Assembly (NCBI GenBank): GCA_014706385.1
Contig: JACGZH010000008.1
Location: 1,302,001 to 1,366,000, forward strand
Origin: Phaffia rhodozyma
Lineage: Eukaryota > Basidiomycota > Tremellomycetes > Cystofilobasidiales > Mrakiaceae
Length of the DNA stretch: 64,000 nucleotides
Reading direction: 5' to 3'
Shown here: one piece after another, positions 1 to 64,000 of the stretch
Numbering within the stretch: position 1 is the first letter of the stretch
Layout of the letters: every line of letters starts with the position of its first letter
Translations under genes and position numbers: made by a program
Notes under the pieces: model-generated
What the model was told of the DNA's origin: nothing
What the model saw: only the letters and a program-made list of their open reading frames with translations
Database searches by the model: none

Positions 1-11
1 GACATCGGTCT
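1..11 (+). tRNA. tRNA-Arg(TCG), 3' end only
   Basis: Last 11 bases (end of the T stem, 3' acceptor strand and T73) of the tRNA-Arg(TCG) that closes the preceding array unit. The rest lies outside the window. The complete gene is at 9647-9745. Confidence 0.93.
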
Positions 12-225
12 AAATGTTCACTTTTTGTGTCCCCCTTTCTTTTTTGCCCTCCTTTTTGCCCTTCTTTTTCTCTGCACGCTCTCTCTGCACTCTGTTTCTA
101 TCGGCCGTTGTGTGGGTCACTGTCTGTCCGACCGGTCTGGCCTGTGTGCGCGTGTCCACCACGGTCGAGCCAGGTCGACACAGCTCCCTGTGGTGGGGCA
201 GGCAGACGGGCGGGAAAACAAAAAA

Positions 226-299
226 AGACCCATACCCGACTTGAACGGATGACCTCAAGATTTGGAATCTTGCGCTGCTACCAACTGAGCTAATGGGTC
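226..299 (-). tRNA. tRNA-Trp(CCA)
   Basis: Decodes UGG. The 7-bp acceptor stem GACCCAT/ATGGGTC is fully paired. Anticodon CCA is the complement of 263-265, in a CAAGA/TCTTG stem. No intron. The D loop is one base longer than usual. Position 73 is T and is the first base of a run of seven T, so the terminator begins at the discriminator. Eukaryotic tRNA-Trp normally has A73, so this base is unexpected. Confidence 0.95.
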
Positions 300-456
300 G
301 CTTGCCCGGAGGCTCCGTGCCCAGAGGGTATGTCGAGCGCCCGGCTGGCTGGCCGTACAGACGGTGGCACCATGCGGCCGGCTTGCAGGCCTCCAGCACG
401 GACGGCCGGACGGGGGCTAGGGAAAAAACCGAGGGAAAACGAGCAAAAAGACAATG

Positions 457-528
457 TTGCCAAGGCCCGTCTCGATCAGGCGACCTCCGGGTTATGAGCC
501 CGGCGCGCTTCCACTGCGCTACTTGGCA
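457..528 (-). tRNA. initiator tRNA-Met(CAT)
   Basis: Starts translation. Anticodon CAT is the complement of 494-496. Initiator features visible: anticodon stem CCGGG/CCCGG with three consecutive G:C pairs next to the loop, and T loop ATCGAGA with A54 and A60 instead of TTCGANN. The first acceptor pair is U1:A72 rather than the usual eukaryotic A1:U72. A73. No intron. Five T lie a few bases downstream. Confidence 0.96.
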
Positions 529-588
529 TTGATGGGAGACCATGGCTGAGGAGTGTGTATGTGGTGTCGGCCGCAGGTCACGTGCCGG

Positions 589-660
589 TGTCGATGTCAG
601 TGTCGACGTCAGTGTCGATGCCAGTGCCAGCACCAGTGTCATTACCAATGCCAGTGTCAA
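589..660. repeat. 12-mer tandem repeat between iMet and Ile(AAT)
   Basis: Six degenerate 12-mers of the TGTCGATGTCAG / TGCCAGCACCAG kind. Unit 4 has 48 bp more (near 29760-29880), equal to four extra 12-mers. The other units keep six. Confidence 0.85.
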
Positions 661-736
661 TGCCAGTCACACCATCGACTGGTGCGACCGACGGTACACC
701 TGGCCATGGTCTGCCGGGTGGGCCTGACAGTCATCG

Positions 737-810
737 GATCGATTAGCTCAGTTGGTTAGAGCGTGGTGCTAATAACGCCAAGGTCGCGGGTTCGACCCCC
801 TCATTGATCA
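737..810 (+). tRNA. tRNA-Ile(AAT)
   Basis: Anticodon AAT at 771-773, expected to be modified to IAU and to read AUU/AUC. Acceptor GATCGAT/ATTGATC contains one G:U pair. Anticodon stem TGGTG/CGCCA. T stem has a C50:U64 mismatch. A73, no intron, T5 terminator from 812. Confidence 0.96.
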
Positions 811-1066
811 CTTTTTCTTTCTTTTTCTAATTTTCGCCATCTTTTTTTGCCATCTTTTTTGCACCCCTCCTGTTCTCGACCGTTGCGGTCTGTGTGGCAT
901 TGTTGTCGACTGGCACGCTCCATGGTGAGCGATGCAGTGTTGTGACGGTGTGACGATGTGGTGGTGCAGTGGCGACGATGGGAACGCAGATATACACCCG
1001 GCTGTGCTGGACAGTGTCCGACCAGACATGGGCCTATGGTGTCTGGGCTGGGCTGGGAGGCATCGT

Positions 1067-1153
1067 GCATGCTTGGTGTAGTGGTATCGCGCCATGTTAG
1101 GGTCTTTGCGCCTTGTCTCATGGAGGTCCTCAGTTCAATCCTGGGAGCGTGCC
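1067..1153 (+). tRNA. tRNA-Pro(AGG) with intron
   Basis: Anticodon AGG at 1099-1101, a eukaryotic inosine-precursor anticodon. A 15-nt intron at 1103-1117 follows position 37. Anticodon stem CCATG/CATGG closes perfectly when it is removed, giving a 72-nt tRNA. C73 as expected for tRNA-Pro. T6 terminator follows directly at 1154. Confidence 0.96.
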
Positions 1154-1362
1154 TTTTTTCCTTTTCCTTTCGTTCTTTGTTTCCTTTTCCCGAGCGCTTC
1201 CTGTCGCTCTTCGTTGTTTTCTGCCACTTTTCACTCACTTTTTGCCACTCTCCGCCACTTTCTCGGCAGCAGACAAGCGATGTGTGCACCCGGTGGAGAC
1301 GTCTCTGACGCATGGACAAGCTGTCTGGACAAGGTGTCTGGACACGGATGACAGCCATCAAG

Positions 1363-1434
1363 TCCTCAATTGTCTAACGGCTATGATAACCGCCTCTCAC
1401 GCGGTAGGCCCGGGTTCGACTCCCGGTTGGGGAT
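1363..1434 (+). tRNA. tRNA-Glu(CTC)
   Basis: Anticodon CTC at 1396-1398 in stem ACCGC/GCGGT. Acceptor TCCTCAA/TTGGGGA. No intron. Position 73 is T, unlike the A73 of tRNA-Glu(TTC) at 3580-3652. The D arm and anticodon arm closely resemble the neighbouring tRNA-Asp (1665-1736), differing in the anticodon by one base (CTC against GTC). Confidence 0.95.
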
Positions 1435-1664
1435 CTCTCTTTTGGTCTTTTCTTTTGCTCTCGTTTCTTTTTTTCTTTTTTTCCTTGTCCTTCTTTCCTT
1501 TCGTCTTTCTGTTTCGTCTTGTTTTTGTATGTCCGTTCTGACCACTGGTATCAGCGCTGGTGTGTGCCTGCGGGTACTGTGTGGTTGAATGCACGGTATG
1601 GGGTGCATGCACCGGCCAGCTGTCCAGCCACCTGGCGAGCGGACAAGGCTGACATCCAACCGAC

Positions 1665-1736
1665 TCTTGGATGGTCTAACGGTTATGATTTCCGCCTGTC
1701 ACGCGGGAGACCGGGGTTCGACTCCCCGTCCGGGAG
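1665..1736 (+). tRNA. tRNA-Asp(GTC)
   Basis: Anticodon GTC at 1698-1700. Acceptor TCTTGGA/TCCGGGA with two G:U pairs. G73, as expected for tRNA-Asp. No intron. T5 terminator at 1740. Confidence 0.96.
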
Positions 1737-1762
1737 CACTTTTTGCCTTTTGCTCCTCTCTT

Positions 1763-1818
1763 TTGTACTTGCATTTGTACTTGCATTTGCATTTGCATTT
1801 GCATCTGCATTTGCATTT
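1763..1818. repeat. GCATTT / TGTACTT microsatellite
   Basis: Units 1-3 have two TTGTACTTGCA blocks followed by GCATTT repeats; unit 4 has one more GCATTT. Units 5-7 have four TTGTACTTGCA blocks and fewer GCATTT. A marker of unit type. Confidence 0.9.
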
Positions 1819-2003
1819 TTTCTTTCCATTCTCTTTTGCTGTACAGCTGTATGGTTGTCTTGCTTTGTTGTGTTTGTCCGTCGACGGCCATCGATCGTTA
1901 TCTTTTTTTCTTTGGTCTGTATGTCTCCTTCTTTTTCTCTTTCTTTTTCTTTTGCTCTCTTTGACGGCGCATGTTTGGCAGCACACGCTCCGAAAGACGC
2001 ACC

Positions 2004-2028
2004 GAGCACAGCACAGCACAGCACAGCA
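2004..2028. repeat. CAGCA pentamer repeat
   Basis: GCACA pentamers; two fewer in units 5-7 (for example near 40770) than in units 1-4. Confidence 0.85.
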
Positions 2029-2117
2029 CGCCGACACGTGTGCGCTGGGCAGACCAACTGGCTGGATGGCTGTTGAGCACAGGCTATGGGCAGTCGATCG
2101 GCAGACCGAGACCATAC

Positions 2118-2200
2118 GCTGTCTTAATCAAGTGGTCTACGATGAGAGATTAGAAATCTCTTCCTCTTTGAGGGCGCAGGTTCGAATCCTGCAGACAGCT
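2118..2200 (+). tRNA. tRNA-Ser(AGA)
   Basis: Class II tRNA with a long variable arm. Anticodon AGA at 2152-2154 in stem AGAGA/TCTCT. Acceptor GCTGTCT/AGACAGC. No intron. Position 73 is T, whereas tRNA-Ser(CGA) in the same unit has the usual G73. The variable arm is the main recognition element for seryl-tRNA synthetase, so charging may survive. Confidence 0.94.
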
Positions 2201-2423
2201 TTCTTTTGCACCCTGTACTTTGCCACCGTGGCCTTTGCTCTTTTTGCTTTTTTTTTTCTTCTTCTTCTCTTCTATGCCTTTGCCTATGTGTGTCTATGGT
2301 TGTCGTTCATGTATGCATAGTACGCACACACCGGGCAGCCAGCCCAAACAAAAAAAAAAGACGGCCACACCATCGAAGCCATCCTCACTGACACACAGAG
2401 CGAGGACCGGAAAAAAAAAGGGA

Positions 2424-2509
2424 TGCCGTCAGCCTGAATCGAACAGGCGACCTTATGATTGCGGACAGATGTCTTCAGTCATACGCTCCACCAATTGAGC
2501 TATGACGGC
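2424..2509 (-). tRNA. tRNA-Phe(GAA) with intron
   Basis: Anticodon GAA is the complement of 2474-2476. The 13-nt intron at 2460-2472 follows position 37. Acceptor GCCGTCA/TGACGGC and anticodon stem TATGA/TCATA are fully paired. A73. T-rich terminator on the minus strand at 2411-2419. Confidence 0.96.
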
Positions 2510-2704
2510 CGATGACAGTCAGCGCCGTCCATCAGGCCATGGCCCGTCTGGGTGGCTGTCGGGCCGTCGGGCCGTCCGGCTGGCACTCACTCGGTCGGTC
2601 TCAGCCGGGTCGGTGTGTGTGCTGACGCGGCAGGCAAAACATGCTGGGCACTGACCGTCAGCGTGTGCTGTCTGAGTGCTCGGACACAGCAGGCGACCAT
2701 CCCA

Positions 2705-2777
2705 TGCCCTGTAGCTCAGTTGGTAGAGCGTGGAGCTGTTAACTCCAAGGTCTACGGTTCGAGCCCGTACGGGGCAG
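2705..2777 (+). tRNA. tRNA-Asn(GTT)
   Basis: Anticodon GTT at 2738-2740 in stem TGGAG/CTCCA. Acceptor TGCCCTG/CGGGGCA and T stem TACGG/CCGTA set the ends. G73 as expected. No intron. The following T tract is part of a tandem 11-mer repeat. Confidence 0.96.
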
Positions 2778-2820
2778 TCTTTTTGTCGTCTTTTTGTCGT
2801 CTTTTTGTCGTCTTTTTGTC
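2778..2820. repeat. TCTTTTTGTCG 11-mer repeat, also the Asn terminator
   Basis: Four copies directly after tRNA-Asn in units 1-4 and two in units 5-7. Each copy carries a T5 run, so the repeat forms a row of RNA polymerase III terminators. Confidence 0.9.
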
Positions 2821-2962
2821 TCCTCATTTTTTTTCCCTCTCCCTTTCCTGTGCAGTACTTCCCCTCTCGTCTTCTGCCGTCCATGAGGTGTGCGTGTTCT
2901 TGGTATGTTCTTGCGATGGACATCATCCATCTTCCACCAGCATGCTCGGCCGGCAAGAAAAA

Positions 2963-3035
2963 AGGAGTCACCCGGGATTGAACCAGGGACCTGCTGGGTT
3001 GCAACCAGCCGCAACTACCGCTGTGCTATAACTCC
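2963..3035 (-). tRNA. tRNA-Cys(GCA)
   Basis: Anticodon GCA is the complement of 3000-3002. Acceptor GGAGTTA/TGACTCC, anticodon stem GCTGG/CCAGC. T73, the universal tRNA-Cys discriminator, is also the first base of a T6 terminator. No intron. Confidence 0.96.
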
Positions 3036-3202
3036 GTATGAGGCTGCCGCGCCATCGGACAGATCATCCACAGGCACGCTTGCACACATGCACACAGCAC
3101 AGTGGCAGCCGCTTTGTCGTCCTGCGATCGAGTAGTGGCAGCTGTGGACGCAACATCGCCCGGTGCGACCAGGCCGGCGTCACAGATGCTGCATCTGCAC
3201 AG

Positions 3203-3316
3203 AGAAAACAAAAGGAACAAAGGAGCAGAAAAAAGAACAGGAAAAAAGAGCAAGAAAAAAGAGCAAGAAAAAAGAGCAAGAAAAAAGAGCAAAAAGAACA
3301 AAAAGAACAAAAAGAG
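3203..3316. repeat. A-rich GAAAAAAGAGCAA repeat before Val(AAC)
   Basis: Purine-rich repeat whose minus-strand T runs lie just downstream of tRNA-Val(AAC). Length differs in almost every unit by a few bases. Confidence 0.85.
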
Positions 3317-3388
3317 TAGTCGCACCCAGAGTCGAACTGGGGTCGTGAGTGTGTTAGACTCAAGTGATAACCGTTACACCATGCAACT
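3317..3388 (-). tRNA. tRNA-Val(AAC)
   Basis: Anticodon AAC is the complement of 3353-3355 (inosine precursor). Acceptor AGTTGCA/TGCGACT, anticodon stem TGAGT/ACTCA, A73, no intron. The A-rich repeat at 3203-3316 supplies T runs for termination on the minus strand. Confidence 0.96.
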
Positions 3389-3579
3389 CTGATGACTGCC
3401 GGTCTCTGCCCAGTATCCTACTCATCGACCAGGCACCGCTCGCTCCGCCGTCTGCCCGCCCGCCGCTGTGTGTCCATCGGTCGGCCGGCCCATCAGCCCG
3501 ATCGTGCGACACCGGGACCATGCCTGCCGACAAGCTGGCCCTCAGACGAGGCAGCCCGGGGAGAAAACAAAAAGGATCG

Positions 3580-3652
3580 TTCCCCATCCGGGAGTCGAAC
3601 CCGGGTCCTCAGCGTGAAAAGCTGATATCGTAAACCGTTTGACCAATGAGGA
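3580..3652 (-). tRNA. tRNA-Glu(TTC)
   Basis: Anticodon TTC is the complement of 3616-3618. Acceptor TCCTCAT/ATGGGGA, anticodon stem TCAGC/GCTGA, A73, no intron. T5 terminator on the minus strand at 3569-3573. Confidence 0.96.
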
Positions 3653-3680
3653 CTAGTACAAGCACGCCGAATCGGTCGAG

Positions 3681-3720
3681 TCGTCTGCAGTCGTCTGCAG
3701 TCGTGCGCAGTCGTGTGCAG
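3681..3720. repeat. TCGTCTGCAG 10-mer repeat
   Basis: Four imperfect 10-mers between Glu(TTC) and Ala(TGC). Copy number looks constant in all units. Confidence 0.8.
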
Positions 3721-3792
3721 CCTGCTCCGTCGTGCGGTAGGCTGTGAGCGGGTGGCCGCCGGTCAGCATGCTTCCGACCGGACGGCAAAAAG

Positions 3793-3864
3793 TGGACCCA
3801 GCAGGGATTGAACCCGCGGCCTTTCGCATGCAAAGCGAATGTGATACCACTACACCATAAGCCC
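3793..3864 (-). tRNA. tRNA-Ala(TGC)
   Basis: Anticodon TGC is the complement of 3830-3832. Acceptor GGGCTTA/TGGGTCC contains the alanine identity pair G3:U70. Stem TTCGC/GCGAA, A73, no intron. T5 terminator just downstream. Confidence 0.97.
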
Positions 3865-3904
3865 GTGTGGGATGGAGGCGTGGTGTGTCGGCCGGTGGGG
3901 CGAA

Positions 3905-3967
3905 GTGCGGTGCGGTGCGGTGAGGTGCGGTAAGGTGCGGTGCGGTAAGGTGCGGTGAGGTGAGGTC
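3905..3967. repeat. GTGCG/GTGAG pentamer repeat
   Basis: G-rich pentamers between Ala(TGC) and Leu(CAA). About 63 bp in units 1-3, shorter in unit 4 (from 33120) and shortest in units 5-7 (for example from 42622). Confidence 0.9.
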
Positions 3968-4038
3968 TGGTATGATGCTATCAGAAACAGAGTCTTGGTT
4001 GCAAAACCACACGGAACCTCTCGGCGGGGGGCAAAAGA

Positions 4039-4120
4039 TGAACAGAGGGGGATTCGAACCCCCGCATCTTGCGATATCAGAACTTGAGTCTGACGCCTTA
4101 GACCGCTCGGCCATCTGTCC
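4039..4120 (-). tRNA. tRNA-Leu(CAA)
   Basis: Class II tRNA with a 13-nt variable arm. Anticodon CAA is the complement of 4084-4086, stem TCAGA/TCTGA. Acceptor GGACAGA/TCTGTTC. A73, the leucine discriminator. No intron. Terminator is only T4. Confidence 0.96.
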
Positions 4121-4150
4121 GGATGGGGTGCGTGAGGTGTGTGTGGGTCC

Positions 4151-4190
4151 GGGAGTGTGCGGGAGTGTGCGGGAGTGTGCGGGAGTGTGG
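4151..4190. repeat. GGGAGTGTGC 10-mer repeat
   Basis: Four copies in units 1-3 and two in units 4-7. Confidence 0.92.
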
Positions 4191-4229
4191 GCCGGGTAGA
4201 GCGAGTGCACCCTGCCCGGGCACACACAC

Positions 4230-4315
4230 GCCCCGTTGGCAGAATGGTAACGCGTCTCCTTCCTACTGTCTGGTGAGAGAGGTGAAGATTCTGGGTTCAA
4301 TCCCCAGGCGGGGTT
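4230..4315 (+). tRNA. tRNA-Arg(CCT) with intron
   Basis: Anticodon CCT at 4262-4264, 14-nt intron at 4266-4279. Acceptor GCCCCGT/GCGGGGT has G:U pairs at both ends. Anticodon stem TCTCC/GGTGA has a U29:U41 mismatch, seen in every copy. The D stem is weak. Variable loop AGATT is typical of eukaryotic tRNA-Arg. T73, shared with the other two Arg genes here. Confidence 0.9.
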
Positions 4316-4336
4316 TCTCTTTTTTTGCGGCGGGCG

Positions 4337-4420
4337 TGGTTGGGGTGTGAGTGGGGTGTGAGTGGGGTGTGGTTGGGGTGTGGTTGAGGTGTGAGTGAGA
4401 AGGTGGGTGAGAATGTGGGT
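4337..4420. repeat. GGGGTGTGAGT-type G-rich repeat
   Basis: Degenerate 10-mers after Arg(CCT). Runs of four G recur on one strand. Length and order differ between the long and short unit types and among units 5, 6 and 7. Confidence 0.88.
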
Positions 4421-4513
4421 GTACACGTGAGACGCTTGGTATGCTGGCGGGCTGTAGAGTGTGGACTGTATGCGCAGGGTATAGGACTGATGTATGTGGA
4501 CCCTGCCATCAAC

Positions 4514-4585
4514 GGGATGTTCGTATAATGGTTATTATTCCAGATTTCCATTCTGGAGACAGGTGTTCGATTCACCTACATCTCA
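4514..4585 (+). tRNA. tRNA-Gly(TCC)
   Basis: Anticodon TCC at 4547-4549 in stem CCAGA/TCTGG. Acceptor GGGATGT/ACATCTC with a G2:U71 pair. A73, no intron, T5 terminator from 4586. Confidence 0.96.
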
Positions 4586-4753
4586 TTTTTGTCATTTTTT
4601 TTTTGTGCGCGTGGCGGGGGCGGAGGCGGTGGCAGTACAAGACACTGGGCGGACGGCGGCAAGACTCTGAGGCACACGACCGGGGCGTGGGAGGGGCTAG
4701 TTGGGTGGTGGCGTTGGTGTCTAGGGGTACGGGCCGGGCTGGGGACTATAACC

Positions 4754-4847
4754 GCCCTGTTAGCTCAATCGGTAGAGCGTCAGACTCTTACCCAGTCTCT
4801 TGACAGTTGGCATCTGAAGGCTGGGGGTTCGACCCCCCCATGGGGCT
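4754..4847 (+). tRNA. tRNA-Lys(CTT) with intron
   Basis: Anticodon CTT at 4787-4789, 21-nt intron at 4791-4811. Anticodon stem TCAGA/TCTGA. T stem GGGGG/CCCCC. Acceptor GCCCTGT/ATGGGGC. T73, which also occurs in yeast tRNA-Lys(CUU). T5 terminator at about 4854. Confidence 0.95.
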
Positions 4848-4880
4848 AGCTTCGTTTTTGTGTGTCGGTGTGATTTTTTG

Positions 4881-4910
4881 TTTCTGTTTCTGTTTCTGTT
4901 TCTGTTTCTG
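4881..4910. repeat. TTTCTG hexamer repeat
   Basis: Five perfect hexamers after Lys(CTT) in units 1-3, three in units 4-7. A clean marker of unit type. Confidence 0.93.
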
Positions 4911-5077
4911 TTTTCGTTCTTTGTGTTTTTGTTTGCTGGCTTGGTGTGTGCTTGGTGGGCCGTCGACGGTGGAAGGGTGCATGGAGGGTTGAACAGAGGT
5001 GAGAGGTGGGTCGGCTGGTGGGTCGCGCGGGCATGTCTGACGATCTGGGCTGGTAGCACGGACAGACAGACACACAC

Positions 5078-5150
5078 GGGGATTTAGCTCAGTTGGCAGA
5101 GCGCAATCTTAGCATGGTTGAGGTCGTGAGTTCGATTCTTACAATCTCCA
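5078..5150 (+). tRNA. tRNA-Ala(AGC)
   Basis: Anticodon AGC at 5111-5113 (inosine precursor). Acceptor GGGGATT/AATCTCC contains G3:U70. Stem CAATC/GGTTG, A73, no intron. T6 terminator from 5152. Confidence 0.97.
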
Positions 5151-5360
5151 CTTTTTTGTGTCGTTTTTATGTGTTTTTTTGTGTTTTTTGGTAGTCTTTT
5201 TTTTTTTTTCCGCCCGCTGCCTTTTTTGCACTCTCTTCTTTCGCTCTGCTCCTCTCGGTCATGCTCCGTCCTGCCCACCACATCACACACCATGTGTTGC
5301 ACCGAGACAGGCCGGCTGCTGCGAGCACACTGGCCGACCGGCCGGACAGGCCTTCATCCA

Positions 5361-5453
5361 GGTGAGGTGGCCGAGTGGTCTAAGGCGCTGTGTTAAGGCT
5401 CTTTCTATGCCCCGCAGTCAGTAATGGCGCGAGTTCGAATCTCGCCCTCATCA
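5361..5453 (+). tRNA. tRNA-Leu(AAG) with intron
   Basis: Class II. Anticodon AAG at 5395-5397 (inosine precursor), 13-nt intron at 5399-5411, anticodon stem CTGTG/CGCAG. Acceptor GGTGAGG/CCTCATC, A73. The body is nearly the same as Leu(TAG) at 6158-6256, including the variable arm, so the two are recent paralogues with different introns. Confidence 0.95.
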
Positions 5454-5624
5454 CTTTTTGTCCGGCCGGCACGGGCCGTGCCTCTCGGGTCTGCCTGGCC
5501 GGGCTGTGCTCTCAGGTGCGGTGCCATGGTAGTATGATGCCACGTTGCAACACTGCCACACCCCCTTGCTGTCTGCCGGTCCGTTTTGGACTGTGGACTG
5601 AATGAACAGACCGTACAGCATCCA

Positions 5625-5695
5625 ACAGCTGTGGTGAAATGGTATCATTGGTGCTTGCCATGCACTAGGCCGGGGTTCGATTCCCCGCGGTTGTA
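5625..5695 (+). tRNA. tRNA-Gly(GCC)
   Basis: Anticodon GCC at 5657-5659 in stem GGTGC/GCACT. Acceptor ACAGCTG/CGGTTGT has two G:U pairs. A73, no intron. T8 terminator from about 5699. Confidence 0.95.
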
Positions 5696-5886
5696 TCCTT
5701 TTTTTTTCTCGTCCCACACACCGATCGGCTCTGTGCTGGCGGGTGCACATCTGCCGATCGTCCGTGTTCGGTCTCGCCGACTGGTGCGATGATGGTGTGT
5801 GCTGCCGTTCGGACGAGCAGTGCGTCTGTGCCGACACAGGGGCAGGACACGAAGGACGTACCGACGCGCTCGGTGGACACCAACCG

Positions 5887-5959
5887 TCCTTCTTAGCTCA
5901 GTTGGTAGAGCGCGACACTAGTAATGTCGAGGTCAGTCGTTCAAATCGGCTAGCAGGAA
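5887..5959 (+). tRNA. tRNA-Thr(AGT)
   Basis: Anticodon AGT at 5920-5922 (inosine precursor), stem CGACA/TGTCG. Acceptor TCCTTCT/AGCAGGA carries a U5:C68 mismatch present in all seven copies. A73, no intron. The T run begins about 12 bases downstream. Confidence 0.95.
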
Positions 5960-6080
5960 CATTCTTCTTTTTTTTATTCTCCGTTCATTTCCGTTCATTT
6001 CTTCTTCTTCTTTTTCTGTTGTATCCTTCCCTGTCGCCCCGGCGGGCGTCTGGTCGACGCGTGCTCGTTAGGGTTCCGCA

Positions 6081-6142
6081 CAAAGCACAGCACCACACCA
6101 CACCACACACCACAAACGACACCACAAACAACACCACAAACG
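6081..6142. repeat. ACACCAC / ACAAACAAC repeat
   Basis: A/C-rich repeat just upstream of Leu(TAG). Length looks constant among units. Confidence 0.82.
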
Positions 6143-6157
6143 CAGGGAAAGCATGCT

Positions 6158-6256
6158 GGTGAAGTGGCCGAGTGGTCTAAGGCGCTGTGTTTAGGTCTCT
6201 CTTCCGAGTCCAGACCGCAGTCAGTAATGGCGCGAGTTCAAATCTCGTCTTCATCA
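6158..6256 (+). tRNA. tRNA-Leu(TAG) with intron
   Basis: Class II. Anticodon TAG at 6192-6194 reads CUA leucine codons and is not a suppressor. 19-nt intron at 6196-6214, stem CTGTG/CGCAG. Acceptor GGTGAAG/CTTCATC, A73. T4 terminator at 6260. Only 35 bp separate it from the next gene, the shortest gap in the unit. Confidence 0.95.
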
Positions 6257-6291
6257 TTCCTTTTGTCCCGGCCGGGGGGGGCAGGGCAGCT

Positions 6292-6373
6292 GGGGATTTA
6301 GGCTAGTTGGTAAACTGGACGCTTCGCACTGTCGATCATGTGTCATTCCTGGGTTCGATTCCCGGAGTCTCCA
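6292..6373 (+). tRNA. tRNA-Ala(CGC) with intron
   Basis: Anticodon CGC at 6325-6327, 10-nt intron at 6329-6338, stem GACGC/GTGTC. Acceptor GGGGATT/AGTCTCC has G3:U70. The D stem is poorly paired. A73. Confidence 0.93.
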
Positions 6374-6530
6374 TCTCTTTTTGGTGTGTTTCGGTGTGTT
6401 TTGTTTTATCTTGGCGTATTTGATTTCGTTGCATTTCATATGGCATGTTGTGTGTCGTGTTCTGTGTGTCTTCTCTTGGTCTGCTGCCCACCGGCTTGTG
6501 CTCACCGCTCACCGAGCGGCGTCCATCCAA

Positions 6531-6640
6531 GGCCGTTTGGCGGAGTGGTCTAACGCGGTAGCCTCGAACGAGTCCCCTCTGTGGGACGACGCGACAGCTA
6601 CTCTTCTCTGAAGGCGTAGGTTCAAATCCTACAGCGGTCG
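6531..6640 (+). tRNA. tRNA-Ser(CGA) with intron
   Basis: Class II with a 14-nt variable arm. Anticodon CGA at 6565-6567, 27-nt intron at 6569-6595, stem GTAGC/GCTAC. Acceptor GGCCGTT/AGCGGTC. G73 as expected for serine. Confidence 0.95.
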
Positions 6641-6782
6641 TCCTTTCTCTTTTTCTTTTTGCCCACTTCCGTTCTCTCTGCCTTCTGTCGCGTCGATCCT
6701 TCCTTGCTGTCTGTGTTTGCTGTCTCCGCATGCTCACACCCCGCCAGGCAGACAGACAGACGGGCTGACGGGCTGCCATCGT

Positions 6783-6876
6783 GCGTGATTGGTGTAGTGG
6801 TATCACGCCAAGTTTGGGCACACTTTCTGCCGTGCACATCTCTTGGAGGTCTTCGGTTCAATCCCGGAATCGCGCC
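6783..6876 (+). tRNA. tRNA-Pro(TGG) with intron
   Basis: Anticodon TGG at 6815-6817, 22-nt intron at 6819-6840, stem CCAAG/CTTGG. Acceptor GCGTGAT/ATCGCGC, C73. T5 terminator directly after the gene. All three tRNA-Pro genes of the unit have introns. Confidence 0.96.
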
Positions 6877-7009
6877 TTTTTGTTCGGCCCGTCTGGGCGG
6901 GTGGCGTGGTCGGTGTAGGGTTACTTGCTGTGTCAGTTGCTGTGTTACTTGCTGTGCTACTCATAGGATTACCCGCCACATAGCGTCCGCTGTTACCCTA
7001 TGCTGTGTA

Positions 7010-7213
7010 CTCTTTTTTTTTTTCTTTTTTCTTTTTCCTCTCCCGTTTTTTCTTTGTCCTTTTTCTTTCCTCTTTTTTCCTCTTTTTTCCTTCTTTTTTC
7101 CCTTCTTTTTCCCCCTCTTTTTTCCCCTCTTTTCCCTCTTTTCCCTTCTTTTCCCTCTTTTCCTTTTTTCTTCTTTTTTCTTCTTTTTTCTTCTTTTTTC
7201 TTCTTTTTTTTCT
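7010..7213. repeat. polypyrimidine tract
   Basis: 204 bp of T and C on the plus strand with only two G, and no purine from 7057 to 7213. Length is 204 in units 1-2, 235 in unit 3 (26470-26704), 130 in unit 4 (36155-36284) and 131 in units 5 (45695-45825) and 6 (55252-55382). Confidence 0.95.
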
Positions 7214-7303
7214 GTCAACGATAGATGCATCAATATAGAAAGAGAAAAAGACATATGGCAGAAAGACAACAGCATAACAATGGCAACACAGTAAAAACAT
7301 AGC

Positions 7304-7389
7304 GAGAACACAATGAGAACACAACGAGAACACAACCATGCAATGCAATGCACCAGCAACACAGTGTCAACACAGTGTCAACACAACAG
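7304..7389. repeat. GAGAACACAA and AACACAGTGTC repeats
   Basis: Three GAGAACACAA-like units, then two CACAGTGTCAA units. Copy numbers differ between units; units 3-6 have one CACAGTGTCAA. Confidence 0.85.
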
Positions 7390-7406
7390 AAAGACCAAAA
7401 CAAAAG

Positions 7407-7566
7407 AAGGCAAAGATCCTCGTAGTCAGACGCCTTACCGCTGGGCCACTCGGCCAGAGCGAATGGGTGGTGGGACCACTAGACCAAGACGGGGTTCGAA
7501 CCCGCGATTTCCTGATGCATACAAGCTGGCAGCCGGCCATGACGACCGTTCCACCATCTTTGCCTT
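7407..7566 (-). other. 11-bp inverted repeat bracketing permuted tRNA-Arg(ACG)
   Basis: Bases 7556-7566 and 7407-7417 are perfect inverse complements (AAGGCAAAGAT and ATCTTTGCCTT on the minus strand). In the precursor they would pair leader with trailer. The trailer arm begins 2 nt after position 37 and the leader arm ends 39 nt before position 38, so the helix would hold the two splice sites together. A role in processing is inference. T4 runs on the minus strand follow near 7402-7405. Confidence 0.7.
7420..7516 (-). tRNA. permuted tRNA-Arg(ACG)
   Basis: The two halves are in reversed order. Reading the minus strand, the 3' half comes first (7516 to 7481): position 38, anticodon-stem strand TCAGG, variable loop AAATC, T arm GCGGG-TTCGAAC-CCCGT, acceptor strand CTTGGTC and T73. 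A 25-nt linker (7480-7456) follows, then the 5' half (7455 to 7420): acceptor strand GGCCGAG, TG, D arm, anticodon-stem strand TCTGA, and loop CTACGA with anticodon ACG. Joining 37 to 38 gives 7 paired acceptor bases, 5 paired anticodon-stem bases and loop CTACGAA, a total of 72 nt. No ordinary 5' half precedes the T arm and no T arm follows the D arm. T73 matches the other Arg genes here. Order and sequence are kept in five of six units; unit 3 has small deletions. Confidence 0.9.
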
Positions 7567-7681
7567 TAGCTTTCGTCTGGTTGTGTGGATGTATGGCCAA
7601 GTGGATGTGTGGGCGTTGGCTCTGCTAGGGTTATCCGAGGCGGTGGGCGTCCGGCCGATCCGTCCGATCGCCCATCGGATA

Positions 7682-7705
7682 TCGGACGTCGGACGTCGGA
7701 CGTCG
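7682..7705. repeat. TCGGACG heptamer repeat
   Basis: Three tandem TCGGACG copies upstream of Val(CAC), unchanged among units. Confidence 0.85.
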
Positions 7706-7749
7706 AGCCCCGGAGTACGGAGCCCGGCGGAGAAAAGGCCGTGTCGATC

Positions 7750-7833
7750 GGTCGCCTGGTCTAGTGGTATGACGCTTGCTTCACATCTCACCCGGTGCGC
7801 AATAGGTCGCCAGTTCGATCCTGGCGGTGACCA
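7750..7833 (+). tRNA. tRNA-Val(CAC) with intron
   Basis: Anticodon CAC at 7782-7784, 12-nt intron at 7786-7797. Acceptor GGTCGCC/GGTGACC. Anticodon stem CTTGC/GCAAT has a C27:U43 mismatch at its outer end. A73. T5 terminator at about 7841. Confidence 0.92.
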
Positions 7834-7998
7834 TGACGTCTTTTTGCCCTCAGCACACGCCCACGATGGACAGACCGAGAGAAGCCATCGCAAGATAAGA
7901 TGCATGATAAGATACACAGCCAGCCGACAGAGATGGCAGATAAGATCGACAGACACGATCGATCGGCAAGAAAGAAAGAAGATAAGATGGCGATAAAG

Positions 7999-8026
7999 AC
8001 AAAAGACAAAAGACAAAAGACAAAAG
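7999..8026. repeat. ACAAAAG heptamer repeat
   Basis: Four copies in units 1-2 and three in units 3-6, upstream of Pro(CGG) on the plus strand. Confidence 0.9.
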
Positions 8027-8060
8027 ATACAAGATAAAAGCCAGGTCGGCAAAAAGACAA

Positions 8061-8160
8061 GGCGCGATCCCGGGATTGAACCGAGGACCTCCGTCAGACA
8101 CGTGTTTCATGCGAGCCAGCAAAGCCCGAAGACGGCGTGATACCACTACACCAATCCCGC
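8061..8160 (-). tRNA. tRNA-Pro(CGG) with intron
   Basis: Anticodon CGG is the complement of 8126-8128. 28-nt intron at 8097-8124, the longest in the unit. Stem CCGTC/GACGG. Acceptor GCGGGAT/ATCGCGC has a G4:G69 mismatch, where Pro(TGG) has U4:G69. C73. T5 terminator on the minus strand at 8051-8055. Confidence 0.94.
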
Positions 8161-8238
8161 CAGTGATCGCACAGGCCTGGCCGGTCAGTTTGTCGGTCTC
8201 CAGCCGGCCGTCCGTCCGTCCGTCCGGGAGGCAAAAGA

Positions 8239-8336
8239 TACTCCATATGAGGTTCGAACTCATGATCCTTGTTAAGCACTAGAGGCACGGACGGCAACCT
8301 ATAAGAACAATGCGATAACCACTTCGCCAATGGAGT
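8239..8336 (-). tRNA. tRNA-Ile(TAT) with intron
   Basis: Anticodon TAT is the complement of 8301-8303, reading AUA. 25-nt intron at 8275-8299. Acceptor ACTCCAT/ATGGAGT and anticodon stem TTGTT/AACAA are perfectly paired. A73. Terminator is T4. Confidence 0.96.
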
Positions 8337-8370
8337 AAAGGTAAGCGTCGGTGGAAAAAGACGAGAGATG

Positions 8371-8412
8371 ACAAGACAGGACGAGACAGGACGAGACAGG
8401 ACGAGAGAAGGC
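8371..8412. repeat. AGACAGGACG 10-mer repeat
   Basis: Three to four imperfect 10-mers between Ile(TAT) and Gln(CTG), with small differences among units. Confidence 0.85.
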
Positions 8413-8509
8413 CGCACCGGACGGCACACGCCAGACCGGGCCGAGTCCGACAGAAGACGGCACAGGCGGCAGGAGGGAGGACGGGAAAAAGAGGGCGAAA
8501 AAAAAGGAA

Positions 8510-8592
8510 AGGTCCTACTCAGATTCGAACTGGGGATTCGAGAAGGTGAGTCAATCAGAATCTCGCGTGATAACCAACTTCACCATAGAACC
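8510..8592 (-). tRNA. tRNA-Gln(CTG) with intron
   Basis: Anticodon CTG is the complement of 8556-8558, 10-nt intron at 8545-8554, stem CGAGA/TCTCG. Acceptor GGTTCTA/TAGGACC. T stem has a C50:A64 mismatch. T73 is normal for eukaryotic tRNA-Gln. T8 run further downstream. Confidence 0.95.
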
Positions 8593-8784
8593 GGTCGTTG
8601 TCGGCCTATTGCCCTCGCGAGTCTCGTTCTGGCGGTGTGTCCGCTGGCAAGGGTCCGTCGGCGCGTGTCCGCTGGCAGGTGTGCTTACATCGCTGGCCGA
8701 CCTGTCCGCCCGCCGCACGTGGCCCGGCCGGCATGACACGCACGGCCGACCCGATACACACAGCGGACATCGGAGCAAAAAGCA

Positions 8785-8857
8785 AGCCCAAACGCGGATT
8801 TGAACCACGGACCTCACCGTTACGAGCGGCGCACTATAACCACTTAGCTATTCGGGC
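8785..8857 (-). tRNA. tRNA-Thr(CGT)
   Basis: Anticodon CGT is the complement of 8822-8824, stem CGCCG/CGGTG. Acceptor GCCCGAA/TTTGGGC. No intron. T73, unlike A73 in Thr(AGT) of the same unit. T5 terminator just downstream. Confidence 0.95.
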
Positions 8858-9008
8858 CTGGTGCCCGTCGCCCGGTCGTGTTGTCTCTAAGGGTGTTGGT
8901 GTGTCGATGTGTTGGTGTACCGGTGTGGTCAGGACCCGGCCCACACCGTCCGCTCGGCCAGACGTAGCCCATCGAGGTCGACCGCCGGGGCGGCTGGGCA
9001 GTCAACGT

Positions 9009-9095
9009 GCCTGGGTAGTTTAGTGGTAAAACGTAGGTCTCATACCGTCACCCGAGTGTGATCCTCAGCCGCGAGTTCGATTCTCGCTCTGGGCA
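9009..9095 (+). tRNA. elongator tRNA-Met(CAT) with intron
   Basis: Anticodon CAT at 9041-9043, 16-nt intron at 9045-9060. Anticodon stem TAGGT/TCCTC has U31:U39 next to the loop and T27:C43 at the outer end. The arrangement GTAGGTCTCATA-intron-ATCCT is like that of intron-containing plant elongator tRNA-Met. Acceptor GCCTGGG/TCTGGGC, A73. The T loop is the ordinary TTCGATT, so it is not the initiator. Confidence 0.94.
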
Positions 9096-9215
9096 ACTCT
9101 TTTTTTTCCTCTTTTGCTGTGTTTCCCATCCTTCCTGATGGTTGGTGGGCGGCCGGGCTGGGCCAGGCGGAGGTGCGGTCGGATCCGGCCGTCAGATGGG
9201 CTGAGCATGACGGCA

Positions 9216-9252
9216 GTGGAAGTGGCGGCGGTGGCGGTGGCGGTGGCGTCGG
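9216..9252. repeat. GGAAGT / GGCGGT hexamer repeat
   Basis: One GGAAGT hexamer in units 1-3 and two in units 4-6, followed by GGCGGT hexamers. Confidence 0.88.
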
Positions 9253-9337
9253 CAGTGCTGATGACGACGACGACTGCTGCTGCGCAGAGTCCGCTTGGAC
9301 GAGAATCTATCCGGACAAACGGTGCTGGCACCATACC

Positions 9338-9424
9338 CGCCGCTTAGCTCATCTGGAAGAGCGTTGGTTTGTAAAGGATACACTTGTTCACCGAAGGCAC
9401 TCGGTTCGATCCCGAGAGCGGCGA
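9338..9424 (+). tRNA. tRNA-Tyr(GTA) with intron
   Basis: Anticodon GTA at 9371-9373, 14-nt intron at 9375-9388, stem TTGGT/ACCGA. Acceptor CGCCGCT/AGCGGCG is perfect and begins with C1:G72, the eukaryotic/archaeal tyrosine identity pair. A73. T7 terminator at about 9430. Confidence 0.97.
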
Positions 9425-9646
9425 TCTTGTTTTTTTGCCTTTTGCTTTTTGTTCTTTTTTGTTCTTTTTTTTCTGCCTTGTGGCTGCTTCCTCTTTGACT
9501 GCTAGGGTTCCTGCCTTCGGTCCAGTCCGGTCGCTCTCACGCAGCATGCGCACTGTCTCGGCCAGACGGGCGATGCGACCGATGACGTTCTCCCAGCTGC
9601 TGCTGCCGATGTAGTGGTCACCGGGGCAGGGCAAGTGATCATATCT

Positions 9647-9745
9647 GGCCGATTGGTGTAGTGGCTATCACAGCAGTTTTCGGTACTCGTCCGCAAGGTC
9701 GTCTTCGCTCGCTGCTGGTCGTCGGTTCGATCCCGACATCGGTCT
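9647..9745 (+). tRNA. tRNA-Arg(TCG) with intron
   Basis: Anticodon TCG at 9680-9682, 26-nt intron at 9684-9709, stem GCAGT/GCTGC. Acceptor GGCCGAT/ATCGGTC. T73. I use its 3' end as the boundary of the repeat unit. T5 terminator about 9 bases on. Confidence 0.95.
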
Positions 9746-9959
9746 AAATGTTCACTTTTTGTGTCCCCCTTTCTTTTTTGCCCTCCTTTTTGCCCTTCTT
9801 TTTCTCTGCACGCTCTCTCTGCACTCTGTTTCTATCGGCCGTTGTGTGGGTCACTGTCTGTCCGACCGGTCTGGCCTGTGTGCGCGTGTCCACCACGGTC
9901 GAGCCAGGTCGACACAGCTCCCTGTGGTGGGGCAGGCAGACGGGCGGGAAAACAAAAAA

Positions 9960-10033
9960 AGACCCATACCCGACTTGAACGGATGACCTCAAGATTTGGA
10001 ATCTTGCGCTGCTACCAACTGAGCTAATGGGTC
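9960..10033 (-). tRNA. tRNA-Trp(CCA), copy 2
   Basis: Same ends, length and anticodon as 226-299. Confidence 0.95.
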
Positions 10034-10190
10034 GCTTGCCCGGAGGCTCCGTGCCCAGAGGGTATGTCGAGCGCCCGGCTGGCTGGCCGTACAGACGGTG
10101 GCACCATGCGGCCGGCTTGCAGGCCTCCAGCACGGACGGCCGGACGGGGGCCAGGGAAAAAACCGAGGGAAAACGAGCAAAAAGACAATG

Positions 10191-10262
10191 TTGCCAAGGC
10201 CCGTCTCGATCAGGCGACCTCCGGGTTATGAGCCCGGCGCGCTTCCACTGCGCTACTTGGCA
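10191..10262 (-). tRNA. initiator tRNA-Met, copy 2
   Basis: Same ends, length and anticodon as 457-528. Confidence 0.96.
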
Positions 10263-10470
10263 TTGATGGGAGACCATGGCTGAGGAGTGTGTATGTGGTG
10301 TCGGCCGCAGGTCACGTGCCGGTGTCGATGTCAGTGTCGACGTCAGTGTCGATGCCAGTGCCAGCACCAGTGTCATTACCAATGCCAGTGTCAATGCCAG
10401 TCACACCATCGACTGGTGCGACCGACGGTACACCTGGCCATGGTCTGCCGGGTGGGCCTGACAGTCATCG

Positions 10471-10544
10471 GATCGATTAGCTCAGTTGGTTAGAGCGTGG
10501 TGCTAATAACGCCAAGGTCGCGGGTTCGACCCCCTCATTGATCA
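10471..10544 (+). tRNA. tRNA-Ile(AAT), copy 2
   Basis: Same ends, length and anticodon as 737-810. Confidence 0.96.
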
Positions 10545-10800
10545 CTTTTTCTTTCTTTTTCTAATTTTCGCCATCTTTTTTTGCCATCTTTTTTGCACCC
10601 CTCCTGTTCTCGACCGTTGCGGTCTGTGTGGCATTGTTGTCGACTGGCACGCTCCATGGTGAGCGATGCAGTGTTGTGACGGTGTGACGATGTGGTGGTG
10701 CAGTGGCGACGATGGGAACGCAGATATACACCCGGCTGTGCTGGACAGTGTCCGACCAGACATGGGCCTATGGTGTCTGGGCTGGGCTGGGAGGCATCGT

Positions 10801-10887
10801 GCATGCTTGGTGTAGTGGTATCGCGCCATGTTAGGGTCTTTGCGCCTTGTCTCATGGAGGTCCTCAGTTCAATCCTGGGAGCGTGCC
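10801..10887 (+). tRNA. tRNA-Pro(AGG) with intron, copy 2
   Basis: Same ends, length and intron as 1067-1153. Confidence 0.96.
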
Positions 10888-11096
10888 TTTTTTCCTTTTC
10901 CTTTCGTTCTTTGTTTCCTTTTCCCGAGCGCTTCCTGTCGCTCTTCGTTGTTTTCTGCCACTTTTCACTCACTTTTTGCCACTCTCCGCCACTTTCTCGG
11001 CAGCAGACAAGCGATGTGTGCACCCGGTGGAGACGTCTCTGACGCATGGACAAGCTGTCTGGACAAGGTGTCTGGACACGGATGACAGCCATCAAG

Positions 11097-11168
11097 TCCT
11101 CAATTGTCTAACGGCTATGATAACCGCCTCTCACGCGGTAGGCCCGGGTTCGACTCCCGGTTGGGGAT
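11097..11168 (+). tRNA. tRNA-Glu(CTC), copy 2
   Basis: Same ends, length and T73 as 1363-1434. Confidence 0.95.
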
Positions 11169-11398
11169 CTCTCTTTTGGTCTTTTCTTTTGCTCTCGTTT
11201 CTTTTTTTCTTTTTTTCCTTGTCCTTCTTTCCTTTCGTCTTTCTGTTTCGTCTTGTTTTTGTATGTCCGTTCTGACCACTGGTATCAGCGCTGGTGTGTG
11301 CCTGCGGGTACTGTGTGGTTGAATGCACGGTATGGGGTGCATGCACCGGCCAGCTGTCCAGCCACCTGGCGAGCGGACAAGGCTGACAACCAACCGAC

Positions 11399-11470
11399 TC
11401 TTGGATGGTCTAACGGTTATGATTTCCGCCTGTCACGCGGGAGACCGGGGTTCGACTCCCCGTCCGGGAG
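11399..11470 (+). tRNA. tRNA-Asp(GTC), copy 2
   Basis: Same ends, length and anticodon as 1665-1736. Confidence 0.96.
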
Positions 11471-11851
11471 CACTTTTTGCCTTTTGCTCCTCTCTTTTGT
11501 ACTTGCATTTGTACTTGCATTTGCATTTGCATTTGCATCTGCATTTGCATTTTTTCTTTCCATTCTCTTTTGCTGTACAGCTGTATGGTTGTCTTGCTTT
11601 GTTGTGTTTGTCCGTCGACGGCCATCGATCGTTATCTTTTTTTCTTTGGTCTGTATGTCTCCTTCTTTTTCTCTTTCTTTTTCTTTTGCTCTCTTTGACG
11701 GCGCATGTTTGGCAGCACACGCTCCGAAAGACGCACCGAGCACAGCACAGCACAGCACAGCACGCCGACACGTGTGCGCTGGGCAGACCAACTGGCTGGA
11801 TGGCTGTTGAGCACAGGCTATGGGCAGTCGATCGGCAGACCGAGACCATAC

Positions 11852-11934
11852 GCTGTCTTAATCAAGTGGTCTACGATGAGAGATTAGAAATCTCTTCCTC
11901 TTTGAGGGCGCAGGTTCGAATCCTGCAGACAGCT
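11852..11934 (+). tRNA. tRNA-Ser(AGA), copy 2
   Basis: Same ends, length and T73 as 2118-2200. Confidence 0.94.
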
Positions 11935-12157
11935 TTCTTTTGCACCCTGTACTTTGCCACCGTGGCCTTTGCTCTTTTTGCTTTTTTTTTTCTTCTTCTT
12001 CTCTTCTATGCCTTTGCCTATGTGTGTCTATGGTTGTCGTTCATGTATGCATAGTACGCACACACCGGGCAGCCAGCCCAAACAAAAAAAAAAGACGGCC
12101 ACACCATCGAAGCCATCCTCACTGACACACAGAGCGAGGACCGGAAAAAAAAAGGGA

Positions 12158-12243
12158 TGCCGTCAGCCTGAATCGAACAGGCGACCTTATGATTGCGGAC
12201 AGATGTCTTCAGTCATACGCTCCACCAATTGAGCTATGACGGC
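12158..12243 (-). tRNA. tRNA-Phe(GAA) with intron, copy 2
   Basis: Same ends, length and intron as 2424-2509. Confidence 0.96.
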
Positions 12244-12438
12244 CGATGACAGTCAGCGCCGTCCATCAGGCCATGGCCCGTCTGGGTGGCTGTCGGGCCG
12301 TCGGGCCGTCCGGCTGGCACTCACTCGGTCGGTCTCAGCCGGGTCGGTGTGTGTGCTGACGCGGCAGGCAAAACATGCTGGGCACTGACCGTCAGCGTGT
12401 GCTGTCTGAGTGCTCGGACACAGCAGGCGACCATCCCA

Positions 12439-12511
12439 TGCCCTGTAGCTCAGTTGGTAGAGCGTGGAGCTGTTAACTCCAAGGTCTACGGTTCGAGCCC
12501 GTACGGGGCAG
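12439..12511 (+). tRNA. tRNA-Asn(GTT), copy 2
   Basis: Same ends, length and anticodon as 2705-2777. Confidence 0.96.
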
Positions 12512-12696
12512 TCTTTTTGTCGTCTTTTTGTCGTCTTTTTGTCGTCTTTTTGTCTCCTCATTTTTTTTCCCTCTCCCTTTCCTGTGCAGTACTTCCCCTC
12601 TCGTCTTCTGCCGTCCATGAGGTGTGCGTGTTCTTGGTATGTTCTTGCGATGGACATCATCCATCTTCCACCAGCATGCTCGGCCGGCAAGAAAAA

Positions 12697-12769
12697 AGGA
12701 GTCACCCGGGATTGAACCAGGGACCTGCTGGGTTGCAACCAGCCGCAACTACCGCTGTGCTATAACTCC
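12697..12769 (-). tRNA. tRNA-Cys(GCA), copy 2
   Basis: Same ends, length and anticodon as 2963-3035. Confidence 0.96.
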
Positions 12770-13050
12770 GTATGAGGCTGCCGCGCCATCGGACAGATCA
12801 TCCACAGGCACGCTTGCACACATGCACACAGCACAGTGGCAGCCGCTTTGTCGTCCTGCGATCGAGTAGTGGCAGCTGTGGACGCAACATCGCCCGGTGC
12901 GACCAGGCCGGCGTCACAGATGCTGCATCTGCACAGAGAAAACAAAAGGAACAAAGGAGCAGAAAAAAGAACAGGAAAAAAGAGCAAGAAAAAAGAGCAA
13001 GAAAAAAGAGCAAGAAAAAAGAGCAAAAAGAACAAAAAGAACAAAAAGAG

Positions 13051-13122
13051 TAGTCGCACCCAGAGTCGAACTGGGGTCGTGAGTGTGTTAGACTCAAGTG
13101 ATAACCGTTACACCATGCAACT
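13051..13122 (-). tRNA. tRNA-Val(AAC), copy 2
   Basis: Same ends, length and anticodon as 3317-3388. Confidence 0.96.
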
Positions 13123-13313
13123 CTGATGACTGCCGGTCTCTGCCCAGTATCCTACTCATCGACCAGGCACCGCTCGCTCCGCCGTCTGCCCGCCCGCCGC
13201 TGTGTGTCCATCGGTCGGCCGGCCCATCAGCCCGATCGTGCGACACCGGGACCATGCCTGCCGACAAGCTGGCCCTCAGACGAGGCAGCCCGGGGAGAAA
13301 ACAAAAAGGATCG

Positions 13314-13386
13314 TTCCCCATCCGGGAGTCGAACCCGGGTCCTCAGCGTGAAAAGCTGATATCGTAAACCGTTTGACCAATGAGGA
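13314..13386 (-). tRNA. tRNA-Glu(TTC), copy 2
   Basis: Same ends, length and anticodon as 3580-3652. Confidence 0.96.
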
Positions 13387-13526
13387 CTAGTACAAGCACG
13401 CCGAATCGGTCGAGTCGTCTGCAGTCGTCTGCAGTCGTGCGCAGTCGTGTGCAGCCTGCTCCGTCGTGCGGTAGGCTGTGAGCGGGTGGCCGCCGGTCAG
13501 CATGCTTCCGACCGGACGGCAAAAAG

Positions 13527-13598
13527 TGGACCCAGCAGGGATTGAACCCGCGGCCTTTCGCATGCAAAGCGAATGTGATACCACTACACCATAAGCCC
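13527..13598 (-). tRNA. tRNA-Ala(TGC), copy 2
   Basis: Same ends, length and G3:U70 as 3793-3864. Confidence 0.97.
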
Positions 13599-13772
13599 GT
13601 GTGGGATGGAGGCGTGGTGTGTCGGCCGGTGGGGCGAAGTGCGGTGCGGTGCGGTGAGGTGCGGTAAGGTGCGGTGCGGTAAGGTGCGGTGAGGTGAGGT
13701 CTGGTATGATGCTATCAGAAACAGAGTCTTGGTTGCAAAACCACACGGAACCTCTCGGCGGGGGGCAAAAGA

Positions 13773-13854
13773 TGAACAGAGGGGGATTCGAACCCCCGCA
13801 TCTTGCGATATCAGAACTTGAGTCTGACGCCTTAGACCGCTCGGCCATCTGTCC
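13773..13854 (-). tRNA. tRNA-Leu(CAA), copy 2
   Basis: Same ends, length and anticodon as 4039-4120. Confidence 0.96.
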
Positions 13855-13963
13855 GGATGGGGTGCGTGAGGTGTGTGTGGGTCCGGGAGTGTGCGGGAGT
13901 GTGCGGGAGTGTGCGGGAGTGTGGGCCGGGTAGAGCGAGTGCACCCTGCCCGGGCACACACAC

Positions 13964-14049
13964 GCCCCGTTGGCAGAATGGTAACGCGTCTCCTTCCTAC
14001 TGTCTGGTGAGAGAGGTGAAGATTCTGGGTTCAATCCCCAGGCGGGGTT
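13964..14049 (+). tRNA. tRNA-Arg(CCT) with intron, copy 2
   Basis: Same ends, length and intron as 4230-4315. Confidence 0.9.
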
Positions 14050-14247
14050 TCTCTTTTTTTGCGGCGGGCGTGGTTGGGGTGTGAGTGGGGTGTGAGTGGG
14101 GTGTGGTTGGGGTGTGGTTGAGGTGTGAGTGAGAAGGTGGGTGAGAATGTGGGTGTACACGTGAGACGCTTGGTATGCTGGCGGGCTGTAGAGTGTGCAC
14201 TGTATGCGCAGGGTATAGGACTGATGTATGTGGACCCTGCCATCAAC

Positions 14248-14319
14248 GGGATGTTCGTATAATGGTTATTATTCCAGATTTCCATTCTGGAGACAGGTGT
14301 TCGATTCACCTACATCTCA
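14248..14319 (+). tRNA. tRNA-Gly(TCC), copy 2
   Basis: Same ends, length and anticodon as 4514-4585. Confidence 0.96.
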
Positions 14320-14488
14320 TTTTTGTCATTTTTTTTTTATGCGCGTGGCGGGGGCGGAGGCGATGGCAGTACAAGACACTGGGCGGACGGCGGCAAGACT
14401 CTGAGGCACACGACCGGGGCGTGGGAGGGGCTAGTTGGGTGGCTGGCGTTGGTGTCTAGGGGTACGGGCCGGGCTGGGGACTATAACC

Positions 14489-14582
14489 GCCCTGTTAGCT
14501 CAATCGGTAGAGCGTCAGACTCTTACCCAGTCTCTTGACAGTTGGCATCTGAAGGCTGGGGGTTCGACCCCCCCATGGGGCT
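14489..14582 (+). tRNA. tRNA-Lys(CTT) with intron, copy 2
   Basis: Same ends, length and intron as 4754-4847. Confidence 0.95.
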
Positions 14583-14812
14583 AGCTTCGTTTTTGTGTGT
14601 CGGTGTGATTTTTTGTTTCTGTTTCTGTTTCTGTTTCTGTTTCTGTTTTCGTTCTTTGTGTTTTTGTTTGCTGGCTTGGTGTGTGCTTGGTGGGCCGTCG
14701 ACGGTGGAAGGGTGCATGGAGGGTTGAACAGAGGTGAGAGGTGGGTCGGCTGGTGGGTCGCGCGGGCATGTCTGACGATCTGGGCTGGTAGCACGGACAG
14801 ACAGACACACAC

Positions 14813-14885
14813 GGGGATTTAGCTCAGTTGGCAGAGCGCAATCTTAGCATGGTTGAGGTCGTGAGTTCGATTCTTACAATCTCCA
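14813..14885 (+). tRNA. tRNA-Ala(AGC), copy 2
   Basis: Same ends, length and G3:U70 as 5078-5150. Confidence 0.97.
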
Positions 14886-15095
14886 CTTTTTTGTGTCGTT
14901 TTTATGTGTTTTTTTGTGTTTTTTGGTAGTCTTTTTTTTTTTTTCCGCCCGCTGCCTTTTTTGCACTCTCTTCTTTCGCTCTGCTCCTCTCGGTCATGCT
15001 CCGTCCTGCCCACCACATCACACACCATGTGTTGCACCGAGACAGGCCGGCTGCTGCGAGCACACTGGCCGACCGGCCGGACAGGCCTTCATCCA

Positions 15096-15188
15096 GGTGA
15101 GGTGGCCGAGTGGTCTAAGGCGCTGTGTTAAGGCTCTTTCTATGCCCCGCAGTCAGTAATGGCGCGAGTTCGAATCTCGCCCTCATCA
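15096..15188 (+). tRNA. tRNA-Leu(AAG) with intron, copy 2
   Basis: Same ends, length and intron as 5361-5453. Confidence 0.95.
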
Positions 15189-15359
15189 CTTTTTGTCCGG
15201 CCGGCACGGGCCGTGCCTCTCGGGTCTGCCTGGCCGGGCTGTGCTCTCAGGTGCGGTGCCATGGTAGTATGATGCCACGTTGCAACACTGCCACACCCCC
15301 TTGCTGTCTGCCGGTCCGTTTTGGACTGTGGACTGAATGAACAGACCGTACAGCATCCA

Positions 15360-15430
15360 ACAGCTGTGGTGAAATGGTATCATTGGTGCTTGCCATGCAC
15401 TAGGCCGGGGTTCGATTCCCCGCGGTTGTA
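15360..15430 (+). tRNA. tRNA-Gly(GCC), copy 2
   Basis: Same ends, length and anticodon as 5625-5695. Confidence 0.95.
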
Positions 15431-15621
15431 TCCTTTTTTTTTCTCGTCCCACACACCGATCGGCTCTGTGCTGGCGGGTGCACATCTGCCGATCGTCCGT
15501 GTTCGGTCTCGCCGACTGGTGCGATGATGGTGTGTGCTGCCGTTCGGACGAGCAGTGCGTCTGTGCCGACACAGGGGCAGGACACGAAGGACGTACCGAC
15601 GCGCTCGGTGGACACCAACCG

Positions 15622-15694
15622 TCCTTCTTAGCTCAGTTGGTAGAGCGCGACACTAGTAATGTCGAGGTCAGTCGTTCAAATCGGCTAGCAGGAA
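15622..15694 (+). tRNA. tRNA-Thr(AGT), copy 2
   Basis: Same ends, length and U5:C68 mismatch as 5887-5959. Confidence 0.95.
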
Positions 15695-15892
15695 CATTCT
15701 TCTTTTTTTTATTCTCCGTTCATTTCCGTTCATTTCTTCTTCTTCTTTTTCTGTTGTATCCTTCCCTGTCGCCCCGGCGGGCGTCTGGTCGACGCGTGCT
15801 CGTTAGGGTTCCGCACAAAGCACAGCACCACACCACACCACACACCACAAACGACACCACAAACAACACCACAAACGCAGGGAAAGCATGCT

Positions 15893-15991
15893 GGTGAAGT
15901 GGCCGAGTGGTCTAAGGCGCTGTGTTTAGGTCTCTCTTCCGAGTCCAGACCGCAGTCAGTAATGGCGCGAGTTCAAATCTCGTCTTCATCA
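15893..15991 (+). tRNA. tRNA-Leu(TAG) with intron, copy 2
   Basis: Same ends, length and intron as 6158-6256. Confidence 0.95.
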
Positions 15992-16026
15992 TTCCTTTTG
16001 TCCCGGCCGGGGGGGGCAGGGCAGCT

Positions 16027-16108
16027 GGGGATTTAGGCTAGTTGGTAAACTGGACGCTTCGCACTGTCGATCATGTGTCATTCCTGGGTTCGATTCCCGG
16101 AGTCTCCA
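16027..16108 (+). tRNA. tRNA-Ala(CGC) with intron, copy 2
   Basis: Same ends, length and intron as 6292-6373. Confidence 0.93.
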
Positions 16109-16265
16109 TCTCTTTTTGGTGTGTTTCGGTGTGTTTTGTTTTATCTTGGCGTATTTGATTTCGTTGCATTTCATATGGCATGTTGTGTGTCGTGTTCTGT
16201 GTGTCTTCTCTTGGTCTGCTGCCCACCGGCTTGTGCTCACCGCTCACCGAGCGGCGTCCATCCAA

Positions 16266-16375
16266 GGCCGTTTGGCGGAGTGGTCTAACGCGGTAGCCTC
16301 GAACGAGTCCCCTCTGTGGGACGACGCGACAGCTACTCTTCTCTGAAGGCGTAGGTTCAAATCCTACAGCGGTCG
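16266..16375 (+). tRNA. tRNA-Ser(CGA) with intron, copy 2
   Basis: Same ends, length and intron as 6531-6640. Confidence 0.95.
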
Positions 16376-16517
16376 TCCTTTCTCTTTTTCTTTTTGCCCA
16401 CTTCCGTTCTCTCTGCCTTCTGTCGCGTCGATCCTTCCTTGCTGTCTGTGTTTGCTGTCTCCGCATGCTCACACCCCGCCAGGCAGACAGACAGACGGGC
16501 TGACGGGCTGCCATCGT

Positions 16518-16611
16518 GCGTGATTGGTGTAGTGGTATCACGCCAAGTTTGGGCACACTTTCTGCCGTGCACATCTCTTGGAGGTCTTCGGTTCAATCCC
16601 GGAATCGCGCC
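16518..16611 (+). tRNA. tRNA-Pro(TGG) with intron, copy 2
   Basis: Same ends, length and intron as 6783-6876. Confidence 0.96.
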
Positions 16612-17154
16612 TTTTTGTTCGGCCCGTCTGGGCGGGTGGCGTGGTCGGTGTAGGGTTACTTGCTGTGTCAGTTGCTGTGTTACTTGCTGTGCTACTCATA
16701 GGATTACCCGCCACATAGCGTCCGCTGTTACCCTATGCTGTGTACTCTTTTTTTTTTTCTTTTTTCTTTTTCCTCTCCCGTTTTTTCTTTGTCCTTTTTC
16801 TTTCCTCTTTTTTCCTCTTTTTTCCTTCTTTTTTCCCTTCTTTTTCCCCCTCTTTTTTCCCCTCTTTTCCCTCTTTTCCCTTCTTTTCCCTCTTTTCCTT
16901 TTTTCTTCTTTTTTCTTCTTTTTTCTTCTTTTTTCTTCTTTTTTTTCTGTCAACGATAGATGCATCAATATAGAAAGAGAAAAAGACATATGGCAGAAAG
17001 ACAACAGCATAACAATGGCAACACAGTAAAAACATAGCGAGAACACAATGAGAACACAACGAGAACACAACCATGCAATGCAATGCACCAGCAACACAGT
17101 GTCAACACAGTGTCAACACAACAGAAAGACCAAAACAAAAGAAGGCAAAGATCC

Positions 17155-17251
17155 TCGTAGTCAGACGCCTTACCGCTGGGCCACTCGGCCAGAGCGAATG
17201 GGTGGTGGGACCACTAGACCAAGACGGGGTTCGAACCCGCGATTTCCTGAT
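17155..17251 (-). tRNA. permuted tRNA-Arg(ACG), copy 2
   Basis: 3' half before 5' half, same length, linker and flanking inverted repeat as 7420-7516. Confidence 0.9.
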
Positions 17252-17484
17252 GCATACAAGCTGGCAGCCGGCCATGACGACCGTTCCACCATCTTTGCCT
17301 TTAGCTTTCGTCTGGTTGTGTGGATGTATGGCCAAGTGGATGTGTGGGCGTTGGCTCTGCTAGGGTTATCCGAGGCGGTGGGCGTCCGGCCGATCCGTCC
17401 GATCGCCCATCGGATATCGGACGTCGGACGTCGGACGTCGAGCCCCGGAGTACGGAGCCCGGCGGAGAAAAGGCCGTGTCGATC

Positions 17485-17568
17485 GGTCGCCTGGTCTAGT
17501 GGTATGACGCTTGCTTCACATCTCACCCGGTGCGCAATAGGTCGCCAGTTCGATCCTGGCGGTGACCA
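17485..17568 (+). tRNA. tRNA-Val(CAC) with intron, copy 2
   Basis: Same ends, length and intron as 7750-7833. Confidence 0.92.
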
Positions 17569-17795
17569 TGACGTCTTTTTGCCCTCAGCACACGCCCACG
17601 ATGGACAGACCGAGAGAAGCCATCGCAAGATAAGATGCATGATAAGATACACAGCCAGCCGACAGAGATGGCAGATAAGATCGACAGACACGATCGATCG
17701 GCAAGAAAGAAAGAAGATAAGATGGCGATAAAGACAAAAGACAAAAGACAAAAGACAAAAGATACAAGATAAAAGCCAGGTCGGCAAAAAGACAA

Positions 17796-17895
17796 GGCGC
17801 GATCCCGGGATTGAACCGAGGACCTCCGTCAGACACGTGTTTCATGCGAGCCAGCAAAGCCCGAAGACGGCGTGATACCACTACACCAATCCCGC
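17796..17895 (-). tRNA. tRNA-Pro(CGG) with intron, copy 2
   Basis: Same ends, length and intron as 8061-8160. Confidence 0.94.
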
Positions 17896-17973
17896 CAGTG
17901 ATCGCACAGGCCTGGCCGGTCAGTTTGTCGGTCTCCAGCCGGCCGTCCGTCCGTCCGTCCGGGAGGCAAAAGA

Positions 17974-18071
17974 TACTCCATATGAGGTTCGAACTCATGA
18001 TCCTTGTTAAGCACTAGAGGCACGGACGGCAACCTATAAGAACAATGCGATAACCACTTCGCCAATGGAGT
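17974..18071 (-). tRNA. tRNA-Ile(TAT) with intron, copy 2
   Basis: Same ends, length and intron as 8239-8336. Confidence 0.96.
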
Positions 18072-18244
18072 AAAGGTAAGCGTCGGTGGAAAAAGACGAG
18101 AGATGACAAGACAGGACGAGACAGGACGAGACAGGACGAGAGAAGGCCGCACCGGACGGCACACGCCAGACCGGGCCGAGTCCGACAGAAGACGGCACAG
18201 GCGGCAGGAGGGAGGACGGGAAAAAGAGGGCGAAAAAAAAGGAA

Positions 18245-18327
18245 AGGTCCTACTCAGATTCGAACTGGGGATTCGAGAAGGTGAGTCAATCAGAATCTCG
18301 CGTGATAACCAACTTCACCATAGAACC
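18245..18327 (-). tRNA. tRNA-Gln(CTG) with intron, copy 2
   Basis: Same ends, length and intron as 8510-8592. Confidence 0.95.
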
Positions 18328-18519
18328 GGTCGTTGTCGGCCTATTGCCCTCGCGAGTCTCGTTCTGGCGGTGTGTCCGCTGGCAAGGGTCCGTCGGCGCG
18401 TGTCCGCTGGCAGGTGTGCTTACATCGCTGGCCGACCTGTCCGCCCGCCGCACGTGGCCCGGCCGGCATGACACGCACGGCCGACCCGATACACACAGCG
18501 GACATCGGAGCAAAAAGCA

Positions 18520-18592
18520 AGCCCAAACGCGGATTTGAACCACGGACCTCACCGTTACGAGCGGCGCACTATAACCACTTAGCTATTCGGGC
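18520..18592 (-). tRNA. tRNA-Thr(CGT), copy 2
   Basis: Same ends, length and T73 as 8785-8857. Confidence 0.95.
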
Positions 18593-18743
18593 CTGGTGCC
18601 CGTCGCCCGGTCGTGTTGTCTCTAAGGGTGTTGGTGTGTCGATGTGTTGGTGTACCGGTGTGGTCAGGACCCGGCCCACACCGTCCGCTCGGCCAGACGT
18701 AGCCCATCGAGGTCGACCGCCGGGGCGGCTGGGCAGTCAACGT

Positions 18744-18830
18744 GCCTGGGTAGTTTAGTGGTAAAACGTAGGTCTCATACCGTCACCCGAGTGTGATCCT
18801 CAGCCGCGAGTTCGATTCTCGCTCTGGGCA
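18744..18830 (+). tRNA. elongator tRNA-Met with intron, copy 2
   Basis: Same ends, length and intron as 9009-9095. Confidence 0.94.
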
Positions 18831-19072
18831 ACTCTTTTTTTTCCTCTTTTGCTGTGTTTCCCATCCTTCCTGATGGTTGGTGGGCGGCCGGGCTGGGCCA
18901 GGCGGAGGTGCGGTCGGATCCGGCCGTCAGATGGGCTGAGCATGACGGCAGTGGAAGTGGCGGCGGTGGCGGTGGCGGTGGCGTCGGCAGTGCTGATGAC
19001 GACGACGACTGCTGCTGCGCAGAGTCCGCTTGGACGAGAATCTATCCGGACAAACGGTGCTGGCACCATACC

Positions 19073-19159
19073 CGCCGCTTAGCTCATCTGGAAGAGCGTT
19101 GGTTTGTAAAGGATACACTTGTTCACCGAAGGCACTCGGTTCGATCCCGAGAGCGGCGA
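19073..19159 (+). tRNA. tRNA-Tyr(GTA) with intron, copy 2
   Basis: Same ends, length and intron as 9338-9424. Confidence 0.97.
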
Positions 19160-19381
19160 TCTTGTTTTTTTGCCTTTTGCTTTTTGTTCTTTTTTGTTCT
19201 TTTTTTTCTGCCTTGTGGCTGCTTCCTCTTTGACTGCTAGGGTTCCTGCCTTCGGTCCAGTCCGGTCGCTCTCACGCAGCATGCGCACTGTCTCGGCCAG
19301 ACGGGCGATGCGACCGATGACGTTCTCCCAGCTGCTGCTGCCGATGTAGTGGTCACCGGGGCAGGGCAAGTGATCATATCT

Positions 19382-19480
19382 GGCCGATTGGTGTAGTGGC
19401 TATCACAGCAGTTTTCGGTACTCGTCCGCAAGGTCGTCTTCGCTCGCTGCTGGTCGTCGGTTCGATCCCGACATCGGTCT
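19382..19480 (+). tRNA. tRNA-Arg(TCG) with intron, copy 2
   Basis: Same ends, length and intron as 9647-9745. Confidence 0.95.
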
Positions 19481-19694
19481 AAATGTTCACTTTTTGTGTC
19501 CCCCTTTCTTTTTTGCCCTCCTTTTTGCCCTTCTTTTTCTCTGCACGCTCTCTCTGCACTCTGTTTCTATCGGCCGTTGTGTGGGTCACTGTCTGTCCGA
19601 CCGGTCTGGCCTGTGTGCGCGTGTCCACCACGGTCGAGCCAGGTCGACACAGCTCCCTGTGGTGGGGCAGGCAGACGGGCGGGAAAACAAAAAA

Positions 19695-19768
19695 AGACCC
19701 ATACCCGACTTGAACGGATGACCTCAAGATTTGGAATCTTGCGCTGCTACCAACTGAGCTAATGGGTC
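19695..19768 (-). tRNA. tRNA-Trp(CCA), copy 3
   Basis: Same ends, length and anticodon as 226-299. Confidence 0.95.
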
Positions 19769-19925
19769 GCTTGCCCGGAGGCTCCGTGCCCAGAGGGTAT
19801 GTCGAGCGCCCGGCTGGCTGGCCGTACAGACGGTGGCACCATGCGGCCGGCTTGCAGGCCTCCAGCACGGACGGCCGGACGGGGGCCAGGGAAAAAACCG
19901 AGGGAAAACGAGCAAAAAGACAATG

Positions 19926-19997
19926 TTGCCAAGGCCCGTCTCGATCAGGCGACCTCCGGGTTATGAGCCCGGCGCGCTTCCACTGCGCTACTTGGCA
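19926..19997 (-). tRNA. initiator tRNA-Met, copy 3
   Basis: Same ends, length and anticodon as 457-528. Confidence 0.96.
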
Positions 19998-20205
19998 TTG
20001 ATGGGAGACCATGGCTGAGGAGTGTGTATGTGGTGTCGGCCGCAGGTCACGTGCCGGTGTCGATGTCAGTGTCGACGTCAGTGTCGATGCCAGTGCCAGC
20101 ACCAGTGTCATTACCAATGCCAGTGTCAATGCCAGTCACACCATCGACTGGTGCGACCGACGGTACACCTGGCCATGGTCTGCCGGGTGGGCCTGACAGT
20201 CATCG

Positions 20206-20279
20206 GATCGATTAGCTCAGTTGGTTAGAGCGTGGTGCTAATAACGCCAAGGTCGCGGGTTCGACCCCCTCATTGATCA
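20206..20279 (+). tRNA. tRNA-Ile(AAT), copy 3
   Basis: Same ends, length and anticodon as 737-810. Confidence 0.96.
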
Positions 20280-20535
20280 CTTTTTCTTTCTTTTTCTAAT
20301 TTTCGCCATCTTTTTTTGCCATCTTTTTTGCACCCCTCCTGTTCTCGACCGTTGCGGTCTGTGTGGCATTGTTGTCGACTGGCACGCTCCATGGTGAGCG
20401 ATGCAGTGTTGTGACGGTGTGACGATGTGGTGGTGCAGTGGCGACGATGGGAACGCAGATATACACCCGGCTGTGCTGGACAGTGTCCGACCAGACATGG
20501 GCCTATGGTGTCTGGGCTGGGCTGGGAGGCATCGT

Positions 20536-20622
20536 GCATGCTTGGTGTAGTGGTATCGCGCCATGTTAGGGTCTTTGCGCCTTGTCTCATGGAGGTCCTC
20601 AGTTCAATCCTGGGAGCGTGCC
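20536..20622 (+). tRNA. tRNA-Pro(AGG) with intron, copy 3
   Basis: Same ends, length and intron as 1067-1153. Confidence 0.96.
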
Positions 20623-20831
20623 TTTTTTCCTTTTCCTTTCGTTCTTTGTTTCCTTTTCCCGAGCGCTTCCTGTCGCTCTTCGTTGTTTTCTGCCACTTTT
20701 CACTCACTTTTTGCCACTCTCCGCCACTTTCTCGGCAGCAGACAAGCGATGTGTGCACCCGGTGGAGACGTCTCTGACGCATGGACAAGCTGTCTGGACA
20801 AGGTGTCTGGACACGGATGACAGCCATCAAG

Positions 20832-20903
20832 TCCTCAATTGTCTAACGGCTATGATAACCGCCTCTCACGCGGTAGGCCCGGGTTCGACTCCCGGTTGGG
20901 GAT
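20832..20903 (+). tRNA. tRNA-Glu(CTC), copy 3
   Basis: Same ends, length and T73 as 1363-1434. Confidence 0.95.
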
Positions 20904-21133
20904 CTCTCTTTTGGTCTTTTCTTTTGCTCTCGTTTCTTTTTTTCTTTTTTTCCTTGTCCTTCTTTCCTTTCGTCTTTCTGTTTCGTCTTGTTTTTGTATG
21001 TCCGTTCTGACCACTGGTATCAGCGCTGGTGTGTGCCTGCGGGTACTGTGTGGTTGAATGCACGGTATGGGGTGCATGCACCGGCCAGCTGTCCAGCCAC
21101 CTGGCGAGCGGACAAGGCTGACAACCAACCGAC

Positions 21134-21205
21134 TCTTGGATGGTCTAACGGTTATGATTTCCGCCTGTCACGCGGGAGACCGGGGTTCGACTCCCCGTCC
21201 GGGAG
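21134..21205 (+). tRNA. tRNA-Asp(GTC), copy 3
   Basis: Same ends, length and anticodon as 1665-1736. Confidence 0.96.
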
Positions 21206-21586
21206 CACTTTTTGCCTTTTGCTCCTCTCTTTTGTACTTGCATTTGTACTTGCATTTGCATTTGCATTTGCATCTGCATTTGCATTTTTTCTTTCCATTC
21301 TCTTTTGCTGTACAGCTGTATGGTTGTCTTGCTTTGTTGTGTTTGTCCGTCGACGGCCATCGATCGTTATCTTTTTTTCTTTGGTCTGTATGTCTCCTTC
21401 TTTTTCTCTTTCTTTTTCTTTTGCTCTCTTTGACGGCGCATGTTTGGCAGCACACGCTCCGAAAGACGCACCGAGCACAGCACAGCACAGCACAGCACGC
21501 CGACACGTGTGCGCTGGGCAGACCAACTGGCTGGATGGCTGTTGAGCACAGGCTATGGGCAGTCGATCGGCAGACCGAGACCATAC

Positions 21587-21669
21587 GCTGTCTTAATCAA
21601 GTGGTCTACGATGAGAGATTAGAAATCTCTTCCTCTTTGAGGGCGCAGGTTCGAATCCTGCAGACAGCT
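21587..21669 (+). tRNA. tRNA-Ser(AGA), copy 3
   Basis: Same ends, length and T73 as 2118-2200. Confidence 0.94.
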
Positions 21670-21892
21670 TTCTTTTGCACCCTGTACTTTGCCACCGTGG
21701 CCTTTGCTCTTTTTGCTTTTTTTTTTCTTCTTCTTCTCTTCTATGCCTTTGCCTATGTGTGTCTATGGTTGTCGTTCATGTATGCATAGTACGCACACAC
21801 CGGGCAGCCAGCCCAAACAAAAAAAAAAGACGGCCACACCATCGAAGCCATCCTCACTGACACACAGAGCGAGGACCGGAAAAAAAAAGGGA

Positions 21893-21978
21893 TGCCGTCA
21901 GCCTGAATCGAACAGGCGACCTTATGATTGCGGACAGATGTCTTCAGTCATACGCTCCACCAATTGAGCTATGACGGC
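21893..21978 (-). tRNA. tRNA-Phe(GAA) with intron, copy 3
   Basis: Same ends, length and intron as 2424-2509. Confidence 0.96.
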
Positions 21979-22173
21979 CGATGACAGTCAGCGCCGTCCA
22001 TCAGGCCATGGCCCGTCTGGGTGGCTGTCGGGCCGTCGGGCCGTCCGGCTGGCACTCACTCGGTCGGTCTCAGCCGGGTCGGTGTGTGTGCTGACGCGGC
22101 AGGCAAAACATGCTGGGCACTGACCGTCAGCGTGTGCTGTCTGAGTGCTCGGACACAGCAGGCGACCATCCCA

Positions 22174-22246
22174 TGCCCTGTAGCTCAGTTGGTAGAGCGT
22201 GGAGCTGTTAACTCCAAGGTCTACGGTTCGAGCCCGTACGGGGCAG
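22174..22246 (+). tRNA. tRNA-Asn(GTT), copy 3
   Basis: Same ends, length and anticodon as 2705-2777. Confidence 0.96.
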
Positions 22247-22431
22247 TCTTTTTGTCGTCTTTTTGTCGTCTTTTTGTCGTCTTTTTGTCTCCTCATTTTT
22301 TTTCCCTCTCCCTTTCCTGTGCAGTACTTCCCCTCTCGTCTTCTGCCGTCCATGAGGTGTGCGTGTTCTTGGTATGTTCTTGCGATGGACATCATCCATC
22401 TTCCACCAGCATGCTCGGCCGGCAAGAAAAA

Positions 22432-22504
22432 AGGAGTCACCCGGGATTGAACCAGGGACCTGCTGGGTTGCAACCAGCCGCAACTACCGCTGTGCTATAA
22501 CTCC
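22432..22504 (-). tRNA. tRNA-Cys(GCA), copy 3
   Basis: Same ends, length and anticodon as 2963-3035. Confidence 0.96.
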
Positions 22505-22782
22505 GTATGAGGCTGCCGCGCCATCGGACAGATCATCCACAGGCACGCTTGCACACATGCACACAGCACAGTGGCAGCCGCTTTGTCGTCCTGCGATCGA
22601 GTAGTGGCAGCTGTGGACGCAACATCGCCCGGTGCGACCAGGCCGGCGTCACAGATGCTGCATCTGCACAGAGAAAACAAAAGGAACAAAGGAGCAGAAA
22701 AAGAACAGGAAAAAAGAGCAAGAAAAAAGAGCAAGAAAAAGAGCAAGAAAAAAGAGCAAAAGAACAAAAAGAACAAAAAGAG

Positions 22783-22854
22783 TAGTCGCACCCAGAGTCG
22801 AACTGGGGTCGTGAGTGTGTTAGACTCAAGTGATAACCGTTACACCATGCAACT
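22783..22854 (-). tRNA. tRNA-Val(AAC), copy 3
   Basis: Same ends, length and anticodon as 3317-3388. Confidence 0.96.
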
Positions 22855-23045
22855 CTGATGACTGCCGGTCTCTGCCCAGTATCCTACTCATCGACCAGGC
22901 ACCGCTCGCTCCGCCGTCTGCCCGCCCGCCGCTGTGTGTCCATCGGTCGGCCGGCCCATCAGCCCGATCGTGCGACACCGGGACCATGCCTGCCGACAAG
23001 CTGGCCCTCAGACGAGGCAGCCCGGGGAGAAAACAAAAAGGATCG

Positions 23046-23118
23046 TTCCCCATCCGGGAGTCGAACCCGGGTCCTCAGCGTGAAAAGCTGATATCGTAAA
23101 CCGTTTGACCAATGAGGA
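23046..23118 (-). tRNA. tRNA-Glu(TTC), copy 3
   Basis: Same ends, length and anticodon as 3580-3652. Confidence 0.96.
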
Positions 23119-23259
23119 CTAGTACAAGCACGCCGAATCGGTCGAGTCGTCTGCAGTCGTCTGCAGTCGTGCGCAGTCGTGTGCAGCCTGCTCCGTCGTG
23201 CGGTAGGCTGTGAGCGGGTGGCCGCCGGTCAGCATGCTTCCGACCGGACGGCAAAAAAG

Positions 23260-23331
23260 TGGACCCAGCAGGGATTGAACCCGCGGCCTTTCGCATGCAA
23301 AGCGAATGTGATACCACTACACCATAAGCCC
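23260..23331 (-). tRNA. tRNA-Ala(TGC), copy 3
   Basis: Same ends and length as 3793-3864; the terminator run is one base longer. Confidence 0.96.
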
Positions 23332-23506
23332 GTGTGGGATGGAGGCGTGGTGTGTCGGCCGGTGGGGCGAAGTGCGGTGCGGTGCGGTGAGGTGCGGTAA
23401 GGTGCGGTGCGGTAAGGTGCGGTGAGGTGAGGTCTGGTATGATGCTATCAGAAACAGAGTCTTGGTTGCAAAACCACACGGAAACCTCTCGGCGGGGGGC
23501 AAAAGA

Positions 23507-23588
23507 TGAACAGAGGGGGATTCGAACCCCCGCATCTTGCGATATCAGAACTTGAGTCTGACGCCTTAGACCGCTCGGCCATCTGTCC
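23507..23588 (-). tRNA. tRNA-Leu(CAA), copy 3
   Basis: Same ends, length and anticodon as 4039-4120. Confidence 0.96.
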
Positions 23589-23697
23589 GGATGGGGTGCG
23601 TGAGGTGTGTGTGGGTCCGGGAGTGTGCGGGAGTGTGCGGGAGTGTGCGGGAGTGTGGGCCGGGTAGAGCGAGTGCACCCTGCCCGGGCACACACAC

Positions 23698-23783
23698 GCC
23701 CCGTTGGCAGAATGGTAACGCGTCTCCTTCCTACTGTCTGGTGAGAGAGGTGAAGATTCTGGGTTCAATCCCCAGGCGGGGTT
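23698..23783 (+). tRNA. tRNA-Arg(CCT) with intron, copy 3
   Basis: Same ends, length and intron as 4230-4315. Confidence 0.9.
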
Positions 23784-23981
23784 TCTCTTTTTTTGCGGCG
23801 GGCGTGGTTGGGGTGTGAGTGGGGTGTGAGTGGGGTGTGGTTGGGGTGTGGTTGAGGTGTGAGTGAGAAGGTGGGTGAGAATGTGGGTGTACACGTGAGA
23901 CGCTTGGTATGCTGGCGGGCTGTAGAGTGTGCACTGTATGCGCAGGGTATAGGACTGATGTATGTGGACCCTGCCATCAAC

Positions 23982-24053
23982 GGGATGTTCGTATAATGGT
24001 TATTATTCCAGATTTCCATTCTGGAGACAGGTGTTCGATTCACCTACATCTCA
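23982..24053 (+). tRNA. tRNA-Gly(TCC), copy 3
   Basis: Same ends, length and anticodon as 4514-4585. Confidence 0.96.
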
Positions 24054-24221
24054 TTTTTGTCATTTTTTTTTTGTGCGCGTGGCGGGGGCGGAGGCGGTGG
24101 CAGTACAAGACACTGGGCGGACGGCGGCAAGACTCTGAGGCACACGACCGGGGCGTGGGAGGGGCTAGTTGGGTGGTGGCGTTGGTGTCTAGGGGTACGG
24201 GCCGGGCTGGGGACTATAACC

Positions 24222-24316
24222 GCCCTGTTAGCTCAATCGGTAGAGGCGTCAGACTCTTACCCAGTCTCTTGACAGTTGGCATCTGAAGGCTGGGGGTTCG
24301 ACCCCCCCATGGGGCT
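24222..24316 (+). tRNA. tRNA-Lys(CTT) with intron, copy 3, one extra base
   Basis: One G is inserted at about 24246 on the 3' side of the D stem (GAGGC for GAGC), so the gene is 95 bp rather than 94. The rest is as in 4754-4847. Either a consensus error or a weakened gene. Confidence 0.85.
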
Positions 24317-24545
24317 AGCTTCGTTTTGTGTGTCGGTGTGATTTTTTGTTTCTGTTTCTGTTTCTGTTTCTGTTTCTGTTTTCGTTCTTTGTGTTTTTGT
24401 TTGCTGGCTTGGTGTGTGCTTGGTGGGCCGTCGACGGTGGAAGGGTGCATGGAGGGTTGAACAGAGGTGAGAGGTGGGTCGGCTGGTGGGTCGCGCGGGC
24501 ATGTCTGACGATCTGGGCTGGTAGCACGGACAGACAGACACACAC

Positions 24546-24618
24546 GGGGATTTAGCTCAGTTGGCAGAGCGCAATCTTAGCATGGTTGAGGTCGTGAGTT
24601 CGATTCTTACAATCTCCA
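24546..24618 (+). tRNA. tRNA-Ala(AGC), copy 3
   Basis: Same ends, length and G3:U70 as 5078-5150. Confidence 0.97.
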
Positions 24619-24828
24619 CTTTTTTGTGTCGTTTTTATGTGTTTTTTTGTGTTTTTTGGTAGTCTTTTTTTTTTTTTTCCGCCCGCTGCCTTTTTTGCAC
24701 TCTCTTCTTTCGCTCTGCTCCTCTCGGTCATGCTCCGTCCTGCCCACACATCACACACCATGTGTTGCACCGAGACAGGCCGGCTGCTGCGAGCACACTG
24801 GCCGACCGGCCGGACAGGCCTTCATCCA

Positions 24829-24920
24829 GGTGAGGTGGCCGAGTGGTCTAAGGCGCTGTGTTAAGGCTCTTCTATGCCCCGCAGTCAGTAATGGCGCGAG
24901 TTCGAATCTCGCCCTCATCA
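24829..24920 (+). tRNA. tRNA-Leu(AAG) with intron, copy 3
   Basis: As 5361-5453, but one T is missing from the intron (12 nt rather than 13). Confidence 0.92.
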
Positions 24921-25090
24921 CTTTTGTCCGGCCGGCACGGGCCGTGCCTCTCGGGTCTGCCTGGCCGGGCTGTGCTCTCAGGTGCGGGTGCCATGGTAGT
25001 ATGATGCCACGTTGCAACACTGCCACACCCCCTTGCTGTCTGCCGGTCCGTTTGGACTGTGGACTGAATGAACAGACCGTACAGCATCCA

Positions 25091-25161
25091 ACATCTGTGG
25101 TGAAATGGTATCATTGGTGCTTGCCATGCACTAGGCCGGGGTTCGATTCCCCGCGGTTGTA
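25091..25161 (+). tRNA. tRNA-Gly(GCC), copy 3, acceptor substitution
   Basis: As 5625-5695, except that G4 is T, turning the G4:U69 pair of the acceptor stem into U:U. Confidence 0.9.
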
Positions 25162-25344
25162 TCCTTTTTTTTTCTCGTCCCACACACCGATCGGCTCTGT
25201 GCTGCGTGCTGCTCTGCCTCTCCGTTTCGTCTCGGCCGCTGGTGCGATGATGGTGTGTGCTGCCGTTCGGACGAGCAGTGCGTCTGTGCCGACACAGGGG
25301 CAGGACACGAAGGACGTACCGACGCGCTCGGTGGACACCAACCG

Positions 25345-25417
25345 TCCTTCTTAGCTCAGTTGGTAGAGCGCGACACTAGTAATGTCGAGGTCAGTCGTTC
25401 AAATCGGCTAGCAGGAA
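25345..25417 (+). tRNA. tRNA-Thr(AGT), copy 3
   Basis: Same ends, length and U5:C68 mismatch as 5887-5959. Confidence 0.95.
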
Positions 25418-25612
25418 CATTCTTCTTTTTTTTATTCTCCGTTCATTTCCGTTCATTTCTTCTTCTTCTTTTCTGTTGTATCCTTCCCTGTCGCCCCGGC
25501 GGGCGTCTGGTCGACGCGTGCTCGTTAGGGTTCCGCACAAAGCACAGCACCACACCACACCACACACCACAAACGACACCACAAACAACACCACAAACGC
25601 AGGGAAAGCACT

Positions 25613-25714
25613 GGTGAAGTGCCATGGTCTGTCTCTAAGGCGCTGTGTTTAGGTCTCTCTTCCGAGTCCAGACCGCAGTCAGTAATGGCGCGAGTTCAAA
25701 TCTCGTCTTCATCA
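25613..25714 (+). tRNA. tRNA-Leu(TAG), copy 3, D arm disrupted
   Basis: Acceptor, anticodon arm, intron, variable arm and T arm match 6158-6256. The D-arm region (about 25620-25638) is replaced by a different sequence 3 bp longer, which breaks the A box. Possibly a non-functional copy or an assembly patch. Confidence 0.7.
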
Positions 25715-25749
25715 TTCCTTTTGTCCCGGCCGGGGGGGGCAGGGCAGCT

Positions 25750-25831
25750 GGGGATTTAGGCTAGTTGGTAAACTGGACGCTTCGCACTGTCGATCATGTG
25801 TCATTCCTGGGTTCGATTCCCGGAGTCTCCA
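25750..25831 (+). tRNA. tRNA-Ala(CGC) with intron, copy 3
   Basis: Same ends, length and intron as 6292-6373. Confidence 0.93.
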
Positions 25832-25989
25832 TCTCTTTTTGGTGTGTTTCGGTGTGTTTTTGTTTTATCTTGGCGTATTTGATTTCGTTGCATTTCATAT
25901 GGCATGTTGTGTGTCGTGTTCTGTGTGTCTTCTCTTGGTCTGCTGCCCACCGGCTTGTGCTCACCGCTCACCGAGCGGCGTCCATCCAA

Positions 25990-26099
25990 GGCCGTTTGGC
26001 GGAGTGGTCTAACGCGGTAGCCTCGAACGAGTCCCCTCTGTGGGACGACGCGACAGCTACTCTTCTCTGAAGGCGTAGGTTCAAATCCTACAGCGGTCG
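25990..26099 (+). tRNA. tRNA-Ser(CGA) with intron, copy 3
   Basis: Same ends, length and intron as 6531-6640. Confidence 0.95.
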
Positions 26100-26242
26100 T
26101 CCTTTCTCTTTTTCTTTTTGCCCACTTCCGTTCTCTCTGCCTTCTTCGTCGCGTCGATCCTTCCTTGCTGTCTGTGTTTGCTGTCTCCGCATGCTCACAC
26201 CCCCCAGCACACAGACGGGCATGACGGGCTGGCTGCCATCGT

Positions 26243-26336
26243 GCGTGATTGGTGTAGTGGTATCACGCCAAGTTTGGGCACACTTTCTGCCGTGCACATC
26301 TCTTGGAGGTCTTCGGTTCAATCCCGGAATCGCGCC
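26243..26336 (+). tRNA. tRNA-Pro(TGG) with intron, copy 3
   Basis: Same ends, length and intron as 6783-6876. Confidence 0.96.
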
Positions 26337-26862
26337 TTTTTGTTCGGCCCGTCTGGGCGGGTGGCGTGGTCGGTGTAGGGTTACTTGCTGTGTCAGTTGC
26401 TGTGTTACTTGCTGTGCTACTCATAGGATTACCCGCCACATAGCGTCCGCTGTTACCCTATGCTGTGTACTCTTTTTTTTTTTTTTTTTTTCTTTTTCCT
26501 CTCCCGTTTTTCTTTGTCCTTTTTCTTTCCTCTTTTTCCTCTTTTTTTCTTTTTTCCTTCTTTTTTCCCTTCTTTTTCCCTTTTTCCCCCTCTTTTTTCC
26601 CCTCTTTTCCCTCTTTTCCCTTCTTTTTCCTCTTTTTTTTTCCCTTTTTTTTTTCCCTCTTTTCTTTTTTTTTTCCTTTTTTCTTTTCTTCCTTTTTCTT
26701 TCTCGAAAGAGAAAAAGACATATGGCAGAAAGACAACAGCATAACAATGGCAACACAGTAAAAACCTAGCGAGAACACAACGAGAACACAACCATGCAAT
26801 GCAATGCACCAGCAACACAGTGTCAACACAACAGAAAGCCAAAACAAAGAAGGCAAAGATCC

Positions 26863-26956
26863 TCGTAGTCAGACGCCTACCGCTGGCCACTCGGCCAGAG
26901 CGAATGGGTGGTGGGACCACTAGACCAAGACGGGTTCGAACCCGCGATTTCCTGAT
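26863..26956 (-). tRNA. permuted tRNA-Arg(ACG), copy 3, three single-base deletions
   Basis: Same permuted order as 7420-7516 but 94 bp. Two bases are lost in the D arm and one in the T-arm C run. The inverted repeat is kept. All three losses are in short homopolymers, so sequencing error is plausible. Confidence 0.75.
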
Positions 26957-27188
26957 GCATACAAGCTGGCAGCCGGCCATGACGACCGTTCCACCATCTT
27001 TGCCTTTAGCTTTCGTCGGTTGTGTGGATGTCTGGCCAAGTGGATGTGTGGGCGTTGGCTCTGCTAGGGTTATCCGAGGCGGTGGGCGTCCGGCCGATCC
27101 GTCCGATCGCCCATCGGATATCGGACGTCGGACGTCGGACGTCGAGCCCCGGAGTACGGAGCCCGGCGGAGAAAAGGCCGTGTCGATC

Positions 27189-27274
27189 GGTCGCCTGGTT
27201 CTAGTGGTATGACGCTTGCTTCACATCTCACCCCCGGTGCGCATAGGTCGCCAGTTCGATCCTGGCGGTGACCA
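27189..27274 (+). tRNA. tRNA-Val(CAC) with intron, copy 3, several indels
   Basis: As 7750-7833 with one T added in the D arm, two C added in the intron and one A lost from the anticodon stem (86 bp). Confidence 0.78.
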
Positions 27275-27493
27275 TGACGTCTTTTTGCCCTCAGCACACG
27301 CCCACGATGGACAGACCGAGAGAAGCCATCGCAAGATAAGATGCATGATAAGATACACAGCCAGCCGACAGAGATGGCAGATAAGATCGACAGACACGAT
27401 CGATCGGCAAGAAAGAAGAAGATAAGATGGCGATAAAGACAAAAGACAAAAGACAAAAGATACAAGATAAAAGCCAGGTCGGCAAAAAGACAA

Positions 27494-27594
27494 GGCGCGA
27501 TCCCGGGATTGAACCGAGGACCTCCGTCAGACACGTGTTTTCATGCGAGCCAGCAAAGCCCGAAGACGGCGTGATACCACTACACCAATCCCGC
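27494..27594 (-). tRNA. tRNA-Pro(CGG) with intron, copy 3
   Basis: As 8061-8160 with one extra base in the intron (29 nt). Confidence 0.92.
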
Positions 27595-27671
27595 CAGTGA
27601 TCGCACAGGCCTGGCCGGTCAGTTTGTCGGTCTCCAGCCGGCCGTCCGTCCGTCCGTCCGGGAGGCAAAGA

Positions 27672-27769
27672 TACTCCATATGAGGTTCGAACTCATGATC
27701 CTTGTTAAGCACTAGAGGCACGGACGGCAACCTATAAGAACAATGCGATAACCACTTCGCCAATGGAGT
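27672..27769 (-). tRNA. tRNA-Ile(TAT) with intron, copy 3
   Basis: Same length as 8239-8336, but the downstream T4 terminator is reduced to T3. Confidence 0.94.
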
Positions 27770-27944
27770 AAAGGTAAGCGTCGGTGGAAAAAGACGAGAG
27801 ACATGACAAGGACAGGACGAGACAGGACGAGACAGGACGAGAGAAGGCCGCACCGGACGGCACACGCCAGACCGGGCCGAGTCCGACAGAAGACGGCACA
27901 GGCGGCAGGAGGGAGGACGGGAAAAGGAGGGCGAAAAAAAGGAA

Positions 27945-28027
27945 AGGTCCTACTCAGATTCGAACTGGGGATTCGAGAAGGTGAGTCAATCAGAATCTCG
28001 CGTGATAACCAACTTCACCATAGAACC
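27945..28027 (-). tRNA. tRNA-Gln(CTG) with intron, copy 3
   Basis: Same ends, length and intron as 8510-8592. Confidence 0.95.
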
Positions 28028-28217
28028 GGTCGTTGTCGGCCTATTGCCCTCGCGAGTCTCGTTCCGGCGGTGTGTCCGCTGGCAAGGGTCCGTCGGCGCG
28101 TGTCCGCTGGCAGGTGTGCTTACATCGCTGGCCGACCTGTCCGCCCGCCGCACGTGGCCCGGCCGGCATGACACGCACGGCCGACCGATACACACAGCGG
28201 ACATCGGAGCAAAAGCA

Positions 28218-28290
28218 AGCCCAAACGCGGATTTGAACCACGGACCTCACCGTTACGAGCGGCGCACTATAACCACTTAGCTATTCGGGC
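28218..28290 (-). tRNA. tRNA-Thr(CGT), copy 3
   Basis: Same ends, length and T73 as 8785-8857; the T run is one base shorter. Confidence 0.95.
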
Positions 28291-28442
28291 CTGGTGCCCG
28301 TCGCCCGGTCGTGTTGTCTCTAAGTGGGTTGGTGTGTCGATGTGGTTGGTGTACCGGTGTGGTCAGGACCCGGCCCACACCGTCCGCTCGGCCAGACGTA
28401 GCCCATCGAGGTCGACCGCCGGGGCGGCTGGGCAGTCAACGT

Positions 28443-28530
28443 GCCTGGTGTAGTTTAGTGGTAAAACGTAGGTCTCATACCGTCACCCGAGTGTGATCCT
28501 CAGCCGCGAGTTCGATTCTCGCTCTGGGCA
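28443..28530 (+). tRNA. elongator tRNA-Met with intron, copy 3, one extra base
   Basis: As 9009-9095 with one base inserted at the end of the 5' acceptor strand (GCCTGGTG for GCCTGGG), 88 bp. Confidence 0.85.
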
Positions 28531-28774
28531 ACTCTTTTTTTTCCTCTTTTGCTGTGTTTCCCAATCCTTCCTGATGGTTGGTGGGCGGCCGGGCTGGGCC
28601 AGGCGGAGGTGCGGTCGGATCCGGCCGTCAGATGGGCTGAGCATGACGGCAGTGGAAGTGGCGGCGGTGGCGGTGGCGGTGGCGTCCGGCAGTGCTGATG
28701 ACGACGACGACTGCTGCTGCGCAGAGTCCGCTTGGACGAGAATCTATCCGGACAAACGGTGCTGGCACCATACC

Positions 28775-28862
28775 CGCCGCTTAGCTCATCTGGAAGAGCG
28801 TTGGTTTGTAAAGGATACACTTGTTCAACCGAAGGCACTCGGTTCGATCCCGAGAGCGGCGA
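28775..28862 (+). tRNA. tRNA-Tyr(GTA) with intron, copy 3
   Basis: As 9338-9424 with one extra A at the intron/3' exon border (88 bp). Confidence 0.9.
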
Positions 28863-29084
28863 TCTTGTTTTTTTGCCTTTTGCTTTTTGTTCTTTTTTGT
28901 TCTTTTTTTCTGCCTGTGGCTGCTTCCTCTTTGACTGCTAGGGTTCCTGCCTTCGGTCCAGTCCGGTCGCTCTCACGCAGCATGCGCACTGTCTCGGCCA
29001 GACGGGCGATGCGACCGATGACGTTTCTCCCAGCTTGCTGCTGCCGATGTAGTGGTCACCGGGGCAGGGCAAGCGATCATATCT

Positions 29085-29183
29085 GGCCGATTGGTGTAGT
29101 GGCTATCACAGCAGTTTTCGGTACTCGTCCGCAAGGTCGTCTTCGCTCGCTGCTGGTCGTCGGTTCGATCCCGACATCGGTCT
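29085..29183 (+). tRNA. tRNA-Arg(TCG) with intron, copy 3
   Basis: Same ends, length and intron as 9647-9745. Confidence 0.95.
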
Positions 29184-29397
29184 AAATGTTCACTTTTTGT
29201 GTCCCCCTTTCTTTTTTGCCCTCCTTTTTGCCCTTCTTTTTCTCTGCACGCTCTCTCTGCACTCTGTTTCTATCGGCCGTTGTGTGGGTCACTGTCTGTC
29301 CGACCGGTCTGGCCTGTGTGCGCGTGTCCACCACGGTCGAGCCAGGTCGACACAGCTCCCTGTGGTGGGGCAGGCAGACGGGCGGGAAAACAAAAAA

Positions 29398-29471
29398 AGA
29401 CCCATACCCGACTTGAACGGATGACCTCAAGATTTGGAATCTTGCGCTGCTACCAACTGAGCTAATGGGTC
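29398..29471 (-). tRNA. tRNA-Trp(CCA), copy 4
   Basis: Same ends, length and anticodon as 226-299. Confidence 0.95.
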
Positions 29472-29627
29472 GCTTGCCCGGGGCCTCCGTGCCCAGAGGG
29501 TATGTCGAGCGCCCGGCTGGCTGGCCGTACAGACGGTGGCACCATGCGGCCGGCTTGCAGGCCTCCAGCACGGACGGCCGGACGGGGGCCAGGGAAAAAA
29601 CCGAGGGAAACGAGCAAAAAGACAATG

Positions 29628-29699
29628 TTGCCAAGGCCCGTCTCGATCAGGCGACCTCCGGGTTATGAGCCCGGCGCGCTTCCACTGCGCTACTTGGCA
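29628..29699 (-). tRNA. initiator tRNA-Met, copy 4
   Basis: Same ends, length and anticodon as 457-528. Confidence 0.96.
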
Positions 29700-29955
29700 T
29701 TGATGGGAGACCATGGCTGAGGAGTGTGTATGTGGTGTCGGCCGCAGGTCACGTGCCGTGTCGATGTCAGTGTCGACGTCAGTGTCGATGGCCAGTGCCA
29801 GCACCAGTGTCGATGCCAGTGCCAGCACCAGTGTCGATGCCAGTGCCAACACCAGTGTCATTACCAATGCCAGTGTCAATGCCAGTCACACCATCGACTG
29901 GTGCGACCGACGGTACACCTGGCCATGGTCTGCCGGGTGGGCCTGACAGTCATCG

Positions 29956-30029
29956 GATCGATTAGCTCAGTTGGTTAGAGCGTGGTGCTAATAACGCCAA
30001 GGTCGCGGGTTCGACCCCCTCATTGATCA
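29956..30029 (+). tRNA. tRNA-Ile(AAT), copy 4
   Basis: Same ends, length and anticodon as 737-810. Confidence 0.96.
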
Positions 30030-30286
30030 CTTTTTCTTTCTTTTTCTAATTTTCGCCATCTTTTTTTGCCATCTTTTTTGCACCCCTCCTGTTCTCGACC
30101 GTTGCGGTCTGTGTGGCATTGTTGTCGACTGGCACGCTCCATGGTGAGCGATGCAGTGTTGTGACGGTGTGACGATGTGGTGGTGCGGGTGGCGACGATG
30201 GGAACGCAGATATACACCCGGCTGTGCTGGACAGTGTCCGACCAGACATGGGCCTATGGTGTCTGGGCTGGGCTGGGAGGCATCGT

Positions 30287-30373
30287 GCATGCTTGGTGTA
30301 GTGGTATCGCGCCATGTTAGGGTCTTTGCGCCTTGTCTCATGGAGGTCCTCAGTTCAATCCTGGGAGCGTGCC
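30287..30373 (+). tRNA. tRNA-Pro(AGG) with intron, copy 4
   Basis: Same ends, length and intron as 1067-1153. Confidence 0.96.
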
Positions 30374-30582
30374 TTTTTTCCTTTTCCTTTCGTTCTTTGT
30401 TTCCTTTTCCCGAGCGCTTCCTGTCGCTCTTCGTTGTTTTCTGCCACTTTTCACTCACTTTTTGCCACTCTCCGCCACTTTCTCGGCAGCAGACAAGCGA
30501 TGTGTGCACCCGGTGGAGACGTCTCTGACGCATGGACAAGCTGTCTGGACAAGCTGTCTGGACACGGATGACAGCCATCAAG

Positions 30583-30654
30583 TCCTCAATTGTCTAACGG
30601 CTATGATAACCGCCTCTCACGCGGTAGGCCCGGGTTCGACTCCCGGTTGGGGAT
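30583..30654 (+). tRNA. tRNA-Glu(CTC), copy 4
   Basis: Same ends, length and T73 as 1363-1434. Confidence 0.95.
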
Positions 30655-30884
30655 CTCTCTTTTGGTCTTTTCTTTTGCTCTCGTTTCTTTTTTTCTTTTA
30701 TTCCTTGTCCTTCTTTCCTTTCGTCTTTCTGTTTCGTCTTGTTTTTGTATGTCCGTTCTGACCACTGGTATCAGCGCTGGTGTGTGCCTTCGGGTACTGT
30801 GTGGTTGAATGCACGGTATGGGGTGCATGCACCGGCCAGCTGTCCAGCCACCTGGCGAGCGGACAAGGCTGACAATCAACCGAC

Positions 30885-30956
30885 TCTTGGATGGTCTAAC
30901 GGTTATGATTTCCGCCTGTCACGCGGGAGACCGGGGTTCGACTCCCCGTCCGGGAG
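30885..30956 (+). tRNA. tRNA-Asp(GTC), copy 4
   Basis: Same ends, length and anticodon as 1665-1736. Confidence 0.96.
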
Positions 30957-31344
30957 CACTTTTTGCCTTTTGCTCCTCTCTTTTGTACTTGCATTTGTAC
31001 TTGCATTTGCATTTGCATTTGCATTTGCATCTGCATTTGCATTTTTTTCTTTCCATTCTCTTTTGCTGTACAGCTGTATGGTTGTCTTGCTTTGTTGTGT
31101 TTGTCCGTCGACGGCCATCGATCGTTATCTTTTTTTCTTTGGTCTGTATGTCTCCTTCTTTTTCTCTTTCTTTTTCTTTTGCTCTCTTTGACGGCGCATG
31201 TTTGGCAGCACACGCTCCGAAAGACGCACCGAGCACAGCACAGCACAGCACAGCACGCCGACACGTGTGCGCTGGGCAGACCAACTGGCTGGATGGCTGT
31301 TGAGCACAGGCTATGGGCAGTCGATCGGCAGACCGAGACCATAC

Positions 31345-31427
31345 GCTGTCTTAATCAAGTGGTCTACGATGAGAGATTAGAAATCTCTTCCTCTTTGAGG
31401 GCGCAGGTTCGAATCCTGCAGACAGCT
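31345..31427 (+). tRNA. tRNA-Ser(AGA), copy 4
   Basis: Same ends, length and T73 as 2118-2200. Confidence 0.94.
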
Positions 31428-31649
31428 TTCTTTTGCACCCTGTACTTTGCCACCGTGGCCTTTGCTCTTTTTGCTTTTTTTTTTCTTCTTCTTCTCTTCT
31501 ATGCCTTTGCCTATGTGTGTCTATGGTTGTCGTTCATGTATGCATAGTACGCACACACCGGGCAGCCAGCCCAAACAAAAAAAAAGACGGCCACACCATC
31601 GAAGCCATCCTCACTGACACACAGAGCGAGGACCGGAAAAAAAAAGGGA

Positions 31650-31735
31650 TGCCGTCAGCCTGAATCGAACAGGCGACCTTATGATTGCGGACAGATGTCT
31701 TCAGTCATACGCTCCACCAATTGAGCTATGACGGC
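31650..31735 (-). tRNA. tRNA-Phe(GAA) with intron, copy 4
   Basis: Same ends, length and intron as 2424-2509. Confidence 0.96.
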
Positions 31736-31930
31736 CGGTGACAGTCAGCGCCGTCCATCAGGCCATGGCCCGTCTGGGTGGCTGTCGGGCCGTCGGGCCG
31801 TCCGGCTGGCACTCACTCGGTCGGTCTCAGCCGGGTCGGTGTGTGTGCTGACGCGGCAGGCAAAACATGCTGGGCACTGACCGTCGGCGTGTGCTGTCTG
31901 AGTGCTCGGACACAGCAGGCGACCATCCCA

Positions 31931-32003
31931 TGCCCTGTAGCTCAGTTGGTAGAGCGTGGAGCTGTTAACTCCAAGGTCTACGGTTCGAGCCCGTACGGGG
32001 CAG
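31931..32003 (+). tRNA. tRNA-Asn(GTT), copy 4
   Basis: Same ends, length and anticodon as 2705-2777. Confidence 0.96.
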
Positions 32004-32188
32004 TCTTTTTGTCGTCTTTTTGTCGTCTTTTTGTCGTCTTTTCGTCTCCTCATTTTTTTTCCCTCTCCCTTTCCTGTGCAGTACTTCCCCTCTCGTCTTC
32101 TGCCGTCCATGAGGTGTGCGTGTTCTTGGTATGTTCTTGCGATGGACATCATCCATCTTCCACCAGCATGCTCGGCCGGCAAGAAAAA

Positions 32189-32261
32189 AGGAGTCACCCG
32201 GGATTGAACCAGGGACCTGCTGGGTTGCAACCAGCCGCAACTACCGCTGTGCTATAACTCC
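32189..32261 (-). tRNA. tRNA-Cys(GCA), copy 4
   Basis: Same ends, length and anticodon as 2963-3035. Confidence 0.96.
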
Positions 32262-32531
32262 GTATGAGGCTGCCGCGCCATCGGACAGATCATCCACAGG
32301 CACGCTTGCACACATGCACACAGCACAGTGGCAGCCGCTTTGTCGTCCTGCGATCGAGTAGTGGCAGCTGTGGACGCAACATCGCCCGGTGCGACCAGGC
32401 CGGCGTCACAGATGCTGCATCTGCACAGAGAAAACAAAAGGAACAAAGGAGCAGAAAAAGAACAGGAAAAAAGAGCAAGAAAAAGAGCAAGAAAAAAGAG
32501 CAAGAAAAAAGAGCAAAAAGAACAAAAAGAG

Positions 32532-32603
32532 TAGTCGCACCCAGAGTCGAACTGGGGTCGTGAGTGTGTTAGACTCAAGTGATAACCGTTACACCATGCA
32601 ACT
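32532..32603 (-). tRNA. tRNA-Val(AAC), copy 4
   Basis: Same ends, length and anticodon as 3317-3388. Confidence 0.96.
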
Positions 32604-32794
32604 CTGATGACTGCCGGTCTCTGCCCAGTATCCTACTCATCGACCAGGCACCGCTCGCTCCGCCGTCTGCCCGCCCGCCGCTGTGTGTCCATCGGTCGGC
32701 CGGCCCATCAGCCCGATCGTGCGACACCGGGACCATGCCTGCCGACAAGCTGGCCCTCAGACGAGGCAGCCCGGGGAGAAAACAAAAAGGATCG

Positions 32795-32867
32795 TTCCCC
32801 ATCCGGGAGTCGAACCCGGGTCCTCAGCGTGAAAAGCTGATATCGTAAACCGTTTGACCAATGAGGA
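32795..32867 (-). tRNA. tRNA-Glu(TTC), copy 4
   Basis: Same ends, length and anticodon as 3580-3652. Confidence 0.96.
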
Positions 32868-33007
32868 CTAGTACAAGCACGCCGAATCGGTCGAGTCGTC
32901 TGCAGTCGTCTGCAGTCGTGCGCAGTCGTGTGCAGCCTGCTCCGTCGTGCGGTAGGCTGTGAGCGGGTGGCCGCCGGTCAGCATGCTTCCGACCGGACGG
33001 CAAAAAG

Positions 33008-33079
33008 TGGACCCAGCAGGGATTGAACCCGCGGCCTTTCGCATGCAAAGCGAATGTGATACCACTACACCATAAGCCC
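33008..33079 (-). tRNA. tRNA-Ala(TGC), copy 4
   Basis: Same ends, length and G3:U70 as 3793-3864. Confidence 0.97.
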
Positions 33080-33228
33080 GTGTGGGATGGAGGCGTGGTG
33101 TGTCGGCCGGTGGGGCGAAGTGCGGTGCGGTGCGGTGAGGTGCGGCGAGGTGAGGTCTGGTATGATGCTATCAGAAACAGAGTCTTGGTTGCAAAACCAC
33201 ACGGAATCTCTCGGCGGGGGGCAAAAGA

Positions 33229-33310
33229 TGAACAGAGGGGGATTCGAACCCCCGCATCTTGCGATATCAGAACTTGAGTCTGACGCCTTAGACCGCTCGG
33301 CCATCTGTCC
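33229..33310 (-). tRNA. tRNA-Leu(CAA), copy 4
   Basis: Same ends, length and anticodon as 4039-4120. Confidence 0.96.
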
Positions 33311-33399
33311 GGATGGGGTGCGTGAGGTGTGTGTGGGTGCGGGAGTGTGCGGGAGTGTGGGCGGCGTAGAGCGAGTGCACCCTGCCCGGGCACACACAC

Positions 33400-33485
33400 G
33401 CCCCGTTGGCAGAATGGTAACGCGTCTCCTTCCTACTGTCTGGTGAGAGAGGTGAAGATTCTGGGTTCAATCCCCAGGCGGGGTT
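33400..33485 (+). tRNA. tRNA-Arg(CCT) with intron, copy 4
   Basis: Same ends, length and intron as 4230-4315. Confidence 0.9.
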
Positions 33486-33673
33486 TCTCTTTTTTTGCGG
33501 CGGGCGTGGTTGGGGTGTGAGTGGGGTGTGAGTGGGGTGTGAGTGAGAATGTGAGTGAGAAGGTGGGTGAGAATGTGGGTGTACACGTGAGACGCTTGGT
33601 ATGCTGGCGGGCTGTAGAGTGTGCACTGTATGCGCAGGGTATAGGACTGATGTATGTGGACCCTCCCATCAAC

Positions 33674-33745
33674 GGGATGTTCGTATAATGGTTATTATTC
33701 CAGATTTCCATTCTGGAGACAGGTGTTCGATTCACCTACATCTCA
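33674..33745 (+). tRNA. tRNA-Gly(TCC), copy 4
   Basis: Same ends, length and anticodon as 4514-4585. Confidence 0.96.
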
Positions 33746-33913
33746 TTTTTGTCATTTTTTTTTTGTGCGCGTGGCGGGGGCGGAGGCGGTGGCAGTACAA
33801 GACACTGTGCGGACGGCGGCAAGACTCTGAGGCACACGACCGGGGCGTGGGAGGGGCTAGTTGGGTGGCGGCGTTGGTGTCTAGGGGTACGGGCCGGGCT
33901 GGGGACTATAACC

Positions 33914-34007
33914 GCCCTGTTAGCTCAATCGGTAGAGCGTCAGACTCTTACCCAGTCTCTTGACAGTTGGCATCTGAAGGCTGGGGGTTCGACCCCCCCA
34001 TGGGGCT
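33914..34007 (+). tRNA. tRNA-Lys(CTT) with intron, copy 4
   Basis: Same ends, length and intron as 4754-4847. Confidence 0.95.
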
Positions 34008-34225
34008 AGCTTCGTTTTTGTGTGTCGGTGTGATTTTTTGTTTCTGTTTCTGTTTCTGTTTTCGTTCTTTGTGTTTTTGTTTGCTGGCTTGGTGTGCGCT
34101 TGGTGGGCCGTCGACGGTGGAAGGGTGCATGGAGGGTTGAACAGAGGTGAGAGGTGGGTCGGCTGGTGGGTCGCGCGGGCATGTCTGACGATCTGGGCTG
34201 GTAGCACGGACAGACAGACACACAC

Positions 34226-34298
34226 GGGGATTTAGCTCAGTTGGCAGAGCGCAATCTTAGCATGGTTGAGGTCGTGAGTTCGATTCTTACAATCTCCA
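34226..34298 (+). tRNA. tRNA-Ala(AGC), copy 4
   Basis: Same ends, length and G3:U70 as 5078-5150. Confidence 0.97.
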
Positions 34299-34506
34299 CT
34301 TTTTTGTGTCGTTTTTGTGTGTTTTTTGTGTTTTTTGGTAGTCTTTTTTTTTTTTCCGCCCGCTGCCTTTTTTGCACTCTCTTCTTTCGCTCTGCTCCTC
34401 TCGGTCATGCTCCGTCCTGCCCACCACATCACACACCATGTGTTGCACCGAGACAGGCCGGCTGCTGCGAGCACACTGGCCGACCGGCCGGACAGGCCTT
34501 CATCCA

Positions 34507-34599
34507 GGTGAGGTGGCCGAGTGGTCTAAGGCGCTGTGTTAAGGCTCTTTCTATGCCCCGCAGTCAGTAATGGCGCGAGTTCGAATCTCGCCCTCATCA
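34507..34599 (+). tRNA. tRNA-Leu(AAG) with intron, copy 4
   Basis: Same ends, length and intron as 5361-5453. Confidence 0.95.
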
Positions 34600-34770
34600 C
34601 TTTTTGTCCGGCCGGCACGGGCCGTGCCTCTCGGGTCTGCCTGGCCGGGCTGTGCTCTCAGGTGCGGTGCCATGGTAGTATGATGCCACGTTGCAACACT
34701 GCCACACCCCCTTGCTGTCTGCCGGTCCGTTTTGGACTGTGGACTGAATGAACAGACCGTACAGCATCCA

Positions 34771-34841
34771 ACAGCTGTGGTGAAATGGTATCATTGGTGC
34801 TTGCCATGCACTAGGCCGGGGTTCGATTCCCCGCGGTTGTA
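34771..34841 (+). tRNA. tRNA-Gly(GCC), copy 4
   Basis: Same ends, length and anticodon as 5625-5695. Confidence 0.95.
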
Positions 34842-35032
34842 TCCTTTTTTTTTCTCGTCCCACACACCGATCGGCTCTGTGCTGGCGGGTGCACATCTGC
34901 CGATCGTCCGTGTTCGGTCTCGCCGGCTGGTGCGATGATGGTGTGTGCTGCCGTTCGGACGAGCAGTGCGTCTGTGCCGACACAGGGGCAGGACACGAAG
35001 GACGTACCGACGCGCTCGGTGGACACCAACCG

Positions 35033-35105
35033 TCCTTCTTAGCTCAGTTGGTAGAGCGCGACACTAGTAATGTCGAGGTCAGTCGTTCAAATCGGCTAGC
35101 AGGAA
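35033..35105 (+). tRNA. tRNA-Thr(AGT), copy 4
   Basis: Same ends, length and U5:C68 mismatch as 5887-5959. Confidence 0.95.
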
Positions 35106-35303
35106 CATTCTTCTTTTTTTTATTCTCCGTTCATTTCCGTTCATTTCTTCTTCTTCTTTTTCTGTTGTATCCTTCCCTGTCGCCCCGGCGGGCGTCTGGT
35201 CGACGCGTGCTCGTTAGGGTTCCGCACAAAGCACAGCACCACACCACACCACACACCACAAACGACACCACAAACAACACCACAAACGCAGGGAAAGCAT
35301 GCT

Positions 35304-35402
35304 GGTGAAGTGGCCGAGTGGTCTAAGGCGCTGTGTTTAGGTCTCTCTTCCGAGTCCAGACCGCAGTCAGTAATGGCGCGAGTTCAAATCTCGTCTTCAT
35401 CA
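35304..35402 (+). tRNA. tRNA-Leu(TAG) with intron, copy 4
   Basis: Same ends, length and intron as 6158-6256. Confidence 0.95.
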
Positions 35403-35436
35403 TTCCTTTTGTCCCGGCCGGGGGGGCAGGGCAGCT

Positions 35437-35518
35437 GGGGATTTAGGCTAGTTGGTAAACTGGACGCTTCGCACTGTCGATCATGTGTCATTCCTGGGTT
35501 CGATTCCCGGAGTCTCCA
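35437..35518 (+). tRNA. tRNA-Ala(CGC) with intron, copy 4
   Basis: Same ends, length and intron as 6292-6373. Confidence 0.93.
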
Positions 35519-35675
35519 TCTCTTTTTGGTGTGTTTCGGTGTGTTTTGTTTTATCTTGGCGTATTTGATTTCGTTGCATTTCATATGGCATGTTGTGTGT
35601 CGTGTTCTGTGTGTCTTCTCTTGGTCTGCTGCCCACCGGCTTGTGCTCACCGCTCACCGAGCGGCGTCCATCCAA

Positions 35676-35785
35676 GGCCGTTTGGCGGAGTGGTCTAACG
35701 CGGTAGCCTCGAACGAGTCCCCTCTGTGGGACGACGCGACAGCTACTCTTCTCTGAAGGCGTAGGTTCAAATCCTACAGCGGTCG
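35676..35785 (+). tRNA. tRNA-Ser(CGA) with intron, copy 4
   Basis: Same ends, length and intron as 6531-6640. Confidence 0.95.
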
Positions 35786-35927
35786 TCCTTTCTCTTTTTC
35801 TTTTTGCCCACTTCCGTTCTCTCTGCCTTCTGTCGCGTCGATCCTTCCTTGCTGTCTGTGTTTGCTGTCTCCGCATGCTCACACCCCGCCAGGCAGAGAG
35901 ACAGACGGGCTGACGGGCTGCCATCGT

Positions 35928-36021
35928 GCGTGATTGGTGTAGTGGTATCACGCCAAGTTTGGGCACACTTTCTGCCGTGCACATCTCTTGGAGGTCTTCG
36001 GTTCAATCCCGGAATCGCGCC
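35928..36021 (+). tRNA. tRNA-Pro(TGG) with intron, copy 4
   Basis: Same ends, length and intron as 6783-6876. Confidence 0.96.
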
Positions 36022-36468
36022 TTTTTGTTCGGCCCGTCTGGGCGGGTGGCGTGGTCGGTGTAGGGTTACTTGCTGTGTCAGTTGCTGTGTTACTTGCTGT
36101 GCTACTCATAGGATTACCCGCCACATAGCGTCCGCTGTTACCCTATGCTGTGTACTCTTTTTTTTTTTCTTTTTTCTTTTTCCTCTCCCGTTTTTTCTTT
36201 GTCCTCTTTTTTCCTCTTTTTTCCCTTCTTTTTCCCTTCTTTTCCCTCTTTTCCCTTTTTCTTCTTTTTTCTTCTTTTTTTTCTGTCAACGATAGATGCA
36301 TCAATATAGAAAGAGAAAAAGACATATGGCAGAAAGACAACAGCATAACAATGGCAACACAGTAAAAACATAGCGAGAACACAACGAGAACACAACCATG
36401 CAATGCAATGCACCAGCAACACAGTGTCAACACAACAGAAAGACCAAAACAAAAGAAGGCAAAGATCC

Positions 36469-36565
36469 TCGTAGTCAGACGCCTTACCGCTGGGCCACTC
36501 GGCCAGAGCGAATGGGTGGTGGGACCACTAGACCAAGACGGGGTTCGAACCCGCGATTTCCTGAT
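36469..36565 (-). tRNA. permuted tRNA-Arg(ACG), copy 4
   Basis: 3' half before 5' half, same length, linker and flanking inverted repeat as 7420-7516. Confidence 0.9.
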
Positions 36566-36798
36566 GCATACAAGCTGGCAGCCGGCCATGACGACCGTTC
36601 CACCATCTTTGCCTTTAGCTTTCGTCTGGTTGTGTGGATGTATGGCCAAGTGGATGTGTGGGCGTTGGCTCTGCTAGGGTTATCCGAGGCGGTGGGCGTC
36701 CGGCCGATCCGTCCGATCGCCCATCGGATATCGGACGTCGGACGTCGGACGTCGAGCCCCGGAGTACGGAGCCCGGCGGAGAAAAGGCCGTGTCGATC

Positions 36799-36882
36799 GG
36801 TCGCCTGGTCTAGTGGTATGACGCTTGCTTCACATCTCACCCGGTGCGCAATAGGTCGCCAGTTCGATCCTGGCGGTGACCA
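36799..36882 (+). tRNA. tRNA-Val(CAC) with intron, copy 4
   Basis: Same ends, length and intron as 7750-7833. Confidence 0.92.
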
Positions 36883-37102
36883 TGACGTCTTTTTGCCCTC
36901 AGCACACGGCCACGATGGACAGACCGAGAGAAGCCATCGCAAGATAAGATGCATGATAAGATACACAGCCAGCCGACAGAGATGGCAGATAAGATCGACA
37001 GACACGATCGATCGGCAAGAAAGAAAGAAGATAAGATGGCGATAAAGACAAAAGACAAAAGACAAAAGATACAAGATAAAAGCCAGGTCGGCAAAAAGAC
37101 AA

Positions 37103-37202
37103 GGCGCGATCCCGGGATTGAACCGAGGACCTCCGTCAGACACGTGTTTCATGCGAGCCAGCAAAGCCCGAAGACGGCGTGATACCACTACACCAATCCC
37201 GC
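37103..37202 (-). tRNA. tRNA-Pro(CGG) with intron, copy 4
   Basis: Same ends, length and intron as 8061-8160. Confidence 0.94.
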
Positions 37203-37280
37203 CAGTGATCGCACAGGCCTGGCCGGTCAGTTTGTCGGTCTCCAGCCGGCCGTCCGTCCGTCCGTCCGGGAGGCAAAAGA

Positions 37281-37378
37281 TACTCCATATGAGGTTCGAA
37301 CTCATGATCCTTGTTAAGCACTAGAGGCACGGACGGCAACCTATAAGAACAATGCGATAACCACTTCGCCAATGGAGT
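37281..37378 (-). tRNA. tRNA-Ile(TAT) with intron, copy 4
   Basis: Same ends, length and intron as 8239-8336. Confidence 0.96.
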
Positions 37379-37540
37379 AAAGGTAAGCGTCGGTGGAAAA
37401 AGACGAGACAGGACGAGACAGGACGAGACAGGACGAGAGAAGGCCGCACCGGACGGCACACGCCAGACCGGGCCGAGTCCGACAGAAGACGGCACAGGCG
37501 GCAGGAGGAAGGACGGGAAAAAGAGGGCAAAAAAAAGGAA

Positions 37541-37623
37541 AGGTCCTACTCAGATTCGAACTGGGGATTCGAGAAGGTGAGTCAATCAGAATCTCGCGTG
37601 ATAACCAACTTCACCATAGAACC
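37541..37623 (-). tRNA. tRNA-Gln(CTG) with intron, copy 4
   Basis: Same ends, length and intron as 8510-8592. Confidence 0.95.
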
Positions 37624-37815
37624 GGTCGTTGTCGGCCTATTGCCCTCGCGAGTCTCGTTCCGGCGGTGTGTCCGCTGGCAAGGGTCCGTCGGCGCGTGTC
37701 CGCTGGCAGGTGTGCTTACATCGCTGGCCGACCTGTCCGCCCGCCGCACGTGGCCCGGCCGGCATGACACGCACGGCCGACCCGATACACACAGCGGACA
37801 TCGGAGCAAAAAGCA

Positions 37816-37888
37816 AGCCCAAACGCGGATTTGAACCACGGACCTCACCGTTACGAGCGGCGCACTATAACCACTTAGCTATTCGGGC
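37816..37888 (-). tRNA. tRNA-Thr(CGT), copy 4
   Basis: Same ends, length and T73 as 8785-8857. Confidence 0.95.
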
Positions 37889-38039
37889 CTGGTGCCCGTC
37901 GCCCGGTCGTGTTGTCTCTAACGGTGTTGGTGTGTCGATGTGTTGGTGTACCGGTGTGGTCAGGACCCGGCCCACACCGTCCGCTCGGCCAGACGTAGCC
38001 CATCGAGGTCGACCGCCGGGGCGGCTGGGCAGTCAACGT

Positions 38040-38126
38040 GCCTGGGTAGTTTAGTGGTAAAACGTAGGTCTCATACCGTCACCCGAGTGTGATCCTCAGC
38101 CGCGAGTTCGATTCTCGCTCTGGGCA
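38040..38126 (+). tRNA. elongator tRNA-Met with intron, copy 4
   Basis: Same ends, length and intron as 9009-9095. Confidence 0.94.
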
Positions 38127-38375
38127 ACCCTTTTTTTTTCCTCTTTTGCTGTGTTTCCCATCCTTCCTGATGGTTGGTGGGCGGCCGGGCTGGGCCAGGC
38201 GGAGGTGCGGTCGGATCCGGCCGTCAGATGGGCTGAGCATGACGGCAGTGGAAGTGGAAGTGGCGGCGGTGGCGGTGGCGGTGGCGTCGGCAGTGCTGAT
38301 GACGACGACGACTGCTGCTGCGCAGAGTCCGCTTGGACGAGAATCTATCCGGACAAACGGTGCTGGCACCATACC

Positions 38376-38462
38376 CGCCGCTTAGCTCATCTGGAAGAGC
38401 GTTGGTTTGTAAAGGATACACTTGTTCACCGAAGGCACTCGGTTCGATCCCGAGAGCGGCGA
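38376..38462 (+). tRNA. tRNA-Tyr(GTA) with intron, copy 4
   Basis: Same ends, length and intron as 9338-9424. Confidence 0.97.
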
Positions 38463-38684
38463 TCTTGTTTTTTTTGCCTTTTGCTTTTTGTTCTTTTTTG
38501 TTCTTTTTTTCTGCCTTGTGGCTGCTTCCTCTTTGACTGCTAGGGTTCCTGCCTTCGGTCCAGTCCGGTCGCTCTCACGCAGCATGCGCACTGTCTCGGC
38601 CAGACGGGCGATGCGACCGATGACGTTCTCCCAGCTGCTGCTGCCGATGTAGTGGTCACCGGGGCAGGGCAAGCGATCATATCT

Positions 38685-38783
38685 GGCCGATTGGTGTAGT
38701 GGCTATCACAGCAGTTTTCGGTACTCGTCCGCAAGGTCGTCTTCGCTCGCTGCTGGTCGTCGGTTCGATCCCGACATCGGTCT
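38685..38783 (+). tRNA. tRNA-Arg(TCG) with intron, copy 4
   Basis: Same ends, length and intron as 9647-9745. Confidence 0.95.
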
Positions 38784-39009
38784 AAATGTTCACTTTTTGT
38801 GTCCCCCTTTCTTTTTTGCCCTCTTTTTTGCCCTCCTTTTTGCCCTTCTTTTTCTCTGCACGCTCTCTCTGCACTCTGTTTCTATCGGCCGTTGTGTGGG
38901 TCACTGTCTGTCCGACCGGTCTGGCCTGTGTGCGCGTGTCCACCACGGTCGAGCCAGGTCGACACAGCTCCCTGTGGTGGGGCAGGCAGACGGGCGGGAA
39001 AACAAAAAA

Positions 39010-39083
39010 AGACCCATACCCGACTTGAACGGATGACCTCAAGATTTGGAATCTTGCGCTGCTACCAACTGAGCTAATGGGTC
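39010..39083 (-). tRNA. tRNA-Trp(CCA), copy 5
   Basis: Same ends, length and anticodon as 226-299. Confidence 0.95.
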
Positions 39084-39240
39084 GCTTGCCCGGGGCCTCC
39101 GTGCCCAGAGGGTATGTCGAGCGCCCGGCTGGCTGGCCGTACAGACGGTGGCACCATGCGGCCGGCTTGCAGGCCTCCAGCACGGACGGCCGGACGGGGG
39201 CCAGGGAAAAAACCGAGGGAAAACGAGCAAAAAGACAATG

Positions 39241-39312
39241 TTGCCAAGGCCCGTCTCGATCAGGCGACCTCCGGGTTATGAGCCCGGCGCGCTTCCACTG
39301 CGCTACTTGGCA
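39241..39312 (-). tRNA. initiator tRNA-Met, copy 5
   Basis: Same ends, length and anticodon as 457-528. Confidence 0.96.
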
Positions 39313-39520
39313 TTGATGGGAGACCATGGCTGAGGAGTGTGTATGTGGTGTCGGCCGCAGGTCACGTGCCGGTGTCGATGTCAGTGTCGACGTCAGTGTC
39401 GATGCCAGTGCCAGCACCAGTGTCATTACCAATGCCAGTGTCAATGCCAGTCACACCATCGACTGGTGCGACCGACGGTACACCTGGCCATGGTCTGCCG
39501 GGTGGGCCTGACAGTCATCG

Positions 39521-39594
39521 GATCGATTAGCTCAGTTGGTTAGAGCGTGGTGCTAATAACGCCAAGGTCGCGGGTTCGACCCCCTCATTGATCA
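39521..39594 (+). tRNA. tRNA-Ile(AAT), copy 5
   Basis: Same ends, length and anticodon as 737-810. Confidence 0.96.
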
Positions 39595-39848
39595 CTTTTT
39601 CTTTCTTTTTCTAATTTCGCCATCTTTTTTTGCCATCTTTTTGCACCCCTCCTGTTCTCGACCGTTGCGGTCTGTGTGGCATTGTTGTCGACTGGCACGC
39701 TCCATGGTGAGCGATGCAGTGTTGTGACGGTGTGACGATGTGGTGGTGCGGTGGCGACGATGGGAACGCAGATATACACCCGGCTGTGCTGGACAGTGTC
39801 CGACCAGACATGGGCCTATGGTGTCTGGGCTGGGCTGGGAGGCATCGT

Positions 39849-39936
39849 GCATGCTTGGTGTAGTGGTATCGCGCCATGTTAGGGTCTTTGCGCCTTGTCT
39901 CATGGAGGGTCCTCAGTTCAATCCTGGGAGCGTGCC
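39849..39936 (+). tRNA. tRNA-Pro(AGG) with intron, copy 5, one extra base
   Basis: As 1067-1153 with one G added at the 3' side of the anticodon arm/variable loop (GGAGGGTCC for GGAGGTCC), 88 bp. Confidence 0.9.
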
Positions 39937-40131
39937 TTTTTCCTTTTCCTTTCGTTCTTTGTTTCCTTTTCCCGAGCGCTTCCTGTCGCTCTTCGTTGTT
40001 TTCTGCCACTTTTCACTCACTTTTTGCCACTCTCCGCCACTTTCTCGGCAGCAGACAAGCGATGTGTGCACCCGGTGGAGACGTCTCTGACGCATGGACA
40101 AGGTGTCTGGACACGGATGACAGCCATCAAG

Positions 40132-40203
40132 TCCTCAATTGTCTAACGGCTATGATAACCGCCTCTCACGCGGTAGGCCCGGGTTCGACTCCCGGTTGGG
40201 GAT
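40132..40203 (+). tRNA. tRNA-Glu(CTC), copy 5
   Basis: Same ends, length and T73 as 1363-1434. Confidence 0.95.
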
Positions 40204-40418
40204 CTCTCTTTTGGTCTTTCTTTTGCTCTCGTTTCTTTTTTTCTTTTTTCCTTGTCCTTCTTTCCTTTCGTCTTGTTTTTGTATGTCCGTTCTGACCACT
40301 GGTATCAGCGCTGGTGTGTGCCTGCGGGTACTGTGTGGTTGAATGCACGGTATGGGGTGCATGCACCGGCCAGCTGTCCAGCCACCTGGCGAGCGGACAA
40401 GGCTGACATCCAACCGAC

Positions 40419-40492
40419 TCTTGGATGGTCTAACGGTTATGATTTCCGCCTGTCACGCGGGAGAGACCGGGGTTCGACTCCCCGTCCGGGAG
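40419..40492 (+). tRNA. tRNA-Asp(GTC), copy 5, two extra bases
   Basis: As 1665-1736 with a GA duplication in the variable loop (GGGAGAGACC for GGGAGACC), 74 bp. Confidence 0.88.
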
Positions 40493-40868
40493 CACTTTTT
40501 GCCTTTTGCTCCTCTCTTTTGTACTTGCATTTGTACTTGCATTTGTACTTGCATTTGTACTTGCATTTGCATTTGCATCTGTTCTTTCCATCTCTTTTGC
40601 TGTACAGCTGTATGGTTGTCTTGCTTTGTTGTGTTTGTCCGTCGACGGCCATCGATCGTTATCTTTTTTTCTTTGGTCTGTATGTCTCCTTCTTTTTCTC
40701 TTTCTTTTTCTTTTGCTCTCTTTGACGGCGCATGTTTGGCAGCACACGCTCCGAAAGACGCACCGAGCACAGCACAGCACGCCGACACGTGTGCGCTGGG
40801 CAGACCAACTGGCTGGATGGCTGTTGAGCACAGGCTATGGGCAGTCGATCGGCAGACCGAGACCATAC

Positions 40869-40951
40869 GCTGTCTTAATCAAGTGGTCTACGATGAGAGA
40901 TTAGAAATCTCTTCCTCTTTGAGGGCGCAGGTTCGAATCCTGCAGACAGCT
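40869..40951 (+). tRNA. tRNA-Ser(AGA), copy 5
   Basis: Same ends, length and T73 as 2118-2200. Confidence 0.94.
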
Positions 40952-41175
40952 TTCTTTTGCACCCTGTACTTTGCCACCGTGGCCTTTGCTCTTTTTGCTT
41001 TTTTTTTTCTCCTTCTTCTTCTCTTCTATGCCTTTGCCTATGTGTGTCTATGGTTGTCGTTCATGTATGCATAGTACGCACACACCGGGCAGCCAGCCCC
41101 CCAAAAAAAAGACGGCCACACCATCGAAGCCATCCTCACTGACACACAGAGCGAGGACCGGAAAAAAAAAAGGGA

Positions 41176-41261
41176 TGCCGTCAGCCTGAATCGAACAGGC
41201 GACCTTATGATTGCGGACAGATGTCTTCAGTCATACGCTCCACCAATTGAGCTATGACGGC
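41176..41261 (-). tRNA. tRNA-Phe(GAA) with intron, copy 5
   Basis: Same ends, length and intron as 2424-2509. Confidence 0.96.
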
Positions 41262-41457
41262 CGGTGACAGTCAGCGCCGTCCATCAGGCCATGGCCCGTC
41301 TGGGTGGCTGTCGGGCCGTCGGACCACTCAGCTGGCACTCACTCGGTCGGTCTCAGCCGGGTCGGTGTGTGTGCTGACGCGGCAGGCAAAAACATGCTGG
41401 GCACTGACCGTCAGCGTGTGCTGTCTGAGTGCTCGGACACAGCAGGCGACCATCCCA

Positions 41458-41530
41458 TGCCCTGTAGCTCAGTTGGTAGAGCGTGGAGCTGTTAACTCCA
41501 AGGTCTACGGTTCGAGCCCGTACGGGGCAG
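41458..41530 (+). tRNA. tRNA-Asn(GTT), copy 5
   Basis: Same ends, length and anticodon as 2705-2777. Confidence 0.96.
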
Positions 41531-41693
41531 TCTTTTTGTCGTCTTTTTGTCTCCTCATTTTTTTTCCCTCTCCCTTTCCTGTGCAGTACTTCCCCTCTCG
41601 TCTTCTGCCGTCCATGAGGTGTGCGTGTTCTTGGTATGTTCTTGCGATGGACATCATCCATCTTCCACCAGCATGCTCGGCCGGCAAGAAAAA

Positions 41694-41766
41694 AGGAGTC
41701 ACCCGGGATTGAACCAGGGACCTGCTGGGTTGCAACCAGCCGCAACTACCGCTGTGCTATAACTCC
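41694..41766 (-). tRNA. tRNA-Cys(GCA), copy 5
   Basis: Same ends, length and anticodon as 2963-3035. Confidence 0.96.
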
Positions 41767-42033
41767 GTATGAGGCTGCCGCGCCATCGGACAGATCATCC
41801 ACAGGCACGCTTGCACACATGCACACAGCACAGTGGCAGCCGCTTTGTCGTCCTGCGATCGAGTAGTGGCAGCTGTGGACGCAACATCGCCCGGTGCGAC
41901 CAGGCCGGCGTCACAGATGCTGCATCTGCACAGAGAAAACAAAAGGAACAAAGGAGCAGAAAAAGAACAAGAAAAAAGAGCAAGAAAAAAGAGCAAGAAA
42001 AAAGAGCAAAAAGAACAAAAAGAACAAAAAGAG

Positions 42034-42105
42034 TAGTCGCACCCAGAGTCGAACTGGGGTCGTGAGTGTGTTAGACTCAAGTGATAACCGTTACACCATG
42101 CAACT
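42034..42105 (-). tRNA. tRNA-Val(AAC), copy 5
   Basis: Same ends, length and anticodon as 3317-3388. Confidence 0.96.
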
Positions 42106-42296
42106 CTGATGACTGCCGGTCTCTGCCCAGTATCCTACTCATCGACCAGGCACCGCTCGCTCCGCCGTCTGCCCGCCCGCCGCTGTGTGTCCATCGGTCG
42201 GCCGGCCCATCAGCCCGATCGTGCGACACCGGGACCATGCCTGCCGACAAGCTGGCCCTCAGACGAGGCAGCCCGGGGAGAAAACAAAAAGGATCG

Positions 42297-42369
42297 TTCC
42301 CCATCCGGGAGTCGAACCCGGGTCCTCAGCGTGAAAAGCTGATATCGTAAACCGTTTGACCAATGAGGA
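42297..42369 (-). tRNA. tRNA-Glu(TTC), copy 5
   Basis: Same ends, length and anticodon as 3580-3652. Confidence 0.96.
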
Positions 42370-42509
42370 CTAGTACAAGCACGCCGAATCGGTCGAGTCG
42401 TCTGCAGTCGTCTGCAGTCGTGCGCAGTCGTGTGCAGCCTGCTCCGTCGTGCGGTAGGCTGTGAGCGGGTGGCCGCCGGTCAGCATGCTTCCGACCGGAC
42501 GGCAAAAAG

Positions 42510-42581
42510 TGGACCCAGCAGGGATTGAACCCGCGGCCTTTCGCATGCAAAGCGAATGTGATACCACTACACCATAAGCCC
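42510..42581 (-). tRNA. tRNA-Ala(TGC), copy 5
   Basis: Same ends, length and G3:U70 as 3793-3864. Confidence 0.97.
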
Positions 42582-42720
42582 GTGTGGGATGGAGGCGTGG
42601 TGTGTCGGCCGGTGGGGCGAAGTGCGGTGAGGTGCGGCGAGGTGAGGTCTGGTATGATGCTATCAGAAACAGAGTCTTGGTTGCAAAACCACACGGAACC
42701 TCTCGGCGGGGGGCAAAAGA

Positions 42721-42802
42721 TGAACAGAGGGGGATTCGAACCCCCGCATCTTGCGATATCAGAACTTGAGTCTGACGCCTTAGACCGCTCGGCCATCTGT
42801 CC
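42721..42802 (-). tRNA. tRNA-Leu(CAA), copy 5
   Basis: Same ends, length and anticodon as 4039-4120. Confidence 0.96.
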
Positions 42803-42891
42803 GGATGGGGTGCGTGAGGTGTGTGTGGGTGCGGGAGTGTGCGGGAGTGTGGGCCGGGTAGAGCGAGTGCACCCTGCCCGGGCACACACAC

Positions 42892-42977
42892 GCCCCGTTG
42901 GCAGAATGGTAACGCGTCTCCTTCCTACTGTCTGGTGAGAGAGGTGAAGATTCTGGGTTCAATCCCCAGGCGGGGTT
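42892..42977 (+). tRNA. tRNA-Arg(CCT) with intron, copy 5
   Basis: Same ends, length and intron as 4230-4315. Confidence 0.9.
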
Positions 42978-43211
42978 TCTCTTTTTTTGCGGCGGGCGTG
43001 GTTGGGGTGTGGTTGGGGCGTGGTTGGGGTGTGAGTGGGGCGTGGTTGGGGTGTGAGTGGGGTGTGAGTGGGGTTGTGAGTGAGAATGTGAGTGAGAAGG
43101 TGGGTGAGAATGTGGGTGTACACGTGAGACGCTTGGTATGCTGGCGGGCTGTAGAGTGTGGACTGTATGCGCAGGGTATAGGACTGATGTATGTGGACCC
43201 CTCCCATCAAC

Positions 43212-43283
43212 GGGATGTTCGTATAATGGTTATTATTCCAGATTTCCATTCTGGAGACAGGTGTTCGATTCACCTACATCTCA
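43212..43283 (+). tRNA. tRNA-Gly(TCC), copy 5
   Basis: Same ends, length and anticodon as 4514-4585. Confidence 0.96.
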
Positions 43284-43452
43284 TTTTTGTCATTTTTTTT
43301 TTGTGCGCGTGGCGGGGGCGGAGGCGGTGGCAGTACAAGACACTGTGCGGACGGCGGCAAGACTCTGAGGCACACGACCGGGGCGTGGGAGGGTGCTAGT
43401 TGGGTGGCGGCGTTGGTGTCTAGGGGTACGGGCCGGGCTGGGGACTATAACC

Positions 43453-43544
43453 GCCCTGTTAGCTCAATCGGTAGAGCGTCAGACTCTTACCCAGTCTCTT
43501 GACAGTTGGCATCTGAAGGCTGGGGTTCGACCCCCCATGGGGCT
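43453..43544 (+). tRNA. tRNA-Lys(CTT) with intron, copy 5, T stem shortened
   Basis: As 4754-4847 but one G and one C are lost from the two sides of the G5/C5 T stem, leaving a 4-bp stem (92 bp). Loss on both sides of a homopolymer pair suggests consensus error. Confidence 0.85.
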
Positions 43545-43761
43545 AGCTTCGTTTTTGTGTGTCGGTGTGATTTTTTGTTTCTGTTTCTGTTTCTGTTTTC
43601 GTTCTTGTGTTTTTGTTTGCTGGCTTGGTGTGCGCTTGGTGGGCCGTCGACGGTGGAAGGGTGCATGGAGGGTTGAACAGAGGTGAGAGGTGGGTCGGCT
43701 GGTGGGTCGCGCGGGCATGTCTGACGATCTGGGCTGGTAGCACGGACAGACAGACACACAC

Positions 43762-43834
43762 GGGGATTTAGCTCAGTTGGCAGAGCGCAATCTTAGCATG
43801 GTTGAGGTCGTGAGTTCGATTCTTACAATCTCCA
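43762..43834 (+). tRNA. tRNA-Ala(AGC), copy 5
   Basis: Same ends, length and G3:U70 as 5078-5150. Confidence 0.97.
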
Positions 43835-44046
43835 CTTTTTTGTGTCGTTTTTGTGTGTTTTTTTGTGTTTTTTGGTAGTCTTTTTTTTTTTTTCCGCCCC
43901 GCTGCCTTTTTTTGCACTCTCTTCTTTCGCTCTGCTCCTCTCGGTCATGCTCCGTCCTGCCCACCACATCACACACCATGTGTTGCACCGAGACAGGCCG
44001 GCTGCTGCGAGCACACTGGCCGACCGGCCGGACAGGCCTTCATCCA

Positions 44047-44139
44047 GGTGAGGTGGCCGAGTGGTCTAAGGCGCTGTGTTAAGGCTCTTTCTATGCCCCG
44101 CAGTCAGTAATGGCGCGAGTTCGAATCTCGCCCTCATCA
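44047..44139 (+). tRNA. tRNA-Leu(AAG) with intron, copy 5
   Basis: Same ends, length and intron as 5361-5453. Confidence 0.95.
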
Positions 44140-44310
44140 CTTTTTGTCCGGCCGGCACGGGCCGTGCCTCTCGGGTCTGCCTGGCCGGGCTGTGCTCTCA
44201 GGTGCGGTGCCATGGTAGTATGATGCCACGTTGCAACACTGCCACACCCCCTTGCTGTCTGCCGGTCCGTTTTGGACTGTGGACTGAATGAACAGACCGT
44301 ACAGCATCCA

Positions 44311-44381
44311 ACAGCTGTGGTGAAATGGTATCATTGGTGCTTGCCATGCACTAGGCCGGGGTTCGATTCCCCGCGGTTGTA
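44311..44381 (+). tRNA. tRNA-Gly(GCC), copy 5
   Basis: Same ends, length and anticodon as 5625-5695. Confidence 0.95.
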
Positions 44382-44572
44382 TCCTTTTTTTTTCTCGTCC
44401 CACACACCGATCGGCTCTGTGCTGGCGGGTGCACATCTGCCGATCGTCCGTGTTCGGTCTCGCCGGCTGGTGCGATGATGGTGTGTGCTGCCGTTCGGAC
44501 GAGCAGTGCGTCTGTGCCGACACAGGGGCAGGACACGAAGGACGTACCGACGCGCTCGGTGGACACCAACCG

Positions 44573-44645
44573 TCCTTCTTAGCTCAGTTGGTAGAGCGCG
44601 ACACTAGTAATGTCGAGGTCAGTCGTTCAAATCGGCTAGCAGGAA
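44573..44645 (+). tRNA. tRNA-Thr(AGT), copy 5
   Basis: Same ends, length and U5:C68 mismatch as 5887-5959. Confidence 0.95.
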
Positions 44646-44843
44646 CATTCTTCTTTTTTTTATTCTCCGTTCATTTCCGTTCATTTCTTCTTCTTCTTTT
44701 TCTGTTGTATCCTTCCCTGTCGCCCCGGCGGGCGTCTGGTCGACGCGTGCTCGTTAGGGTTCCGCACAAAGCACAGCACCACACCACACCACACACCACA
44801 AACGACACCACAAACAACACCACAAACGCAGGGAAAGCATGCT

Positions 44844-44942
44844 GGTGAAGTGGCCGAGTGGTCTAAGGCGCTGTGTTTAGGTCTCTCTTCCGAGTCCAGA
44901 CCGCAGTCAGTAATGGCGCGAGTTCAAATCTCGTCTTCATCA
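44844..44942 (+). tRNA. tRNA-Leu(TAG) with intron, copy 5
   Basis: Same ends, length and intron as 6158-6256. Confidence 0.95.
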
Positions 44943-44976
44943 TTCCTTTTGTCCCGGCCGGGGGGGCAGGGCAGCT

Positions 44977-45058
44977 GGGGATTTAGGCTAGTTGGTAAAC
45001 TGGACGCTTCGCACTGTCGATCATGTGTCATTCCTGGGTTCGATTCCCGGAGTCTCCA
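44977..45058 (+). tRNA. tRNA-Ala(CGC) with intron, copy 5
   Basis: Same ends, length and intron as 6292-6373. Confidence 0.93.
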
Positions 45059-45214
45059 TCTCTTTTGGTGTGTTTCGGTGTGTTTTGTTTTATCTTGGCG
45101 TATTTGATTTCGTTGCATTTCATATGGCATGTTGTGTGTCGTGTTCTGTGTGTCTTCTCTTGGTCTGCTGCCCACCGGCTTGTGCTCACCGCTCACCGAG
45201 CGGCGTCCATCCAA

Positions 45215-45324
45215 GGCCGTTTGGCGGAGTGGTCTAACGCGGTAGCCTCGAACGAGTCCCCTCTGTGGGACGACGCGACAGCTACTCTTCTCTGAAGGCG
45301 TAGGTTCAAATCCTACAGCGGTCG
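45215..45324 (+). tRNA. tRNA-Ser(CGA) with intron, copy 5
   Basis: Same ends, length and intron as 6531-6640. Confidence 0.95.
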
Positions 45325-45466
45325 TCCTTTCTCTTTTTCTTTTTGCCCACTTCCGTTCTCTCTGCCTTCTGTCGCGTCGATCCTTCCTTGCTGTCTGTGT
45401 TTGCTGTCTCCGCATGCTCACACCCCGCCAGGCAGACAGACAGACGGGCTGACGGGCTGCCATCGT

Positions 45467-45560
45467 GCGTGATTGGTGTAGTGGTATCACGCCAAGTTTG
45501 GGCACACTTTCTGCCGTGCACATCTCTTGGAGGTCTTCGGTTCAATCCCGGAATCGCGCC
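45467..45560 (+). tRNA. tRNA-Pro(TGG) with intron, copy 5
   Basis: Same ends, length and intron as 6783-6876. Confidence 0.96.
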
Positions 45561-46019
45561 TTTTTGTTCGGCCCGTCTGGGCGGGTGGCGTGGTCGGTGT
45601 AGGGTTACTTGCTGTGTCAGTTGCTGTGTTACTTGCTGTGCTACTCATAGGATTACCCGCCACATAGCGTCCCGCTGTTACCCTATGCTGTGTACTCTTT
45701 TTTTTTTTCTTTTTTCTTTTTCCTCTCCCGTTTTTTCTTTGTCCTCTTTTTTCCTCTTTTTTCCCTTCTTTTTTCCCTTCTTTTCCCTCTTTTCCCTTTT
45801 TCTTCTTTTTTCTTCTTTTTTTTCTGTCAACGATAGATGCATCAATATAGAAGAGAAAAAGACATATGGCAGAAAGACAACAGCATAACAATGGCAACAC
45901 AGTAAAAACATAGCGAGAACACAACGAGAACACAACGAGAACACAACCATGCAATGCAATGCACCAGCAACACAGTGTCAACACAACAGAAAGACCAAAA
46001 CAAAAGAAGGCAAAGATCC

Positions 46020-46116
46020 TCGTAGTCAGACGCCTTACCGCTGGGCCACTCGGCCAGAGCGAATGGGTGGTGGGACCACTAGACCAAGACGGGGTTCGAA
46101 CCCGCGATTTCCTGAT
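46020..46116 (-). tRNA. permuted tRNA-Arg(ACG), copy 5
   Basis: 3' half before 5' half, same length, linker and flanking inverted repeat as 7420-7516. Confidence 0.9.
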
Positions 46117-46349
46117 GCATACAAGCTGGCAGCCGGCCATGACGACCGTTCCACCATCTTTGCCTTTAGCTTTCGTCTGGTTGTGTGGATGTATGGCCAA
46201 GTGGATGTGTGGGCGTTGGCTCTGCTAGGGTTATCCGAGGCGGTGGGCGTCCGGCCGATCCGTCCGATCGCCCATCGGATATCGGACGTCGGACGTCGGA
46301 CGTCGAGCCCCGGAGTACGGAGCCCGGCGGAGAAAAGGCCGTGTCGATC

Positions 46350-46433
46350 GGTCGCCTGGTCTAGTGGTATGACGCTTGCTTCACATCTCACCCGGTGCGC
46401 AATAGGTCGCCAGTTCGATCCTGGCGGTGACCA
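46350..46433 (+). tRNA. tRNA-Val(CAC) with intron, copy 5
   Basis: Same ends, length and intron as 7750-7833. Confidence 0.92.
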
Positions 46434-46653
46434 TGACGTCTTTTTGCCCTCAGCACACGGCCACGATGGACAGACCGAGAGAAGCCATCGCAAGATAAGA
46501 TGCATGATAAGATACACAGCCAGCCGACAGAGATGGCAGATAAGATCGACAGACACGATCGATCGGCAAGAAAGAAAGAAGATAAGATGGCGATAAAGAC
46601 AAAAGACAAAAGACAAAAGATACAAGATAAAAGCCAGGTCGGCAAAAAGACAA

Positions 46654-46753
46654 GGCGCGATCCCGGGATTGAACCGAGGACCTCCGTCAGACACGTGTTT
46701 CATGCGAGCCAGCAAAGCCCGAAGACGGCGTGATACCACTACACCAATCCCGC
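46654..46753 (-). tRNA. tRNA-Pro(CGG) with intron, copy 5
   Basis: Same ends, length and intron as 8061-8160. Confidence 0.94.
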
Positions 46754-46831
46754 CAGTGATCGCACAGGCCTGGCCGGTCAGTTTGTCGGTCTCCAGCCGG
46801 CCGTCCGTCCGTCCGTCCGGGAGGCAAAAGA

Positions 46832-46929
46832 TACTCCATATGAGGTTCGAACTCATGATCCTTGTTAAGCACTAGAGGCACGGACGGCAACCTATAAGAA
46901 CAATGCGATAACCACTTCGCCAATGGAGT
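46832..46929 (-). tRNA. tRNA-Ile(TAT) with intron, copy 5
   Basis: Same ends, length and intron as 8239-8336. Confidence 0.96.
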
Positions 46930-47091
46930 AAAGGTAAGCGTCGGTGGAAAAAGACGAGACAGGACGAGACAGGACGAGACAGGACGAGAGAAGGCCGCAC
47001 CGGACGGCACACGCCAGACCGGGCCGAGTCCGACAGAAGACGGCACAGGCGGCAGGAGGAAGGACGGGAAAAAGAGGGCAAAAAAAAGGAA

Positions 47092-47174
47092 AGGTCCTAC
47101 TCAGATTCGAACTGGGGATTCGAGAAGGTGAGTCAATCAGAATCTCGCGTGATAACCAACTTCACCATAGAACC
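47092..47174 (-). tRNA. tRNA-Gln(CTG) with intron, copy 5
   Basis: Same ends, length and intron as 8510-8592. Confidence 0.95.
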
Positions 47175-47366
47175 GGTCGTTGTCGGCCTATTGCCCTCGC
47201 GAGTCTCGTTCCGGCGGTGTGTCCGCTGGCAAGGGTCCGTCGGCGCGTGTCCGCTGGCAGGTGTGCTTACATCGCTGGCCGACCTGTCCGCCCGCCGCAC
47301 GTGGCCCGGCCGGCATGACACGCACGGCCGACCCGATACACACAGCGGACATCGGAGCAAAAAGCA

Positions 47367-47439
47367 AGCCCAAACGCGGATTTGAACCACGGACCTCACC
47401 GTTACGAGCGGCGCACTATAACCACTTAGCTATTCGGGC
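47367..47439 (-). tRNA. tRNA-Thr(CGT), copy 5
   Basis: Same ends, length and T73 as 8785-8857. Confidence 0.95.
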
Positions 47440-47590
47440 CTGGTGCCCGTCGCCCGGTCGTGTTGTCTCTAACGGTGTTGGTGTGTCGATGTGTTGGTGT
47501 ACCGGTGTGGTCAGGACCCGGCCCACACCGTCCGCTCGGCCAGACGTAGCCCATCGAGGTCGACCGCCGGGGCGGCTGGGCAGTCAACGT

Positions 47591-47677
47591 GCCTGGGTAG
47601 TTTAGTGGTAAAACGTAGGTCTCATACCGTCACCCGAGTGTGATCCTCAGCCGCGAGTTCGATTCTCGCTCTGGGCA
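47591..47677 (+). tRNA. elongator tRNA-Met with intron, copy 5
   Basis: Same ends, length and intron as 9009-9095. Confidence 0.94.
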
Positions 47678-47926
47678 ACCCTTTTTTTTTCCTCTTTTGC
47701 TGTGTTTCCCATCCTTCCTGATGGTTGGTGGGCGGCCGGGCTGGGCCAGGCGGAGGTGCGGTCGGATCCGGCCGTCAGATGGGCTGAGCATGACGGCAGT
47801 GGAAGTGGAAGTGGCGGCGGTGGCGGTGGCGGTGGCGTCGGCAGTGCTGATGACGACGACGACTGCTGCTGCGCAGAGTCCGCTTGGACGAGAATCTATC
47901 CGGACAAACGGTGCTGGCACCATACC

Positions 47927-48013
47927 CGCCGCTTAGCTCATCTGGAAGAGCGTTGGTTTGTAAAGGATACACTTGTTCACCGAAGGCACTCGGTTCGATC
48001 CCGAGAGCGGCGA
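47927..48013 (+). tRNA. tRNA-Tyr(GTA) with intron, copy 5
   Basis: Same ends, length and intron as 9338-9424. Confidence 0.97.
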
Positions 48014-48235
48014 TCTTGTTTTTTTGCCTTTTGCTTTTTGTTCTTTTTTGTTCTTTTTTTTCTGCCTTGTGGCTGCTTCCTCTTTGACTGCTAGGGTTCC
48101 TGCCTTCGGTCCAGTCCGGTCGCTCTCACGCAGCATGCGCACTGTCTCGGCCAGACGGGCGATGCGACCGATGACGTTCTCCCAGCTGCTGCTGCCGATG
48201 TAGTGGTCACCGGGGCAGGGCAAGCGATCATATCT

Positions 48236-48334
48236 GGCCGATTGGTGTAGTGGCTATCACAGCAGTTTTCGGTACTCGTCCGCAAGGTCGTCTTCGCTCG
48301 CTGCTGGTCGTCGGTTCGATCCCGACATCGGTCT
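48236..48334 (+). tRNA. tRNA-Arg(TCG) with intron, copy 5
   Basis: Same ends, length and intron as 9647-9745. Confidence 0.95.
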
Positions 48335-48561
48335 AAATGTTCACTTTTTGTGTCCCCCTTTCTTTTTTTGCCCTCTTTTTTGCCCTCCTTTTTGCCCTTC
48401 TTTTTCTCTGCACGCTCTCTCTGCACTCTGTTTCTATCGGCCGTTGTGTGGGTCACTGTCTGTCCGACCGGTCTGGCCTGTGTGCGCGTGTCCACCACGG
48501 TCGAGCCAGGTCGACACAGCTCCCTGTGGTGGGGCAGGCAGACGGGCGGGAAAACAAAAAA

Positions 48562-48635
48562 AGACCCATACCCGACTTGAACGGATGACCTCAAGATTTG
48601 GAATCTTGCGCTGCTACCAACTGAGCTAATGGGTC
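48562..48635 (-). tRNA. tRNA-Trp(CCA), copy 6
   Basis: Same ends, length and anticodon as 226-299. Confidence 0.95.
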
Positions 48636-48792
48636 GCTTGCCCGGGGCCTCCGTGCCCAGAGGGTATGTCGAGCGCCCGGCTGGCTGGCCGTACAGACGG
48701 TGGCACCATGCGGCCGGCTTGCAGGCCTCCAGCACGGACGGCCGGACGGGGGCCAGGGAAAAAACCGAGGGAAAACGAGCAAAAAGACAATG

Positions 48793-48864
48793 TTGCCAAG
48801 GCCCGTCTCGATCAGGCGACCTCCGGGTTATGAGCCCGGCGCGCTTCCACTGCGCTACTTGGCA
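48793..48864 (-). tRNA. initiator tRNA-Met, copy 6
   Basis: Same ends, length and anticodon as 457-528. Confidence 0.96.
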
Positions 48865-49072
48865 TTGATGGGAGACCATGGCTGAGGAGTGTGTATGTGG
48901 TGTCGGCCGCAGGTCACGTGCCGGTGTCGATGTCAGTGTCGACGTCAGTGTCGATGCCAGTGCCAGCACCAGTGTCATTACCAATGCCAGTGTCAATGCC
49001 AGTCACACCATCGACTGGTGCGACCGACGGTACACCTGGCCATGGTCTGCCGGGTGGGCCTGACAGTCATCG

Positions 49073-49146
49073 GATCGATTAGCTCAGTTGGTTAGAGCGT
49101 GGTGCTAATAACGCCAAGGTCGCGGGTTCGACCCCCTCATTGATCA
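49073..49146 (+). tRNA. tRNA-Ile(AAT), copy 6
   Basis: Same ends, length and anticodon as 737-810. Confidence 0.96.
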
Positions 49147-49402
49147 CTTTTTCTTTCTTTTTCTAATTTTCGCCATCTTTTTTTGCCATCTTTTTTGCAC
49201 CCCTCCTGTTCTCGACCGTTGCGGTCTGTGTGGCATTGTTGTCGACTGGCACGCTCCATGGTGAGCGATGCAGTGTTGTGACGGTGTGACGATGTGGTGG
49301 TGCGGTGGCGACGATGGGAACGCAGATATACACCCGGCTGTGCTGGACAGTGTCCGACCAGACATGGGCCTATGGTGTCTGGGCTGGGCTGGGAGGCATC
49401 GT

Positions 49403-49489
49403 GCATGCTTGGTGTAGTGGTATCGCGCCATGTTAGGGTCTTTGCGCCTTGTCTCATGGAGGTCCTCAGTTCAATCCTGGGAGCGTGCC
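49403..49489 (+). tRNA. tRNA-Pro(AGG) with intron, copy 6
   Basis: Same ends, length and intron as 1067-1153. Confidence 0.96.
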
Positions 49490-49685
49490 TTTTTTCCTTT
49501 TCCTTTCGTTCTTTGTTTCCTTTTCCCGAGCGCTTCCTGTCGCTCTTCGTTGTTTTCTGCCACTTTTCACTCACTTTTTGCCACTCTCCGCCACTTTCTC
49601 GGCAGCAGACAAGCGATGTGTGCACCCGGTGGAGACGTCTCTGACGCATGGACAAGGTGTCTGGACACGGATGACAGCCATCAAG

Positions 49686-49757
49686 TCCTCAATTGTCTAA
49701 CGGCTATGATAACCGCCTCTCACGCGGTAGGCCCGGGTTCGACTCCCGGTTGGGGAT
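49686..49757 (+). tRNA. tRNA-Glu(CTC), copy 6
   Basis: Same ends, length and T73 as 1363-1434. Confidence 0.95.
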
Positions 49758-49974
49758 CTCTCTTTTGGTCTTTTCTTTTGCTCTCGTTTCTTTTTTTCTT
49801 TTTTTCCTTGTCCTTCTTTCCTTTCGTCTTGTTTTTGTATGTCCGTTCTGACCACTGGTATCAGCGCTGGTGTGTGCCTGCGGGTACTGTGTGGTTGAAT
49901 GCACGGTATGGGGTGCATGCACCGGCCAGCTGTCCAGCCACCTGGCGAGCGGACAAGGCTGACATCCAACCGAC

Positions 49975-50046
49975 TCTTGGATGGTCTAACGGTTATGATT
50001 TCCGCCTGTCACGCGGGAGACCGGGGTTCGACTCCCCGTCCGGGAG
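49975..50046 (+). tRNA. tRNA-Asp(GTC), copy 6
   Basis: Same ends, length and anticodon as 1665-1736. Confidence 0.96.
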
Positions 50047-50423
50047 CACTTTTTGCCTTTTGCTCCTCTCTTTTGTACTTGCATTTGTACTTGCATTTGT
50101 ACTTGCATTTGTACTTGCATTTGCATTTGCATCTGTTCTTTCCATTCTCTTTTGCTGTACAGCTGTATGGTTGTCTTGCTTTGTTGTGTTTGTCCGTCGA
50201 CGGCCATCGATCGTTATCTTTTTTTCTTTGGTCTGTATGTCTCCTTCTTTTTCTCTTTCTTTTTCTTTTGCTCTCTTTGACGGCGCATGTTTGGCAGCAC
50301 ACGCTCCGAAAGACGCACCGAGCACAGCACAGCACGCCGACACGTGTGCGCTGGGCAGACCAACTGGCTGGATGGCTGTTGAGCACAGGCTATGGGCAGT
50401 CGATCGGCAGACCGAGACCATAC

Positions 50424-50506
50424 GCTGTCTTAATCAAGTGGTCTACGATGAGAGATTAGAAATCTCTTCCTCTTTGAGGGCGCAGGTTCGAATCCTGCAG
50501 ACAGCT
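50424..50506 (+). tRNA. tRNA-Ser(AGA), copy 6
   Basis: Same ends, length and T73 as 2118-2200. Confidence 0.94.
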
Positions 50507-50730
50507 TTCTTTTGCACCCTGTACTTTGCCACCGTGGCCTTTGCTCTTTTTGCTTTTTTTTTTCTCCTTCTTCTTCTCTTCTATGCCTTTGCCTATGTGT
50601 GTCTATGGTTGTCGTTCATGTATGCATAGTACGCACACACCGGGCAGCCAGCCCCCCAAAAAAAAGACGGCCACACCATCGAAGCCATCCTCACTGACAC
50701 ACAGAGCGAGGACCGGAAAAAAAAAAGGGA

Positions 50731-50816
50731 TGCCGTCAGCCTGAATCGAACAGGCGACCTTATGATTGCGGACAGATGTCTTCAGTCATACGCTCCACCA
50801 ATTGAGCTATGACGGC
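50731..50816 (-). tRNA. tRNA-Phe(GAA) with intron, copy 6
   Basis: Same ends, length and intron as 2424-2509. Confidence 0.96.
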
Positions 50817-51011
50817 CGGTGACAGTCAGCGCCGTCCATCAGGCCATGGCCCGTCTGGGTGGCTGTCGGGCCGTCGGACCACTCAGCTGGCACTCACTCG
50901 GTCGGTCTCAGCCGGGTCGGTGTGTGTGCTGACGCGGCAGGCAAAACATGCTGGGCACTGACCGTCAGCGTGTGCTGTCTGAGTGCTCGGACACAGCAGG
51001 CGACCATCCCA

Positions 51012-51084
51012 TGCCCTGTAGCTCAGTTGGTAGAGCGTGGAGCTGTTAACTCCAAGGTCTACGGTTCGAGCCCGTACGGGGCAG
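51012..51084 (+). tRNA. tRNA-Asn(GTT), copy 6
   Basis: Same ends, length and anticodon as 2705-2777. Confidence 0.96.
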
Positions 51085-51247
51085 TCTTTTTGTCGTCTTT
51101 TTGTCTCCTCATTTTTTTTCCCTCTCCCTTTCCTGTGCAGTACTTCCCCTCTCGTCTTCTGCCGTCCATGAGGTGTGCGTGTTCTTGGTATGTTCTTGCG
51201 ATGGACATCATCCATCTTCCACCAGCATGCTCGGCCGGCAAGAAAAA

Positions 51248-51320
51248 AGGAGTCACCCGGGATTGAACCAGGGACCTGCTGGGTTGCAACCAGCCGCAAC
51301 TACCGCTGTGCTATAACTCC
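51248..51320 (-). tRNA. tRNA-Cys(GCA), copy 6
   Basis: Same ends, length and anticodon as 2963-3035. Confidence 0.96.
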
Positions 51321-51588
51321 GTATGAGGCTGCCGCGCCATCGGACAGATCATCCACAGGCACGCTTGCACACATGCACACAGCACAGTGGCAGCCGCTTT
51401 GTCGTCCTGCGATCGAGTAGTGGCAGCTGTGGACGCAACATCGCCCGGTGCGACCAGGCCGGCGTCACAGATGCTGCATCTGCACAGAGAAAACAAAAGG
51501 AACAAAGGAGCAGAAAAAAGAACAAGAAAAAAGAGCAAGAAAAAAGAGCAAGAAAAAAGAGCAAAAAGAACAAAAAGAACAAAAAGAG

Positions 51589-51660
51589 TAGTCGCACCCA
51601 GAGTCGAACTGGGGTCGTGAGTGTGTTAGACTCAAGTGATAACCGTTACACCATGCAACT
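51589..51660 (-). tRNA. tRNA-Val(AAC), copy 6
   Basis: Same ends, length and anticodon as 3317-3388. Confidence 0.96.
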
Positions 51661-51851
51661 CTGATGACTGCCGGTCTCTGCCCAGTATCCTACTCATCGA
51701 CCAGGCACCGCTCGCTCCGCCGTCTGCCCGCCCGCCGCTGTGTGTCCATCGGTCGGCCGGCCCATCAGCCCGATCGTGCGACACCGGGACCATGCCTGCC
51801 GACAAGCTGGCCCTCAGACGAGGCAGCCCGGGGAGAAAACAAAAAGGATCG

Positions 51852-51924
51852 TTCCCCATCCGGGAGTCGAACCCGGGTCCTCAGCGTGAAAAGCTGATAT
51901 CGTAAACCGTTTGACCAATGAGGA
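51852..51924 (-). tRNA. tRNA-Glu(TTC), copy 6
   Basis: Same ends, length and anticodon as 3580-3652. Confidence 0.96.
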
Positions 51925-52064
51925 CTAGTACAAGCACGCCGAATCGGTCGAGTCGTCTGCAGTCGTCTGCAGTCGTGCGCAGTCGTGTGCAGCCTGCTCC
52001 GTCGTGCGGTAGGCTGTGAGCGGGTGGCCGCCGGTCAGCATGCTTCCGACCGGACGGCAAAAAG

Positions 52065-52136
52065 TGGACCCAGCAGGGATTGAACCCGCGGCCTTTCGCA
52101 TGCAAAGCGAATGTGATACCACTACACCATAAGCCC
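52065..52136 (-). tRNA. tRNA-Ala(TGC), copy 6
   Basis: Same ends, length and G3:U70 as 3793-3864. Confidence 0.97.
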
Positions 52137-52275
52137 GTGTGGGATGGAGGCGTGGTGTGTCGGCCGGTGGGGCGAAGTGCGGTGAGGTGCGGCGAGGTGA
52201 GGTCTGGTATGATGCTATCAGAAACAGAGTCTTGGTTGCAAAACCACACGGAACCTCTCGGCGGGGGGCAAAAGA

Positions 52276-52357
52276 TGAACAGAGGGGGATTCGAACCCCC
52301 GCATCTTGCGATATCAGAACTTGAGTCTGACGCCTTAGACCGCTCGGCCATCTGTCC
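52276..52357 (-). tRNA. tRNA-Leu(CAA), copy 6
   Basis: Same ends, length and anticodon as 4039-4120. Confidence 0.96.
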
Positions 52358-52447
52358 GGATGGGGTGCGTGAGGTGTGTGTGGGTGCGGGAGTGTGCGGG
52401 AGTGTGGGCCGGGGTAGAGCGAGTGCACCCTGCCCGGGCACACACAC

Positions 52448-52533
52448 GCCCCGTTGGCAGAATGGTAACGCGTCTCCTTCCTACTGTCTGGTGAGAGAGG
52501 TGAAGATTCTGGGTTCAATCCCCAGGCGGGGTT
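52448..52533 (+). tRNA. tRNA-Arg(CCT) with intron, copy 6
   Basis: Same ends, length and intron as 4230-4315. Confidence 0.9.
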
Positions 52534-52766
52534 TCTCTTTTTTTGCGGCGGGCGTGGTTGGGGTGTGGTTGGGGCGTGGTTGGGGTGTGAGTGGGGCGTG
52601 GTTGGGGTTGTGAGTGGGGTGTGAGTGGGGTGTGAGTGAGAATGTGAGTGAGAAGGTGGGTGAGAATGTGGGTGTACACGTGAGACGCTTGGTATGCTGG
52701 CGGGCTGTAGAGTGTGGACTGTATGCGCAGGGTATAGGACTGATGTATGTGGACCCTCCCATCAAC

Positions 52767-52838
52767 GGGATGTTCGTATAATGGTTATTATTCCAGATTT
52801 CCATTCTGGAGACAGGTGTTCGATTCACCTACATCTCA
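52767..52838 (+). tRNA. tRNA-Gly(TCC), copy 6
   Basis: Same ends, length and anticodon as 4514-4585. Confidence 0.96.
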
Positions 52839-53007
52839 TTTTTGTCATTTTTTTTTTGTGCGCGTGGCGGGGGCGGAGGCGGGTGGCAGTACAAGACACT
52901 GTGCGGACGGCGGCAAGACTCTGAGGCACACGACCGGGGCGTGGGAGGGGCTAGTTGGGTGGCGGCGTTGGTGTCTAGGGGTACGGGCCGGGCTGGGGAC
53001 TATAACC

Positions 53008-53101
53008 GCCCTGTTAGCTCAATCGGTAGAGCGTCAGACTCTTACCCAGTCTCTTGACAGTTGGCATCTGAAGGCTGGGGGTTCGACCCCCCCATGGGGC
53101 T
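53008..53101 (+). tRNA. tRNA-Lys(CTT) with intron, copy 6
   Basis: Same ends, length and intron as 4754-4847. Confidence 0.95.
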
Positions 53102-53319
53102 AGCTTCGTTTTTGTGTGTCGGTGTGATTTTTTGTTTCTGTTTCTGTTTCTGTTTTCGTTCTTTGTGTTTTTGTTTGCTGGCTTGGTGTGCGCTTGGTGG
53201 GCCGTCGACGGTGGAAGGGTGCATGGAGGGTTGAACAGAGGTGAGAGGTGGGTCGGCTGGTGGGTCGCGCGGGCATGTCTGACGATCTGGGCTGGTAGCA
53301 CGGACAGACAGACACACAC

Positions 53320-53392
53320 GGGGATTTAGCTCAGTTGGCAGAGCGCAATCTTAGCATGGTTGAGGTCGTGAGTTCGATTCTTACAATCTCCA
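53320..53392 (+). tRNA. tRNA-Ala(AGC), copy 6
   Basis: Same ends, length and G3:U70 as 5078-5150. Confidence 0.97.
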
Positions 53393-53601
53393 CTTTTTTG
53401 TGTCGTTTTTGTGTGTTTTTTTGTGTTTTTTGGTAGTCTTTTTTTTTTTTCCGCCCGCTGCCTTTTTTGCACTCTCTTCTTTCGCTCTGCTCCTCTCGGT
53501 CATGCTCCGTCCTGCCCACCACATCACACACCATGTGTTGCACCGAGACAGGCCGGCTGCTGCGAGCACACTGGCCGACCGGCCGGACAGGCCTTCATCC
53601 A

Positions 53602-53694
53602 GGTGAGGTGGCCGAGTGGTCTAAGGCGCTGTGTTAAGGCTCTTTCTATGCCCCGCAGTCAGTAATGGCGCGAGTTCGAATCTCGCCCTCATCA
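53602..53694 (+). tRNA. tRNA-Leu(AAG) with intron, copy 6
   Basis: Same ends, length and intron as 5361-5453. Confidence 0.95.
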
Positions 53695-53866
53695 CTTTTT
53701 GTCCGGCCGGCACGGGCCGTGCCTCTCGGGTCTGCCTGGCCGGGCTGTGCTCTCAGGTGCGGTTGCCATGGTAGTATGATGCCACGTTGCAACACTGCCA
53801 CACCCCCTTGCTGTCTGCCGGTCCGTTTTGGACTGTGGACTGAATGAACAGACCGTACAGCATCCA

Positions 53867-53937
53867 ACAGCTGTGGTGAAATGGTATCATTGGTGCTTGC
53901 CATGCACTAGGCCGGGGTTCGATTCCCCGCGGTTGTA
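53867..53937 (+). tRNA. tRNA-Gly(GCC), copy 6
   Basis: Same ends, length and anticodon as 5625-5695. Confidence 0.95.
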
Positions 53938-54128
53938 TCCTTTTTTTTTCTCGTCCCACACACCGATCGGCTCTGTGCTGGCGGGTGCACATCTGCCGAT
54001 CGTCCGTGTTCGGTCTCGCCGGCTGGTGCGATGATGGTGTGTGCTGCCGTTCGGACGAGCAGTGCGTCTGTGCCGACACAGGGGCAGGACACGAAGGACG
54101 TACCGACGCGCTCGGTGGACACCAACCG

Positions 54129-54201
54129 TCCTTCTTAGCTCAGTTGGTAGAGCGCGACACTAGTAATGTCGAGGTCAGTCGTTCAAATCGGCTAGCAGGA
54201 A
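54129..54201 (+). tRNA. tRNA-Thr(AGT), copy 6
   Basis: Same ends, length and U5:C68 mismatch as 5887-5959. Confidence 0.95.
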
Positions 54202-54400
54202 CATTCTTCTTTTTTTTTATTCTCCGTTCATTTCCGTTCATTTCTTCTTCTTCTTTTTCTGTTGTATCCTTCCCTGTCGCCCCGGCGGGCGTCTGGTCGA
54301 CGCGTGCTCGTTAGGGTTCCGCACAAAGCACAGCACCACACCACACCACACACCACAAACGACACCACAAACAACACCACAAACGCAGGGAAAGCATGCT

Positions 54401-54499
54401 GGTGAAGTGGCCGAGTGGTCTAAGGCGCTGTGTTTAGGTCTCTCTTCCGAGTCCAGACCGCAGTCAGTAATGGCGCGAGTTCAAATCTCGTCTTCATCA
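54401..54499 (+). tRNA. tRNA-Leu(TAG) with intron, copy 6
   Basis: Same ends, length and intron as 6158-6256. Confidence 0.95.
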
Positions 54500-54533
54500 T
54501 TCCTTTTGTCCCGGCCGGGGGGGCAGGGCAGCT

Positions 54534-54615
54534 GGGGATTTAGGCTAGTTGGTAAACTGGACGCTTCGCACTGTCGATCATGTGTCATTCCTGGGTTCGA
54601 TTCCCGGAGTCTCCA
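54534..54615 (+). tRNA. tRNA-Ala(CGC) with intron, copy 6
   Basis: Same ends, length and intron as 6292-6373. Confidence 0.93.
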
Positions 54616-54772
54616 TCTCTTTTTGGTGTGTTTCGGTGTGTTTTGTTTTATCTTGGCGTATTTGATTTCGTTGCATTTCATATGGCATGTTGTGTGTCGT
54701 GTTCTGTGTGTCTTCTCTTGGTCTGCTGCCCACCGGCTTGTGCTCACCGCTCACCGAGCGGCGTCCATCCAA

Positions 54773-54882
54773 GGCCGTTTGGCGGAGTGGTCTAACGCGG
54801 TAGCCTCGAACGAGTCCCCTCTGTGGGACGACGCGACAGCTACTCTTCTCTGAAGGCGTAGGTTCAAATCCTACAGCGGTCG
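54773..54882 (+). tRNA. tRNA-Ser(CGA) with intron, copy 6
   Basis: Same ends, length and intron as 6531-6640. Confidence 0.95.
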
Positions 54883-55024
54883 TCCTTTCTCTTTTTCTTT
54901 TTGCCCACTTCCGTTCTCTCTGCCTTCTGTCGCGTCGATCCTTCCTTGCTGTCTGTGTTTGCTGTCTCCGCATGCTCACACCCCGCCAGGCAGACAGACA
55001 GACGGGCTGACGGGCTGCCATCGT

Positions 55025-55118
55025 GCGTGATTGGTGTAGTGGTATCACGCCAAGTTTGGGCACACTTTCTGCCGTGCACATCTCTTGGAGGTCTTCGGTT
55101 CAATCCCGGAATCGCGCC
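55025..55118 (+). tRNA. tRNA-Pro(TGG) with intron, copy 6
   Basis: Same ends, length and intron as 6783-6876. Confidence 0.96.
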
Positions 55119-55578
55119 TTTTTGTTCGGCCCGTCTGGGCGGGTGGCGTGGTCGGTGTAGGGTTACTTGCTGTGTCAGTTGCTGTGTTACTTGCTGTGCT
55201 ACTCATAGGATTACCCGCCACATAGCGTCCGCTGTTACCCTATGCTGTGTACTCTTTTTTTTTTTCTTTTTCTTTTTCCTCTCCCGTTTTTTCTTTGTCC
55301 TCTTTTTTCCTCTTTTTTTCCCTTCTTTTTTCCCTTCTTTTCCCTCTTTTCCCTTTTTCTTCTTTTTTCTTCTTTTTTTTCTGTCAACGATAGATGCATC
55401 AATATAGAAAGAGAAAAAGACATATGGCAGAAAGACAACAGCATAACAATGGCAACACAGTAAAAACATAGCGAGAACACAACGAGAACACAACGAGAAA
55501 CACAACCATGCAATGCAATGCACCAGCAACACAGTGTCAACACAACAGAAAGACCAAAACAAAAGAAGGCAAAGATCC

Positions 55579-55675
55579 TCGTAGTCAGACGCCTTACCGC
55601 TGGGCCACTCGGCCAGAGCGAATGGGTGGTGGGACCACTAGACCAAGACGGGGTTCGAACCCGCGATTTCCTGAT
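55579..55675 (-). tRNA. permuted tRNA-Arg(ACG), copy 6
   Basis: 3' half before 5' half, same length, linker and flanking inverted repeat as 7420-7516. Confidence 0.9.
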
Positions 55676-55908
55676 GCATACAAGCTGGCAGCCGGCCATG
55701 ACGACCGTTCCACCATCTTTGCCTTTAGCTTTCGTCTGGTTGTGTGGATGTATGGCCAAGTGGATGTGTGGGCGTTGGCTCTGCTAGGGTTATCCGAGGC
55801 GGTGGGCGTCCGGCCGATCCGTCCGATCGCCCATCGGATATCGGACGTCGGACGTCGGACGTCGAGCCCCGGAGTACGGAGCCCGGCGGAGAAAAGGCCG
55901 TGTCGATC

Positions 55909-55992
55909 GGTCGCCTGGTCTAGTGGTATGACGCTTGCTTCACATCTCACCCGGTGCGCAATAGGTCGCCAGTTCGATCCTGGCGGTGACCA
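55909..55992 (+). tRNA. tRNA-Val(CAC) with intron, copy 6
   Basis: Same ends, length and intron as 7750-7833. Confidence 0.92.
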
Positions 55993-56212
55993 TGACGTCT
56001 TTTTGCCCTCAGCACACGGCCACGATGGACAGACCGAGAGAAGCCATCGCAAGATAAGATGCATGATAAGATACACAGCCAGCCGACAGAGATGGCAGAT
56101 AAGATCGACAGACACGATCGATCGGCAAGAAAGAAAGAAGATAAGATGGCGATAAAGACAAAAGACAAAAGACAAAAGATACAAGATAAAAGCCAGGTCG
56201 GCAAAAAGACAA

Positions 56213-56312
56213 GGCGCGATCCCGGGATTGAACCGAGGACCTCCGTCAGACACGTGTTTCATGCGAGCCAGCAAAGCCCGAAGACGGCGTGATACCACTA
56301 CACCAATCCCGC
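56213..56312 (-). tRNA. tRNA-Pro(CGG) with intron, copy 6
   Basis: Same ends, length and intron as 8061-8160. Confidence 0.94.
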
Positions 56313-56390
56313 CAGTGATCGCACAGGCCTGGCCGGTCAGTTTGTCGGTCTCCAGCCGGCCGTCCGTCCGTCCGTCCGGGAGGCAAAAGA

Positions 56391-56488
56391 TACTCCATAT
56401 GAGGTTCGAACTCATGATCCTTGTTAAGCACTAGAGGCACGGACGGCAACCTATAAGAACAATGCGATAACCACTTCGCCAATGGAGT
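56391..56488 (-). tRNA. tRNA-Ile(TAT) with intron, copy 6
   Basis: Same ends, length and intron as 8239-8336. Confidence 0.96.
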
Positions 56489-56650
56489 AAAGGTAAGCGT
56501 CGGTGGAAAAAGACGAGACAGGACGAGACAGGACGAGACAGGACGAGAGAAGGCCGCACCGGACGGCACACGCCAGACCGGGCCGAGTCCGACAGAAGAC
56601 GGCACAGGCGGCAGGAGGAAGGACGGGAAAAAGAGGGCAAAAAAAAGGAA

Positions 56651-56733
56651 AGGTCCTACTCAGATTCGAACTGGGGATTCGAGAAGGTGAGTCAATCAGA
56701 ATCTCGCGTGATAACCAACTTCACCATAGAACC
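56651..56733 (-). tRNA. tRNA-Gln(CTG) with intron, copy 6
   Basis: Same ends, length and intron as 8510-8592. Confidence 0.95.
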
Positions 56734-56925
56734 GGTCGTTGTCGGCCTATTGCCCTCGCGAGTCTCGTTCCGGCGGTGTGTCCGCTGGCAAGGGTCCGTC
56801 GGCGCGTGTCCGCTGGCAGGTGTGCTTACATCGCTGGCCGACCTGTCCGCCCGCCGCACGTGGCCCGGCCGGCATGACACGCACGGCCGACCCGATACAC
56901 ACAGCGGACATCGGAGCAAAAAGCA

Positions 56926-56998
56926 AGCCCAAACGCGGATTTGAACCACGGACCTCACCGTTACGAGCGGCGCACTATAACCACTTAGCTATTCGGGC
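56926..56998 (-). tRNA. tRNA-Thr(CGT), copy 6
   Basis: Same ends, length and T73 as 8785-8857. Confidence 0.95.
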
Positions 56999-57149
56999 CT
57001 GGTGCCCGTCGCCCGGTCGTGTTGTCTCTAACGGTGTTGGTGTGTCGATGTGTTGGTGTACCGGTGTGGTCAGGACCCGGCCCACACCGTCCGCTCGGCC
57101 AGACGTAGCCCATCGAGGTCGACCGCCGGGGCGGCTGGGCAGTCAACGT

Positions 57150-57236
57150 GCCTGGGTAGTTTAGTGGTAAAACGTAGGTCTCATACCGTCACCCGAGTGT
57201 GATCCTCAGCCGCGAGTTCGATTCTCGCTCTGGGCA
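57150..57236 (+). tRNA. elongator tRNA-Met with intron, copy 6
   Basis: Same ends, length and intron as 9009-9095. Confidence 0.94.
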
Positions 57237-57484
57237 ACCCTTTTTTTTCCTCTTTTGCTGTGTTTCCCATCCTTCCTGATGGTTGGTGGGCGGCCGGGCT
57301 GGGCCAGGCGGAGGTGCGGTCGGATCCGGCCGTCAGATGGGCTGAGCATGACGGCAGTGGAAGTGGAAGTGGCGGCGGTGGCGGTGGCGGTGGCGTCGGC
57401 AGTGCTGATGACGACGACGACTGCTGCTGCGCAGAGTCCGCTTGGACGAGAATCTATCCGGACAAACGGTGCTGGCACCATACC

Positions 57485-57571
57485 CGCCGCTTAGCTCATC
57501 TGGAAGAGCGTTGGTTTGTAAAGGATACACTTGTTCACCGAAGGCACTCGGTTCGATCCCGAGAGCGGCGA
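57485..57571 (+). tRNA. tRNA-Tyr(GTA) with intron, copy 6
   Basis: Same ends, length and intron as 9338-9424. Confidence 0.97.
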
Positions 57572-57793
57572 TCTTGTTTTTTTGCCTTTTGCTTTTTGTT
57601 CTTTTTTGTTCTTTTTTTTCTGCCTTGTGGCTGCTTCCTCTTTGACTGCTAGGGTTCCTGCCTTCGGTCCAGTCCGGTCGCTCTCACGCAGCATGCGCAC
57701 TGTCTCGGCCAGACGGGCGATGCGACCGATGACGTTCTCCCAGCTGCTGCTGCCGATGTAGTGGTCACCGGGGCAGGGCAAGCGATCATATCT

Positions 57794-57892
57794 GGCCGAT
57801 TGGTGTAGTGGCTATCACAGCAGTTTTCGGTACTCGTCCGCAAGGTCGTCTTCGCTCGCTGCTGGTCGTCGGTTCGATCCCGACATCGGTCT
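57794..57892 (+). tRNA. tRNA-Arg(TCG) with intron, copy 6
   Basis: Same ends, length and intron as 9647-9745. Confidence 0.95.
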
Positions 57893-58118
57893 AAATGTTC
57901 ACTTTTTGTGTCCCCCTTTCTTTTTTGCCCTCTTTTTTGCCCTCCTTTTTGCCCTTCTTTTTCTCTGCACGCTCTCTCTGCACTCTGTTTCTATCGGCCG
58001 TTGTGTGGGTCACTGTCTGTCCGACCGGTCTGGCCTGTGTGCGCGTGTCCACCACGGTCGAGCCAGGTCGACACAGCTCCCTGTGGTGGGGCAGGCAGAC
58101 GGGCGGGAAAACAAAAAA

Positions 58119-58192
58119 AGACCCATACCCGACTTGAACGGATGACCTCAAGATTTGGAATCTTGCGCTGCTACCAACTGAGCTAATGGGTC
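58119..58192 (-). tRNA. tRNA-Trp(CCA), copy 7
   Basis: Same ends, length and anticodon as 226-299. Confidence 0.95.
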
Positions 58193-58349
58193 GCTTGCCC
58201 GGGGCCTCCGTGCCCAGAGGGTATGTCGAGCGCCCGGCTGGCTGGCCGTACAGACGGTGGCACCATGCGGCCGGCTTGCAGGCCTCCAGCACGGACGGCC
58301 GGACGGGGGCCAGGGAAAAAACCGAGGGAAAACGAGCAAAAAGACAATG

Positions 58350-58421
58350 TTGCCAAGGCCCGTCTCGATCAGGCGACCTCCGGGTTATGAGCCCGGCGCG
58401 CTTCCACTGCGCTACTTGGCA
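58350..58421 (-). tRNA. initiator tRNA-Met, copy 7
   Basis: Same ends, length and anticodon as 457-528. Confidence 0.96.
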
Positions 58422-58629
58422 TTGATGGGAGACCATGGCTGAGGAGTGTGTATGTGGTGTCGGCCGCAGGTCACGTGCCGGTGTCGATGTCAGTGTCGAC
58501 GTCAGTGTCGATGCCAGTGCCAGCACCAGTGTCATTACCAATGCCAGTGTCAATGCCAGTCACACCATCGACTGGTGCGACCGACGGTACACCTGGCCAT
58601 GGTCTGCCGGGTGGGCCTGACAGTCATCG

Positions 58630-58703
58630 GATCGATTAGCTCAGTTGGTTAGAGCGTGGTGCTAATAACGCCAAGGTCGCGGGTTCGACCCCCTCATTGA
58701 TCA
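58630..58703 (+). tRNA. tRNA-Ile(AAT), copy 7
   Basis: Same ends, length and anticodon as 737-810. Confidence 0.96.
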
Positions 58704-58959
58704 CTTTTTCTTTCTTTTTCTAATTTTCGCCATCTTTTTTTGCCATCTTTTTTGCACCCCTCCTGTTCTCGACCGTTGCGGTCTGTGTGGCATTGTTGTC
58801 GACTGGCACGCTCCATGGTGAGCGATGCAGTGTTGTGACGGTGTGACGATGTGGTGGTGCGGTGGCGACGATGGGAACGCAGATATACACCCGGCTGTGC
58901 TGGACAGTGTCCGACCAGACATGGGCCTATGGTGTCTGGGCTGGGCTGGGAGGCATCGT

Positions 58960-59046
58960 GCATGCTTGGTGTAGTGGTATCGCGCCATGTTAGGGTCTTT
59001 GCGCCTTGTCTCATGGAGGTCCTCAGTTCAATCCTGGGAGCGTGCC
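58960..59046 (+). tRNA. tRNA-Pro(AGG) with intron, copy 7
   Basis: Same ends, length and intron as 1067-1153. Confidence 0.96.
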
Positions 59047-59242
59047 TTTTTTCCTTTTCCTTTCGTTCTTTGTTTCCTTTTCCCGAGCGCTTCCTGTCGC
59101 TCTTCGTTGTTTTCTGCCACTTTTCACTCACTTTTTGCCACTCTCCGCCACTTTCTCGGCAGCAGACAAGCGATGTGTGCACCCGGTGGAGACGTCTCTG
59201 ACGCATGGACAAGGTGTCTGGACACGGATGACAGCCATCAAG

Positions 59243-59314
59243 TCCTCAATTGTCTAACGGCTATGATAACCGCCTCTCACGCGGTAGGCCCGGGTTCGAC
59301 TCCCGGTTGGGGAT
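59243..59314 (+). tRNA. tRNA-Glu(CTC), copy 7
   Basis: Same ends, length and T73 as 1363-1434. Confidence 0.95.
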
Positions 59315-59531
59315 CTCTCTTTTGGTCTTTTCTTTTGCTCTCGTTTCTTTTTTTCTTTTTTTCCTTGTCCTTCTTTCCTTTCGTCTTGTTTTTGTATGTC
59401 CGTTCTGACCACTGGTATCAGCGCTGGTGTGTGCCTGCGGGTACTGTGTGGTTGAATGCACGGTATGGGGTGCATGCACCGGCCAGCTGTCCAGCCACCT
59501 GGCGAGCGGACAAGGCTGACATCCAACCGAC

Positions 59532-59603
59532 TCTTGGATGGTCTAACGGTTATGATTTCCGCCTGTCACGCGGGAGACCGGGGTTCGACTCCCCGTCCGG
59601 GAG
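59532..59603 (+). tRNA. tRNA-Asp(GTC), copy 7
   Basis: Same ends, length and anticodon as 1665-1736. Confidence 0.96.
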
Positions 59604-59980
59604 CACTTTTTGCCTTTTGCTCCTCTCTTTTGTACTTGCATTTGTACTTGCATTTGTACTTGCATTTGTACTTGCATTTGCATTTGCATCTGTTCTTTCC
59701 ATTCTCTTTTGCTGTACAGCTGTATGGTTGTCTTGCTTTGTTGTGTTTGTCCGTCGACGGCCATCGATCGTTATCTTTTTTTCTTTGGTCTGTATGTCTC
59801 CTTCTTTTTCTCTTTCTTTTTCTTTTGCTCTCTTTGACGGCGCATGTTTGGCAGCACACGCTCCGAAAGACGCACCGAGCACAGCACAGCACGCCGACAC
59901 GTGTGCGCTGGGCAGACCAACTGGCTGGATGGCTGTTGAGCACAGGCTATGGGCAGTCGATCGGCAGACCGAGACCATAC

Positions 59981-60063
59981 GCTGTCTTAATCAAGTGGTC
60001 TACGATGAGAGATTAGAAATCTCTTCCTCTTTGAGGGCGCAGGTTCGAATCCTGCAGACAGCT
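59981..60063 (+). tRNA. tRNA-Ser(AGA), copy 7
   Basis: Same ends, length and T73 as 2118-2200. Confidence 0.94.
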
Positions 60064-60289
60064 TTCTTTTGCACCCTGTACTTTGCCACCGTGGCCTTTG
60101 CTCTTTTTGCTTTTTTTTTTTCTCCTTCTTCTTCTCTTCTATGCCTTTGCCTATGTGTGTCTATGGTTGTCGTTCATGTATGCATAGTACGCACACACCG
60201 GGCAGCCAGCCCCCCAAAAAAAAAGACGGCCACACCATCGAAGCCATCCTCACTGACACACAGAGCGAGGACCGGAAAAAAAAAAGGGA

Positions 60290-60375
60290 TGCCGTCAGCC
60301 TGAATCGAACAGGCGACCTTATGATTGCGGACAGATGTCTTCAGTCATACGCTCCACCAATTGAGCTATGACGGC
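60290..60375 (-). tRNA. tRNA-Phe(GAA) with intron, copy 7
   Basis: Same ends, length and intron as 2424-2509. Confidence 0.96.
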
Positions 60376-60570
60376 CGGTGACAGTCAGCGCCGTCCATCA
60401 GGCCATGGCCCGTCTGGGTGGCTGTCGGGCCGTCGGACCACTCAGCTGGCACTCACTCGGTCGGTCTCAGCCGGGTCGGTGTGTGTGCTGACGCGGCAGG
60501 CAAAACATGCTGGGCACTGACCGTCAGCGTGTGCTGTCTGAGTGCTCGGACACAGCAGGCGACCATCCCA

Positions 60571-60643
60571 TGCCCTGTAGCTCAGTTGGTAGAGCGTGGA
60601 GCTGTTAACTCCAAGGTCTACGGTTCGAGCCCGTACGGGGCAG
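60571..60643 (+). tRNA. tRNA-Asn(GTT), copy 7
   Basis: Same ends, length and anticodon as 2705-2777. Confidence 0.96.
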
Positions 60644-60805
60644 TCTTTTTGTCGTCTTTTTGTCTCCTCATTTTTTTCCCTCTCCCTTTCCTGTGCAGTA
60701 CTTCCCCTCTCGTCTTCTGCCGTCCATGAGGTGTGCGTGTTCTTGGTATGTTCTTGCGATGGACATCATCCATCTTCCACCAGCATGCTCGGCCGGCAAG
60801 AAAAA

Positions 60806-60878
60806 AGGAGTCACCCGGGATTGAACCAGGGACCTGCTGGGTTGCAACCAGCCGCAACTACCGCTGTGCTATAACTCC
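60806..60878 (-). tRNA. tRNA-Cys(GCA), copy 7
   Basis: Same ends, length and anticodon as 2963-3035. Confidence 0.96.
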
Positions 60879-61156
60879 GTATGAGGCTGCCGCGCCATCG
60901 GACAGATCATCCACAGGCACGCTTGCACACATGCACACAGCACAGTGGCAGCCGCTTTGTCGTCCTGCGATCGAGTAGTGGCAGCTGTGGACGCAACATC
61001 GCCCGGTGCGACCAGGCCGGCGTCACAGATGCTGCATCTGCACAGAGAAAACAAAAGGAACAAAGGAGCAGAAAAAGAACAAGAAAAAGAGCAAGAAAAA
61101 AGAGCAAGAAAAAAGAGCAAGAAAAAGAGCAAAAAGAACAAAAAGAACAAAAAGAG

Positions 61157-61228
61157 TAGTCGCACCCAGAGTCGAACTGGGGTCGTGAGTGTGTTAGACT
61201 CAAGTGATAACCGTTACACCATGCAACT
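61157..61228 (-). tRNA. tRNA-Val(AAC), copy 7
   Basis: Same ends, length and anticodon as 3317-3388. Confidence 0.96.
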
Positions 61229-61419
61229 CTGATGACTGCCGGTCTCTGCCCAGTATCCTACTCATCGACCAGGCACCGCTCGCTCCGCCGTCTGCCCGCC
61301 CGCCGCTGTGTGTCCATCGGTCGGCCGGCCCATCAGCCCGATCGTGCGACACCGGGACCATGCCTGCCGACAAGCTGGCCCTCAGACGAGGCAGCCCGGG
61401 GAGAAAACAAAAAGGATCG

Positions 61420-61492
61420 TTCCCCATCCGGGAGTCGAACCCGGGTCCTCAGCGTGAAAAGCTGATATCGTAAACCGTTTGACCAATGAGGA
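61420..61492 (-). tRNA. tRNA-Glu(TTC), copy 7
   Basis: Same ends, length and anticodon as 3580-3652. Confidence 0.96.
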
Positions 61493-61632
61493 CTAGTACA
61501 AGCACGCCGAATCGGTCGAGTCGTCTGCAGTCGTCTGCAGTCGTGCGCAGTCGTGTGCAGCCTGCTCCGTCGTGCGGTAGGCTGTGAGCGGGTGGCCGCC
61601 GGTCAGCATGCTTCCGACCGGACGGCAAAAAG

Positions 61633-61704
61633 TGGACCCAGCAGGGATTGAACCCGCGGCCTTTCGCATGCAAAGCGAATGTGATACCACTACACCATAA
61701 GCCC
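61633..61704 (-). tRNA. tRNA-Ala(TGC), copy 7
   Basis: Same ends, length and G3:U70 as 3793-3864. Confidence 0.97.
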
Positions 61705-61843
61705 GTGTGGGATGGAGGCGTGGTGTGTCGGCCGGTGGGGCGAAGTGCGGTGAGGTGCGGCGAGGTGAGGTCTGGTATGATGCTATCAGAAACAGAGTCT
61801 TGGTTGCAAAACCACACGGAACCTCTCGGCGGGGGGCAAAAGA

Positions 61844-61925
61844 TGAACAGAGGGGGATTCGAACCCCCGCATCTTGCGATATCAGAACTTGAGTCTGACG
61901 CCTTAGACCGCTCGGCCATCTGTCC
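61844..61925 (-). tRNA. tRNA-Leu(CAA), copy 7
   Basis: Same ends, length and anticodon as 4039-4120. Confidence 0.96.
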
Positions 61926-62014
61926 GGATGGGGTGCGTGAGGTGTGTGTGGGTGCGGGAGTGTGCGGGAGTGTGGGCCGGGTAGAGCGAGTGCACCCTGC
62001 CCGGGCACACACAC

Positions 62015-62100
62015 GCCCCGTTGGCAGAATGGTAACGCGTCTCCTTCCTACTGTCTGGTGAGAGAGGTGAAGATTCTGGGTTCAATCCCCAGGCGGGGTT
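62015..62100 (+). tRNA. tRNA-Arg(CCT) with intron, copy 7
   Basis: Same ends, length and intron as 4230-4315. Confidence 0.9.
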
Positions 62101-62332
62101 TCTCTTTTTTTGCGGCGGGCGTGGTTGGGGTGTGGTTGGGGCGTGGTTGGGGTGTGAGTGGGGCGTGGTTGGGGTGTGAGTGGGGTGTGAGTGGGGTGTG
62201 AGTGAGAATGTGAGTGAGAAGGTGGGTGAGAATGTGGGTGTACACGTGAGACGCTTGGTATGCTGGCGGGCTGTAGAGTGTGGACTGTATGCGCAGGGTA
62301 TAGGACTGATGTATGTGGACCCTCCCATCAAC

Positions 62333-62404
62333 GGGATGTTCGTATAATGGTTATTATTCCAGATTTCCATTCTGGAGACAGGTGTTCGATTCACCTACAT
62401 CTCA
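62333..62404 (+). tRNA. tRNA-Gly(TCC), copy 7
   Basis: Same ends, length and anticodon as 4514-4585. Confidence 0.96.
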
Positions 62405-62572
62405 TTTTTGTCATTTTTTTTTTGTGCGCGTGGCGGGGGCGGAGGCGGTGGCAGTACAAGACACTGTGCGGACGGCGGCAAGACTCTGAGGCACACGACC
62501 GGGGCGTGGGAGGGGCTAGTTGGGTGGCGGCGTTGGTGTCTAGGGGTACGGGCCGGGCTGGGGACTATAACC

Positions 62573-62666
62573 GCCCTGTTAGCTCAATCGGTAGAGCGTC
62601 AGACTCTTACCCAGTCTCTTGACAGTTGGCATCTGAAGGCTGGGGGTTCGACCCCCCCATGGGGCT
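62573..62666 (+). tRNA. tRNA-Lys(CTT) with intron, copy 7
   Basis: Same ends, length and intron as 4754-4847. Confidence 0.95.
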
Positions 62667-62884
62667 AGCTTCGTTTTTGTGTGTCGGTGTGATTTTTTGT
62701 TTCTGTTTCTGTTTCTGTTTTCGTTCTTTGTGTTTTTGTTTGCTGGCTTGGTGTGCGCTTGGTGGGCCGTCGACGGTGGAAGGGTGCATGGAGGGTTGAA
62801 CAGAGGTGAGAGGTGGGTCGGCTGGTGGGTCGCGCGGGCATGTCTGACGATCTGGGCTGGTAGCACGGACAGACAGACACACAC

Positions 62885-62957
62885 GGGGATTTAGCTCAGT
62901 TGGCAGAGCGCAATCTTAGCATGGTTGAGGTCGTGAGTTCGATTCTTACAATCTCCA
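62885..62957 (+). tRNA. tRNA-Ala(AGC), copy 7
   Basis: Same ends, length and G3:U70 as 5078-5150. Confidence 0.97.
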
Positions 62958-63166
62958 CTTTTTTGTGTCGTTTTTGTGTGTTTTTTTGTGTTTTTTGGTA
63001 GTCTTTTTTTTTTTTCCGCCCGCTGCCTTTTTTGCACTCTCTTCTTTCGCTCTGCTCCTCTCGGTCATGCTCCGTCCTGCCCACCACATCACACACCATG
63101 TGTTGCACCGAGACAGGCCGGCTGCTGCGAGCACACTGGCCGACCGGCCGGACAGGCCTTCATCCA

Positions 63167-63259
63167 GGTGAGGTGGCCGAGTGGTCTAAGGCGCTGTGTT
63201 AAGGCTCTTTCTATGCCCCGCAGTCAGTAATGGCGCGAGTTCGAATCTCGCCCTCATCA
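63167..63259 (+). tRNA. tRNA-Leu(AAG) with intron, copy 7
   Basis: Same ends, length and intron as 5361-5453. Confidence 0.95.
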
Positions 63260-63430
63260 CTTTTTGTCCGGCCGGCACGGGCCGTGCCTCTCGGGTCTGC
63301 CTGGCCGGGCTGTGCTCTCAGGTGCGGTGCCATGGTAGTATGATGCCACGTTGCAACACTGCCACACCCCCTTGCTGTCTGCCGGTCCGTTTTGGACTGT
63401 GGACTGAATGAACAGACCGTACAGCATCCA

Positions 63431-63501
63431 ACAGCTGTGGTGAAATGGTATCATTGGTGCTTGCCATGCACTAGGCCGGGGTTCGATTCCCCGCGGTTGT
63501 A
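63431..63501 (+). tRNA. tRNA-Gly(GCC), copy 7
   Basis: Same ends, length and anticodon as 5625-5695. Confidence 0.95.
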
Positions 63502-63692
63502 TCCTTTTTTTTTCTCGTCCCACACACCGATCGGCTCTGTGCTGGCGGGTGCACATCTGCCGATCGTCCGTGTTCGGTCTCGCCGGCTGGTGCGATGATG
63601 GTGTGTGCTGCCGTTCGGACGAGCAGTGCGTCTGTGCCGACACAGGGGCAGGACACGAAGGACGTACCGACGCGCTCGGTGGACACCAACCG

Positions 63693-63765
63693 TCCTTCTT
63701 AGCTCAGTTGGTAGAGCGCGACACTAGTAATGTCGAGGTCAGTCGTTCAAATCGGCTAGCAGGAA
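63693..63765 (+). tRNA. tRNA-Thr(AGT), copy 7
   Basis: Same ends, length and U5:C68 mismatch as 5887-5959. Confidence 0.95.
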
Positions 63766-63964
63766 CATTCTTCTTTTTTTTTATTCTCCGTTCATTTCCG
63801 TTCATTTCTTCTTCTTCTTTTTCTGTTGTATCCTTCCCTGTCGCCCCGGCGGGCGTCTGGTCGACGCGTGCTCGTTAGGGTTCCGCACAAAGCACAGCAC
63901 CACACCACACCACACACCACAAACGACACCACAAACAACACCACAAACGCAGGGAAAGCATGCT

Positions 63965-64000
63965 GGTGAAGTGGCCGAGTGGTCTAAGGCGCTGTGTTTA
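63965..64000 (+). tRNA. tRNA-Leu(TAG), copy 7, 5' part only
   Basis: The first 36 bases match 6158-6256 (acceptor strand, D arm, anticodon stem). The window ends inside the anticodon. Confidence 0.93.

Follow-up and report, generated by a model that had tools for sequence, protein, structure and literature searches.

Circularly permuted tRNA genes of type II have been described in Cyanidioschyzon merolae, Ostreococcus, Micromonas and the nucleomorph of Bigelowiella natans, where the 3′ half of the tRNA is encoded first, the halves are to be joined at 37/38, a short linker (1–74 nt in the table of that paper) lies between them and a T run follows downstream (PMC3978253). The 34 permuted genes in the table of that paper (its Table 1) come from algae, a nucleomorph and one archaeon, and none of those listed there is an Arg(ACG) gene. 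In algae, cleavage of permuted pre-tRNAs at the junction is attributed to the tRNA-splicing endonuclease; ligation is believed to follow and to give a circle, which RNase P and tRNase Z would open at the acceptor. Both the precursor and the circle of permuted tRNAs have been detected in algae (PMC3978253). Permuted genes of Auxenochlorella, a green alga, were added in 2025 (PMC12636532). Arrays of tRNA genes are known from Entamoeba, which has 25 array units with up to five tRNA genes each (PMC2652664).

The locus in Phaffia rhodozyma resembles the type II genes in all of these features of layout, with a linker of 25 nt, and differs from those tabulated in PMC3978253 in that its host is a dikaryan fungus, in its tens of tandem-array copies, and in a leader that contains a candidate A box and, with the trailer, forms an 11-bp clamp enclosing a hairpin. 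As with the Auxenochlorella genes, the halves are reversed in a nuclear genome and the permuted form came to light via an incomplete set of ordinary tRNAs, though the term “tRNA array” is absent from the main text of that paper (PMC12636532). Like the arrays of Entamoeba (PMC2652664), the Phaffia array is tandem and has several tRNA genes in each unit, with short tandem repeats separating them; it differs in having a single type of unit, in which the permuted gene is one of 34 different tRNA genes. No report of a permuted tRNA gene from a fungus was found in the open-access literature searched, as judged by titles and the openings of abstracts of the papers listed, and as far as these searches reach this is the first. 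If real, a case in a dikaryan yeast would mean that permuted tRNA genes originate and are maintained in non-photosynthetic eukaryotes too, and in the same kingdom as Saccharomyces cerevisiae, the standard model of tRNA splicing.

The sequence analysed (hereafter the window) is a stretch of 64,000 nucleotides, C13:1302001–1366000, of a 19.77-Mb assembly in 15 contigs, and is occupied throughout by the tandem array. Reading the minus strand from 7516 to 7420 gives the 3′ half of tRNA-Arg(ACG) (positions 38–73), the linker and then the 5′ half (positions 1–37), and joining 37 to 38 yields a complete cloverleaf with the loop CTACGAA and the anticodon ACG (Table 1). The original prediction had placed the gene at 7420–7516 in this order, with the same linker length and loop and with 7 bp in the acceptor stem and 5 bp in the anticodon stem. 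Direct reading returned the same coordinates, linker and loop, the order of the halves was reproduced in the sequence, by a strict scan and by a permuted covariance model (R1), and the pairing agreed with a check of individual pairs: the acceptor stem GGCCGAG/CTTGGTC forms 7/7 pairs (two G-U), the anticodon stem TCTGA/TCAGG 5/5 (one G-U), the T stem 5/5 (one G-U) and the D stem 3/3. The conserved U8, A14, G15:C48, G18G19, U33 and TTCGA can all be read in the joined tRNA, and U73 is common to 4/4 of the other parsed Arg tRNAs compared with 8/27 of the non-Arg tRNAs. The aligned halves end at A37 and start at A38, which places the predicted cut sites at the 37/38 junction. TTTT is absent between 7516 and 7420, and two T4 runs stand 3′ of the 5′ half.

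Table 1 Features of the permuted tRNA-Arg(ACG) locus, its copies in the window and selected genes of the array unit (window coordinates).
Feature	Position	Strand	Basis or remark
Array unit of ~9.7 kb, 33 conventional tRNA genes and the permuted gene	226..9959		Decoding of first unit
Leader, with clamp strand, A-box-like element, hairpin and CUUGUA	7517..7566	-	Putative function
Leader clamp strand AAGGCAAAGAT	7566-7556	-	Complementary to trailer
A-box-like TGGTGGAACGG in leader	7556-7546	-	Matrix score; putative function
CUUGUA in leader	7525-7520	-	Fold; can pair with positions 33-37 and first trailer base
3′ half, positions 38-73	7481..7516	-	Sequence, strict scan, permuted model R1
A38	7516	-	Sequence
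Positions 39-43, TCAGG	7515-7511	-	Sequence
Variable loop AAATC	7510-7506	-	Sequence
T arm	7505-7489	-	Sequence; B box at 7501
Acceptor 3′ strand CTTGGTC	7488-7482	-	Sequence
U73 (T in DNA)	7481	-	Sequence
Linker, 25 nt, between acceptor 3′ and 5′ strands	7456..7480	-	Sequence; free of T4 runs; 0 substitutions in 18 copies
5′ half, positions 1-37	7420..7455	-	Sequence, strict scan, model R1; 28 bases identical at 42 genome places
Acceptor 5′ strand GGCCGAG	7455-7449	-	Sequence; D arm next
Positions 27-31, TCTGA	7430-7426	-	Sequence
Positions 32-37, CTACGA	7425-7420	-	Sequence; anticodon ACG at 7423-7421
Trailer	7397..7419	-	ATCTTTGCCTT at 7417-7407, complementary over 11 bp to leader
Two T4 runs, candidate Pol III terminator	7405-7402, 7400-7397	-	Sequence; putative terminator
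Permuted gene, second copy, identical	17155..17251	-	Model R1
Permuted gene, third copy, three single-base deletions	26863..26956	-	Alignment, model R1 (31.4 bits)
Permuted gene, fourth copy, same score, identical in alignment	36469..36565	-	Alignment, model R1
Permuted gene, fifth copy, same score, identical in alignment	46020..46116	-	Alignment, model R1
Permuted gene, sixth copy, same score, identical in alignment	55579..55675	-	Alignment, model R1
tRNA-Arg(TCG), conventional, intron-containing, CGA reader	9647..9745	+	Unit decoding
Example intron-bearing tRNA genes of the unit	2424-2509, 4754-4847, 9338-9424		Unit decoding

The strict scan, which searched both strands of the window for the permuted arrangement, matched solely this locus, in five of its six window copies. 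Applied to one strand each of 300 order-2 resampled windows, 19.2 Mb in total, it gave no match. Model R1 was built from 13 conventional tRNAs of the genome recast in permuted order, with Arg(ACG) sequence excluded; the training set comprised 10 window and 3 dispersed tRNAs, 13 of the 31 that were parsed, picked for equal loop lengths. In the window search, 7420–7516 and four identical copies scored 48.2 bits (E = 4.6 × 10−13), with 20 of 20 pairs standard in the alignment of the permuted gene, the damaged third copy scored 31.4 bits, and all other matches scored at most 29 bits, the best of those outside the permuted-gene family overlapping an ordinary Lys gene. Neither the strict scan nor R1 found a second type II permuted gene in the window, and a search of one unit for stray T arms (loop TTCRANN, at least four pairs) that do not belong to the 33 conventional genes gave only that of the permuted gene, besides its plus-strand mirror image. 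The reading of the locus as a permuted tRNA-Arg(ACG) gene was thus upheld by the covariance model and by resampled sequence, and in structure the locus is almost certainly permuted.

Array units are 9552–9735 bases long, and the array spans C13:1296258–1450098. We decoded the first unit into 33 conventional tRNA genes, all different (32 anticodons and a second CAT), to which the permuted gene adds a thirty-fourth; 16 of the 33 carry an intron at 37/38. No ACG gene is among the 33, in agreement with the proposal that the permuted gene is the sole ACG gene of a multicopy array. The acceptor stem of the conventional tRNA-Arg(TCG), GGCCGAT/ATCGGTC, resembles that of the permuted gene, and ARAGORN calls this tRNA Glu in the unit. 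A 28-base stretch of the 5′ half is unchanged at 42 places on C4–C7 and C9–C13, and a search with 221 bases gave 36 full and identical matches among 40 scored (44 candidates). With 42 or more copies of the unit genome-wide, the arrays would hold ~1,400 tRNA genes.

Variation among copies was assessed in 18 of the at least 42. The leader, halves, linker and trailer showed 0 substitutions in 161 columns and three single-base deletions, all in the third window copy, compared with 9 variable columns of 574 in conventional tRNAs and 268 of 1465 in spacers; within the six window units the permuted locus had 0 variable columns of 161 and the spacer 152 of 6825. Most of the variable spacer columns in the larger comparison (204 of 268) fall in the polypyrimidine region at 6950–7249. 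Strong selection on the permuted locus was considered and not retained. Uniform copies are weak evidence of selection or function, because arrays homogenise and most spacer change lies in one tract. The polypyrimidine tract at 7010–7213 is highly variable from unit to unit. The third unit (19695–29397) holds all 7 substitution columns found in the conventional tRNA genes of the six units, with 0 remaining when it is left out, and this unit and its permuted copy have either decayed or contain sequencing or assembly errors.

We also searched the genome for a conventional tRNA-Arg(ACG). With the 72 nt of the joined tRNA as query, 40 of 44 candidate places were scored; the 80 pieces that aligned each matched nucleotides 1–36 or 37–72 of the query, and the 37/38 junction was spanned by none of them. 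A pattern for an intronless ACG gene had 7 matches in the genome compared with 13 in the reversed control, and a pattern for the ACG 5′ half had 65 compared with 52, of which 42 were array copies and 23 lay outside the array; none of the 30 non-array pattern matches was a tRNA according to ARAGORN (run with default settings and again with introns allowed) or Rfam. Together the two patterns catch 34 of the 38 known tRNAs of the genome and miss 4. A control with the intronless type of pattern for His(GTG) gave 13 matches (10 in the reversed control) and no tRNA. A His(GTG) tRNA must exist in the genome; it is absent from the array and may have an intron or an odd T loop, or may also be permuted. 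Because this control found none, the absence of a conventional ACG gene is not secure, and an unusual or intron-bearing form is possible. In the genome-wide check that the original prediction had called for, neither similarity nor the two patterns revealed a conventional gene, a result whose weight is lowered by the His(GTG) control; the permuted gene is probably the sole source of tRNA-Arg(ACG).

Genome-wide, 63 of 2082 tRNA candidates were scored, and 13 dispersed tRNAs were seen: eight Arg(TCT), three Thr(TGT), one Ala(AGC) and one eMet. The unit is without 12 members of the set usually expected (His GTG, Lys TTT, Gln TTG, Ser TGA, Ser GCT, Val TAC, Leu TAA, Leu CAG, Arg CCG, Arg TCT, Thr TGT and Gly CCC). 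For P. rhodozyma, 49 tRNAs with 12 anticodon species have been published, and 18 scaffolds with 357–2074-fold coverage were set aside as non-nuclear (PMC5103461); the tRNA array may have been among these 18. The agreement between 12 lacking and 12 published anticodons may be partly chance, because Arg(TCT) and Thr(TGT) are the only members of the lacking set that were seen dispersed, alongside Ala(AGC) and eMet. The permuted gene may bear on the incomplete published tRNA set (PMC5103461) and on the codon bias in the CGN box (PMC4404019).

Relative synonymous codon usage in Xanthophyllomyces dendrorhous (= P. rhodozyma) is 0.30 (0.51) for CGU, 0.25 (0.29) for CGC, 2.83 (2.10) for CGA and 0.30 (0.72) for CGG, where the gene set behind the bracketed values is ambiguous; CGC and CGU thus belong to the least used codons for Arg, with CGU tied with CGG in one column (PMC4404019, Table 3). 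From the same table we computed a ratio (NNU+NNC)/NNA of 0.19 (0.38 bracketed) for the CGN box, and of 4.3 to 17 (2.6 to 8.3 bracketed) for the seven other boxes with A34 tRNAs in the array. In the actin gene (C10:276776–278125), which has GT-AG introns and encodes a protein up to 95% identical to those of fungi such as Naganishia and Kwoniella, with others close behind, 16 of 18 Arg codons are CGA, one is AGA and one AGG, and CGU, CGC and CGG do not occur. Dosage of ACG and TCG genes in the array is equal, at one gene each per unit. The rarity of CGC and CGU indicates that demand for tRNA-Arg(ACG) may be small. Either the permuted gene yields little tRNA or low demand let the permutation be tolerated. 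A preference for CGA is mentioned for Mrakia psychrophila (PMC11260810), and the bias may therefore predate the permutation.

Reversal of the halves puts the tRNA’s own A and B boxes in reversed order. In the leader, TGGTGGAACGG precedes the 3′-half B box by 55 nt, which falls within the A–B spacings of 43–82 nt in 29 unit genes. Its score on an A-box matrix built from 29 of the 33 unit genes is equalled by 9 of 11,798 spacer positions, which over the 40 usable positions of the leader corresponds to ~0.03 for such a site. We put forward TGGTGGAACGG as a possible surrogate A box, a guess that can be tested. A B-block TFIIIC domain was found at one place in the genome, with a profile that also matches 4 of 14 bacterial and archaeal controls. 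The leader AAGGCAAAGAT and the trailer ATCTTTGCCTT form an 11-bp inverted repeat that closes the permuted locus; exact 11-bp inverted repeats at that spacing number 3 in the unit (one nearly all T), compared with 0.5 expected.

Folded without constraint, the precursor reaches its energy minimum (−69.1) in a structure other than the cloverleaf, and a forced cloverleaf has an energy of −59.5. At the junction, where a bulge-helix-bulge or relaxed hBH motif is expected of type II genes, positions 33–37 and +1 pair in the forced fold with leader positions −4 to −9, and C32 pairs with the G at −2. The permuted gene is like the intron-containing tRNA genes of the array in its 37/38 junction, and would probably share their endonuclease and ligase. 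It is unlike them in that its precursor, with U(−3) opposite C32, cannot form the 32:−3 pair, which 15 of the 16 unit introns can; pairing with base 32 at offsets −1, −2 and −4 is possible in 4/16, 3/16 and 4/16, and base −3 across the 16 introns is G in 13, A in 2 and T in 1. The single unit intron lacking the 32:−3 pair, that of Ala(CGC), indicates that this pair may not be absolute. The lack of this pair, the lower energy of the free fold and the reversed order of the A and B boxes count against a working gene.

On the route that the layout suggests, RNA polymerase III would transcribe a single linear precursor of leader, 3′ half, linker, 5′ half and trailer, in which the 11-bp leader–trailer pairing would keep the anticodon-loop ends next to each other. 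Cuts by the tRNA-splicing endonuclease would release leader and trailer, a ligase would seal 37 to 38 and give a circle, RNase P and tRNase Z would excise the linker, and CCA would then be added. With A34 converted to inosine, the product would decode CGU, CGC and, weakly, CGA. As to the machinery, the endonuclease domain PF01974 occurs at two places in the genome, one of them Sen34, and the Trl1-type ligase domain PF09511 is also present. The Sen34 protein, assembled from two exons, matches P. rhodozyma with 100% identity across 296 residues and so identifies the host as this basidiomycete yeast (Cystofilobasidiales). An algal host was considered and rejected on this match, on the GC content outside the array, and on the introns and fungal similarity of the actin gene. 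We consider it likely that the locus is a working type II (37/38) permuted nuclear tRNA-Arg(ACG) gene, present once per array unit, for which we infer transcription, cutting, joining and charging. A fuller account is tentative, and we hold it possible rather than probable: that this first fungal permuted tRNA gene alone supplies an essential isoacceptor, is multiplied tens of times in chromosome-terminal arrays, and has in TGGTGGAACGG a second, leader A box that restores the A-then-B order for TFIIIC, and that slow maturation through a circle limits supply and explains the avoidance of CGU and CGC, in contrast to the excess of NNU plus NNC over NNA in the seven other boxes read with inosine. 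TFIIIC would then meet the boxes in normal order and would read through to the 5′ half.

Several other explanations could account for parts of these observations. A conventional tRNA or a Y-RNA-like RNA might look permuted without being so: Rfam gives weak matches to the Y RNA-like YrlA (18.0 bits, 7414–7527, minus strand), whose tRNA-like part is permuted, and to tRNA (16.3 bits, 7482–7563). Both matches fall far under their cut-offs (69 and 29 bits), and a conventional reading leaves several non-standard model pairs whereas the permuted one is complete, which makes this explanation hardly credible. It is unlikely, on our assessment, that a normal tRNA-Arg(ACG) is missing from the assembly, masked or evading the patterns, so that the permuted copy is redundant, though it may work as well. 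The known tRNAs missed by the patterns, the outcome of the His(GTG) control, the contig start that reads N and the fraction of tRNA candidates scored all leave room for such a gene. The similarity search and both patterns came back empty, however, with the 23 non-array matches to the second pattern not exceeding the 52 of the reversed control, and the dispersed tRNAs comprise Arg(TCT), Thr(TGT), Ala(AGC) and eMet alone among the 13 seen.

The locus could also be a relic: of an earlier tandem pair of tRNA-Arg genes two halves would remain, which array amplification has carried along and from which tRNA is no longer made, with tRNA-Arg(UCG) reading CGU and CGC by wide wobble. The rarity of CGU and CGC beside the strong preference for CGA (PMC4404019), their absence from actin, and the failure of the precursor to form the 32:−3 pair would all fit such a history, and homogenisation of the array would keep even useless sequence uniform. 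Against it, each of the four stems is complete, the two long-range stems among them, the leader, linker and trailer are free of substitutions in the 18 copies compared, and similarity and the two patterns revealed no other ACG gene. Eukaryotes generally use I34 to decode CGU and CGC, which also argues against dependence on wobble by tRNA-Arg(UCG). We therefore regard a relic as quite unlikely and retain the working permuted gene as the preferred reading. Since P. rhodozyma is grown for astaxanthin, it can be tested for circular RNA intermediates, for the promoter that is used and for its dependence on the permuted gene.

The position of the arrays was assessed from contig ends. Of five contigs of chromosome size, C9, C10, C12 and C13 end inside the array at their right ends, with the permuted gene on the minus strand, and C11 does so at its left end, with the permuted gene on the plus strand. 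Viewed from unique DNA the polarity of the array is equal at these five ends, so that no two of them flank one simple internal head-to-tail array, which suggests that the arrays are chromosome-terminal. The opposite ends of C9, C10 and C13 start with telomere repeats, C12 has N at its start, and TTAGGG occurs five times, scattered, within 600 bases at the far end of C11; telomere repeats were absent at the inspected array-side contig ends. A search of a plasmid collection with 2.5 kb of the array unit gave no match, nor did a search of the assembly for 5.8S rRNA. Seven stretches outside the array have 45–49% GC, and a flanking open reading frame compared with the PDB had phosphodiesterases alone among the 60 matches listed. 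The eMet gene of the array (9008–9097) has a 16-nt intron, and the dispersed eMet gene on C9 is intronless and identical in exon sequence.
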